A DNA stretch of 64,000 bases. Origin: Cymodocea nodosa (lineage: Eukaryota > Streptophyta > Magnoliopsida > Alismatales > Cymodoceaceae). The translations under genes were made by a program, and so were the position numbers. The notes beneath the pieces were generated by a model that was not told the DNA's origin, did no database searches, and saw only the letters and a list, made by a program, of their open reading frames with translations. Shown here one piece after another: positions 1 through 64,000 of this stretch (position 1 is its first letter; the number at the start of each line of letters is the position of its first letter). The DNA lies in contig CM072341.1 in the NCBI GenBank assembly GCA_036874045.1, positions 17,930,501 to 17,994,500 on the forward strand. Direction: 5' to 3'.

Positions 1-639
1 TTTGCTTGATTGTGCTCTTCTGCATGGATCTTTTCCTGGAAATCGTTTTTTTGCTGATGGTTGCGTTTGTTGTGTGGGAGTCTAGACCATTGAAGCGGAG
101 TGTTGTTGTGATCACAGACTAGTTAGGCGTGATCACATGAGATTTTGTTTTACCGGCCAGTCTCATTACCTCATTCGGACACGGTAGGATTGCTTCGATC
201 TGGACATGCAATTTCCAGTCGTTTGTTGCTGCTTAGTAGAGGATCTAAGATTGAATTTGGATTAGATTTGCTCAACATCCAATATCCAGAGCATCACAGG
301 TTATGGCGTAACCGTAGACTCACTATAGCACCACTCGGAAAGACAAATATGCGTATTCTCCTTGCTGCTAACATAAAATCACATGTTCCCTTACAGTCAT
401 GGACGGTTGTTTGCATTCGAGTTTTTACCTATAACTAGTAACCTATGTTTTGTATTCATTTTTTTGAAGGGAAAATTGTAATTGTAGACACACACACACA
501 GAGAGGACATGGAGCTCCTTAAGTAGATTTTGTATCTAGATCAGTTCAGTAGTAGCAAATGCCAATTCAGATGTAGCTCCTTAAGGTTGTGTGATTTAGT
601 GAATTGGAGTCCCCATTCAGATGCATGTTTTAGATGACA
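1..639. other. No recognisable exon; probably intronic or upstream flank
   Basis: I find no supported coding sequence here. The longest open stretch (about 145-438, +) resembles no family I know and has no clear splice context. The B-box gene downstream lacks its first exon, so if that gene is intact this stretch lies inside its first intron. A short CA repeat is present near 488-502. The only firm statement is that the expected B-box exon 1 is not visible here. Confidence 0.4.
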
Positions 640-860
640 CTAAATCCTTTTTATATTAGACCAGTGTTCTTCAATAATGCAGTGAAGAAAATGAGAGACT
701 CTGCCGACAGAGCATGCAACATCTAACCTAGTAATTGTCAAATATTGTAGAGCATTAATGGCACTTCCATAAAGAATGGTATTTGCCAGGATACCTTGTG
801 GTAAATAATGGTACCTTGTGGTACTTCTAAAAAGATACATTGTGATAAATAAAAAGGGAT
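640..860 (-). mobile_element. Ty1/copia reverse transcriptase remnant
   Basis: The minus-strand translation contains a block reading ALQYLTITRLDVACSVGRV followed by SHFLHCIIEEHW. This is the late reverse transcriptase segment of copia polyproteins (usual form ALQYLTITRPDI...V..FMH.PTEEHW). Only about 65 residues survive and no LTR is attached. It sits in the apparent first intron of the B-box gene and belongs to a different copia lineage from the larger element at 2140-5181. Confidence 0.55.
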
Positions 861-1949
861 GTGTTGGAGATGATGAAAGAGTATCAAAGTTAATGGAGTT
901 TATTCATAAGATGACAGAACCAAACATGAGGAATTTACTTGAGCCCTTAGGATTTGTTTATACACTTAGAATTTAAATTTCATAAAATTTGAATTCTCTT
1001 AAAATTTGAATTCTTTTAAAATTTGAATTCTACAGAATTTGACAAAAAGAATTCGAAATTTAGTTGTTTATGCACGTTCAAGAATTTGACGAAAATTGAA
1101 ATTCAGTTATTTGTGCATATAACATAATTGAACGTTTAGGAATTTGATGGAATTGATTTTTAATGAAATTAAGTAATAAATTGAAGTAATTAGTAAAAAT
1201 GTAATTAATCAAGGAAATTATTTCAATTAAATTAAATATTTATATATCATTTAGATCATTAAATTAAATATTCATATATCATTTATCAATTAATTATGTC
1301 ATTATTCCATTTAGATCACTCCATCTATTTCATATAAAATTAGATTATCTATGTATTTCACTTAAATAAAAAATTACAAAAAATATAAGATCTTAGTTGT
1401 GCTTCATGTTTAAAATAACAAAAAGTAAATTACATTATCAAAGTCTATTTCAAACAACAAAATGTAATTTACAATAAATATGTTTATTGTGATGCTTGCA
1501 ATTCTTGCATTCATGACTATCTCACATTGCGTTCATGATATTTTCACAAAATTTATTTACAATTATTTTCCTTTGCTCTTGAGTGTCGTTCCCAATAGTG
1601 TTAACTATTTCATATTGTCTTTTTTCATTTGTAGAGTATTGAGCTTGTACATCACGTTCATCTTCTTGTAATTTATCTTCAAGATATTGACATAAGTTTG
1701 TTCTATCTACTTTACAAATGAAATTGTGAATTAAAAAATATGTATATAACTTGACAACAATTACATAGAAATTTACATTACAAAAGGAATATATAATATG
1801 TAAAGATTCTAGTATGGGATAGACTATCCATAGTAAAAAGGTAAAGTTGGGAGTTATAGAATTCTTGAAACTATCATTGCCAACATTTGCCAAAAAAAAA
1901 GAAGGATCTATGAGAAGTGTATTAGTGATTGCACCACATTAGGATTTTA
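861..1949. repeat. AT-rich stretch with short direct repeats
   Basis: No gene is visible. Between about 974 and 1060 the phrase AAATTTGAATTCT and close variants recurs several times as imperfect short direct repeats, followed by more than 400 bases of very AT-rich sequence. Open stretches here (for example 1522-1893, -) are low-complexity and match no family I recognise. Confidence 0.4.
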
Positions 1950-2115
1950 TTTAGGATTTTTCCTTTTGCAAAAGACAAAAGAGTCAATTATGCTTCAAGA
2001 GAGTGCATTAAATTGGTGGGAGACTGAGAAACAACTTTGCAAGTTAGGAAGAGAAACATGGACCTAAAGGGTCTTTAGGGAAACATTTTTGAAAATGTGC
2101 TACCCATCTAGTACT
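1950..2115 (+). mobile_element. Ty3/gypsy gag remnant
   Basis: The plus-strand translation around 1985-2110 reads QESALNWWETEKQL, then FRETFLKM and CYPS. This resembles the retrotransposon gag core of Ty3/gypsy elements, where a WW pair is followed by an F..F pattern and a (K)YFP-like ending. A stop codon interrupts it. It abuts the end of the minus-strand copia element, so the two are probably separate insertions. Confidence 0.45.
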
Positions 2116-2139
2116 ACATATGGATAATAATATCAAATA

Positions 2140-5100
2140 AGGGATGTTAAATATAAGTACGAGTATCCTTGTAAAGGGCAATGAGATGATCATTATGGTT
2201 GACTATGGGTTTACCTCATAGCTTGAGTTAGAGGATTGAGGTAGGGTAGTAGGAGCAAGTCATGGTTGTTAAGTGTAGACCTATAGGAGAGGAGAAGGTG
2301 TAGCATTTGGCATAAGTGTATCCTCTGGTACGACACTTGGGTCACTACTAATAGGAAGGGGACTAGGGATAGGAGTGTTAAGTCCTTCACTAAAAGTGGA
2401 ACTAATGGCAAAAAAGTAGAATTGAGACTAAAAAAAGGTGATATCCATGGAGATGTAGTATTTGTGAATAGATAAATGGTAGAGCCTATACCTTTTTTAA
2501 GAGCAAGGGTATCTAACAAATAAACATTTGAGAGTCTAAGGAAAAAGTTTGTCAAGATCAGGAGAGATTCTAAACAAATACAACACACTCAAAGACCTTA
2601 GGAGGTAAGGAGAACAATTTTTGATTCAGGTAGAGATGACTTAGGGGAATAACACCACCTAAGGAAGAAGAAGACATCCTGTTGATGAGGCAGATAATAG
2701 TAAGGATGACATCAGACCAAAAGTGTTTGAGAACATAGACATGTAGCATAAGAGTGCGAATAACATCAAAGATGTAACAATATTTTTTCTCTGCAACCTC
2801 ATTCTACGTGGAAGTATGTGGACACGTAGTCTGATGTATAATGCCAAGAGAGGAGCAAATGGCTTGAAACTTACGTTACTTAAATTCTAGGACAAGTATC
2901 AAATTGGTTTTTAATTTTAGTCAAAAAAGTTTTGAATACATCAACTATAGTATGATAATTTTTGAGAAGATAAATCCAAGAAACATGAGAGTAATCATTA
3001 ACAAATATAATGTAATAACAATGATCACTAATAGACTTATACAATTAAAACCTTAAATATCATAATGAAGTAAATCAAACATATTTGAGATTGACGACAG
3101 ACTTAACCGCTTAAAGGTAGCACGAGTATATTTCTCAAACTAATAAGACTCATATTGGAAAGGAGATAGACATCTACAAAAGGGCCTGATGAAATTTGTT
3201 CTAAGAGAGGTGACCTAAGTGGTAATGTCAAAGGATGGAAGATTCTGTACTCATCATGTAGGTGACCAACCCTTGAGGCATGTGATCATGAATCAAAAAA
3301 TAAATATTGTTGCTATGTTTATATCTTAAATCAATCCTTTGACTTGTCTGTAAGTTTTGAAAGATATAATGAAAAGAGAAAAAAGTTATAAACAGGATAA
3401 TTATTTAGTAATAGTACTAATAGACAAAAGATTAAAAGAGAGGTTAGGTACATAAAAGATATTGTTTAATCATATTTAAGAGAAAACCTGAACCTCTTCT
3501 TTATCAAATACAGGGTATGAACGATCATCAATAATGGTGATAGTAGACTTGTCATTGAGATAGGATAGACGGTCAAAAAGAGATAAAGTCCTGATATGTG
3601 TGAAGAGAATTTAAAGTTAATTACCTAGGGCTTATTGCCAAAGGCAATGAGAGTAGAGCTATTAGTAATACTTGAGGTGGAGGCATGAATGCTTATAACA
3701 CTAGAGTCTAATATCTATGATCGAAGAAGACGTTCATAGTTGGCTTATGAGATAGTATTAGTAGGTTCTCTTAAGACATCAATGTCAACGGTAGCAACAG
3801 ACTCTATACTAACGTAAGCCATCGTTGAAAGTTTTCCTCATTTGTTATAATACATTTCTAACCTGTGACCAAACCCATTGCACCATTAACATTTTGGACG
3901 TTGTCTATGACCTCTATGTCCTAAATGACCTCTTCCTTTACTTTTTGAAGTTGCAAGAGTAGATTATTAGGCTATGGGAGTATCAGTTGATGGTGTGGAG
4001 ACTCATAGGGCCTAAGAAATGTTTCCTCTAAATCAAGCATAGATTTAGTTCTAAGAATAGAACCACAAATTTGTGATGTAATCTCTAGGTTAATGCTAGC
4101 TAGAAAGCTAGCCATGACAAACTCCTCTTGATACTGAAGAAAGGTGACTAAGTTTGTAGTTAGAGGTTGATAGTAGTTGAGTTTGTCAAGTAGACCATGT
4201 AAGATATTGTAATGTTCCTGACATATCTTGCCACCTTGCTTCAAATTGATAATCTGCTCGTACACTTGAAAAACCTTGAAAATATTTTTCTCGTGACCAT
4301 AGGTTTTTCGTAAACTATCTCAAATTTTCTTGATGAGAAGTAACATGACTACTTCATATGCAATAGTTGGCTCCATATTAGAGAGCATCCAAGATATGAT
4401 GACGACATAATCTGTCTTCCAATCCTTATATGTTTTGCCCTTGACATTTGATAGAGGATTGTATAGACGATCTTTCCTGCGATAACCTTTAAGGATAGTC
4501 TCAAAGTTTTAAACCATAAAAGGTAATTGATTCCATTAAATTTTTCCATAATTCTAGGAAAATTCTTGCTGAATAGATCTTGTGAACTCATTGTAGTGGA
4601 ATAGCATAACAGGAAAATTCTTGAATTTAGTGGACAGACCGTGTACCAACAAAGGGACAAACAACACATGAAGGAGTGGTGGACAAACACAACATCACCC
4701 CTTTTAGAAGGTCTCGTACGCATAGACTCATCTCGATTGGAAGGAGAGACTTGCCGTGTGATGTAGATGAGACAAATGTCCTTATGTATACGTAGATGAT
4801 TGGAAAAAAAGGAGCGCTTTCTCACATTCTTCTCTAACGTGCAACACAGATGAGACACATAAGCAAGTCTGCTCGCATTCTTCTCTAGCATACAACATAG
4901 ACAAGATAGACTTTCTCGTGTTCAGCTGGTTGTGGAGATGAAGACGGATTGACAACAAGCACGAAATGGGATGGTTGTAAAGGACTGATGATAGCTAGAG
5001 AGGGAAGACTGGAGGTTTAAAACTATTTGCTTTGATACAAAGTTGAAGAAACTCTTATTTCCTTAACTTCATTGTGTTGTACAAGTTACATAGGTATATA

Positions 5101-5181
5101 TATATACATACATACATGATGGAGCACTATAACATAAGTGGGTGATCCAAGGGTACATTATTCTTGAGATGATTTAAGACA
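2140..5181 (-). mobile_element. Ty1/copia retrotransposon, 3'-truncated
   Basis: Read on the minus strand, this begins with an LTR (5044-5181) and a primer-binding-like site. A gag start near 4590 follows, with the motif FNGINYLLW, then the UBN2-type gag domain (4265-3972), a protease and integrase region with many lesions (about 3900-2850), and the integrase/RT linker (2650-2210). The sequence stops near 2140, so reverse transcriptase, RNase H and the 3' LTR are missing. Stop codons and frameshifts are frequent, so it is dead. It is closely related to the element at 30539-34330. It lies upstream of the B-box exons, antisense to that gene. Confidence 0.75.
5044..5181 (-). repeat. 5' LTR (138 bp) of the minus-strand copia element
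   Basis: The minus-strand sequence begins TGTCTTAAATC and ends ...TTCTTCA, followed at once by TTTGTATCAAAGC. That resembles the initiator-Met tRNA primer-binding site (usual form TGGTATCAGAGC). Its central part aligns with the LTR at 30539-30679, including the run of TA/CA steps and the GGTGATC-GGTACATTATT block. Confidence 0.65.
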
Positions 5182-5384
5182 TAATTATAAATGGATGATT
5201 CCACTCCGATGTAAATATTGTTTTTGCCTTTAGATATATATGATGAATATTTCTGATTAATAGGTTATACCTTTTAAGTAAGTATCCAACCTTGTAATAT
5301 TAAAGAGAGATTTTTCATACATCTTTAATTTTTTTTTGTGTGATTTTTCTTTCTTTAACAATATGATGATTATCATAGTTCTTC

Positions 5385-5545
5385 AAGACGTGACAATCAA
5401 TGTCAAGTTGACGAAGGATTCAGTCTTTAAATATAGTAAGAGATAACATTACATTTATGGTTACAAGATAGACAAAAGAAATAAAGGTTTCATTGAAGTC
5501 TACACTAGGAGCTTAATGATAACTTTTGCAACACGTCTATCATGC
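5385..5545 (-). mobile_element. Ty1/copia reverse transcriptase remnant, second lineage
   Basis: The minus strand around 5530-5440 reads like the start of copia reverse transcriptase: a degraded VAKGYHQ block, then nucleotides for VDFNETF in the context of the usual motif GVDFNETFSPVV. Frameshifts and a stop are present. It lies between the LTR at 5044-5181 and the first visible B-box exon. Confidence 0.5.
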
Positions 5546-5683
5546 TATGGATTCAATTCTCTTTTTTTTATTCAATTTATCAATATGTATCCAACTATAT
5601 TTTATGAGACAAATGGAGGAACAAGAGACCGGGCGCCATTTTGATTGGAATAAGGGTTTATCTTTCCTTTGTACTGGTTATAG

Positions 5684-6384
5684 GTGCACCAGTGCAATAA
5701 GCTTGCTAGTCGTCATGTTCGCGTAGGACTAGCTGATTCGAGTGAAGTTCCAAACTGTGATATATGTGAAAATGCTCCTGGTAGGTCCAATCTTAAGGGT
5801 TTTATCCTTTGAAATGCGTGCTTTTAATTCTCCTTGTTCTTTTCTGAATTGGATGCAGCTTTCTTTTACTGTGGGATAGATGGGGCCTCTCTTTGCTTTC
5901 AATGTGATATGATTGTTCATGTTGGGGGCAAAAAAACCCATGTAAGATATCTTATGTTGAGGCAGAGGGTCGAGGTTAGCCACTACCATTTGCCATGCTC
6001 ACCTTATTGGTGCATGTGAAAAGATTTAACTAGGTTATTTGCAGTTTCTAGGAGATAAGCCCAGCATCGACCCTTCATCAGAGCCCATGCACGCTGCCAA
6101 TAATCAAAAGGAGCAGAATCATGCACCAGAACAGATGGTAAAAGATAAGATCCAGTCAAATGGGGTACCTTTTGCAGTGCTGGATGGAAACACTTGTGAC
6201 ATAGGAAGCAAGGATGCTAAAATGATTGATGTGAATGCATGCCCCAGACTTGCTCTTGGACAATCTTCAAATGCTCAGGTATATCCATCACATTCTGTAC
6301 CTCGGTGTCGAGCACTTTTTGTCTGCTAAAGCTATTGCTTCACTGTGTGCAACATTGTCCATGACACAGGATCAGATGGCTTGA
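5684..6384 (+). CDS. Double B-box zinc finger protein, BBX18/BBX19 type (3' exons, possibly decaying)
   Basis: Visible exons are 5684-5780, 5859-5974, 6045-6278 and a last exon from 6370. The product is a plant transcriptional co-regulator of the light, circadian and photomorphogenesis network. The first exon codes [18 protein letters not shown] and the start of the second B-box (CDICENAPA). The next gives [24 protein letters not shown] and LRQRVE, completing the Cys/His zinc ligands. The third codes FLGDKP and a variable tail. Acceptors and donors join in frame up to 6278. The first B-box start (MRTLCD... in the family) is missing and must lie upstream of base 1 if it exists. The last exon is out of phase with the family tail: in frame it ends DQMA at 6384, whereas the family-like tail (NLVPIAPYRSD, ending at 6449) is in the +1 frame. 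Several conserved residues are changed (THG to THV, FPGDKP to FLGDKP). It could be a functional divergent paralogue or a decaying copy. Confidence 0.75.
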
Positions 6385-7590
6385 GTCGTGGCAAAAATGA
6401 CGTCAATTTAGTTCCAATAGCGCCTTACAGAAGTGACGCAGGGATATGAGTGGTGTTGTAAATTCATCCCGCTAGTTTCTCTACATCCGTCGCATGCAGA
6501 CACGAGGCATCTCCCTCTCTTTCCATCTTGTACAATCTTTAGCGTCTTCATTAAAGTTCCAATGTCCAAAAAATTTCAGGTTAAATAAAGCATGTTATTT
6601 CTCTGTTTGTATCATCAATCATTATGCATGCTGTTCTTTTAAATGCTGAGTTGCCCTTGCAAATGCTGTACAAACGTTTTCTGTACTTCTACTGTTAGAT
6701 GCAATCTGTACAAATCATAAGTGTCATCTTCTTCTTCTTTTCGACAAATCATGAGTGTGTCTGTGGAAAAGCATATAATAACCATCGGCTCGAGATCTTC
6801 AAATGGCACGAAGGAGTACTTGCTGTCATTCTTTTCAGTGTTATTCATGGCTGTAAGAATGGTAAAAAGCATTCTCCTTTGAAGGGCCGAAGGCTATATC
6901 GCATCCATATTAGTAGATTTGGGCGTCGTTATCTTTTTGTGTAATCACCGTTTTAGATAATGGTATTATCGTGTGTATATTACTGTAGTTTTATGTAATT
7001 TCGTAAAACTATGTTTAATTATAGATAGCATCGATCATAAATTAATAATGCTTGTAGTTCATGGTAGATTGTCTAGACGGTGGATGGGGTTTACAGATAC
7101 AAGTAGGAATGCGGGGGAAAAATTATTCTCGCTTTTTCTCTTTTTAACGTAGGCAAAACTCCTTTTCCCGACGGTGGCATCCATTTGAGTCTCCATATTT
7201 ACGAATTAACAAGGTTGAGCATCCAAACATATATAGTTGGGTTTAGAGTGAAAAAATATAAATATGCAGTGAATATCACAAGTGCATATCAGTAACTATC
7301 TTATCTGGTTAAAATAATTTAAAAAAATTAAACCACATTTCTTGTTTTCCCAAAGATGGTTAGTTCTCTTTATTGTGCAGGTGAAACAGACACAAGATTT
7401 AATAAACATCATTTAAGGTATTTTAAAAATTACTAAAATGAATCCATGCTTAATCGGTGGACCAGTGAAAATTTAGAACTGCAATTAGAATAAGGTATAA
7501 TTTTCCTTAAAATATTTACCAACTTGTCACTTCATCTTGTACCCTAGGGACCTCCACAGATCACACAAAAATAGTCTCATCCTCCGCCAT
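6385..7590 (+). other. BBX 3' untranslated region and promoter/5' UTR of the S28 protease gene
   Basis: No further coding sequence is supported. The first part, to about 6950, is the probable 3' UTR of the B-box gene, with an AATAAA-like TAAATAAAG near 6584. The rest is AT-rich and precedes the protease start codon. A weak TATA-like TATAATTTT at about 7496-7504 lies some 90 bases upstream of the ATG at 7591. That distance suits a plant core promoter, but the motif is weak. Confidence 0.35.
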
Positions 7591-10500
7591 ATGATGCCGT
7601 CGTCGAGGTTCCTCTCCCTCGACCTCCTCGTCTCTGCTCTCATGCTGTTGCTGATTCTGCCGCTAGTGCTTTTGCAATTGCCTCAGGTAGAGTCCCAGCG
7701 GTTCCTCTCCCCGGTCTACAGCGACTCCGTTTATCTGACCAAGGACGAGCACTGGATCAACCAGACGCTCGACCACTTCTCCCCCACCGTGAGCTCTCCA
7801 CCTCCTACTCTTTAATACCGCCATCTTACTGGTTGTTGGATGATGTTACGGGACGAGGTTTGCGTTGAAGGGTCCTTCCTTTGTTTCTTGCATGCAATAT
7901 GTTGCGTTTCGTGAATTTGTTTCTTCCTCCTCCTCTCGGATGGTCGCTTGTTTTAATGCGTGTTGTGATGGAGGTTCCGAAGTTTCTGGACGGGAGAGAC
8001 TCGGCTAACGTCTTTTCTTATTCGGTGCAGCAAAGTGGGAGTAAGAGTGTAAGACGTTAGTCTTGCAACCGTTCTCCAACGTCCTTGAATGGTTGCGAGA
8101 GGACTAATTAATCTGTAGCAGTGTATTTGCGTTGTAGATTCTCCGTTAGCTGTTAACAATCCGCATCGTTTGAAATGGAATGAAGTGGTATTGGATTTTT
8201 TGTAAGTGTTGATGGTTTATTGCAATTTACTTCGGTCTATTTCTTGGCTTGAAGTGAAGCGTCTTAAATTTTTTCTATTGTTGTGTTTTGTCTTCAAAAG
8301 CAACATTAAAGTTAATTAGGACACGTGTTTTAATGTCATTAAATCATCATCTGGATTAAATTTCTCTCTATTTGTTCTCATGCTATGTCATCTCTTTATA
8401 ACTAGACATCATTCCTTAGAACGAACCCTGTAAATTGTCTAGTCAAATCCACTTGTCTAAAGTGTTTTTCGATGAGCCACCTCCTCTTGGTCTGTTCATA
8501 TCATTTGTTGTGCCTAGTGAGGCTTCTTTCCCTTCGGAGGAAAAATTTGTGAGTCTGTGTAGACCTCCACCTGATTCAGCTTTATTGCCTTTGCCAAAGC
8601 AAGGAATGTCTACATAATTGGTTAGTCTAGAGTTCAATTGGATGAAGTGTTCAAAGTGGGTGCCCTTTGGGTTGATGAGGAGCATGCCTGCTCTCTAACC
8701 CTTGCTCATTGAAGAATCATTGATGTGTAGGAAGTACTCTAGATGTACGTTGCATAAAAAGTTAGGAACTTATTTCCATGTCTAGGCAGATGTTTGTAAA
8801 CATTTATATTGGATAGGGAGTATTCTAGATTTTTGCTATGGACATCCATGACACTGTGGATGATAGCTAGAGTTCTCCAGATGTCCATTAACAAGTAGAT
8901 GGGTTGATGCATGAAGGTCAAGACATATGTTTGAATGTTTGATGACGGTTGTTAGTTTTGGTGTACCTCTTTGTCGATCCATTTACTTGTAAATGGATAT
9001 TCATTTAGTGTAGGGTATATTTACCTATTTGTTATGCAATAGAAGATTAACTTCTTTCATTTTAAACTTGGTATCAAAGCAAGGGCTTCTATACTCACCC
9101 TTGTTTCTCGACCGTCGACGAAGACTCACCCTTCCTACTGTAGACGCATCTCCGTACCCTTCCTTCAAGCTTCTTCCTGCCTAGAGCTCTTTCGGTACTT
9201 CGCAGAGTCTTTTCTTTCGTAGAGTCTTTTCTTTCAGTACCATTGTTGCTGTTAGCGATGTCGTCGATCGACATCGAACATGTCATCAATGTTGTCTGGC
9301 TAACGTCGACTGCTCGAAGATGAACATGTCATCTGGCCACTATCGAGTTGAACAGTCGACTACTCGAAGATGAGATGGATAGTCTAGTCTGCCATCCTCG
9401 TCTCTTCTAGATAGTCCCATCTGATAGATAGTCCTGTACGTCATCGTCCTTTGATTTGCTATAGTGCAATAGTGTCCTCCATCAATTTGCTATAGTGTCT
9501 TCTGTCGATTACTATAGTTTTGCTACAGTGATTGCCATAGTGTTACCCCCTGTCCAGTTTTCTTTAGTTGGTGGCTCTTAGCTTTTCCACATCCGCTCAA
9601 GGAAATCAGAGTGTTCCTCTACTTGTTCGACATTTTCCAGGCATTTCTGAATGTCTAAATGGTCCTAATTATATTTTATGGACCTAGACCTTCGAAACAA
9701 TAGTGATAGGTTACTACTAGGAGCATCATTTACATCTGCCTCCATTAGATGTTAAAGATCCAACCTATAAAGATTGGTATGCTGCTATTATTTCATGGAT
9801 TTTGTCTAGTATGGAGTCATCTGTCGCTTGCAATGTATCCATGCTACGTCCAGCTTGAGAGATGTGGGTTACTCTACGATGGATGTATAGTCATGAAAAG
9901 TAGGATTGCCAGCAATGTATATGACAACTTGATTATCACAATGTAGAGGCATAGGACCACATTCACCCACCCCCAACTCTTACATCAAGGCCTTTAACCA
10001 AATGAGTTCAAATATAGCATTAGACTTGGCCCGATACTCAGCTTCAACACTAGACGTTGAGACAATGCTCTGTTTCTTGCTACGCCAAGTAACCAGATTT
10101 TCTCCAAGAAAGGTTAGATAACCAAAAGTAGATTTTCTATCAATTTGATTACTAGCATATCCAGCATCGGCAAAATCCTCAATCTGTAAGTATCCATGCT
10201 TCCCATATAGAAGACATTTTCTAGGAGCCTTTTTTATATAAGATAAGACTTGAACTGCTCCCTACCAATAAATCTCACGTAGAACATGCATAAATTGACT
10301 AAGGAGATTAACAACATAGGAAATATTAGGTCTAGTGACATTTAAATAGATGAGTTTCCCAATGAGCCTTCTATATTGCCTTGGTTGATCATATAGAGGA
10401 GTGCTCTCTTTCCAAAAGGAGTGGTTAGGCTTAATAGAAGTGCTTTCAGGTTTACAACCCTTAAGACCTATTTCTTTCAAAAGATATATCGAGACAAGCA

Positions 10501-13500
10501 TTACTTCTCCTTTGAGATAAAGAGAGACCTCCCTTGGAGAATGCAAACTCGATTCCTAAGAAATATCAAGGTGTGCCCATATCTTTTGTAGCAAAATTCT
10601 GACGAAAAAAATGCTTTGTCTCATTAATACTCTCTATGTCACTACCTGTCAACAACATATCATTAACATTTACAGGAAGAATGACAATGCCCCGTGAGAT
10701 ATGTTTAATAAAAAGAGAGTTATCAACTTTTCAACTATCAAAACCTTCGCTCCACATAACATTGCTGAATTTTTTAAACTAAGCCTTAGGGTTCTATTTG
10801 AGTCCATAGATGGTCTTATTAAGAGAACACACCTGAAACTCCTCCTGAACAACATATCCTAGAGGTTGGTCTATAAACACTTGCTCATCCAAATCCCCAT
10901 AAAGGAATACATTCTTCACATCAAGTTGTGTCAAAGACCAAGACTGATTAACTGCCATGGAAAGGACTCGTATAGAATCAAGTTGTGCCACAGGAGAAAA
11001 AGTTTCTGAATAGTCCACTCCATATTCTTGAGAAAAACTTCGAGCAACCAGCTGAGCCTTGTACTGATCTACAAAGTCGTCAATCTTATGTTTGATGGTG
11101 AAAATCCATCTATAAGAGAGTACACTTGTCTTTTAGGACATGGAACCAAATCCCAAGTGTCACAAGTCAACAAGGCATCCATCTCTTCATTCATAGCCAC
11201 CTTCCAATGAGGAACTTGAAGAGCTTTTGTAGCATTCTTGGGTAAATCCTTGGTGGAAATAGCAAGGGTGAAATCACGGAATGTGGAATTAAGGTTATCA
11301 TAAAAAACAAAATTGGATAAAGGATGAGAAGTGCATGCCCGAGTCCCTTTATGATGGGCAATCGACAAGTCATCAATAGGCAAAATTGAAGCAGACTCAC
11401 ATTCAGGAGTAGAGGTTGGCTTAGGTGTAGCAGAATGCTCAATGGAAGGTGGGCGTGGTCTTCAACTATATAGCTGAAGTGGTTGTTGATGGTATGTATG
11501 TTTAGACTCTGACTCAATGGAAGATGTAAGAGGGTCATGATTAATCTCAAGAGGACCAAGAATAAGGGTGGATAGGTGTTCATCAAGAAGTGAAGAAGAT
11601 TCATCGACATTGTTAAAATAGGATTGAGATTCAAAGAATGTGACATCCATAGAAACATAATATTTCTTAGTAGAGGGATGATAGAAACGATACCCTTTTT
11701 GGGTTCGAAAATACCCAACAAAAATACATTTAAATGTTTGAGGAGATAATTTGTCAAGACTAGGAGATAAATCTTGAGTAAAGGCAATACATCCAAAAAT
11801 CTTGAGAGGTATAGAAAATAATTTCTTATCAAGGTAGAGGTGATGAAGAGGAATTTCTCCCTCTAAGAGGGAAGAAGGCATTTGATTGATGAGGTAGGTA
11901 GCAGTGAGAATGACATTGAACTATAAGTATTTAGGAACTTTGATTTCACACATGAGAGTCCGAGCTACATCTAAAATGTGTCGATGTTTCTACTTAGCAA
12001 CATCATTTTGTTGAGAGGTATGTGGATAAGTGGTTTTATGTACAATTCCAGAAGAAGAACAAATAGATTGAAAAAAGGTTTGCATAAACTCAAAAACATT
12101 ATAGTGCACACAATTTTAGGGCAAACAGAGAATTGATTTTGTATTTCAGCAAGAAATTCTTTAAAAACACTAACAACATTATGATGATCTTTCAACAAAT
12201 AAACCTAAGATACACGAGAATAATCATCAACAAATACAACATAATATTTGTGACCTCTAATAGATGAAACCCGACTAAGGTCTCAAACATCATTGTTAGT
12301 ATGTGTGGGTATTGTATCTGGGTATATGGATCCTCTCCTATATGTATACCCTCTATGTAACCTATTTTCATGTGATGAATCAATTTTTCCCTCTCCTTCT
12401 TCACAACATGGTATCAGAGCCCTAGGGTTCGTTTTCCTACTGCCACCACTGTCAGAACCTTGGTTCTGTCATTGCTGTCGGAAATCAAGTTCCGCAGCCG
12501 TCGCCGGTCTTCTCCCTGTGCCACCACTACCGCCGCCGCCTACGCCACTGCGACCACCGCCACGGGTTTCCCCTCTGTGCGGGATTCCCTTTTCCTTTTC
12601 CTTCTTCACAATAGAGAGGTTGTGAAGTCCACCAAAAAAAAAAAAAAAATTGTCATCTTGGATGGTGACTACTATGGTATTCTAGGTCAGCTAGTTTGCT
12701 GATTTCTGTGCAGAAGGTGGCTACTGAATCTACCAGTATTGCAGAAGGAAGTTGCTGAACTCTCCTAGTTTGTGGGATGTTGTTCCAAGACTCGATGATA
12801 CATCTCATTTCTGGACTATCCGTGAAGCTGAATGAATTCAACTATCACACATGGTCACTGAGCTTTCTCACCTTTGTTGCTCCTTAAAGGAAGAACAAAG
12901 ATCTGACCTAGCCTCTAGTCGATATCAGAGACGCCACCTATGATGATTGGTTTGTAGATGATGCTACAGTTATCACTTGGCTAGAGAACAATATTGAACC
13001 ATTCGTGGCTAAGGGAGTAATGATGCTTCGTCTTGCCAAGTTGATTTGGGACACCCTGCGGCAAATGTATGCCGAAGAGAGAAACATTTTGAAGGAATAT
13101 GATGTTTATGAACAAATTTCAACCTAAAGATGGCTAGTCAGTTTGTACAAGAGTATTATGGGACTATGAGGTTCTTATTTGAGGAGTTAAATGTCCTACA
13201 ACCCTCTACCACTGACTTGGCAACTCTACAGAAGTACAGAAATGATTTGCAGGTGGTTGCTTTCCTTTATGGTCTTCCCTAGGAGTTGGTTTCCTAGGTT
13301 CGGGGGCATCTGCTTGGGGGGGACACTACACCGGATCTTGGATCTGCCTTTGCTAGGGCTTTACGTATCTCTAAGGCTACCTTGTGGCGGGCGTAGAACC
13401 CTCAGACAGTTCAGCCATTGCTGTGAAAGGGAAATAGGAAAGCCGCTCCAACTCAGGGACATGACAAGCAGGCATTGGGCGACGTAGTCTCGCATATTCA

Positions 13501-16500
13501 TTGTAGAAAGGTAAACTACAAGTCGAAAAAATGTTGGGAAAAGCTTGGTAAGCTTGCTTGAACAAGGGTAGCTACTGAGGCTCATGATACACCTACTGAG
13601 GGCAACACTTCAAGGGAAGCTTCTATAGTAATCTCACAACAAGAGTATGAGAGGTTGAAGTGGACACATGGCTCCAACCCTCTAGTCGCTGCGTCCTTGG
13701 TATCCACTTCTAGCATGACTGTGCGTACCAGTGAGACATAACCCTGGATTGTTAATTCAAGTGCCTCTTAGCACATGACAAATTGTCCTACCCTCCAAAA
13801 AATTCCAAGCTTTCAGAGTGTTACTATTGTTGATGGTAGTTCATGTCCAATATCCAGATGTGGCACAGTGATGTCACTCTTGATATTCGGCTTGAGAATA
13901 CCTTTTTTGTTCCCGAATTGTCTATTAATTTGCTTTTTATTAGTGCTATTACTGTCCAACTATCCTGTTTTGTGACTTTCTTTCCTTTTCATTGTACATT
14001 TCAAGATCTGCAAGCGAGGATAAAGATTAGTTTGGGCCATAAGAGGAGCTCAGGGGAGTATGCTCTCGCTTGAGATTCGATCTTGTGTGGTCTGGTGGCC
14101 TCATTGTCCTCCATTGTTGTGTCTTCTCTTCTTTGGCATCATAGGCTCGGTTATCCATCTATTCACAAACTACGCTAGGTGTTGCCTTGGGTTGATGTTT
14201 CTGAGTTTATGTATGAGTCTTGTTAGTTGGGTAAACACTCTTGGACATCCTATCCTCGTGTTTCTTTAACTAAAAGTGTTGTTATGTTTGATTTGATTCA
14301 CTGTGATGTTTGAGGTCCTAGTCGTGTAACCTCTGTCAATGGGTATCGATATTATCTTGTCTTAGTTGATGACTTCTTTAGAGTCTGTTGGGTGTATATT
14401 TTAAAAGATAGGAAAAATATTGTTATGATTATTCAACGCTTTGTTCAAGAAATTATTACTCAATTTTCTGTTACCCCAAAATGTCTCAGGACAGATAATG
14501 CTCTTGAATTTGTGAGTGCTCAATTTCAACAATTTTGTGCTTCCCATGGTATCATTCACCAAACTACTTGTCCTCACATTTTTCAGCAAAATGGAGTGGC
14601 TGAAAGAAAATATTGGCATTTTTTAGATATTACTAAAACTCTTCTTATTTACATGAATGTTCCTAAATATCTGTAGGCAGATGTTGTTCTTATTGCTGCC
14701 TTCCTTGTGAATAGGATGTCTTTTTCTCCTCTTGGGGGGGAGATACATTTTCTTAGACTTTATCCTGAGGGTGAACTCTTTACTCTGACTCCTAGAGTCT
14801 TTGAGTGCATGACATATGTTCAGAACTTTACTCTTGGTTTGGACAAACTTGATGCCTGTGCACTCAAGTGTGTGTTTGTTGGGTACTCTAAAATTCAGAA
14901 AGGGTATAAGTGTTATCATCCTCTTACCCAGCGATATTACACTACCTGTAATGTCACCTTTTCTGAGGATCAACCTTATTTTCTCTCGGGGGTAGATGAC
15001 TTAGGTGATCCCCTCACTTCCAGCACCCCTTTACTTCCTTGTACTACTCCTGTTCAGTCTAAGGTTCCTATGGTGGGTGAGCATCATACTAGAGAGGGCA
15101 ATGTCGGTGGGGACAGACCATTGTAGGTGTATTGCAAGCGGCAACCCGAGCCCGACTCTTTGGCTACACCAAGAATCTCCTCGAAAGTAGATTCTACCAT
15201 GCCTTTAGATGACCTACCCATTGCCCTACGAAAAGGTACACGTACCTGTACGTAACATCCTATCTTCCATTTTACTTCTTGTGATCACCTTGCACCCTCG
15301 TGTCGTACCTTTGCACTGTCTGTCATGTTTGAACAGGTACCTAAGACTTACTAGGAAGTATTCAAATGTCCCACTTGGAAACAAGTCATGGATCAAGAAA
15401 TGGATGCCTTGTTGGCATGTGGCACATGGGAGTTGGTTTCTTGCCCTGTAGATGCTAATCTAGTCTCTTGCAAGTGGATATTCACTATGAAGTTTAACCT
15501 TCATGACATTGTGGACAGACACAAGACACGTCTTGTTGCTAGAGACTTTACTCAGGAATATAGAGTTGATTATGCTGAGACTTTCTCACTTGTTGCACGT
15601 CTTAACTCTATCAAGGTGCTACTTTCTGTAACTGTCAACAAAGGGTGGCAATTTCATCGATTTGATGTGAAGAATGTCTTTCTTTATGGAGATCTCGCAG
15701 AGGAAGTGTACATGGCACAACTACCTGGTTATGTTACCCAAGGTAGTCAAATGGTATGCAAGCTGAAGAAAGTCATTTATGGCTTGAAGCAAAGTCCATA
15801 AGCGTGGCTTGAGAGGTTGAGTAGGATTCTCTTTGCAGGAGGATTCTGAAGATGTGTTGTTGATCACTTAGTTTTTATTTGCATTTCTCCTAGGAGGTAC
15901 ACTGTTTTGGCTATATATGTTGATGATATCATCCTTATTGGGGATGACAGTGTGGACATTGTTAGAACAAAGGAACATCTTGCCAAGGTCTTTGAAACCA
16001 AAGATCTAGGATGACCAGGGTGTTTTCTCAGTGTTGAGTTTGCATACTCAAAGGGAAAGTTGATGTTGTCGCAAAGGAAATATGCACTTGACTTATTGAC
16101 TGAGACTGGTACTTTAGGATGCAAGCTTGAGGTCACGTTTATCGAGCAGAATCCTTTCTTTTGGGATTTATCTTCTAATGAGTTGTCTGATCCAGGCAGC
16201 TATAGGAGATTGGTGGGAAAGTTGATCTATTTCACTATTACTATTCCTGACATTACTTATGTTGTAGGGCTACTTAGTCAATTTATGCATCAACTAAGAG
16301 AAGTGTGTTGGCAAGGTATCCAACGGGTACTTGCATATATCAAAGGCATCCTAGGGAAATGATTGTTGTACCAACATCATGGACACCTGGATGTGGAGGC
16401 CTTCTCAGATGTTAACTTTGCTGGTAACAAGGGTGACAGGAAATCCACTTCTAGGTATTTGACTTATGTAGGAGGGAATCTAGTCACCTAGAGAAGTAAG

Positions 16501-19500
16501 AAGCAAAGTGTGATATCTTGTTCTAGTGCAGAAGTTGAGTATAGAGCTATCTGTCTCATGGGTTATGAGATGGTTTGGCTATAGTCTTTCTTAAGGGAAC
16601 TAGGGCAAGACATCAAAGAACTTATGGTAATGCACTGTGACAACCAGACTACCATCCACATTGCCAAGAATGAGACGTTCCATAAGCGTACTAAGCACAT
16701 TGAGATAGATTGCCACTATATCAGAGAGTTTGTCTCTAAAGGAGTTGTTAGTACCCCTTACATCTCCTCCTCTGAAGAACGGGTTGACATTCTGACAAAG
16801 GCTCTAGGTCCAAAGTCTTTCAAGTATCTTTGTAACAAGTTGGGATTGATTGATATTTTACTCTCCAGTTTGAGGGGGAGTATTAGTATGTGTGGGTATT
16901 GTATCCGAGTATATGAATCCTTACATGTATCCTCTTCTATACATATACCTTCTATGTAACCTGTTTTTGTGTGATGAATCAATTTGTCCTTCTCTTTCTT
17001 CACAATAATCATAATGGACTAAATTAAATTTATTACACGACGAGGAAAGACGCAAACGGTTAAAGGTAGCACTGGTGTGCTTTCCAAACTGACAAGCTTC
17101 ACAATTAAAAGAAGATACAGACACCTATGGAAGAACTTGACGAAGTTTCTCAAGAGAAGGGTGACCTAACTAACAATGTCACGTAAAAGAAGAGTTTTCA
17201 TTGGACATGTCGCTATCAAGCCACAAGGAACATAATCACGGACCAACAGATATGCCTTATTAAGATGCTTATGCCCTAAACCAATCCTTTGACTCGTTTG
17301 CAAGTCTTGAAAAGTACAATGAAAGGATAGAATGTGACTTTACATAACAATTAGATAGTAATGGTACTTATGGATGGCAAGTTGAAAGAAAACTTGGAAA
17401 CGTAAAGAACATTGTTCAGTCGTATCTGAGAGAAAACTTGTATTTCCTCGTGACTAGATACAAGACATGAATGACCATTAGCTATGGTAATAGAAGATTT
17501 ATTTGATATGGACATCAACCGATCAAAAAGGTTAAAAGTACCTAAAATATGGGATGAGACGCCTGAATCTATTATTTAGGAATCATTAGTGGAAGCAATC
17601 AAGGCATTTGGAATACTTGTATTAGGATGCGTAGATGGAGCGTGCACACTCATGGTAGTAGATTTTGACTCTTAAGTCTGAATAAGACAATCATAGTCAA
17701 CTTGTAGGATGGTGATAGTAGGTTCAGCAAGAAATAGAACGTTGTCTCAAAGTTTAATGCTGAAGTTGAGTATTAGGCCATGTCTATTGCTACATCTGAA
17801 CTCATTTAGTTAAAGGCCTTGATGTAAGAGTTGGGGATGGGTGGATGTGGTCCTATGTCTCTACATTGTGATAATCAAGTTCCCATATACATTGCTAGCA
17901 ATCTTATTTTTCATGAAAAGACTAAACATGTAGAGGTCGATTGTCATTTCATCTGGAACAATTTCTTAAGAAGGATCATATCCACTCCTTTTACTTATAC
18001 TGAAGATCAATTAACAGATGTTCTGACAAAAGGACTTAGTGTAGGTGTGTTTGAAAAATTCTATAACAAGTTGAACCTGTTAGATATCTATAGTTCAACT
18101 TAAAAGGGAGTGTTAGTTTTGATGTACCTCTTTGTGGATCCATTTACTTGTAAATGGATATCCGTTTAGTGTAGGGTATATTTACCCATCTATTATGCAA
18201 TAGAAGATTAGCTTCTTTCATTTTAAACTGCGATCATTTGAGCTTCTACAACTAATTTGCTCTCTTTTTCTTGGACTTATTTGTGCATCTATTTATATAG
18301 GATCTTAATGTACTTCAAGTAACATCATTCTGTAGAATTTCTATTTTTGCATTCTCTTGTAATCAATCCTTCTCCACAAAGGTCATTTGTGCTATATTGC
18401 TATTCTCTCATCGGATTAAGAACCTGTGCAGTGTAAAAAGTTTTACCTGCCTTCAAAGGGAGAAACAATAGTGGGACTTCACAGTGTGGCGATGTGTAAT
18501 TTAATTTTTTATTTGATTTTCAAGGGTATTTAGTCAACTTCTTGGATTTATATTTTTCGATCCATCTTTCCTTACAAGAGAAAAATAGGGAATCACTTGC
18601 TAGCAAGACAAAGATGGCTTTTGTGCATGTGTACTTCACCCAAAAGGGGTTGAATGAGCCTCTGATGTTTCTCATGCCTTCATCACTCCAGCTTGAGAGT
18701 CAGATTTAGGAGTCAGGGTGGTGCCACCTTGTCTACAGACAAATAAGGACCACATACTCCATCCAACTGATAGACAAGCTGTCTGAAACAGTTGATACTA
18801 CATATGTGCCCCTGTGGCTTTATGGGTGCACTTTGATTGGAATTTCTATCACACCATGATTCTTCTTTGAGGAAAGAAGCCACCTCAAAAATCAACTTTA
18901 AGCTCAACAATGCCAAAAAGACAGTGAAGGAGTGGATACCTAAGTGGGAATTGATCAAGGAACCCTGATCTTGAGGAGACACCTAAAGGAATTTGAAATT
19001 GAGGAAAGTGTCAAAACTCCTATCCATGCTGTCTTCTGTTGAAGCTCAAGGAATTAAGGCAGATTCACTGATTTGGGTTGCAACATCTCAAGGCAAGTTC
19101 ATGGCTAGGAGCTGTTTTGAGGTTCTGAGTACAAGATGAAGAAGTGGAAAGCATACAAGCTGGCATGAAGGTCTAGGCTTTACTGAAAGTCAAAGCTTTC
19201 TTATGGGTCTTATGCACATGAGAATGACCACAAAGTTATATCACAGCAAGTGGGCAAGTTCCACTGATCTGAATTGTATTTTTGCACAGTAGGTGGACTG
19301 CCTATTCTGTGTTTTCGAGGTGCTTGTTAGTGTATGGGGATGCTTAGGGGAACAGCTTGTAGCTGTGGGAAAAGTTCAAGACTGTGGAGGAGGCAAGGAA
19401 CTCATTGAAGTTCCATCGAACTTTGTTAGGGAAGGCTTACCAAAGCCAAACACCAGGTGCTAATTGTGATCCACGCAATCTGCTGAGCCACTTGGTTCAA

Positions 19501-22500
19501 GAGGAATACTATTATCTTTAATGATTGCAGTAAGGTTGCCAAAGAAATCATTGAACTAGCTTCAGGTCTGTTCAAACTATGGAATAGCATTCTTTTACTC
19601 ATTTTGTATTCATTTTTTAGTTTTTGCTGCACCTGATGAAACTTCTTGCTCAGTTTTTTCTGTTTGGATTATATTTATTTAGATATCCACTTCTTCAAAA
19701 GAACCAACTTTTAGCAATGATTTCATTCTAGTCTATTGGAATTAGTCAGATTAGAGAGCAGAAAGAACTACTTTGAAACTATAATTTTTAATTCTTATAT
19801 TCTAATTTATCTAATGGGATTGGTACCATGCATTGTTGTTCCTTGTTGATATATTGTGTGGCTTGCTTCTTAATTTAAGTTACTCCAGCCTGTCAAATCC
19901 CTCACAAAAGCAAATGTGACTTGATCATTTAGTTGTTGATCATGCAGAATCATCAAAAATTCAAGCAGCGTTACTATGAGTTTCTAGATCATTTTGAAGG
20001 TCCTCGTGGACCAATCTTTTTAAAAATCTGTGGCGAATCAGCATGCAATGGAATAGTCAATGATTACTCCGCTGTAAGCATCAATATTCTTATATCATCT
20101 TTATATGTTTATGCTACAATATTTATTTCAATAAATGCTGAAAGGGAAATTCCTACCAAAGATTTTATCTGAAGTCCAACAGAATTGTTATTACCGCATT
20201 GTACGACTATTAAATCTATTTTCTGTATTCTTTTTTTTTGCCAGCAACCATGTTCATTATTCATAACAATAAGCCATATATGTCACTGGCATTCAAGCCA
20301 TCTATGCTTTACAAGTGAACCACAGTTTCATCACTAGTCTTTAGCATTTGGCTACATGTTTTGTTGCAGACAATGAAACATGATTCAAAAATCTGCATCT
20401 CTATCCTCCAATGGAGCCAGAGAAACTTTTTATTTTGAAATCAATTCCCATTTTCTGCCAATTTATGCTTGCAAAAATTAATCATTGAATATCTTAAGCA
20501 GTTAAGCTTATTCTTTTTCATTATTTTTACTTCGCCTGGTCACAGTTTTAAATATAAATGCTACAATAATGAAGTGTGACAGAAGTGCCCAATGCACAAC
20601 TCAAAACTTTTTATGGCTACATTTGGTAACACTGTTAGGCCTATGTGACAGCTACTGAAAGAAACCTTAGAAGCTAGTAATGATACAAAGCACATAAACT
20701 CAGCTCTTAGTTGTACTTAGTTTTGAATGCTCAAGGTAAAGTATTTGTGTATTTTTTTAGAGAATCTCATAAAGGAATTCAACATTGACTTGTGTTGGTG
20801 AAATTTTGTCAACTTGTGTAAAAAATCCAATCGATCGACATGAAATATACCATGCATGATTTAAGTCAAAAAATTGGTGCAATTTGTTCCTAACTTTGTG
20901 TTGGATGAAGTCAGGTTTCTTTGTACGGTGACACCCCATATTGGCCGAAGTTTGTAAACTTTGGTTTGACATTTGCATGTGAGTAGCCGAAACAGAATCA
21001 TTCTTTCTTTTACTTACTCCCATCTATCTTTCTTCCCTCTTCTTCTCCAACTTTAATCCTACATAGTTTTTAATGGCTAGCGACCTCATGGGAGCTCCAT
21101 TTCTTCATCTTAACTTCTCATCCAATCATTGGACTCAAACAACCATTTTAGAACCAAGGAATAAAGTATCAATATTGTATTGAGGATTGGTTTCCTAGAA
21201 AAAGGAAATGTATCAAAGATCGTATCGGGGAAACATGGTACTTTTGTGGAAATGACTAAAAAACTCTATATTTCAACTTGAAACTCAATATAAAATAAAA
21301 CAAACTATGATAAGCATATAAAAACATCTAGATAAATTTTTTGAACAATTATCATGCATGAAAGTTAATTAGATAGAAATATAGTAATTGCATGTATGAG
21401 GAAAGACTTAAATCATATAGAGATAATAGAAAAATAGTTCATAATGTTAAATGATTTTAAATATAACCAAATCATACCAAGATTAATTCTAAGTTGAATG
21501 CCTTGGAGGGTTGTAGCCTTATCTTTATTACACTAGATATTGTTGTAACATTTGATTGTGCATTATTTATTTTCTCCACATCTTGTAATGACTCTATGAC
21601 ATCTAGGTGACATAGCCCATATAATACTTCATAACTCATTGGTAATATTTTGAATTAGGCATGTGTATAAGATACCTTATCTGTGGGAAATGATGAAGTA
21701 TTGTAACGCCAAGTTCTCTTGGGGAAGGAGGTTGTCATGGAGTTGTGTCATCAAAATCTTATCTTTATGCCAATTGTTCCCTTAATAGTTGGAAAGGGTT
21801 GCATACTCCATGATTGTATCCTACGTCTCCTTCATCATGTTGACTTGAAGCATAGTGGCTTGGCTTATGCAATGATGACAGATTTGTGCATGCACTATCA
21901 AAGTAGTAATCAAATAGACTTATGTGATTTTTTATAGGAACTATGCATATAAGGATTTTGACTCTAAGATTGAGGTAAAGTTTAAGATCATTCATTTGTA
22001 AACCCTTGAAGATCTATGACAAAGATGAATTGGATTCTCTTCCTCTTGTTGCCTCTTGTTGCATGCCATCACTAATTCTTGGCATTTTCCTTGTGTAGTG
22101 ATATGAAAATGGTTTGTAATCATGTCTCTAAGATGGTTAGACTTTACAATCTTGATCATGAATTGCATAGGTGAAGAACTCCTCTTTTGCAAATGAATTG
22201 AGTGATCACTTACTCTCAAAAAGAGGAATATTACTACCACTACCACTATCATCATCATCATTATTGTCATTGTTGTTATCATCATTCGGAGATTGTATTG
22301 GATTATCATTAAAGTTTGTGGTTGACCCTAAACCTAGACTTCTTCTAACACTAGGCGATTGTGAAGAGGAACTCATATATTCATCAATATTGACACCTAA
22401 CTACTTTGTAATATGTTGGTGTAGCCTCTCACCCTCGTAAAGAATTAACTTGCTATTTTCTTCCATCCATTCTACAATAGTATCTTTGTCATTGAAATTT

Positions 22501-25500
22501 TTCTAGATGAAAGTGACATCAATTATATTCAAATTATTGTTATCTTTTCCATTAGTTATATGCTTCATTCAAAATTTCATGTTATAGTAAATGAAGACCA
22601 AATTATTCAAACTTTGCACTTCTAAACTATTCCTCCACTTTGTGTGGATTAAGTTGAATGTACTCTAGTTTTTTTCATGACTAGGAGTAGAGATAATTTG
22701 AGAAAGCACTTTGATTGCAATCTTCTTGAACCAATACGTCAAGCATTATTGGGCATTTCACTAGAAACTCTTTAAAGATCATGTTCATATTACTAATGAT
22801 TATGCACACCCTACATTCATAAGGCTCACAATTAAATTCCCAATATGATCTCATGTTTGCAAGTTTCATTAATCTAACATGATTTAAAGGGCATGCATGA
22901 TTAATTTATTTACATTTGACCTAAGTCCACAATCTACAGGTGTGTGCCTTGATTTTTTTAGGTGTTTTGTCGTATACCTTCCAAGTGTTACCTAAACTCC
23001 AACATTTTACCAGCCATCCACCTCATTGAGATGCCAACCTTCTTCAAGAAAATCCAAATGGAGACTTGCTTTTAGGGGAATCTGAAGGAAAAACATAATA
23101 AATGTCTCCTTAGCCATCAATCATTTTAAGTTTGCTGCCACTGCCAAAACCTAGTTGCTCCACCCTAATCACCTTGGTCACTTTCTATTCTCCATTTTTT
23201 TTCATTTCCCCCCAACCAACGTAAAGAAATCAGCTCCCTTCTTCTCATCTTCCACATGATCTTTACCATCAAATCACATTCCTTCTCTCAATGTCATAAT
23301 ATCACATTAGGAACACCAATCTGCCCATCACTTTTGATCCAGAAAGATCCCATGGCCTTCATATCTGCCGCTCACCTTCTCTTACACCTTTTTTGAGAAC
23401 TGACTCCAGCTGCATCTCTTCCAGCACTTGTGGTGGTGGCTCCTTCATCATGGAATCCTTATTTCATTTCTTTACTCACAGGCCATTCCCATTCTCCCTT
23501 GATTCTCCACTCATTAGAGAAAGGTTGGGGGGTTTTTTGTTGACAGTGAAAAAGTGCTGAAGAAGATTTATGGATGAGGGAGGAAAGAAAGAAAGATCTT
23601 AGGGAGAAGGAAAAATCTAAATGTAAGTGGGTGGAGGGATGCTGGATTTAGGTAAAGGTTTGGTAAAAGGCAATTGATGATGAGTAAGATTGATATAAAA
23701 AAATGGTTTTTGGATAAGAAGGAAATTGAATTTTGACCAAGTCCTTTTTAGACTTTTACCAACAATCAAACTACCCATTTGCCAAATCATTTAACACAAT
23801 TTAACTGTGATCAGTTAAATATATTTTATTTTCCATCCTCCAATTTTAAATATAGAAAATTGAATTTTTTCTATCTATAACATTTAACTTATAAATGCAA
23901 GAAAAAATGAAAATGCTGGAAGAAAAGTCTGTTTTATGAAAAGCTAATAACGTATAAACTTAATGCATGAAGCTGTTACCAATGTGAGGTTTATGAAGTG
24001 TTCAATTGTATCTAGTTTTACCTTCATAAATAAAATACCTTTTTCTATGCCCTCCATGTCATAATGAAGTAACCTGATCATTTGTGCTGAGGTTCACTCT
24101 CATTCTTATGCCTGCATAAGAATGGGAAACCCTTATTGTCAATTCCTGTCTATTCATCTTTATGATTTTTACAAAGATACTCCTACCCGGCCTTGGGTAC
24201 CTTGGTGGCAGCTCTTTTGTTTTCTAAGACTGTTTGGTACTAGGGGACACGGATTGATCATGCATCCGACTGTTGAGTGTTGTGGCCTGTGCCACTGCAT
24301 TACTCTGCAAAAACCATATTCCATGTGATAACATTGTGGTATGCTATAAAAATTATATCAGATTCAACACCAATATTACATCGTGAGCCATCGATGCTGT
24401 GTATATTGATGAATTGCTCTAATTGCCTTTTCTTTTGTACCAGGTTTTGGCAAAGAAATTTGGTGCTGCCCTGGTCTCTCTTGAGCATCGTTATTATGGG
24501 AAAAGTAATCCTTTCAGGCTACAGACTACAGAAAATCTACGATATCTGTCCTCTAAACAGGCCCTTTATGATTTGGCTTTCTTTCGCCAGTATTATCAGG
24601 TTAATCTATGCATATTTCATAATGGGAAATTTTCTGCAAATTCTTAATAAATGAATTTTCTGAATTCTGTAGAGTTTTGTACGCTCTTTGTTATCGATGC
24701 ACACTCTTTTTTATATTTTCATTTTTGGGTTAAAATTTGTTACGAGTATTGATATTTGATGACTTTGGTCCTCAAATGTTCTGTTACAATTGCTGTTGTA
24801 ACATTGATACAAATGATCCTGTGCTTATAAACATTGATATGCAGAATCTTTGTTACAACATTCATGTTTTGCTTTACTAGAACATCATAGAACAAAGTAT
24901 GGTACATATTATTTTATTTTTGATTTTCAGAGAAATGCATGCTTGGAGTCTTCTGGTAACAAGCTACAACAGGAGACTTTCCTACAAACAAAAAATTTAA
25001 TATATTTTGTGTCAACGCCTGATGGGACATGGCCTAGTGGTAAAGTGCCTCATTATAAGGCCTCAGTGAGAGATCCTGTGTTTGAACCTTGGGGAACTCT
25101 CATGGGTATGGATTTAAGAGAATCTAAGGGGGTGGTATGTGTGAACCCGAAATTTGGGACTTTTTTTTTATCTCAACATTAACAGTAGTAATGCGCTGCA
25201 TTTCAGGTCCATGGAAAAAATTGAGACGACTAGCCAGACAAGAAAAATTCTTCTAACAAAACAGGTCGGACAATGGAATTCACCACAGAACCTTATCTTA
25301 AGATTCCAACAAAGATTGACTTTGACAAAAAAAGAGAGATTCCATTAAAGACGGAGTAATGACTAAATCAGATTCATGGATGACCTTTGTGCCAAGGCCC
25401 TTAAAGCCTTCAGGTGGAACTTCGGAAACTGTCACAAGAGAGTAGAGCTCCTCCTTAGCATCTTCCTCCTCATTTCTCTTGCGAGCAATGCTGACTCAGA

Positions 25501-28500
25501 TCCTCCTTGGAACACTACAGATACCTCTGCTCTATATGTGCTTGTTTAACTTCACATCCACTCTAATGTCTGTTGTTCCTATTGCCTTCTGGGCAAACTT
25601 CTTGATCTCTTTTATTGCTTTGGGTGCTTTCTTCTTGAAGGTGCATCCATGAAGACCGTTGTGCAGGTTGATGGTGTACTCCTTGGTAACCACCTCCTCC
25701 TCTCTGCCTTTTGCCCCCTTCTCAACCATGATTACATCACCAGAAGAAAAGAAAATGTACCTTACCCCTGGCTGTCAACGCAACAGAGATGTCCTCCAAA
25801 TTTGGGACCTATGCTTACTATCCAAAGGTTGGTGGTTCTAGGGGATTTTTAGGATATCTTAAAAAAAAAAAAACATTTGGACTCTCTTTTATATGTTACT
25901 ATAACATTTGTGCCTTTTTCTTTAGACTTCAAGGAACACATGATGATGTTGCAAATGAAAATGGCCTGGCAACTAACTGAAAAGAAAACTCTTTGGACTG
26001 ATGTCATCACTTCCAAGTATGAAGACCCTTTCTATTTGCAGAACAAGAACGAACCAATCAGGTGGAAATCCCTCTGTGCAGGAGATAAGGGAAACATCAA
26101 TTTGTGGTAGGCTCCCCTCTAGTGCTATTTCAGCTTATGTAGATGCTAGAGATGGCTAGGAACATTTGGCAGTTGCTGATGTAGCATCTGATTTCAATAT
26201 CTTAGGCTACCTACAACTTCCCATCAATAACTTCGATGAGATCCATAGTAGTCTTTGCCTCCTCATGGACTCCAATGATGATTTCAGATGGACCAAAACA
26301 TCCAATGGAGGCCTCTCTCAAATTTGCATGGGACACCATCAAGAAGAGGAGTAGACTTGTAAGGTGGAGTGAGAGTGTCCAAAACAAATTCATTCCTACC
26401 AAAATCTCTTTCTTTTTCTAGAGATTATTCCATTCTATCCTTTTGATTGAAGAAAATACCAAGAAAAAAGGACTTCAGTTAGCATATTGTTCCAAATGTT
26501 GTAGCCGCATTAGCAAGTAGACTTAAAGCACCATCTTTGCTTTGACGGAGAATGGGCAACTTTGTGTAGAATATGGATGAGTAAGAAACTCAACCTCAAG
26601 TTGAAAAATCAACATTACTGAATGCAATTTGTCTAACACATTCTATCATAAACAAAGAAGTTCTCATACAATGCTTTAAAGTTCTTTGTGGCCGCTACCC
26701 TCTGGGAACGTTGGAAGAAACAATGTACTGTTTTTTATGATAATTGCAAATGATCCTTTGCTAGTATCAAAGTCTGAATTGAATCCTCTATGGACACTTT
26801 CAGTAGAGCTCTCGCCAAGGCAAATTGCCATTTTGATGAAGTATCCTTGCTTTTAAGGCTTAGCTTCAAAGATCTAGCAGCCAAATAGGTAAGGATCCAA
26901 CGGATTTCTTGAATTAAAACTTCTTAGCCCCAAACCAAACTCAATATGGATGGTGCAGTTAATATGGTTGGGTATGCAATAGGAGGTGAATGCATTTGGG
27001 ATGCCTAAAGGGAGGTATTGGTAGCCTTCTAAGAACCCTATGAACAAATTAATATGATGATGGCTAAACTCCAAGCCATGTTAAATGACCTCATTATTTG
27101 TAGGAACAAAGGTTTCAATTTAAGGCTGATAGAAATTGAAACTGATTCCCTCGCACTCTTTAATGACCTTTAGAATAATCAATGTGTTTCTGGGCAGGCC
27201 TTTACAGTTTGCCAAATCTTATGAAGCTGATCCTATAAGTTCATTCAATTTAACATGTGCCTTGAGAAGCCAATCAGTTTGTCAACTCACTACCCAAGGC
27301 TGGTTTTACTTGTGATCAAAGATGCCTCTACAATAGTGCTCAATAGCAATATTTTAAATATCAATATCGTATCAAGAATCGGTATTGTGGAAAAAAGAAA
27401 CATATTGAGGATTAAGAATTGTATTGATGAAAATACAATATTTTTATGGAAATAGCTAAAAAATTTAAAATTTCAAATTAAAACTTAGAAATAAGATAAA
27501 AGAAGTATGATAAGCATAAAAAAACTTAGGTAAATTTTATAAGTAATTATCATGTATAAAATGTTAATTAGATATAAATATAGTAGTTACATGTTTGACT
27601 ACTCTTAAATTATGTCAATTATAGTAGGCCCTTTCTTTTGTCAAGTCAAAGAAAAAAAATTTGATTTTTAATAACTTCTTTTTTTAAACATAATTTTTAT
27701 GTATTTTTTTTATTTTTTCTTCTCTCTTTCCATTTTTAAAATTTTTTAAATTATTAGATATGTTGTTTAAAAAAAAATTCACATGAAGGAGAAATATATC
27801 TCTTTTATTATATTTCTTTTTTTTTAGAAAAAACATGTTTATCCTTTTTATTTTTTTAGTGATCCATCTTGATTTTTAAATCAATGCTTATAATGTAATT
27901 AATATTTTAAAAAAATCTTATTTGAATTAATAAGAAAATTAGAAGATAAAGTTTGCAAATTATTATTTTTTAAATAAAAAATTATATGTTTTTGTGATTT
28001 TTTATTACTTCCCCATTTGTTAAACATAAGTTTTTATTTAATAATTTATTTCTTTTATTTTCCTTTTTTTTCTTATCCTTCTTTTTCTTTCTTTTTTCTC
28101 TCTTTCTTCTTTTTTCCTTCTTTCTTCTCTCCTCACATGTGTCACCACCTCCTCTTCTTCTTTCTTTCCTTTCTTCTCACTTGAAACCTTAATGGAGTAC
28201 AGTGGTTGTAAAGGCTTCCGACGATGTTTTTGGTAGAGAACAGTGAAATAGAGGCTTTGGTAGACCGCACAACATATGGAAGAGATGTAGTGCTTGGTGG
28301 TGAACCCTTCTACATAGTTTTTAGCAATTAATGGTGACTTTGATGGAGCACCCATCTCTCTAGATCAACTGATCCTTATGATGGATCGATCAATCTGTCC
28401 TCTAGCAAATGAAAAAATGATGAGAATTATATGATTCATCAATTATGCACCAATCTTATAAGAAAAATCATCCAAAAATATACATTCTCTGATATATAGC

Positions 28501-31500
28501 ATGTTTTGGGATTGAGTGCTTTAAAATCTGAACCGTATCGATGCTTTTTGCCGATATGGATTGATATTGCCCAATGGAACCCTGTTAGCACTAGCATCTA
28601 GATAAGTTGGATGTGCCTTGTTGTAGGTGGTATTAACAGTGTGTTGCTGGATTGCACATCATTTTTTTCCCTTCACCTGTTGTATTTAGTCTCTCCCTTG
28701 TCATGTAGTAACTTTGTTTGGGCCTCTACCCATTAAATAGATTAGGGAATTATCCAAAAAAAAGGGTGTAAAGAGTAGGGATCAAGTTTTTCATTACCAT
28801 ATCATGAATATGGCAATCAACCTCGATATACCTAATACATTCATGGAATATAAGGTTATTGACTATGAAGATTATAGTCTAATTGTTACAATACATATGC
28901 ATGAAAGTTTGAATCATAAATCTAAGCTTATGTAGAAGAGTTTTAAGTCATATCATCTCATAAATAATTTGAGTCATGGACTAGTACTCTATTTTAGTGT
29001 TCAATTTAGAGACCATATTTTATTTCTTGTTTCATTTAGTGATTAGGTTTCCACCTACATAGGTGCAAAACTTAAAGTTGACTTTTTATCATCTTTGTCA
29101 CCTACGTAACTTTAATTAAAGAATGCCTTGATCATCAAATGGTTGTCTCCTATATACAAGACCTTTTTTAGGTGCATTCTTGACATAAGCAAGTACATTA
29201 AATGTTCCCTACCAATGAATTATTCTTAGTTTATGCATGAATTGACTATGAAGATTATAGTCTAATTGTTACAACACATATGCATGAAAGTTTGAATCGT
29301 AAATCTAAACTTATGTAGAAGAGTTTTAAGTCATATCATCTCATAAATAATTTGAGTCATGGACTAGTACTCTATTTTAGTATTCAATTTAGAGACCATA
29401 TTTTATTTCTTGTTTCATTTAGTGATTAGGTTTCCACCTACATAGGTGCAAAACTTAAAGTTAACTTTTTATCATCTTTGTCACCTACGTAACTTTAATT
29501 AAAGAATGCCTTGATCATCAAATGGTTGTCTCCTATATACAAGACCTTTTTTAGGTGCATTCTTGACATAAGCAAGTACATTAAATGTTCCCTACCAATG
29601 AATTATTCTTAGTTTATGTATGAATTGACTATGAAGATTATAGTCTAATTGTTACAATACATATGCATGAAAGTTTGAATCGTAAATCTAAACTTATGTA
29701 GAAGAGTTTTAAGTCATATCATCTCATAAATAATTTAAGTCATTGACTAGTACTCTATTTTAGTGTTCAATTTAGAGACCATATTTTATTTCTTGTTTCA
29801 TTTAGTGATTAGGTTTCCACCTACATAGGTGCAAAACCTAAAGTTGACTTTTTATCATCTTTGTCACCTACATAACTTTAATTAAAGAATGCCTTGATCA
29901 AATGGTTGTCTCCTATATACAATACCTTTTTTAGGTGCATTCTTGACATAAGCAAGTACATTAAATGTTCCATACCAATGAATTCTTCTTAGTTTATGTA
30001 TGAATTGATTAAGAAGACAAACAACATAAGCTTATATCTAGTTTTTTAACAATTAAATAAATCAATTTCCCAATTGATCTTCTATACTGTCATGGATCCT
30101 TTAAAGGCTTTGACAAAATTTTCCCAAAATAAGGGATTAAGCTCTATTGGAGTATTGTTAAGTTTACAATGCATATTTTCTTTGTGTCGAAGTCATTCTT
30201 TCTCTAGAGTATGCAAGCTAAATGTCCAAAAAGTACTTGGAATTGCTCATGCCCCTTGTAAGAAAGTGTGTTTAGATGCTTCTTAAGTGATAGAGATGGT
30301 TGCATCATCATTACCTATTAACAAGATATCTATTAGATTACTAGAATCATACAATCCCCTTTTGTTTTCTTGTAAAACACAAAATGAGCCATTGCACACC
30401 ATCAAAAGTCATCTATTAGAACTATTGAAATTTTCAAACCATACCTGTGAACTTTGCTTAAGCCTATAGATGACCCTTTTTAGTTTACACATTATGTTCT
30501 TCTAAGTAACATATCCTAGAGGTTACTTTATAAACAATTGAGTGAATCCCTAATTTCTTTGGTTTAGTCTCCTCTAGTTACAAATTACATAGACTTACTT
30601 ATATATACATATATGATGGACTACTATAACAAGTTGGTGATCTAGAGGTACATTATTTCTAGGTACATACTACTTTACACTTCTCCTTAAGTTGGAGCGT
30701 ATATATCAAATATGCTTAGCTTGTTATATAGGACATCAAAATTTTCGCACCTGAGACCTTTGGTGAAAACATTTGCAAGTTAATCTTTTAAACATGTGAA
30801 AGGTGTTAAGATGACTTTTTTCAACACATTATCTCTAATGAAGTGACAATCAACCTCAATGTGCTTTGTTCTTCTATAGAAAGTAAGATTGCTAGTAATG
30901 TAGATAACAACTTGATTATTGCAATACATAGGCATGAGAGTGTGAACTTTCACTCTTAATTCATGAAATAAAGTCTTTAGCTAGATCATCTCAGAGGTAG
31001 TTTGACACAACTCAATATTTTACCTCTACACTTAACTTTGACACAACATTTTGCTTCTTGCTACGTCAAATCATAAGGTTTCCTCTTAGATAGGTACAAT
31101 AGCCCAAAGTGGATTTTCTGTCAAGTTTTTCTCCTACATCTTACATTTGAGTAATCCTTTACTTGTAAGTGACCATACTTTTTGTAAAGAAGGCTTTTTC
31201 CAAGAGCCTTCTTTAGATAAGCTAGAATCCTACCTTACCAGTAGACAACTCTTGGTGTATGCATGAATTGACTTAAGAGGTTTATAGTGAAAGTGATATT
31301 TGGTCTTGTATTATTCAGATATATAAGTTTGCCCACCAATTGCTTATATCTCCTTGAATCTTTAAAAAGTGGAAAAATATCATGTAAGGAATGATTTTGT
31401 TCTATGGGGGCTATCTCTGGTTTACATCCTTCAAAACTAGTTTCTTTTAACATGTCTAACACATTTCTACTATGAGAGAAATAGTTGTTCTTTTGAATAA

Positions 31501-34500
31501 GTAAACTTGACTCCTAAGAAGTATCGAGAAGTGCCTAAATCTTTTGTGGTAAAGTGTTTGTTCAAGAATCTTTTTCTATCATCGATGTCTTGTTAATCAT
31601 CACTAGTGAGTAACATATTATCAACGTAAACCGCAAGAATAACAGTACCTCGAGAAGTCTTTTTGATAAACACAAAATGATCAACTCGGCAATTTTCAAA
31701 TCCATCACTTCACATAATGCTATTGAACTTAGCAAATAAGACCTTGGGGTTTTGTTTGAGATCATAGAGTGCTTTGTTTAACCTACATACACATGACTCC
31801 TCTTGAGCAACATAACCTAGAGGTTGCTCCATAAACATTTGTTTGTCTAAGTTACCATATAGGAAAACATTCTTGACAGTAAATTGACAAACTGGCCAAG
31901 AGTGACTAACAACAATAGATAAAAGGACATGGATAGAGTTAAGCCAGACAATTGGGGAAAAAGTTTCTAAGTAGTCAATCCTAAACTCCTAGGAGAACCC
32001 ATGAGCCACTAGACGAGCTTTGTACTTGTCAATGGAATCGTTAAGATGATATTTAATGGTAAAGACTCACCGACAAGAGACTACATTTGTGTCATTAGGA
32101 CAAGAAACTAAATCCCAAGTGTCACAAGAAAGTAGAGACTTCATCTCCTCATCCATATCTTCCAATGAGGGAGTTGAAGAGTTTAATGATGGTCCTTACG
32201 AATTAACTCTATAGATAGAGATAACGAAAAACTACGAAAGGTGAAATCAAGGTTAGCGTAGGAAAGTACATCGAATAAGGGATGCTGAGTACAAGTATGG
32301 GTGCCCTTGTGAAGGGCAATGATACAATCATCATGGGAGGAAGGGTGGTGGACGTTGCAATCGGAGTCAGAGGATTAAGGTAAGGTAGCTGGAGCACGTT
32401 GCGATTGTTGAGTGTAAACCTACAGGGGAAGAGTAGGTGTAGCATGTGGCACTAGAGGATCTTCTGACACAATACTTTGGGTACTGCCAGTGGGAAGAGG
32501 ACTAGGGACAGGAGTGTCAAGATCTTCACCAGAAGTGAGACCTTTGTCAAAAAAGTAGAATTGAGACTTAAAAAATGTGATATCCATAGAGGTGTAGTAT
32601 TTGTGAGTGGGGGGATGGTAGAGTCTGTACATTTTTTGAGAGCGATGATACTCGACAAATAGACACTTGAAAGCACGAGAAGATAGTTTATTAAGACCAA
32701 GAGAGAGATCTTGAACAAATGCAACACACTCAAAAACCTTGTGAGGTAGGGAGAACAATTTCTAATATGGGTAGAAGCAACTGTGGGGAATGGCATCACC
32801 TAAAGGAGAGGAAGACATCTTGTTGATGAAATAGACAATAGTAAGAATAATATCAAACCAAAAATGTTTGGGAACATAGACATATAACATGAAGGTGCGA
32901 ACAACATCAAGAATGTGATGATGTTTTGCTCACCAACCTCATTCTATGAAGAAGTATGAGGACACATGGTCTAATGTATAATGTCATAGGAAGAGTAAAT
33001 CACCTGAAATTTGGACTGTACAAATTTTAAAGCATTATCCATATGTAAAATTTTTGGACAAACATCAAATTGATTTTTAATTTCAGTTAGAAAGGCTTGA
33101 AATACATCGACAATAGTACGTCAATTTTTTGGAAGATACACCTTAGAGATAGGAGAATAGTTATCGAAAAATATGATGTAATAGCGATGACCATTAACAC
33201 GACTAAGACCCTAAATATCACAATGAAGTAAATCAAATAAATTTAAGGTTGATGACAGACTTAACCACTTAAGAGTAGCACATGTGTGCTTCCCAAGTTG
33301 ACACAACTCACATTGAAAAGGTGACATAGAAGCCTACAGAAGGGTTTAACCCTTAATGGTAATGCCAGAGGATGGAGGATTTCATATTCATCTTGTAGGC
33401 AACCAAACCCTAAGAAATGCAATCACGGACCAAAATGTAAATACCATTTTTGCACTTATACCCTAAACTAATCCTTTGACTTGTTTGTAAGTCTTTGAAG
33501 GTACAATGAAAAGGAAAAAAAATTATAAAATAAGATAATTGTTCAGTAATGACATTAATAGACAAAAGATTAAAGGAGAGATCAGATACATAAAGTACAT
33601 TGTTTAGTCGTATCTAAGAGGAGATTTGAACCTCCTCCTTACCAAATACAGGGTAAGAACAACCATTAGCAATAGTGCTAGTGAATTGACTATGAAGATG
33701 GAATAACCATTCAAAAAGAGGTAAAATATTTGATATGTGTGAGGAGACTTCAAAGTCAATGACTTAGGGATCACCATCAAAGATAATGAGAGCGGTGCTA
33801 GTATTGATACTTAAGTGAGAAAAGGAGGCATGGGTGCTCATAGCATTAGATTTTGATCTCTGTGATTGAAGAAGATGCTCATAATCTGTTTGTGAAATGG
33901 TAATAGTGGGTCTTCTTTAGACATCAACAATAGTAGACTTGGTACTAACGTGAGCTATTGTCGGAGTTTTTCCCCACTTGTCATAATACTTATTTGACCT
34001 ATGACTAAATATGTCACACCACTAGTATTTTGGACGTTATTTGTCACCCTCACATCTTGGGCAATCTTTTCCCCTATTTCTTGAAGTTACAAGAGCAAAC
34101 TGTTAAGAGGTGAAATTATCAGATGATAGTGTAAAGACACATAGGGCTTGAGAGAAAGTCTCCTCCAAATCAAGCATAGACTCAATGTTGAGAATAGAAC
34201 CATGGATTTGTGATACAATCTCTAGGTTGACGCTCACCAGATAGCTATCCACGGCAAGCTTCTTGTGATATCGATAAAAAGTAGTCAAGTTTGTAGTTGG
34301 AGGCTGATAACAATTGAGTTCATCAATTAATACCAAAATGGAGAAGGAAGCTTAATTAATACAATACCCAATCCAATCATGCCACTTGGTGCTAAACCCT
34401 ATGTTGTACATCACTTGCTCCAAACAACTCCACAATACACTGTCATGAGCTGTTTTATATCCAGCTTCCAAACAAGACTGGCCTTCTTTTGTCTCCATCA

Positions 34501-37500
34501 AGCTTCTTACATTCCTACATAACTACGAGTCCATCTAATGTCTGACACCCCTTAATAAATGCAGTCTAGGGGTCATTTATAAATTGAGGAAGAACCATTT
34601 GAATCTCTCCAAAAGACATTTAGCCACAATCTTGTAAATACCATTAAGGAGGCTAGTCAGCCTGAAATTTGCTAAATCTGCAATTCCCACCTTCTTTCTA
34701 ATGAGTGTAATGAAGATCTTGTTGGCCAATTCAATGTCCCCACCATTCTGATGAAAGTCTAAAATGATTAACATTATATCATCTTTGATCAAATCCTAGA
34801 ACCTTTGAAAGAATAAAATCAGAAACCCATTAGGACTAGGCACCTTATCACATGACATTGCAAAAACTGCTTGCTTAACTTCCTCATATGAGAATTCAGC
34901 TTCCGCTACTCATGCCTAAATTTCTGTAATTTGCTGAAAATCAAGACCTTAAAGCTCAGAAAACGTACGTTTCTTCCTGCTCAAGTAGTCAGCAAAAAAT
35001 TTTCAATCTGGCCAAGGATGCTGTGAAATGAAATAGTACAATGAGAAGCTTGCTTATGGAAATACTTCATGTTTCTGTCACCTGTTGTAAGCCACAAGGT
35101 CCATGATCTCTGCCCTTAAGCAAACTTTTCCTTTCCAAGCCAATCTTCCTGATTTATCCTTACCGTCAGAATTTTTGAAGTAAATTCTAGAAGAGAGATA
35201 TTGCTTTCAGGAGTTATAAGAATCATACTGAGTCACGCGCCATTATATAAATAGTATGGTATTTCCAATAATATTTAAAAAGAATTCATCAGTATTGCAA
35301 ACTTATTTATGTATCTATGATGTCAAAGGAAACTGCTCTCTGTTTCTCATCATTGTTTACATAGTGTTTACATTTTATCTTTGTTACTTTTATTATTTCT
35401 AAGTGATAAAATGCTATTTATTTACATCAGTCTTGTCTAGTTTAGCATTGTTTACATAATCATATACATTTTAATTTGTCATTATTCTGGTTCCATTCTA
35501 ATGATTGGTATTATTCCCAATGTAAGTGGATGTTTTCTAATCTCTTGCTGAAAACTAGAATGGGTTTGATTCTGCAGGAATCTTTGAATGCAAGATACAA
35601 TATTTCAAATGTAGAAAACCCATGGTTTGTGTTTGGTATTTCTTACTCTGGAGCTCTAAGTGCATGGTTTCGCCTGAAGTTCCCACATTTAACATGTGGT
35701 AGCCTTGCAAGTTCAGCAGTTGTGCTTGCTGTATATAACTTCACCAAATTTGACAAACAGGTACCACTTGGCAGTTTTTCTCTTTCTATGGATGCTACGT
35801 GGTTCCTTTTGGGTGACCTTGCCTGAAGATTAAAATGCACATTGTACTAATCTATAAATGGTTTTAAGGTTGGAAAGTCTGCTGGTCCTGAGTGTAAAAG
35901 TGTTCTACAAGAGGTAACTAAACTTGTTGAAGAGCAACTTGTATCTGATGGAAAAGCAGTAAAACAAATGTTTGAAGCAGCTCCTGTAAGTTGAATTTGT
36001 ACCGTGGACAGATAAAGAATGAATCTAGCACTTTCTTATGTACTTGATATTTGTCTTTATTGTGGTCCTGTGCCATGGCTCTACAAAGCAACATATTTCT
36101 TGTTACCCTTTATGACATGATAACTACAAGATAAAATTTGCTTCACTTCTCGTTCGTCCTTGCTTTAAGAGTTAAAGTCACTGATTATTCTTGCAGCTTA
36201 ATGATCTTGATTTTCTATACTTTCTGGCTGATGCAGCAGTTGTAGCGGTATGTATATTCCACAATGTTGTGCCATGCTTTTTCTCTCACATAAACATTGT
36301 TAAATATTTCCCTGCCTTTCTGCAGTTTCAGTATGGTAACCCTGATATTCTTTGTAACCCTTTAGTCAATGCGAAGAAAACTGGAGAGAATTTGGTGGTG
36401 AGTTACCCTTTTAATTTCTGTTAAAATATTAATCTTGATGGTGGTTTATTTTAAATTTCCAAGTAGATTTGTTTGAGATTTTAACCAAGTTTTACACTTC
36501 TACCTTTAAAAGCTGATAAGTGATAGAAGGTCGATTGATGGATATCATGGTTAAAAGGTGAATGATTGCATTATTGCAAATATCCCCAAAATAAAGCTGA
36601 AATGTACAAGAAGGAAAATGTTGCTTGATACCAAATACAGGAGCAATTGAACCAGTACTTCTTCCTCTTTCTCAAACCCTTGTGAATAACTAAAATAATA
36701 TCTTTTTGATAAAACTAGTAACCATATTGGACAACAGTTTGCGAAAGAAAATCAGTGCCTTGAGAGCTTAAACTCCAAAGGTAATAATGCACATGGAAAC
36801 ATTGTAGCATGGTCTTAAGTCTTAACAGTAAAACTAAATCAACAGGCAAGCAGTAAAGGCTAACAATCTTGTCAGTGGTGACTACTGCATGAAGGTCGGC
36901 CTTTACATTGAAGTGAGAAACAATACTCTCTTGATCATTGCTTAGGAAGGGAATAGTTGTGAAAGATTTAGTTCCCAATGGTGGTCTTACGATCTTGATA
37001 ATTAGTAGCATAAAGTAGGTGTAGAGGTAATATGCTGAGCTGAAACATCACTCCAAGTCCTAATATGACATTCAGTTTGAGACATTTGAGGATTTGACTG
37101 CTTATCACTTCTCAGAAAAAGGAGTTTGGATGCCTAATTACCTGTACCGCTGAATCATTCATGCAAATGTATCATGTATGCAGGAAGCATATGCTAACTA
37201 TGTGAAGAATTACTTTGTTGGAAGTTTGGGTGTTTCTATTCATACATATGACCAGAAATACTTAAAGCGTGTTTCTCACAGCGAGAAAAGTGGTGAACTT
37301 GTCCCCCCTATGATTTCCATACTTTATTGAGGAGTTGATGCCAATGACTTGCATCTAAATAATTAATTAATGGTTTTTGTCAAAACTAATTATTGGTTTA
37401 AATTCAGGAGATCGTTTATGGTGGTATCAAGTTTGCACCGAGGTTGCTTATTTTCAAGTGGCACCTTCAAATGATAGCATTCGCTCTTCTAAGATTAATT

Positions 37501-40500
37501 CAAAGTATGTTTGCAATTCCCTCATTACAGATTCTTTATCAATATAAATGATGCCAATCTATTTATTTTACACTTGCGTTCAAATCATACCTTTATGAAT
37601 TAAAAATTCCTTCATAATCCATTCTGTGGTAATCTTCCTTATGCTCTTAAACATACTGACTCCTGAATTCAACTTTACAAGTTGGTCATCACAGATTGAG
37701 AAAGAGCTATAGATTTATGTTCACGACTCAAAGATATAGGGTGAATCTAAGTTCATAGTGTCATGATCATCCGGTGCTCCTTTAAGATTTTGCTCATCTG
37801 TTGGAAGATTCCGTTAATTGAAGAAAATTGACTATTCTATACTATATTGGGCAGTTCCCTTAGTTTGGGAGCTCTTATACCCCTTGAGTTTGGATCTCTT
37901 TTCTTATAGATATATAATGAATACTTCTTTGGTCATCTTTAGCTTCCTTAAGATGATTCATGCATAGGGCAGGTATGCTTGCTATGATGGAAATATATAT
38001 TTCCTTATTAACATTGCTAATTTTTATTACTCCTGTGGTTCTTGTCTTTGGAATACATAATCAGTTATTTGTCGAGACGAAGAATGAATTGTGTTTCATG
38101 TGGTGTTCAAACAAGTTTGTTTTTCATGTTCTGATTTTTTGTTTTAAATAGTTCTCATTCAAACTTTTTACTTTATCTAGGTACCATTTGGATCTTTGCA
38201 GAAATGTTTTTGGAGAAAAAATCTACCCAGATGTGGATATGACTAACTTGTACTATGGGGGCACCAAAATTGCCGGTATTTTCTGGAACCCCTCAGTCTA
38301 TTTAAGAAACAGCTATCACTGAATTTTATTTTATGCTTGTCTGGCCATACAAATTACAAAACATTCCATCTTTTATCATTTCATGGCAAATTACAGGTTC
38401 GAAGATTGTCTTTGCTAATGGGTCACAGGATCCTTGGCGTCATGCATCAAAGCAGAAATCTACAAGTGATAGTGAGTTCTTCAATTCCCCCATATAATAT
38501 AATAGCGGAAAATTCTTGTTTTCTTTTGATATAATAGCTAGGCACTTTATATTTAGTATATTGATTTGCAGCATGTTTCATAGCGAATTTTTGGTTTACC
38601 TAGGCTTCAAAATTTGTGCAGACTTTAAAGATCTCTATCAGAGTCTCAATAGTTAGTTATTCTAGTAAAAGAAGATTTAAAAATCTTATTCTAATGAACG
38701 GTACAGGAAATCTGTTATCGTTCAAGGAATACAAGATAAAATTGTCTACACATCACACCTTTTAGCTTGAAGCAGTATAACTTGATTCACATAGTGGCAG
38801 ACCTAACGTAGGAGGTTTCCACCAAGTTGCGTCTAAGGATGATCCAATATATGGGGAGGTTTCCAGAACACATTGGACCATTCTTACCATTATATTATAG
38901 CTTGATTCACGTCTTCACTGTTTTTGCAGAAATCAGCTTAATTTTAAAAAATGTGAAGAAGAGAATATATGACTTGAACCCAATAAAAAGCAGTGTACTA
39001 ATGTACAGAACAAGACTCTTCTACACGGATGTCATTCTTATTAACTGAGAAAGAGAATATCATCATAATGGTTTTCATTGAGACACCCACTGAGAAAATA
39101 TAGATCTAGAGTCCCATTAAATATCATAAAATTTGGTCACGAAAAATAAAAATTTCTTGTGAACAAAAGTATCTGTCCCATTTGTGATAACAAAAGTACA
39201 TTTTGTTACTGTGCTTCTTATCTGACCATCCATTTCGTCTTGATTCTTGAAAGTGGCTAAGTTTTACAGTAGAGTAACATAGAAAAAAGGATAAACCTAG
39301 AGAATGAAATTTCCATCAATGTGAGTCCTGGGGGGGGGGGAGTTAGTCCAATTATATATAGTCTTTTCTCCATAAATGGATATGTTTTTTTCTTAAGATT
39401 TGAACCTGTGACTTGTAGGTTACAGTAGAGCATTCTTACCATTCCACAAAGGCTTGTACTCTTAGAGTAGAGTAATATATTTGTCACTAACAACAGTAAT
39501 CGAAAAAGTTCATTTCAACAGAAAAAATATCAACCAATCTATAAAACTGCAAGGCATAATTCCACTGCATGGGGTTGGCCATATGAATCCTTTTCTTTCA
39601 TGTATATAAAGCTGCAAAATATAATCACATAAATTTTATGGCATCATGATACATATAATCTAACCAATTATAGAATGTACAGTTGATTCTTGTATTCTAT
39701 GATTTTTCTTTTAAAAATCTATATTATTTTATTTTCTCTATATCTACCTTGTTTTCCTTTATTGCAATGGACAATGTAAAATATCAGTCTCCTTGCTACT
39801 CTTCAACTATTTTATACAACCATCACCAATACTTTCATTTCATTATTTGAGGTCAGAATCATTTCTCTGTTTATTAGTATTCATGTTGTACAAAATGAAA
39901 AAATTGACATTGCATGGATTGAAGGAAAAAAAAATTAAAACAGACATTTTAACAGGTTTTTTTTGAAAAAATGGTATACAACAACAACAAAAACAACTTG
40001 TGCCATAATCTTACTATATGGGGTCTGCCACATGAATCCTTTTTTCATACAGTTCTATTTATGGTGAAACTTTTGGTTAAATTACATAAATTTTGAAAAA
40101 TGATGTAAATTAAAAATAAATTTGAAAAATACATGCAAATGTTAAATGCATTTTAAAATATACAAATATTAGTTTTCCAACACATATTATTGTCATATTG
40201 GCATTATCTCTAAAGTAGGTCATTGATTTAATAAGATAAAAGGATGAATACAACATAAATAAAAATTATCTTGCCATTTTCATGAAAAAAATTAGTAAAT
40301 TACAACATAAATTTGTCTCTGCCCTCTATCTCCACAAAGCAAAAGTACACTATTCCATTTACTTATTGTTTTACACCTAGTCACCTATTGATCAACAAAT
40401 GAGAAAAATCATATTAAAAAATACTAACAAAATTGTGAATAAACATCTATAGACATCCTAGTACTACAAATGTAACCATTTATGACAACAATAATCTGGG

Positions 40501-43500
40501 CTGTAATCTTATTACATAGGGTTAGTTACATGAATCCTTTTCTTCTAAATATTTTTATCATCAAATCTTCTATTAAATTACATAAATTTAAATCTTTCCT
40601 TGTAATTCTTAACTAAATAGTTTCAGTCCTACCTCCATTTTCTTTTAATTTGTTTACACTAATTAATTGATGCAACTCTTACTCTATTCCTAATAAAATT
40701 ATTTTTTAGTTTATCTCTCATAGTATTACCAATCATCTATCTAATCATACGTATATTAGCAATACTAATCTTTTGTACATGACTATGTTTTATAGTTTAG
40801 TATTTTAAGTCATAAGGTATAGTTAGATGAATAACAATTTTATAGAATTGTTTCAATTTTAAGGATATTCTTCTTAGAGTTCTTTGCACCATAAAATCAC
40901 GTTACTAGTGAGGGGGTAAACTATTTTATAGATTGAAGATTTATCATTGGTTTTTCTGATATAGAACTATTTGTCTCAATAATTCTCCTGTCACATGATA
41001 CTTCAAAAATATTTCTTTACTTCATCTTACTTTAATACTATAAATAACATTTTCTATAATTTTATCATTGTTACTTATTAGAAATTCTAAGTATTGAAAA
41101 GTCTTACTTTTGTGAATCTTACAGTCATTTAAGTACATACCTTCATCATTATTCCTATTTCATTAAACACGCATTCTGTATATTTAGTTATTGACCTATT
41201 TAATTTAATTTTTTTAGACTTTAAAGTGTCTCTTTATAATTTTAATTTAGAACTAATTTTTTCCTTTCATTAACTAAAATTATGCCATTAATAAATGACA
41301 TACACCAAGGTATTTCTCCTTAAATTTTTTTAGCTATTTCATTTATAACTAAGACAAGCAGGTATGAACTTGAAGAGAACTCTTGGTCTAAACTTATGTA
41401 TTAGAAATTCTCTACTTTTTCCTCTTGTATTTTTAATTCTAGTAATTATTCTTTCATACATATCCTTTGTAATATCAATCTATCCTATGAGCACTTTTTT
41501 CCTTTATAAAACTCACCACAATAGGTTTTTAAGTATTTTATCCTAAGTTTTTCTAAATCAAAGAAAACCATATGGAGGTTCTTTTTCGAAACTCTAAAAT
41601 TTGTTTATTAGTTGTTTAAGCAAATGAATAGCTTTCGTTGTTGACCTATAAGGCATAACTGTAAGTTTATTTACATACCTTGATTTTTGTTCATTTTTTT
41701 TTCATGTTTTCATAGTATAACTCTTAAAATTAAGAAGAAAATTCTATAAAACTGCTCTTTACCCAATTATACTTGATGGCTTGAAACGTTGGATTGTAAA
41801 GCATGACCATATGTAAAAAATTAGTAAAATGTGTATGCTTAGATGGATGAATAGTAACACTATAAGAGATAGGTTAAAAAATGATTCTTTTAGGAATAGA
41901 GTAGAAGTTACATCTGTCAAAGATAAAATAAGAGAAAATTAGCTTAGGTGGTTTGGTCATATTTTAAGAGAATAAAGAATGCAATAGTTAGGAGAAAATA
42001 ATTAATTGGTATAGGAGAAACTAAAAGAAATAGGGGAGACTTATAATTACTTAATTAGAAATTATGAAAAAGATTTAAATTTATGTAATTTAACTGAAGA
42101 TTTGATTATAGAAAAAGGATTTATGCAGCTGATCCCACATGGTAAGATTATAGCTCGACTTGTTCTTGTAAAGGAACTTGGAATAAAAGGGTAAACCTAA
42201 TGCATAAGAATGATAATGCTCAACACAACTTGTAATGTAGACCCAAGGACAACAAGTAAAAAACAAGTTTTTTTTGATCTCTAGTGCACATAATTAGTCC
42301 ATTTTCTAGATAGAGTGTATATGGGTTTAGCATCTCTACCCATTCCAACTTGTTTTATGTTTAGTATTTCATATAAGTTAAATCCTTCTTTCGGTAAAAT
42401 AGTTAACGATAGTCCTTATAATCCTTACCCTCTATATTTTAGATTCCTTAGAATTAAAAAAAGTAAAAACCTAAAGTTTGCCCACTGCTCTCCTCTTCCT
42501 TCCATTGAGTTTCAAACTCTCTTTTCTCTTGGTTCTCTTTTTCAGTTTCCCATGACAGTTGTAAGGATGAGGTGTATTTGCATTTATCTTCATGTTAATT
42601 ACAGACTTATGTTTGTTTGTTTCCGGAAAAGGGAGCAATCATTGTAACAAAATAGACGAGTCAATCTGTGTACATCACAACATATTTCCAACCCGTTTAT
42701 CTTACAACATTGGCAAGTGTATTGTTTAAGAATGGTTTGTGTTTGTCTTGAGCTGTTTGAATTTGGATTTTATCGATAAGTACATAGATTGACATATGTC
42801 GGTTTTGCAATTTATTGACACAAGAACAAAATCGATGTCTACATGATAATTTTATTTAGATACAATACTTTTCTTTCCCATTTTTCCATCAATATGTTGA
42901 AATTTTACTAACATATGCCACTTTTTCAACTTGTAAATCTGAAATGAAATGGAAGTTAAATTCCTAAGTGTTTGAATCTGAATGTTACGATTGACCACAA
43001 ATTAGGAATCATTTGCATGAAGCTCTCACTTATATGACATAGTGAGTACGCTGATACATAAGAAAACTTACTCCAATTAGGTTCTCCAATGCATATGTTA
43101 GAGGAGAGGCAAATAATAATATTGCATAATGAGCAATACAATCTCTTATATGTAGGATATAAAAATTACCTAATCTATAATTAGGTTATTATGTAATCTA
43201 TGACTACAAGTAACCTAATAAGGATTCTTATATTGATCCATTTATAGTTTAAATCTCTGCTCTAATGTATTTTTTGGCATCCTTTGCATCTTTGACGTAA
43301 AAAAATGAACTAGATAGTACCCAAGTAAGTTTACTTATCGTTATCTCTAAATCTTTCTTTCAAACTTTCCAGTGCCTTCTTACATCATAAAATGCCATAA
43401 TTGTGGACATGGCACTGATCTAAGAGGATGCCCACAGTCTCCATTAAGCATCGAAGGTACTTTTTTCTTCTGGAATCAGAGAAATTTTGCACCATAGAAA

Positions 43501-45189
43501 TTCCATCTTCATTCTTAAGAAGTTTCTTTGACCGTGTTTGAATTCTCAGTAGCCTCTATGATATTGAATTATTGACAGCTGATTTAATTTGTGTCAGTAT
43601 CTTCACACTAGGAAAGTTCCATAGTATTGGTATGAATGGTCTTGTTGGAAATCCACAACTAGATCATTTTTGCACATTCTTATTGTCATCATTCTTTTGC
43701 TTTAATGTGTGCTCTGCAATTGTCATCATATTTTTGCCTTAACATGTGCTTTGCAGTCGTCTTCATATTTTTGCTTTAATATGTGTTCTGTAAATGCTGA
43801 AGGTAATGCTTCATAGAATGGCAGAAAATTATCTCATTGAGATTCCTTGTCTAGAACTTCTTTGGGCAATCATTCATCATCATGTTTATGCTTTAACATT
43901 CTGTGAATGCTGAAGGTGACGCATCAAACTGTACATCTCCTAAAGCAGTGAAGGAAGTAAGGGAACAGATCATAAGCTATATTGACTTGTGGCTTTCCCA
44001 ATGCAAGAAAGGTGGTAAGAATCTTCTATATGGAAAATATAACATAGTTTTACCACTGCATCCCTTTTGCATTGGTTTAAACTGCATAACAAGATCTCTG
44101 TATACTTACCCGTAGTCTTAATTATATTATATCAGCAAAATATTTGATTTCAAGCCATCAGCGTGGTTTCCTTTTTTGATTGTGGATCCTTGGCTTTCCT
44201 TGCCCAACTTCTGTGCTTTCTCTTAGCGGCAATATTTTCTTTTATTTGATTTCCTTAAAATATTCCTGAAGTTTCTCTTTTAGAAATGTGAGCACGATAC
44301 AGCTCGGTAATAATAGACTCCAGAATTTGCACAGTTTTTGGATAATACCATGTCGAAAGTGGAAATGACAAACAATATGAGCCAATGTAACTAAGAGATA
44401 TCATGATTCATAACATGCTTGGAGTCTGTTAATTGTGTGTATATTTCTTTATACTTTTTACATACAATGGATGAGGTAAGTTATAGACAATAGATGATAT
44501 AGTTGATCTCCACCCACCTTATAAGATTTAGAGTTCATTTAGCAGTGATTATTTTAATCCAACATATGAAAATGATTTAAAATTTTCAAAAAGTCATAAC
44601 TTTTTTCATTCAGCATTTTTAATTCAAATTACAACTTTTTTTAAGTTGACGTAAAGAAATAAGTTAGCGTACAAATGTTTTAGAAACTATGAAATTTTAA
44701 CTCAAAATCAATTGACATTGAGTAAAAAGATTCATCATTTATTAAATTCATCTCTATATTACTAACATGAGATTATTCTAACATTTTCCCTCACTTATAG
44801 TTTATTTTATACCTACTAGTGTTTTTTTAGATTAGGTGGATATATGTAGAACTAACTTTGATACCATGTGAGAATACAAAAAATATGTGGAAGTAGATTA
44901 TTTTTATTAATAAACATAATGTCTCATATAAATAGAGTGTGTGGGTAATTCTAGATGAGACTAGAATAAGTAAAAGAATGAAAACTGCATGACTATAAAT
45001 AGAGAAAAGGAATTGCAATTTATATAATCCAACGGAAAGCATGGTAACGGATAGAAATGAATGAAGAGGATTTATTTTGTCCTGTCCATATGGTGATGAT
45101 TAAAACATTGTTTATTATTATTTTTATCGTATTCTTTATTCCTTTAACTTCCAGATGTCGATGCTTACCCGTACCTGCTCCCGATGTAA
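7591..45189 (+). CDS. EDA2: Serine protease of family S28 (EDA2/prolylcarboxypeptidase-like), 14 exons over 37.6 kb
   Basis: Exons: 7591-7788, 19948-20073, 24444-24599, 35578-35760, 35869-35985, 36197-36247, 36326-36397, 37184-37292, 37408-37504, 38181-38275, 38397-38471, 43373-43456, 43916-44014, 45155-45189. All junctions are GT-AG and keep one frame of 498 codons, matching the family length. A hydrophobic signal peptide (residues about 10-33, [19 protein letters not shown]) sends it to the secretory pathway. The nucleophile is Ser182 in GISYSG, the Asp is 413 in NGSQDPW and the His is 439 in NCGHG. NxS/T glycosylation sites include NQT, NIS, NFT and NCT. The S28 family cleaves after proline near carboxyl or amino ends. 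Arabidopsis EDA2 is named for an embryo-sac arrest mutant. The last exon (35 bp, ending DAYPYLLPM) is the least certain. Introns 1, 2, 3 and 11 (12.2, 4.4, 11.0 and 4.9 kb) are filled with transposons. Confidence 0.9.
7789..8949. other. Intron 1, 5' part, no recognised element
   Basis: This follows a good donor (ACC|GTGAGC) and precedes the LTR at 8950. An open stretch on the plus strand at 8435-8617 ([14 protein letters not shown]...) and one on the minus strand overlap it. Neither resembles a family I know, and I treat them as chance. No repeats with the rest of the window were noticed. Confidence 0.4.
8950..9068 (+). repeat. 5' LTR of element A (119 bp)
   Basis: It begins TGTTAGTTTTGG and ends TTTTAAACT, just before the primer-binding site. 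By eye it differs from its partner at 18111-18229 at about 8 of 119 positions, with no length change. Confidence 0.75.
12294..12408 (+). repeat. 5' LTR of element C (115 bp)
   Basis: It begins TGTTAGTATGTGTGGG and ends CTTCACAACA. It is flanked on the left by ATCAT and on the right by the primer-binding site. It lacks a 12-bp segment present in the 3' LTR. Confidence 0.85.
16881..17007 (+). repeat. 3' LTR of element C (127 bp)
   Basis: It begins TATTAGTATGTGTGGG and ends CTTCACAATA, then ATCAT. Aligned by eye to the 5' LTR there are about 15 substitutions plus one 12-bp length difference. All but one of the substitutions are transitions. Confidence 0.85.
18111..18229 (+). repeat. 3' LTR of element A (119 bp)
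   Basis: It begins TGTTAGTTTTGATG directly after the polypurine tract and ends TTTTAAACT. The following bases GCGAT do not match the five bases before the 5' LTR, so no target duplication is preserved. Confidence 0.75.
18600..19640 (+). mobile_element. LINE (L1-type) fragment, zf-RVT end
   Basis: Plus-strand translation with frameshifts gives [28 protein letters not shown] and a later [10 protein letters not shown] region. These match in style the reverse transcriptase-linked zinc-binding domain at the 3' end of plant L1 elements (usual features are SDSLIW...GKF, then F.W....RM.T.D.L..R, then C..C). The start is ragged and no poly-A tail was identified. It lies between element A and exon 2 of the S28 gene. 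Confidence 0.55.
20074..21147. other. Intron 2, 5' part, nothing recognised
   Basis: This AT-rich intronic sequence follows the donor GCT|GTAAGC. I see no gene, structural RNA or classified repeat in it. Confidence 0.4.
21148..21400. repeat. Dispersed repeat shared by introns 2 and 3
   Basis: This roughly 250-bp stretch aligns by eye with 27348-27590. Shared landmarks in the same order include ATCAATATTGTAT, TTTTGTGGAAAT, ATGATAAGCATA, AATTATCATG and GTTAATTAGATA. It is close to a hAT transposase remnant, and the other copy begins a possible hAT-like element. It may therefore be hAT terminal or subterminal sequence. Confidence 0.5.
22200..22870 (-). mobile_element. hAT transposase remnant (dimerisation domain)
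   Basis: Minus-strand translation from about 22740 downward reads KIAIKVLSQ, then [12 protein letters not shown] and [13 protein letters not shown]. This follows the hAT C-terminal dimerisation motif (usual form [31 protein letters not shown]...L.V.YN..L). Downstream is [14 protein letters not shown] and an acidic Asp/Asn-rich tract near 22240-22310. The conserved CERNW core is damaged and stops interrupt the frame. It lies in intron 2 of the S28 gene. Confidence 0.65.
22900..24443. other. Intron 2, 3' part, unclassified
   Basis: Pyrimidine-rich and AT-rich sequence with no coding region I can support. It ends with the acceptor TTTGTACCAG before exon 3. Confidence 0.4.
25015..25180 (+). mobile_element. 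tRNA-derived SINE
   Basis: The sequence has RNA polymerase III internal promoter boxes at tRNA spacing. An A box-like TGGCCTAGTGGTAAAGTG lies at about 25029-25046, and a B box-like TGTTTGAACCTTG at about 25079-25091. This resembles plant p-SINE heads (GTGGCCTAGTGGTAA...GGGTTCGAATCC). The body after the B box is short and the 3' boundary is estimated. It sits in intron 3 of the S28 gene, just after exon 3. Confidence 0.55.
25364..25729 (-). pseudogene. RPL31: Processed pseudogene of ribosomal protein L31 (eL31)
   Basis: One continuous minus-strand frame from ATG at 25729 reads [20 protein letters not shown], then [50 protein letters not shown] and [12 protein letters not shown]. This covers essentially all of eL31 without introns. 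Two in-frame stops break it: TAG replaces the Trp codon after NKHI, and TGA replaces an Arg codon after VPRRI. The normal stop also appears lost (TTA in place of TAA). Functional plant RPL31 genes have introns, so a reverse-transcribed copy is inferred. It lies antisense in intron 3 of the S28 gene. Confidence 0.85.
25760..28775 (+). mobile_element. LINE (L1-type) 3' half, interrupted
   Basis: On the plus strand, 25940-26110 reads [20 protein letters not shown], which is typical of the region after L1 reverse transcriptase. It is followed by a zf-RVT-like stretch near 26340-26420 ([20 protein letters not shown]) and an RNase H-like region at 26940-27240 ([20 protein letters not shown] in the corrected frame, then IETDSLALF). 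A separate segment at 28585-28775 ends in AATTATCCAAAAAAAA and looks like its 3' UTR and poly-A tail. The middle (27334-28584) appears to be a later insertion. Frameshifts and stops are common. Confidence 0.6.
27334..28584. mobile_element. Possible non-autonomous hAT-like insertion
   Basis: The right end reads, on the minus strand, CAGGGTTCCATTGGGCAATA, which has the look of a hAT terminal inverted repeat. The left end has a weaker version (TAGTGCTCAATAGCAATA). The interior is AT-rich and T-rich and contains the repeat shared with 21148-21400. It interrupts a LINE. No matching 8-bp target duplication was found, so the class is tentative. The minus-strand open stretch at 28038-28355 is a lysine/glutamate low-complexity run that I do not accept as a gene. 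Confidence 0.4.
28790..30538 (-). mobile_element. Ty1/copia fragment carrying a tandem triplication
   Basis: Minus-strand copia sequence of the RNase H to reverse transcriptase region. Landmarks shared with 30840-31300 and 9890-10380 occur in the same order (GCAATCAACCTC, the GTTTCCACCTACATAGGTGCAAAA block, and TTCCC-TACCAATGAAT). The RNase H part is present three times in tandem. The RT part (30007-30538) ends at CCTAGAGGTTACTTTATAAAC, where the LTR of the next element begins. No LTR of its own was seen. Confidence 0.65.
28861..30006. repeat. Three tandem copies of a 383-bp block
   Basis: Copies start at 28861, 29244 and 29627, each with GACTATGAAGATTATAGTCT, giving two exact 383-bp spacings. 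The third copy is a few bases shorter (CATCAAATGG reduced to CAAATGG). The copies differ at only a few positions each, such as ACGTAAC/ACATAAC and TTTGAGTC/TTTAAGTC. They derive from the RNase H region of the surrounding copia fragment. Confidence 0.95.
30539..30679 (-). repeat. 3' LTR (141 bp) of the minus-strand copia element
   Basis: The minus-strand sequence begins TGTAAAGTAGTATG and ends ...GGGATTCACTCA. Its interior matches the LTR at 5044-5181. Confidence 0.7.
30539..34330 (-). mobile_element. Ty1/copia retrotransposon, 5'-truncated
   Basis: Read on the minus strand, this runs from gag (34330-34080; [23 protein letters not shown]2 type), through protease and integrase (33900-32820) and the linker (32758-32209; [17 protein letters not shown]), then RT (32160-31500) and RNase H (31462-30690), to a 3' LTR at 30539-30679. 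The polypurine tract AAGGAGAAG precedes the LTR. The 5' LTR and gag start are missing, and LINE sequence begins immediately beyond. Stops and frameshifts abound. It belongs to the same family as 2140-5181 and lies antisense in intron 3 of the S28 gene. Confidence 0.8.
34340..35230 (-). mobile_element. LINE (L1-type) reverse transcriptase fragment
   Basis: Minus-strand 35110-34980 reads [20 protein letters not shown] (usual form W...GDRNTKFFH..A..R). Then 34850-34790 resembles the GPDGF...F block. The open stretch 34792-34577 reads [20 protein letters not shown] and [20 protein letters not shown], which is core L1 reverse transcriptase (usual form FITLIPKK...DFRPISL.N..YKI..K.L..R). It ends near 34340 against the truncated copia gag. 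Confidence 0.75.
39280..39455 (-). mobile_element. Au-like SINE
   Basis: Read on the minus strand: an A-box-like TGGAATGGTAAGA and a B-box-like CAGGTTCAAATC at tRNA spacing. Then comes a C-rich tract, CAGGACTCACATTGATGG and TCTCTAGGTTTATCCTTTTTT. The order and wording parallel Au SINEs (GACCCCACATTGGTGGGA...CACTGGGTATGCCCTTTTTT). The homopolymer of 11 G on the plus strand (39330-39340) is the C-rich tract. It lies in intron 11 of the S28 gene. Confidence 0.6.
39970..41720 (-). mobile_element. RTE-type LINE fragment
   Basis: Minus-strand translation from 41680 to 41260 gives, with lesions, [31 protein letters not shown] and the downstream CHLLMA block. This is RTE-clade reverse transcriptase (usual form MPGRSTTEAIHLLR..., K.LHMVFIDLEKAYD, WCMLFADD). 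The 3' end at about 39975 shows the plus-strand CAACAACAACAAAAACAACTT followed by a GGGGTCTGCCACATGAATCC phrase, the complement of the usual plant RTE tail. The stretch between 40300 and 41100 is too eroded to assign domain by domain. Confidence 0.6.
41745..42185 (+). mobile_element. RTE-type LINE 3' end, opposite strand
   Basis: Plus-strand translation reads [13 protein letters not shown], then [20 protein letters not shown] and [18 protein letters not shown]. This is the terminal region of RTE polyproteins (usual form YG.ECW.VK..H..K...AEMRMLRWMCG.TR.D.IRN..., KMRE.RLRWFGHV.RR). The tail GCAGCTGATCCCACATGGTA followed by a TTGTTCTTGT end marks the 3' terminus near 42170. It is head-to-head with the minus-strand RTE fragment at 39970-41720. 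Confidence 0.65.
44845..45045 (-). mobile_element. Truncated LTR with primer-binding site
   Basis: On the minus strand a probable LTR end (...TTTTTGTATTCTCACA) is followed directly by TGGTATCAAAGTTAG at about 44866-44852, a Met-tRNA primer-binding site typical of copia elements. Upstream on the minus strand are TATA-like TCTATTTATA repeats. No internal coding follows, so it is a fragment. It lies in intron 13 of the S28 gene, about 110 bases upstream of the last exon. Confidence 0.5.
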
Positions 45190-46549
45190 GGCAGTTCTGC
45201 ATTCATCCAGATGCTGTCACTGTGTATCATCTTCATTGCTCTTGATGGATTTGATTCAATGTTCATTTGTCCAGTTATGCAACTATATCTGTCCTCTAAT
45301 ATTCTTGTCAAGAAGACAACAGATTGTACTAGTGCAATTGATGAGCATTCAGTGTACGTAGATCCATGTCTTCAGCTGCGTACTTTGTTCTTTTTATAAG
45401 AGTGATCTATGTCAAACTATCTACCTGCATTGTCATAATGTATGATGCCTCTGGCTGCATTTCGAAACTAGATTTTTGCTCTCAATTCTCCTTAAGATTT
45501 GCTCCAAGCATTGTTCACTTCTTTGAAAATTTTGAGATATTTTTTTTTCTATTTTTAAATTTTGTTGTTTTTTTTTTCATAAATTGTTGTCTTTATATGT
45601 ATATCATAGATAGCATCAATATAATCTTATACAAAAAAAAAGTTACATAGAATAAATAGTCATTGATCACTATGTCAATAATATTATATAAATAGAAGTT
45701 TATCTTAAACTATGAAAAGATATTACGATCATTTTGAATCTGCAAGAGTTGATGTTAAATATTTTACCAATAATATGTTACTTAAATGTATTATAACATT
45801 AAACATTTCATTAAAACAAATACTAATTGATCATGTAAAACAAGGGAATTACTCTCTTGTTACTTTATATATTTGGTTTTGTCTAATTATAATAAAAAAA
45901 AATTTAAATTTTTCTTGTATTGTCATATTTTTATCATCTGTTATGACTCTTGTCTTCGACAAGTTACAAAATTTCATAAAAATATGCCAACTTATTTGAT
46001 ATATTTTCTTACAATTATATATTGATGTGATAAGAAAAGATTTAACAATCTACGAATGTAATCTTAACTTTCTTTACTAAATATTTGATCTATAGCAATT
46101 AAATTATTATTACAGGTAGTTGCAACAATATAAATGTTATTTTATACAAAGTTAAGAAATTTTTGTCTCATCTTTTTTACTTCTTGCTCCTCTTCCTCGA
46201 TTGTCATCTTATAAGAAAACATTATTTTCTAAAAGTATATTATTCTTGAAAACAATTGATAACATATCATAATATTAGAGTTTACATTTAAAATGCATAA
46301 ATAAAATTATCCATTCATTTTAACAAGATTCTATAAGTATAATAAATAAAAAAAATACTACAACATAATATAATATTCAACATAAGATTAACATGTTACA
46401 TAGCATAACATGGTGCAACATAAGTTTAATATACTGCAACATAAGTTCAACATGTTACAATATAAGTTCACACCAATATAAGATAACATCAAAATTCACA
46501 ATGTCCATAATTGAATAGGAAACAACACAACAAAGCATTTAGAAATAGT
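45190..46549. other. S28 gene 3' UTR and AT-rich intergenic DNA
   Basis: After the TAA at 45187-45189 comes the probable 3' UTR, with no strong polyadenylation signal I can single out. Then there is very AT-rich DNA. At about 46365-46470 the phrase GCAACATAAGTT and variants recur as short imperfect repeats. No gene is supported. Confidence 0.4.
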
Positions 46550-47510
46550 TAAGAAATTCAATCTAACAAGTTATATCTGAACTCTGTAATAATTTCATTG
46601 TTAAAATACTTCTCTATTACTAAGATCAAATAAGTCAAGTAAGTTTTCAACTTCTTCCACTTGCTTTCTATTCCATCTTAACTTTATTTCCTCTATATCA
46701 CTTAAACGATGTAAAGCTTGTAGTCATTTAACCCTATCAATATCTTTACCATGTCTTTAATAGTTAATGTAATTATTTTTTGAGATTCTACATGAAGTCT
46801 TATTCACTTACCATTTTTCCTTCGAATATCATTTACATTTGTCACTAAAATAGAATATGTTTGTTATAAATTAGATTCTAAATCCACTTGAACATCAATA
46901 GACATAAGGATAGCATCGTGCAAAGTATCATTATCTTGAGTAAGTCTAATATCGTCTTGCACATTTATCTTTATCTGTTAGAGTTTTACTGTAACTTCTA
47001 GTTGTCATACTACTTTCAAAGAGTACTATAATTGATTACAAATGAGACAAAACTTTCTTCTACATTATTTACATTTTGGATGTTTCTATAAAAAAATGAT
47101 AACTTTTAAGTCAAAAAAAAGTGCAATTGAAAATAACTATCTTCCTAATGTCATAAAGAAATATTACATTCACAAATTTTGCCTAAATTCTGTCAAAACT
47201 ATCTATGTCCATTAATGAAATCTCAACCTTAATCACTTTAACTTGAAATTTTTATATAATTCTTATACATCAACTACCACATTTTCATTCAACTATTAAT
47301 ATTTTTCTTGGTAATTTTTGCTCCTACTTTTTCATTGTATTTTATAATTATTTGATTCCAATCTTCTGTTCAAAAGTCACTATTATGTATTTGTGCATTT
47401 TCTTTGTTAACCATTTCAACCAAAATGTTCACAATTTCTTTATCTATTTTTGCACTCTAAATGTAATAACTTCTTTCTGATACATTTCCATTATCTGAAT
47501 TAGTCATTTA
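46550..47510 (-). mobile_element. Decayed Myb/SANT-like protein of a PIF/Harbinger-type transposon
   Basis: Minus-strand translation from about 47510 downward, with many stops, yields MTNSDNGNVSERS, then DKEIVNILVEMVNKENAQIH and DWNQIIKYNEKVGAKITKKN in frame. This is reminiscent of the Myb/SANT-like domain of the transposon-associated DNA-binding protein (usual form W..EMD..L...LVEQVN.GN...FK.EAW..I...FN...G...TK.Q.). Erosion is heavy and no terminal repeats were identified, so this rests on pattern similarity only. Confidence 0.4.
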
Positions 47511-48149
47511 TTCTAAAAATAACAATCTTCAACAAATATTTATATAAATAATCACAAGTAAAAAAATTATTCAAATGATTGATAATCGATGATCAAATGA
47601 CTACAAATATGTATACAATAGGAAAGAAATACAAGCATTGGTGTATATCAGTGAGCTTTTTTAAAAAACAAGCACACCTCTCCACAAGTTAATTGATTAA
47701 ACTAATGATGATTTTATTTAATTCCTGTTAACCGCACATTCATTTTCCCATTGAATTTTGTTTACAGACCCAAAGGTAAATTCTCTTTTTGACCACTTTC
47801 TAATTAAAACAAGCAACTCGCATTTTATGCTAAAACCTCATCATAAGATCAACTAATTAATAAAAAACCGCTATGACAAACTAGCAATCTTGCAAAGAAA
47901 TGAATCTTAATTCTTCTTCATAATAATACATGCAAAACAAACACTTGCACAAAAAGAATCCCATGCGTGGGCAAGAGAGCAATGTACAACGATGTGTTAA
48001 AATAGAAACATGGAATTGTTATTATAAGGTTAATTCTGCTGAAGTAGCAGATAACAATGAGCCCAAAAATACAAGACTATCGGCTCATACAGAATTTTAC
48101 ATGTGGATACAATACTTTGAATTATAGATACTCAAAATTGAGCAAAGCA

Positions 48150-49031
48150 GATATTAGAAGATTAGTCTCAGCACAAACACAATGTAACCCTTTTTACAGG
48201 ATGCGTTTAGGAAACAAAACAGATATCTATTAGATTGACATCCAAAGTTCTGAGATCCTTTCATGTTTGCAGTGGCTTCAGCATCAGTATACATCCGAAT
48301 TTCATTCCTTTTGGAACCAAACAAACCCATCCTGCTATTACATCTTATGGAGATTGGAATGGAAACTAGCAATGACAAATTCTATCAATTAATGACGGTT
48401 GGTCACCGTTATGAATCGACGAGACCAACCAACCAATGGGTCTTGGCTTCATCACCTAGCAGTTGCAATCTGAGCTGTGTTTTGTGGTGCAGAACATATT
48501 TTCATTGTATTATTGTTGAACATAATCGCTAAAAAGTTCACAGATTCTCAAACTCATGTATTACTGCCTTCAAAAAATTCTAACCTAGCTGAAAAGAAAA
48601 TGTAGGAAACATCGATTAAGCATGGCCGAATTAGTGAGATTCCAACAAATCTGTTGAGGTTAGGATTAAATCCTTCGACACCAACTTCTTTCCTTGAACA
48701 GATTATATACAATTGTCAACTCTGTTGAATATTTCCGACCAAAACCCTAACTAAATCTTACCCTAATATCGGTGAACATAAGCAAGCAAGTGAAGATCAT
48801 TGCATATCTTTGACGAGGAAAAAACAGAAGAGAGAACAATGGAAACGCCAACCTTCTGTGATGAAGCAGACGAACAGACGCGAGCGACCACAAAGGCGAG
48901 AAGAGAGACCACCTTCACACCGGATTCGTGCAATGCAGGGAGAGGGTTGCGGGAGGGATGGGTGCGATAGCTTTCTGAAGTTTTCGGATGGGCGATTATC
49001 TGAAACCTCAAGAAAGCTAAAGCTTTTATAA
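48150..49031 (-). other. Possible transcription unit with TATA box, product unknown
   Basis: On the minus strand a good TATAAAA (49024-49030) heads a GC-richer stretch (48800-49010) that then grades into AT-rich sequence with GATATTAGGGTAAGA (donor-like, near 48765) and TTTTCTTTTCAGCTAGG (acceptor-like, near 48590). Open stretches of 70-96 codons exist (48154-48378, 48763-49053, 48797-49066) but resemble no family. This could be the 5' part of an unrecognised gene, a non-coding RNA or a degenerate promoter. Confidence 0.25.
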
Positions 49032-49065
49032 GAAGGAAAGTAGGGGAAGCCACTTAGTAACGCCA

Positions 49066-50129
49066 AAATTTTCTTTTTTTTGGCCCTCTTTCTTTTTCGC
49101 CTCTTTCTTAAGGATACAAATCATACCCTCAGACTCTTGAGTAATTCTAGTAAATGTGGAAAGGAGGACGTCAAGCGGGGGAATAATTAATCATAGATAC
49201 AATTAAGTTGGTTGAGTGAAATGGTAGATACAATTTAGTTAGATGCATAAAGTAGTAGCTGGCAAGCATAGAAGGGCGACTTATTATTGTGTAGTTGTAA
49301 TTTGAGTCATGGAAATGGGCAAACCATTTCACAAGTAAAAACTACTGTTTCCATTACTTACCATGCGAGCTGGAAATGTCCAAGAATAGAAAGGCGAACC
49401 ATTTTCAGATAAATTTCGTGGTAGTTAAAGGTGTTGGGGGTACGAAGAGGACATTTACTTTATTTCATTATTTGGCAAACGCCTCAATATTCTCTCTCGA
49501 GACCAGGGGAGTTTCTTGTATTTTCAACTTGAAAAAGAACCGAGTAGTGAGAAAATTCTACAGTGCAGCTGTAGACAGACATTTGCTGAATTATGTATGC
49601 TTGTTTTTACTTTTCCTTGTTCTCTTATTTTCGTCTTCCACCAGGATTGCTCATGTACCCAGCAAAAGGTGCTTCTAGTTAATGATGAAATGTTCTAACT
49701 TATTATCCTTTCTGTTAAGCTTTAATGGTTCATCTCTTGGTAACTTGTGAATTGATCAAGAAACAACTTGCAGTTATTAGAAATAGCCTTGGTGATGTAA
49801 TAAGAGTACTTGCATACGTATCAGTTGTAATCTTTTGTTACTTTTGAGACAGAAGAATACCTAAAGATGTACTTTAAAAATATGCTAAAAGTTATAAAAA
49901 ATGTACCAAAGATATGGGAAGATCTAGATTTTGTTTAGACTTGAATTTGCTTATATGCCAAGAATTGGATGACCTTGTACTAAAGGAAGTGCATGTTTCA
50001 TTACCTTCGAAAAATTGGTATTCTCAGGCTTAACCCAGAATTTATACTTATTGATCTAAGTCTAGCCTTGTAAGACAGACATTTGAAGATTTTGACATTT
50101 ATTCTTATTGATTGAGAAGGTGATTTGTT
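49066..50129. other. Intergenic, no gene recognised
   Basis: No coding region, RNA gene or classified repeat is supported. The plus-strand open stretches at 49376-49698 have no recognisable motif. Confidence 0.4.
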
Positions 50130-50420
50130 TGGTTGTTACTTAGATATCTCAAACGTTTAGGAGACTTTAGACAATTAGTTCATATACAAAACCAGTTCAT
50201 TTATGGCCTCAAGATGGTCCATTGTTGAGGTACTCATGTGTGCTAAAGTGCATTAAGGGCACAATTGGTCAAGGTCTTACCACAGGAAGAATGCATATCT
50301 TCATGTTGAAACCTATTCATATTCTGACATAGACGAACATTTAAAATGATGTGATTGGGTCTTTATGGATGGAGATCAGTTTTTATGTGCAGTTTCTGTC
50401 CATGGATGATGCCAATCTTA
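50130..50420 (+). mobile_element. Ty1/copia RNase H remnant
   Basis: Around 50240-50330 the plus strand reads like CIKGTIGQGL followed in another frame by NAYLHVETYSYSDID. This is the copia RNase H entry (usual form YLKG..G.GL.......L.VE.Y.DADW). About 100 residues or fewer remain, with frameshifts. Confidence 0.4.
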
Positions 50421-51051
50421 CTAAGAAACTTTACCCTCTCTGTTAGTGGAATAATGTTCATTTTCTGCACTAACTTCAAACTTGAATTTAAGTAAGCAAA
50501 AGGGACGCGACTAGAGATAGGGTGGTGATTTCTTCCAAAAAGAAAGAAGACGAGATTATTTTAAGATACTCTCTCCTTGGATAGAAGATCTTTTGTTATA
50601 GTTCTTTTCTAAATATAATTCTGGATCACTCTAAGCTAATCAATTATTTTGTCATCCTTTTTTCTAAGATTTCCGTCCATGAAATATGATTATGCCTGGT
50701 CGCCAACCAGATATATCTTGCAACTAGATTCCTTCAGAGCCTGGTGTACCAAAGAAGTCAGATGATGTTACCTTGTGATCTTATTCTCCAAAACCATATT
50801 CCGTTCCCTACTGCTTCCCCCTTTTGTAGAATTGCCTACTGCAATTACCCTTTTAGGTAATTCTGGTACCATATTTAGCAGAAAATATTCTCATTATAAT
50901 AACTTGCAACATGACCTTTATGACATGGATAAAATTACAAGCAGTAAACTAGAACAAAAATAGCTTCCTATTTCTTTGGTAAATTACTAATAAGGTAGAT
51001 GGAAAACAGAGTAGATTCCTTCTTCTTGATACAAAAGCAATGTGGTAACGC

Positions 51052-53145
51052 TCAGTACTTGTAGTTCTTCACAAACATGCCCTGTTTGGAATCCTCAGAT
51101 TCACCTTCACCTGTGTACTTCCCTAGCTGAGCCAGGGAGTTAGCCCTGGCTCGTACAAGTAGGGCTTCTTGGGCAGCCTTCACGTTCTCTGGCAGTCCAG
51201 CCCATGTCTTTAAGCAGGTGTTTTGGAGTGCTCTGGCATATGAGAATGACACATGCCACGGATTGGGGCTCTGGTTCATGGCATTCAAGTTCAAGGTTGC
51301 TTCAACTTCAGATTGTCCACCAGAGAGGAACTGAGGTATCATACAGAAAAAATTATCTTAGCATTTCACATCATTTCTTCTGTGCATCTACACTTCAACA
51401 TTAATGTTATCAGACAGAGAGTGGGATATAGAGAGAAAGAACTTGCCATGATGCCTGGGACAGATGGTGGGATTCTCCTGTGAAGAAGCTTGAGAGTGTA
51501 ATCTGCAACCTGTTCAGGGCTTGCTTTGTCTTTGCACTCTGCTCCAGGCGTGACCATGCTGGGTTTGAGGAGAATTCCTTCAAACATAACGTTGTTCTCT
51601 GCTAGGTAAGAGAAGACTTCTGCCCAGACCTTCTGGGCAACCTCAAAAGTCCTTTCAATAACATGATCACCATCAAGCAAAATCTCAGGCTCAACAATGG
51701 GAACCAGACCATTGTCCTGCAGGGCAAGATGAATCTGTCATATCCTTGGTCTGACAACAAACAGCAGTGGTTCTCAACTCGTTGAGGCACCTACCTGACT
51801 GATAGCAGCATAGCGAGCAAGACCCCAGGCAGCTTCCTTCACGGCAAGTGCTGATGGACCATTTGGAATGCTCACAACCGTTCGCCTGCATAATGAAGTG
51901 ATGTTATTTAAGAGTGGCTGATCTAGTGTTCACAGCAGATTTACTTGGTTGGTGCTTCTTGTAGGGGCAGGCGTAAGCTGACGATATCATGGTGTGAGTA
52001 AAATAATTTATATTGAACGAAGAAATAGAGATGGAGAGGCAGTTAAATCCTCTACCAGATCTGAGGGTGAAAAAGAAACATTTAAGTTCAAACAGAGGAA
52101 CTCTGGAAGTGAGAAAGATCTCATTTTTGGATGATATATTGGGTTCATTTGGATTTTTTTTTTTTTTTTGCTAAACCGGGTTTATTATTATTGGCTTGTA
52201 TTGATCTCCCCTTGAGACTTGGAATTGAGTTTCCAATTAGGTGGGTGGAACATAAGATTGCGGTTATTCAAAAATGGAATTGTGTAGAAGAATACAACAA
52301 TGGTATGATACTGAAAATATTTTCGTGCAGAGCAGAATGCAAATTTGAAAAGACAAGTTGACAGTAAGAGACTCAAGTACCATCCTGATCAAAGAGCTTG
52401 CTTACCATTTGGCAAAGCGAGCTCCTTGCTGGTAGTAAGCAGCGGAGCGTGAGGCAAGTCCATCCAGACCTTGGCACCAAGATTCATCGTTGGAACCGAC
52501 GAGAGGGACTAGACCCTGGGGAACAAGTACCAATCAGCGGGAAAAGATCAATCAAAATCACATGCCAAGAAAGAAATCTGTGTTTTCATGGAACAGCTAA
52601 CATGGCAGTGATCGATTACCTTGTCAACCTTGATCCCGGGAACAATGCCCTGGTCAACGAGGACATCGACCATCCTCTTGCCTTCGGTGGTGGACTGGTA
52701 CAGTGTCTCCTCGAAAAGGATGGCTCCTGATATGTAGCTCCCGAGAGCAGGAGCTGAGACCAGGAGCGTCCTGTAAGCCTGGCGGTTGGCTTCCGTGTTC
52801 TCTAGCCCGATCGACGCCAGCCTCTTCCCACACGTTGCGTTGGATTCATCCATTGCCAGTATACCACGACCTGGCGATGCAACTGTTTTCTGCACTCCCA
52901 TATGCACACACCCTCGATAGATAATTTCCCCACTCACTCTAAATAAATAAATAAGCTTGTCGGCGGCTTACCGCGGTTTTGACGAGCTCATCGGCGTAAG
53001 CGGTGGCACGGACGGTGAAGGTGGCGGCGCGGTGGGAGCGGACTGCTGCCACCGAGGCTGGCGGTTGGCAAAGGGCTTGGCCCTTCACCCATTCCGACTT
53101 GCCAAGGACGGGGGAGGAGGACTTGAGGAGGCTCGCAGACACCAT
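51052..53145 (-). CDS. FBA: Chloroplast fructose-bisphosphate aldolase, class I
   Basis: Exons on the minus strand: 53145-52972, 52889-52620, 52515-52406, 51885-51795, 51716-51447, 51330-51052 (TGA at 51054-51052), giving 397 residues. The enzyme joins and splits triose phosphates and fructose 1,6-bisphosphate, and the seven-carbon equivalent, in the Calvin cycle in the stroma. Residues 1-46 form a Ser/Ala-rich transit peptide, with mature sequence from about [12 protein letters not shown]. Family motifs follow in order: [59 protein letters not shown] with the Schiff-base Lys at residue 266, [16 protein letters not shown], and the C-terminal MFVKNYKY. All introns are GT-AG except 51446-51331, which uses GC-AG (ATG|GCAAGT...CAG|TTC). 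The reading frame is intact throughout. It is transcribed toward the S28 gene. Confidence 0.96.
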
Positions 53146-53247
53146 CTTATCTTCTCGTTCTTAGCTGTGGTCGTAGTCGTGGTCGTGGTCGTGGTCTTCT
53201 CCCCCTCAAGCACGGTTGCTCGCGGCCTTCACCCCTCCCTCGCCCCA

Positions 53248-53255
53248 TATTTATA
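53248..53255 (-). promoter_or_regulatory. TATA box of the aldolase gene
   Basis: TATAAATA on the minus strand lies about 105 bases upstream of the ATG at 53145. The leader between them is CT/CG-rich and contains an ACGACCACGACCACGAC repeat near 53170-53195. The position and wording are typical of a strong plant core promoter. Confidence 0.65.
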
Positions 53256-56200
53256 ACTCCACCGTTCTCATGCGTCTCAAGCCGATGATGATGTGCTTCA
53301 TGAGGCTGAGAGCCATCGACCAATTGTTGGCTTCCGCGTGTACGCCAACTCGAACCAGTCTGCTTCAATGACAACAACAGCGAGATAAGTTAACGTCAAA
53401 GGTTAAACTTCAATTTAAATCCCAAACCAACCATTATGAAGAAAACAATAACAGTTGAAATCGCTGCTGTCACAAATCGGTTGCTTGATCGCGATGGATG
53501 GGTTCGCTCCAGTACGGGCCAGGAAGAGGACCTACCAGTGTTGCATTGGACACCATCCATCGGTTCGGAAGGAAGGAAACAAATCCGCTACGCTGACATG
53601 CGAAGCGTTTCGCACCGTTCTTCTGGAATTTCGCAATCCACGGGTGCAGAATGTGAGGTCGTGTTTGCTTGCCTCCCCCCTCCTTGTTACCAGATTTCCT
53701 CTCGTTTTTTACACTGCGACGGGGAAATAAATAAATATCCAAGATCCAAGCCGACGGCTCTGCAATTGCCACGCCTTGGAAGAAGATGGTCGATGGTGTC
53801 TCATCTCACCACCACCACCCATCGGCTAATCAATCCAGCCAGTTATCATTTACTGGTCTTCTACGTCCTCGTGGAACAAGTCATGGAACCAGTGGATGAG
53901 AATTATAGCTTCGCGCTCCATGTAATTAATTGATTAATAATTGTAGCTGTGACTTTAAAAGCGCATGGGTAGGTACATGTGGAACTGATAGAAGTTAGTT
54001 ATAATACTAAAGTGGCTGGTTCTTCCATAGTCTAGTCCAGTCTGGACTTGTAGATCGACTGGGTTGGACTGGGCTGGTTTCTGAGCTATTGGGCTAATAT
54101 CTATTGAGAGATCCAAGACCGGCTAAGCCTAAAAAGTCGTCGGCCCCGTCCTGCGCTTCCTCCAATGATCCAATCCTCCGGATAGCTCATGGAAGGCATT
54201 TCTTCTTCTTTTTTTCCCCCTCTTTTGAATTGTAAAAACGGAAAACAATGAATGATGTCTAAACAGAACTATGCCTTCAATGAAAAATAACAGTTCGGGC
54301 AATGGTTATAAAAGAAATTTTATAAAAGAGGTGGGGAAATTGGTACGATAAAACCAGCACAAGCTGTAGAAATCTTTTTATATAAGCTGCGTCTGCAAAA
54401 ATATGAAGCCATTGCAGACTTAAACCTCTTCAGTTCGTCCGAAGGAAAAAAAAAAAAACCCGAATCTGAAGGCAAAAGGTGAACAAATCCAATTAAAACC
54501 AATCCTCTCATTCACAAGAGGGTAGAAAGGATTCCAATTAAAAATTTCTCATTTCTAATTAACCAAGTATAATAGCTTAATAAATCAAAGATAATATATT
54601 CATAATTTTCAGCAAAATTTAAATTCCAGTAAACACAAAATTACAACCATGAAAAAAAATCACAAGCCAAAAGGTGAACGCTTGTCTCCTTTACCTATGA
54701 TTTTTTTTGTTACGTATGTATATCATGTAAATAAATAATAATGCTCACCTGCTTTTCTAGTTATTTGTAGGAAAGGAACTTAAAATTCAAATCCAAAGAA
54801 AACTTTTCAAAAAAAAGGATGGATGGTAAGATTTCAATAATAAACACTTGCATTTATCAAAAAAATGGTAAAAAGTTACAACTTTTATGTGCGTGGTCTT
54901 TTCTTCAACTCCTGCATTTTTGTTGCGGTGAACTGTTTGGAATAGTAAAGCATCGATTCCAATTTTCAAAAGGTTTGGTCTTGGTTACTTGAGAATTTTT
55001 ACCACGTCGAATTGCCACAACATACCACGAGAATCCTTTGGACATGTGAAAGTTCTGAAAAAGGGAGAGCTTTGCCTGCCATTGCCGAAAGCTTTAGATG
55101 CTCAGCATCCATCCTGCAAGTGATCATGTTGATAATATCATTAAAAATATCTGACAGGGTAAAAACTGAAATTGAAATTAAAAGCTGCTAACAAACATGA
55201 CCTTCGGAGGAGGGATCAAACACGTTTCTCGGAGACAAGGTGACGAGGAGAGCATGAGATCAAAGGACCAGATTGAGGGTGGACTCCCTAAGCAAGGAGA
55301 AGGGTTAGAGAAAGACCAGAGATGTTGACTGGTCAGAGACATATGGAACGGTGGAGGGGAGACAAACTCACAGCCACCGAACAAGGAGAAAAGCTGAGTG
55401 ACGAGGTCAAGTTGAGGGAGAGAGTTTGAGAATGACAATACTTTTTGTATCCCAGAAAAGAAAGCAAGGGAAATGTGAAATCATTTCCATAGAGGTGTTC
55501 TATTTAGATGGTATATGTGAGCATATAGCATTCTACGGAGGAAAGATAAAGCAAACATAGCTCATTCTACATGTATTTGGTCATGTCATGAGTAACTTAC
55601 GATCATAAATCACGATATTGAAAATGAATAATCTCGGATTGCAATTTATACGAACATATTCTAAAAGTAACTCACCTTTCTCTGAAAAGGAAACCTGGGC
55701 TTCGTCTTGGCCAGCATCTCTTTCTATAACTACAGAACGTTGAGTAGCAAATGACAAATGAAGCGGAGATCAGCTGATCATATTATGATATTAACGGCCA
55801 TGAGTAAGAACTGCAGCAGAGATTGACCAATAAATAATCAGAATATAACGGCAAATGCAGTGTTTAGTGTGGTACATTACAAAATTTTGGTTGATATGCC
55901 TTCGCGTTATCATGCATGGAACCTTTTCCAATTTGCCGATGATATAGTGATATACCAAACTTGCCAATGAAGAAGTAAGGGACATTCGTTTGCCTTCAAT
56001 TTCAATTTTCTGTACTAAAGAAATATAAAAAGCAATTATAAAAGGGAAAAAAATCCGTGGAACTAAATGAAAAAAATAAAAACAATAAAATACAGTAAAA
56101 AAATCTTGCACTAAACTGTATTTACAGGAAAAGGTAAAGAAATCACCTAGGAGGTTATAGTGAAGTTCCTTCGATCATCCAGGTAAGCGTGTTTTTCAAT

Positions 56201-56687
56201 CATGTTGGGAACAAGCGAGTGAGAAAAATAGACCAGCCTCAATTAGCTCTAAACATCCTTTTAGCAGCTCCTTCAGATTCATTACTAGATCAAACTCACC
56301 ATCCTGGATAGAATTGCAGCTGTTTCAGTCTGTATTCCCATAGCAAAAAGTCAATATGTATCCTTGACCCAGGAAAAAATTGATTCGCTATTTCTTCAAA
56401 CCACTGTTATTATTGTAAGTGGGCTGCTTCTACGTCTAGGTATTGACCACCTCAAGCCCCCCAACATTGTTGATTCTTGAAGACTGACATTTGCAGAAAT
56501 ATTCCCTGATATGAGAATCATAAATTAAGAATATAAGTTTATAAACAATCCAGATTGTTTTCAATAATGGTACAAAAATTTCTTCCACCACGTAATATTG
56601 GGAGGTCTTGTGCAAATGAAGTATGATTGTATGTGATTCAAAAAGGACATTAACTTGAAAGTCACATCAACTTTTGTTGTACGGATA
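53256..56687. other. Intergenic between aldolase and PPR genes
   Basis: No gene is supported. Open stretches at 53436-53933 (+), 53470-53772 (-), 55178-55438 (-) and 55791-56111 (-) lack family motifs and splice support. The first 150-200 bases next to 53256 are the aldolase promoter. The segment 55190-55440 is purine-rich on the plus strand and may be an old repeat. Bases just below 56688 are the PPR gene's 3' UTR. Confidence 0.4.
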
Positions 56688-59120
56688 TCACCAGTAATTG
56701 CCACACGAGCATATACCATCTTTAAAATGATGGTACCTCTTGCCATCCCTTACAATGATCTCTCTACCCACTGCTTTCGACATGAACATGATTGCAATGT
56801 GGCAGTCCCCACAGATTCTCAAGTTTTTGAGGACCCTAACCGTAGCTCCAGTAGGCAACTTCAGAAGCCCATACCCAACCGCAAGTTTCTCACTGTGTGT
56901 GGACAGAACATATTCTTTCTGCTCAAGTTCTACGTCATGCAATACAAACTTAGTATTAGGAACATAGCCCAGCTTTCTCATTCTAGCATTGAGTATTTTA
57001 AGGAAACGATATACTTCCAATGCCTCGGGATGATCAGAGTCATTAACACGAAACACATGCACCTTGTTTGCAACTTCAATCCAGCTGCATCCAGGTTCTT
57101 TTTTCACATGATTGTCTTTCATCAATTTTCTAACCCTGGCTACGCCATCCCACATTCCTATAGAAGCATACATGTTTGATAGCAGAACATACGTTCCATC
57201 ATGTTGAGGTGTCATCTCAAAAAGCTGCTCTGCTGCATGGATCCCGAGCTCCAACTCCCCATGGATTCTGCAATTAGATAAAACAGCTTCCCAAATGAGT
57301 GGACCAGGTTTAAAAGGCAGTGATCTTATGATCTCTTTTGCCTCTGTAATCTTTCCAGCCTTCCCCAATAAATCAATTAATCGAGCGTAGTGTTCTTCAC
57401 CTGGCTCAATATTATAGTCATATTTCATATAGTCAAAGTACATCAACCCTTCATCAACTAAGCCAGCATGATTACATGCTGAAAGAATTGTGAGAAAAGT
57501 AATCTTATCAGGATAGATACCCTCATGAAGCATTTCCTCAAAGAAATCAATTGCCTCGCATCCATAACCATGCTGTGCAAGGGCCCCAATCATGGCATTC
57601 CAGGAAATGAAATCTACACAAGGCATCACAAAAAACACAGCACGAGCAGCGTCCACTGCACCACATTTTGCATACATCGTTACAAGTGCATTACCGGCAG
57701 AGTTACTTGAATCATATCCATACAAAAGAAGCAAGCCATGCATCTGTCGGCCAAGTTCTAAAGCTCCAAGTCTTGCACAGGCAGCAAATGCTCCTGAAAA
57801 TATATAATCACATGGCTCGAATCCTTTGCCCCTCATTTGGATAAATAGCTTTAGTGCATCCTCACATAAACCATTTTGTGCAAAACATGAGATCATCATT
57901 GTCCATGTCAACAGGTTTTTATGTGGGATCCTCTCAAAAAGATCTAAAGCATCATTAATATTTCCTGAGCTCACATAACCAGTCAACATAGCATTCCAAG
58001 AAACTATATCTTTCATACGAATCTTGACAAAAACCTTATGTGCATCGCTGACCTTTCCACATTTTGAATATAGCGTCACAAGTACATTCTCCACAGGCAA
58101 TGCCGATTCCGGATCAAAATCGGGCCCAGCTCGTAAAATGTGAGCATGAACTGCCTTACCCAGCTTCAAAAATCCAGCATCAGCACACAATGTCAACACA
58201 CTAGTGTACGTGAATTCGTCAAAAGGAATTCCTTTTGATTGCATTCTCGAAAACATCTCCAATGCCTCTGAGAAGCAACCATATTTGACGTACCCAGATA
58301 TCATCGCGTTCCATACACTATCCAAGTTTTCTGTCATCCCGTTGAAAAGATGCCTTGCCGCATCGATATCGCCACTCCTCAGATACCCTACTATCATCGT
58401 AGTCCACGTTAACTCATCCCTATCACACATTCTACCGAACACCTCCTTGGCACAAGAAGCTCCCTCGGGACAACCACACTGCCAATAAAGTGCAATGAGA
58501 GCATTGGAAACGGACACGACACTTTCCGTACCGTACTTCACAGCAGCACAATGAAGCTGTCTGCACGTACCAATGTTAAGCTCAGCAACGGCCCCCACAG
58601 CACTGATAATGCTCGTCAGCGTGTAGTCATCCGGCCGGAAGCTATCCCTAATCATATCTCTGAATAACCAGAACCCACGTAGGCCCTCCCCCGCCCGGGA
58701 ATACCCCGAGATCATCGAGTTATAAGACACAGTGTCCCTCATCCATACAGGCGTCTCGTCGAACATCTTCTCCGCAGTCTTGTAGTCTCCTACGCTGAAG
58801 TACGCGTTTATGAGTGTGGTCCGGCCGACGATGTCCGGTTGAGGACTTTCGTCGAACAGCCGGCGAGCGGAGGGAAGGTCGCCGGACTTGAAGTAGAGAT
58901 CGATGAGGCGGTTGAGAATGTGGCTGCGAGGCTTGAAACCAGAGGCCACGATGTGTGCATGGAGGGCGCGGAGGCGGTGGAGGAGAGGAGTGCGAAGGGG
59001 GTCAACCAAGGAGAGTTGTTGGAGGTGGGTGGCGTATCTGTTGGCGACGACGGTGACATCGGTGGGTAAGAACGGGAGAAAAGCTGCGGCGGTGGCGGTG
59101 GCGATGGCATTTTTCATCAT
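56688..59120 (-). CDS. PLS-class DYW pentatricopeptide repeat protein, At1g25360-like
   Basis: A single intronless 810-residue frame from ATG at 59120 (a second ATG follows at once) to the stop at 56688. PPR proteins of this class bind organelle RNA, and DYW members specify C-to-U editing sites. After an N-terminal targeting-like region, repeats run from about residue 60 to 620. Examples are LINAYFSVGDYKTAEKMFDE, NAMISGYVKYGCFSEALEMF and NALVTMYAKCGAVDAARAVF. The E region follows, then the PG box (PGCSWIEV, near residue 676) and the DYW deaminase with HSEK (His742) and CGDCH (Cys770, Cys773). It ends CSCGNYW, so the final tripeptide is NYW rather than DYW. As I recall, the Arabidopsis relative ends CSCGNFW, so this looks like a family trait. 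The targeted organelle and editing site cannot be read from the sequence. Confidence 0.95.
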   Translation of the reverse strand: MMKNAIATATAAAFLPFLPTDVTVVANRYATHLQQLSLVDPLRTPLLHRLRALHAHIVASGFKPRSHILNRLIDLYFKSGDLPSARRLFDESPQPDIVGRTTLINAYFSVGDYKTAEKMFDETPVWMRDTVSYNSMISGYSRAGEGLRGFWLFRDMIRDSFRPDDYTLTSIISAVGAVAELNIGTCRQLHCAAVKYGTESVVSVSNALIALYWQCGCPEGASCAKEVFGRMCDRDELTWTTMIVGYLRSGDIDAARHLFNGMTENLDSVWNAMISGYVKYGCFSEALEMFSRMQSKGIPFDEFTYTSVLTLCADAGFLKLGKAVHAHILRAGPDFDPESALPVENVLVTLYSKCGKVSDAHKVFVKIRMKDIVSWNAMLTGYVSSGNINDALDLFERIPHKNLLTWTMMISCFAQNGLCEDALKLFIQMRGKGFEPCDYIFSGAFAACARLGALELGRQMHGLLLLYGYDSSNSAGNALVTMYAKCGAVDAARAVFFVMPCVDFISWNAMIGALAQHGYGCEAIDFFEEMLHEGIYPDKITFLTILSACNHAGLVDEGLMYFDYMKYDYNIEPGEEHYARLIDLLGKAGKITEAKEIIRSLPFKPGPLIWEAVLSNCRIHGELELGIHAAEQLFEMTPQHDGTYVLLSNMYASIGMWDGVARVRKLMKDNHVKKEPGCSWIEVANKVHVFRVNDSDHPEALEVYRFLKILNARMRKLGYVPNTKFVLHDVELEQKEYVLSTHSEKLAVGYGLLKLPTGATVRVLKNLRICGDCHIAIMFMSKAVGREIIVRDGKRYHHFKDGICSCGNYW

Positions 59121-61569
59121 TCATTCATTCTTCATGCTGGAGAACCGCAAAACATCAAACATGGACCGAAAGCAGTCTCGGAGTTTTCACCCCCTAAATA
59201 TTTCATGGTAATTTTTGAATGACGAACTAACTAAGACCTCAACAGGATTTAAAATTTGATAAAAACAACAAATATTTCTGCTTATGAACTGGAAAGTAAA
59301 TTAAAAATAACCATGATAACGTTCGAGATGAATTAAGAATAACCATTTTGTTATTACTTTGATAAGGATGATGTTTTTGCGTTTTCCAAGATTGTAATCT
59401 ATGAGAACTTAACTTTCGTTTGATTTCTAACTTGACGCTGATGAATACTTTTTTGAATGAGTGTATTTGAACACCTTTGCTGTGGCTCCCTTGAACTCTA
59501 TCATCGTAAAAAAATTGATAAATCTATGTTATTAAGGTGGACACGATTTATCCAACATATTCCATATGTATTCATTTATCTTCGGAAATATACACTTATT
59601 CGGAAGGAATTAATAAATATATATTGTTAAGAGTATATTTGTGTCCTTAGAAAATAAAGTTTTAGAAAATTTGAGAAAATCAAATAAAAAAAATTCAAAA
59701 AATCTACAAAAATAATAAATATCTGTGCATGTTAATGAATTTGAAAGAATGTAACAATATTTAATGAAAATTAAAGAATACATTACATAATGTAATAAAG
59801 GTTTAGAACTTTTAATAAAATAAAATATACAAGTATATAAAATCTATAAAGCCTGATAGAAAGTCGATAATGTCTAAATATAGGTTATTGAAAAGTATTC
59901 AAAATTGTTGTCCCTCCCTTATATCATTCATAATATTTTATTGTAATTTATTTACAATTTCTTTTTTACATTCTTAGTCATTCTAACATTATGTATAACT
60001 TTTTTGTCTCTTTCTTTAATGAATCGTATATCATGAGTAGTGTTATCTTTAATTAATTCATTTTCAATATTTTCAAGTAAATCTATTATATTTATTTTAC
60101 ATAGAAATTTATGAATAAAAAAATATTAAAATAATTTTAACTTGTGTTTCAAAAAAAAACATGTATTACTGTAAAATAAAATAAAAAAGTTTTATGACTT
60201 CAAATGTATACTTAATCATCTACTTAACTACGTATGTTTATAGTTTACAATGTTAATTAAAAATTAATTAACATTATATATTATTAAATAATATTTAATT
60301 TCTTAAAATAGATAAATAAATTATAATCAATTTAAATAACCAATGCTTACCAAATAAATTTTTATTGTTTAAAATGAAATAAGAATACACATAATTATAG
60401 TAGTGGGCTAAGCAATCAAATTAAACAAATTAGAAATGATTGAATACTAAATTAAATGGAATCTATTTCCATTTGTTTCTATTTGCCTAAATAGGTGAAG
60501 TCTGAAAATTCATTTTCATCCTACAAAACCTTCCCTAAATCATAGCTACTCTAAAAAATTAATTTTGGCTACTCACTCAACTGCTTACTATCAAGTAGGT
60601 TGGTTGAATGGATGATCACTTTACATCAATGTCTTAAAGTGGTGCCCTTAGAAAATTTCAAAGTCACCTCTTATTTTATTACTACTGATTTTTTAAAACT
60701 TAAATTGTATCCTATGATTAATTAATCCAAGATACGATCTATTATATGCTAAAAATCTAACTTAATTGACGTCATATTCGTCAAAATATTTTGATAACAA
60801 TGTCTTAAGTTTAATAAAAAGTAATGAATTTTAAAACATTCAAAATACATATTAATACTTATCTGATTAAAATAAAAGTTTATAATATATTTACAATAAG
60901 ATCATTTTTATCCTCCCATGTTTAAAAAATGTGTTAGTGGGCACTTATAATTTTTATTATGAATTTAACATATTTTAAATATTGCCAATAATATTTAATT
61001 AAAATTTTAACGTTAGAAACTTATTTAGATCTCATTAAATTTTTTTTTATTTTACATTCTATATGATAGAAACACTTCTCTGCTTTTTTTCACAAATGTG
61101 CTTAAATTTTGTTACTTTTTTGATATTTCATTTTCTATTATTTTTGAAAAATTTAAATTTATTTTTTCTAAATTTTCTTAAATGCACAAATTGACCTTTA
61201 AAGAAATTTTAAGATTACTTTTTGATAGATTTAAAAGAAATCGACCTATAACAAATTCTACCCATCCAGAACAAATTGGGGGGGGGGGGGGGCAAGAGTA
61301 AAGGAATCCAGGGTAACTGAACCGAACGGAACAAAAATATATATAAAAAAAAAGGGTACAAAAAAGAAGAATAAACAGAAAGCATACAGTTCCAGAATCG
61401 ACGAGGAAGACGCAACGTAGCGCTGAGAGCCTGCAAATTAAACGTGAGTGGCGTGTGGGCGACAGGAAGGGAGCAAGCCGACGTAAGGGGGAGGAGAAGA
61501 AGGGGAGCGTCAAAGAGGATTCTGAGAAAAAAACCAGAGGAGAAATCGATCGACGCCGGGCCACCCGTG
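59121..61569. other. Intergenic region between divergent PPR and PHAF1 genes
   Basis: AT-rich DNA with no gene supported from about 59210 to 61260. From 61380 on it becomes GC-rich and forms the 5' leader of the PHAF1 gene. Open stretches on both strands at 61178-61821 are overlapping frames of this leader. A run of 15 G occurs at 61278-61292, and ATATATAAAAAAAAA lies near 61337. Confidence 0.45.
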
Positions 61570-62296
61570 ATGATGCACCACCAGCAGAACCACCACCACC
61601 ACAGTCTCCAACGATCTGCATCGGGGACGGGAGTGGCGGCATCGGTGGTTGCACCCAGGAGGAGGTGCGAGGGCACGGCCATGGGCGCCATCACCCTCGA
61701 TCTGCGGCCCGGGCTCGGGATAGGCCCCTTCACTCTCGGTAGTTTTTCGTTGGTCTTTTGTTCTCTTCCTGTTTTGCTGGATGGATGGAACCAAATTCAA
61801 CCGTTTTGGGACTCGATTTGATCAGAGATTGCTCATGGATTTTAGTAGCGTAGTTTGAATTTTGCATGTTGTCCTTTGAGGAGTTTTTCCATTCACCGCA
61901 AATCATTGGTTTTGCCTTTTCCGTTAAAATTGTGGTATTCTGTTCTGCATTTAGTTTTCTGACTGTTCATTTGTTGGATGCAGGGATGCCCATAGGCGAG
62001 GCCTTTGTTCAAGTAGAGCAGCAGCCCAGCATCTATGACGTAGTCCATGTCAAGTATTTTGACGAGGTCTGGACATATTAATACATTATCTTGAATTTTG
62101 AATACTTATTTTTCAATTAATCGAAGACCATAAAAATGGATATATGGTATCAATTTGCAACATTGTTTCCTCCGCAAATGTATTTACATATACTTATTTT
62201 TATGTTTTTTAATTCTTATAGGAACCGCTGAAATTGGACATTGTTATCAGCTTCCCAGATCATGGGTTTCATCTTCGCTTTGATCCTTGGTCACAG
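61570..62296 (+). CDS. PHAF1/UPF0183-family protein, first three exons (runs off window)
   Basis: Exons are 61570-61738, 61984-62066 and 62222-62296, all joined in frame by GT-AG. The family is conserved across eukaryotes. Its human member, PHAF1 (C16orf70), binds phagophores in autophagy; the plant role is not well defined. Visible coding: a His/Gln-rich start, then RRRCEGTAMGAITLDLRPGL, GIGPFTLGMPIGEAFVQVEQ, QPSIYDVVHVKYFDE, and PLKLDIVISFPDHGFHLRF with DPWSQ. That is the conserved UPF0183 N-terminus. ATGs at 61570, 61573 and 61681 are possible starts. The family core begins at the third, so the His-rich extension may be non-conserved. The remaining two thirds of the protein lie beyond 64000. 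Confidence 0.88.
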
Positions 62297-64000
62297 GTAT
62301 TATATACTCATTAGTAAGGAAAATTTCCTTCTGTTCAACCTTTTTGTACCCCTGATGGAAATACGAGACACTTCTTGCATTAAATTTTTAATTTGGTATA
62401 CTAGTTTGTCGTAAGTTGAGAAATCATAAAGATGATGAGCCTTTTGCACAAACATTGGTCTGCTTAAGGCAACTCATCTCTGCCGTGAAAATCTTGTACA
62501 GGCATAGAAAAAACAGAGCAATTTGTATTAATTACCGTGGAGATTTGCACTTTGAGAATTCTTCCACAATATAATGATGGGTTGTGTGAATGTAAAATTG
62601 GGAACAGAACGTTATTAGTCAAAAAACCAATCATATTTAGTTAAGTTAGCTAGGGCTGTGTGATTTTGTACTTTCTACAAAAGTTCAGACCCCAGAGATG
62701 AACCTACTCTTACCAATTTCAAAAGAAAATGTTACCAGTCAAAAGGGATCATTGCTCTTGCCATGTTTCAACCCACTATTACACTACCCTGTTTCTATGT
62801 TACGCACACAACATTTTAGTTGCATATTTCTCTCAATTCAACAAGTTTAAGGGAAGACGACCTTCTTTATTAGATTATTATTATTCATGTTCACATTAAA
62901 AAATATCATTGGTTTTTTAGTGATTTTTATTAATTTGGCAAGTTAATAAATGATAATGTCAATGGGTTAACTTTATGATATGTAATGTGGGATCACACAA
63001 CAATTGATTATTTTCTCTATTTGCTTTCTGTTATTCTTTAACTGAGCTGTGTTTCCATACCAAATTACAGTTTATTTTTTCAATGATCGAGACTTGGCAT
63101 ATATTGGAAACATATGATTTCTTCAGACAATTACACTGTTAATTCTATTTCTATGTTGGGAGAGACTGTTATCTCACCAAATAATATAATTTCCTTCCAA
63201 TATATTATAATAGCAATCTTTCCAAATGAAATTTTAATTTTCCGTTCTTTTATAAATAAAAATTACTTTTTTCATTCGGTAACATGAAATTTTTTTGTAA
63301 ATCTTTTTTTGTTCCATGCAAAGTTGCATTACAAAATGAATTATATGCAACTTTTAGTAATCAAAACTATTATTCAATATATGCATTGCTCATTTTCTAT
63401 TACAATTTGCTGATTTTTTAATCTTTCATAATGATTATTATATTTTCCAAAATAGCCCAATTGTCCAAAATGGCATATTAAACGTTACCAATTGCATATT
63501 GCAACAAAAAATGAAATTGTAATGAAAATGATATCCAGCAAATAGTACCATAGAATTAAACATTGATACTGTTGGCAAAATTTTACCAACATGTATCCAT
63601 TTTTTGAATTATCAAAATGACATCAAAATCAATGTTGACATGATAATTTGCTAATACAAGTGATTTTATTTACCATATTTCAATCAACATGAGTTTGATA
63701 TAACCAAATTTTAACATGTACCTTTAATTCATCCTCCTCCTACAATCCAGTAAGCATGAGTTTGCATTATGATGTAGATCATGTTCCTATATATCATGAC
63801 AAATTGACAATGATATCTTATCCCTCAATCCTAGCAAATCTCAATTCCAATCACGCTATCTTCTTGGTATCAATCTCAATGGATCCCACATAGACCTCAA
63901 TAATGCATAATTAAGCATGATCTCAACAAAATATAGATATTTCAACTACGCAAGGACTGCACCAGTAGTCTTTTTCTACATCATCTCTTCCATCCATGAC
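62297..64000 (+). other. Intron of the PHAF1 gene, rest of window
   Basis: This follows the donor CACAG|GTATTA at 62296. The next family exon (starting RLRLIEI... in relatives) was not found, so the whole stretch is taken as intron. It is AT-rich, and no mobile element was recognised. Confidence 0.55.

Follow-up and report, generated by a model that had tools for sequence, protein, structure and literature searches.

A copia element of Cymodocea nodosa with most of its body probably inverted between its own LTRs

Results

Overview of the element

In the window (the whole stretch of 64,000 nucleotides of Cymodocea nodosa DNA that was analysed) a copia element lies between two LTRs of the same strand with most of its body flipped, and we consider it likely that flanks and body are parts of one single element. 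On this reading a segment reaching from the boundary of gag and protease through the first half of RNase H was probably inverted between the element's own LTRs. Three observations speak for one source of body and flanks: the RNase H copies have a stop codon in common, their differences are unconstrained, and the flank and body pieces are nearly complementary. The outer element is a dead, old plant copia. Its features are listed in Table 1.

Table 1 Features of the outer element and of the element nested in it (positions in the window)
Feature	Position	Strand	Basis or remark
5' LTR	8950-9068	+	119-bp direct repeat, partner 18111-18229
Primer binding site TGGTATCAAAGC	9069-9080	+	Sequence
gag start, with stops and frameshifts	9610-9900	+	tblastx to E 4585-4287, reading frames
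Left inverted junction TCATGAAAAG	9891-9900		Fits gag (end of S-H-E-K) and antisense RNase H
Minus-strand RNase H copy, 191 bp	9891-10081	-	Inverted pair with 17726-17916; reading frame
Left part of inverted body: integrase, SH3-like, RT, RNase H	9891-12293	-	Pfam
Nested copia element C	12294-17007	+	Own LTRs 12294-12408 and 16881-17007; TSD ATCAT
Right part of inverted body: protease region, gag-pre-integrase	17008-17725	-	Pfam
Right inverted junction	17725-17726		Sequence
Plus-strand RNase H end; second copy is its first 191 bp	17726-18103	+	Inverted pair
Polypurine-tract-like AAAAGGGAG	18102-18110	+	Sequence, just before 3' LTR
3' LTR	18111-18229	+	Repeat pair with 5' LTR

Layout and domains

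The outer LTRs, both on the plus strand, are identical at 111 of 119 sites (8 differ), and no further copy of this LTR was found in the window by blastn. We take TGGTATCAAAGC to be a primer site of the initiator-Met tRNA type, and AAAAGGGAG is presumably a polypurine-tract-like motif. The flanking bases, ACGGT and GCGAT, agree at 3 of 5 positions with both mismatches being transitions, and as a candidate 5-bp target-site duplication of the outer element they are doubtful. Coordinate arithmetic, with C left in place, gives the length without the nested element as 9280 - 4714 - 5 = 4561 bp.

We searched nine typed pieces on both strands against Pfam with E-values up to 0.1, and five of them matched a copia-type family. 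The right body piece matched Pol_BBD (5.9e-11) and gag_pre-integrs (2.3e-7), and the left body piece matched SH3_retrovirus (1.9e-20) and RVT_2 (3.1e-50), together with an rve match (5.5e-4) that is below the cut-off of that family. The minus-strand body occupies 17725 to 9891 and is interrupted by element C; its order is Pol_BBD, gag_pre-integrs, rve (below cut-off), SH3_retrovirus and RVT_2, with integrase upstream of RT as in copia. The RT piece also matched SOK below cut-off (0.076), which was taken as chance. The other four pieces, namely both RNase H pieces, the plus-strand gag piece and one alternative frame, gave no Pfam match at this threshold. RNase H was named not by Pfam but by its position after RT, by tblastx to the corresponding regions of C and D, and by motifs that we take to be those of RNase H. 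An Rfam scan of the window gave no match, and a scan of a viral contig collection with the 98-aa RT piece returned no relative. An assembly error was considered and rejected: with the inverted copies 12% apart and the LTRs 7% apart, the arrangement would not be a recent joining artefact.

Junctions and missing gag

The left junction probably carries 9-10 bp of microhomology, TCATGAAAAG being presumably native to gag as judged from H-E-K in the protein of E, a relative inside the window. The occurrence of H-E-K at the same place in the gag of E is independent support for this microhomology; element C has A-E-E-R there instead. An overlap of at least 9 bases was obtained in 55 of 400,000 random pairings, with the junction taken as it reads in the window, and we grade the microhomology as only probable because this chance figure is partly circular. 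The right junction, where the native neighbour of the body has been lost, has no clear microhomology. In E, the sole informing relative, the gag break points map to 4295 (H of HEK) and 3768 (E of EPT), so that 518 bp, about 0.5 kb, of gag is absent.

The sequence-only reading had assigned the LTRs, primer site, gag start, terminal RNase H and polypurine tract to the plus strand and protease to RNase H to the minus strand; both assignments are confirmed, apart from small shifts of coordinates. Its estimates of about 4.56 kb once C is removed and of about 500 bp of missing gag correspond to the 4561 bp and 518 bp given above.

Duplicated RNase H

The two RNase H copies are identical at 168 of 191 positions (88%, 23 differences, E-value 1.9e-64), far beyond chance. 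Each is still joined to its native neighbour, the minus-strand copy being continuous with RT, and both have the same TAA stop, at 17825 in the plus-strand copy. An inverted pair of about 190 bp with a shared TAA had already been described at 9890-10080 and 17729-17925; both observations hold, with the coordinates corrected to 9891-10081 and 17726-17916. For TAA to be present in both copies, the source must have been defective, some time must have passed between insertion and inversion, or the same mutation must have recurred.

By codon position the 23 differences number 7, 16 and 0. In all 8 comparisons between element lineages in the window the third-position share is 43-53%; these pairs are far more diverged, and saturation, where it acts, would reduce that share. 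Because none of the 23 differences is at a third position, against 43-53% between lineages, the copies must have parted from near-identical, unconstrained sequence. Plain neutral drift would itself make the absence of third-position differences improbable (1.1e-4 to 4.9e-4). Counting both copies without polarisation, C/G sites at positions 1 and 2 were changed at 9 of 13 in CG and CHG contexts versus 13 of 85 in CHH, a pattern resembling that of decaying methylated DNA. Methylation context as the sole cause of the missing third-position changes was rejected, as 0 of 48 third-position C/G sites (44 of them CHH; both copies, unpolarised) had changed. Polarisation with D and C, which are too distant for the purpose, assigned 10 changes to the minus-strand copy and 7 to the plus-strand copy, with 6 unclear.

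Divergence of the paired sequences

The LTRs of element C differ at 14 of 115 aligned sites, with an additional net length difference of 12 bp, and the place of its primer site reads TGGTATCAGAGC. Divergence is 6.7% for the outer LTRs, 12.0% for the RNase H copies and 12.2% for the LTRs of C. The outer LTRs differ significantly neither from the RNase H copies (Fisher p 0.17) nor from the LTRs of C (0.18), and it is therefore possible that the RNase H copies and the outer LTRs are of one age. The posterior of exceeding the outer LTR divergence is 0.93 for the RNase H copies and 0.92 for the LTRs of C, and the outer LTRs were the most diverged of the three pairs in 2.5% of draws; this order leans against a late inversion. 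Since neither Fisher comparison is significant, paired divergence was rejected as a way of dating the events. Element C cannot predate its host, yet it appears at least as old, which small numbers may explain.

Discussion

Origin of the inversion

We propose a single event for the whole inversion. The RNase H break would have been staggered, and fill-in of both ends would have produced the inverted duplicate; the gag break would have lost about 0.5 kb by resection, and the left join would have been sealed at TCATGAAAA(G). The probable microhomology at the left junction suits breakage repair as well as template switching. As the likeliest route we tentatively choose repair of broken chromosomal DNA, when the element inserted or shortly afterwards, although we hold it at less than even confidence. 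We think that a double template switch comes next and a filler sequence followed by a flip comes last, all three being single-source routes. The poor target-site duplication, the right junction, the order of divergences, what the shared stop requires, the codon positions of the RNase H differences and the A-E-E-R of element C are all counted against the single-source reading.

In a double switch during reverse transcription, the growing strand would have left RNase H for opposite-sense DNA, extended along the body there and rejoined gag RNA at TCATGAAAA(G), after which the inverted cDNA would have been integrated. We regard this as possible but doubtful, and the same applies to the fuller version in which microhomology guided the double switch and the cDNA came from a TAA-bearing source that was already defective and had help in trans. 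The ages of LTRs and RNase H copies are compatible with one such event and the left junction suits it; genome inversions are reported in HIV-1 proviruses (PMC9278108, in part), and template switching has been proposed for plant LTR elements, with no inversion in the portion of the paper concerned (PMC1950507). It requires two switches, one of them onto opposite-sense DNA, the right junction offers no clear microhomology, and the outer target-site duplication is doubtful. If it were true, and if more copies carrying these junctions exist, the inverted form would itself be a mobile lineage. Alternatively, a 191-bp inverted RNase H filler in a 0.5-kb gag break, followed by inverted-repeat recombination that flips the body, would leave the observed anatomy. 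Maize is known to have deletions filled with sequence copied from close by, but the fillers in the relevant part of that report, of 8, 1-131, 31-84 and 50 bp, are smaller than 191 bp (PMC2686159); as two events are required and no trace distinguishes the outcome from a one-step inversion, we find this route improbable.

The sequence-only reading had suggested one inverted element, with template switching, self-integration or inversion after insertion as its cause, and a separate antisense insertion with deletions as the alternative. Its single source is supported by the shared stop, the unconstrained differences and the near-complementary pieces; its self-integration is not supported. Although retroelement cDNA is known to integrate into itself (PMC2644782, in part), an exact search of 9850-9940 and 17680-17770 (91 bases each, around the two inverted junctions) found neither LTR end motif on either strand, and both LTRs retain their ordinary inner neighbours, primer site and purine tract, which makes it very improbable. 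The antisense alternative is weakened, and stays viable if the insertions were near-identical siblings: an element A on the plus strand, a same-family sibling B on the minus strand inside it, and two deletions that removed both LTRs of B and the middle of A. Nesting does occur at the locus, as in C; siblings of one source would also carry TAA and then drift unconstrained, the left microhomology would equally suit a deletion, and the RNase H copies lean towards greater divergence than the LTRs. However, the two extra deletions would have to leave near-complementary parts, and a crude uniform simulation gave flank and body pieces that are as closely complementary in 3.6% of random two-element cases. 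Both LTR copies found by blastn in the window are those of the outer element, none coming from B, and the lack of third-position differences speaks against older coding copies that evolved separately. We consider the sibling insertions, including their deletions, unlikely.

Comparison with known systems

The element resembles plant Ty1/copia in having integrase before RT, short LTRs, an initiator-Met-type primer site and a PPT-like tract, and differs from an ordinary one in that its body is inverted between the LTRs, it is dead, and part of gag is missing. The flipped body is a rearrangement of a known kind. Among HIV-1 proviruses, one with an inversion and one with an inversion and a deletion were reported (1.3% each; PMC9278108, in part). 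There too a part of a retroelement genome is flipped, in one case also with a deletion, but those are recent retroviral events whereas this is an old plant copia with a 191-bp inverted duplication, and the comparison draws on the reported inversion counts. The staggered-break inversions 2h and 2q of Drosophila mojavensis have inverted duplications at their breakpoints (PMC3355041, in part). As in these, an inverted duplication flanks the inverted segment, here the 191-bp pair at the RNase H breakpoint; the Drosophila cases are chromosomal with kilobase-sized duplications, whereas here there is one duplicated breakpoint only and a deletion at the gag breakpoint. Sabot and Schulman described template-switch complex elements in Triticeae and other grasses, likewise rearranged LTR elements thought to arise in reverse transcription, but in those the two cores share a third LTR, the TSDs are clear, and none is inverted in the portion of the paper concerned (PMC1950507). 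A third internal LTR of this type is absent here, blastn giving two LTR copies in the window. Our literature search on inverted LTR retrotransposons, which covered mostly non-subscription papers and is thus weak evidence of absence, found no plant copia case; it surfaced a maize locus and HIV-1.

The outer element raises the question of copying versus repair in the origin of such inversions, but its age and its short LTRs keep it from settling the answer. A clear case would allow asking how frequently inversions in plant retrotransposons come from copying errors and how frequently from DNA repair, by setting the age of the duplicated ends against that of the LTRs.

Anatomy of the element and its neighbours

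The sequence-only reading described a single copia element, the outer element, whose body is inverted between LTRs of the same orientation. LTR alignment, tblastx and Pfam bear out this anatomy, with LTRs, primer site, gag start, RNase H end and purine tract on the plus strand and the rest on the minus strand. The LTRs differ at 8 of 119 sites. Pfam supported five of the nine pieces tried from the element. Since Pfam gave no match for either RNase H piece or the gag piece, these are named from their position, from tblastx against in-window relatives and from known motifs. No relative turned up in a scan of viral contigs.

Features of the outer copia element and of the element nested in it
Feature	Position	Strand	Remarks
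Broken copia element	8950-18229		
5' LTR	8950-9068	+	paired with 18111-18229
Primer site, initiator-Met type	9069-9080	+	directly after 5' LTR
Gag start, degraded	recognisable as far as 9900	+	
Protease region, integrase, RT, first part of RNase H	17725 down to 9891	-	
C, second copia element	12294-17007		inside the body; own LTRs
RNase H end	17726-18103	+	ahead of 3' LTR
Purine tract	just ahead of 3' LTR	+	
3' LTR	18111-18229	+	paired with 8950-9068

The nested element C is bounded by a perfect 5-bp duplication (ATCAT). C belongs to a different family: identity to the body is 45-58% in its long coding-frame tblastx matches. Two more minus-strand copia remains, D (30660-34329) and E (2132-4585), served as relatives; they are 72% identical across about 2.1 kb (2132-4192 versus 32270-34329). 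At 28858-30017 a 383-bp unit stands in three tandem copies, 97% alike, with partial matches to RT/RNase H sequence in the copia body (10201-10310); this is probably a recent triplication inside a minus-strand copia fragment. Elsewhere, an open ORF of 810 aa (56688-59120, minus strand) resembles, judged by eye, a pentatricopeptide-repeat protein of plants that ends in the DYW type, and so suggests that the host is a flowering plant. The inverted repeats 40552-40863 and 41723-42114 are 73-77% alike in stretches of about 120 and 200 bp, and their inner arms lie about 0.9 kb apart; a DNA transposon or a hairpin element is a possible explanation.

Inverted RNase H duplication

Two copies of the RNase H stretch from S-K-K-Q to F-H lie in opposite orientations, at 9891-10081 and 17726-17916, with 168 of 191 sites identical and a common TAA, at 17825 in the plus copy. 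The minus copy runs on from RT upstream and the plus copy into the 3' end and LTR downstream, as expected if a single RNase H were split with a 191-bp duplication. All 23 differences fall at codon positions 1 and 2 (7, 16 and 0 at positions 1, 2 and 3), and all 21 changed codons alter an amino acid or stop. In working genes diverging in separate lineages, differences are expected to gather at third positions, whose share is 43-53% in eight comparisons among different elements of the window; given 47%, 0/23 has a probability of about 5e-7 by arithmetic. The copies therefore parted from near-identical sequence already free of constraint. Old, separately evolving copies, the first of the refuting outcomes named in the sequence-only reading, are strongly disfavoured by the same count and the shared TAA.

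The third-position count is also below the expectation of free drift (P = 1.1e-4, base types matched; P = 4.9e-4 for C/G sites only). Among C/G sites counted over both copies, 0 of 48 changed at position 3 versus 22 of 98 at the other two codon positions. This may be small-sample chance.

Junctions

Gag ends in S-H-E-K (9889-9900) and the body opens with E-P-T (17725). Relative E places these break points at 4295 and 3768; by this single comparison, 518 bp are absent. At the left junction, where gag joins antisense RNase H, ten bases TCATGAAAAG (9891-9900) are compatible with both sides, the tenth agreeing, of the two RNase H copies, with the minus one only. The G-H-E-K-N of E's gag at this point suggests that gag had H-E-K natively; C has A-E-E-R. 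The plus RNase H copy holds a near-palindrome TTTTTCATGAAAAG (17907-17920), antisense TCATGAAAA. An overlap of at least 9 arose in 55 of 400,000 random gag/antisense RNase H pairings, a partly circular figure in that the gag used ended in the junction bases. Microhomology at this junction is probable. No clear overlap was seen at the right junction (17725/17726), where the native sequence is lost.

Origin and timing of the proposed inversion

One element with an inverted body, as originally proposed, is the most likely reading, given the shared TAA and the unconstrained RNase H divergence. Both are still compatible with two sister insertions from one source, which we regard as unlikely: two extra deletions are required, and such complementary remains arose in 3.6% of cases in a crude uniform simulation. 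For a single element, a staggered break in RNase H would be filled in, the gag break resected and the ends joined at microhomology, which would explain the features through a single event. In Drosophila, inverted duplications are known to flank inversions (PMC3355041). A double template switch during reverse transcription accounts for the features about as well, and we hold it to be a serious if rather unlikely candidate. Among HIV-1 proviruses, genome inversions are found (PMC9278108). For HTLV-1c, PMC13427564 gives 4-10 bp microhomologies at 58 of 185 deletion junctions, and its authors name template switching as well as end joining as a possible cause. Filler DNA (a known process; PMC2686159) followed by a flip of the body needs two events and seems improbable. 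Self-integration, also offered originally, was rejected, an exact search having found no exact LTR-end motif near either junction.

C must be no older than its host, and a post-insertion inversion no older than the LTRs. Divergence is 6.7% for the outer LTRs, 12.0% for the RNase H copies and 12.2% for C's LTRs, an order that leans the wrong way non-significantly (Fisher 0.17 and 0.18). The higher G+C of the RNase H stretch (37-41% versus 29-31%) may have raised the rate there. For the single element with its inverted body, inversion at or shortly after insertion fits better than a late one. The outer element is an old, dead rearrangement of a known kind.
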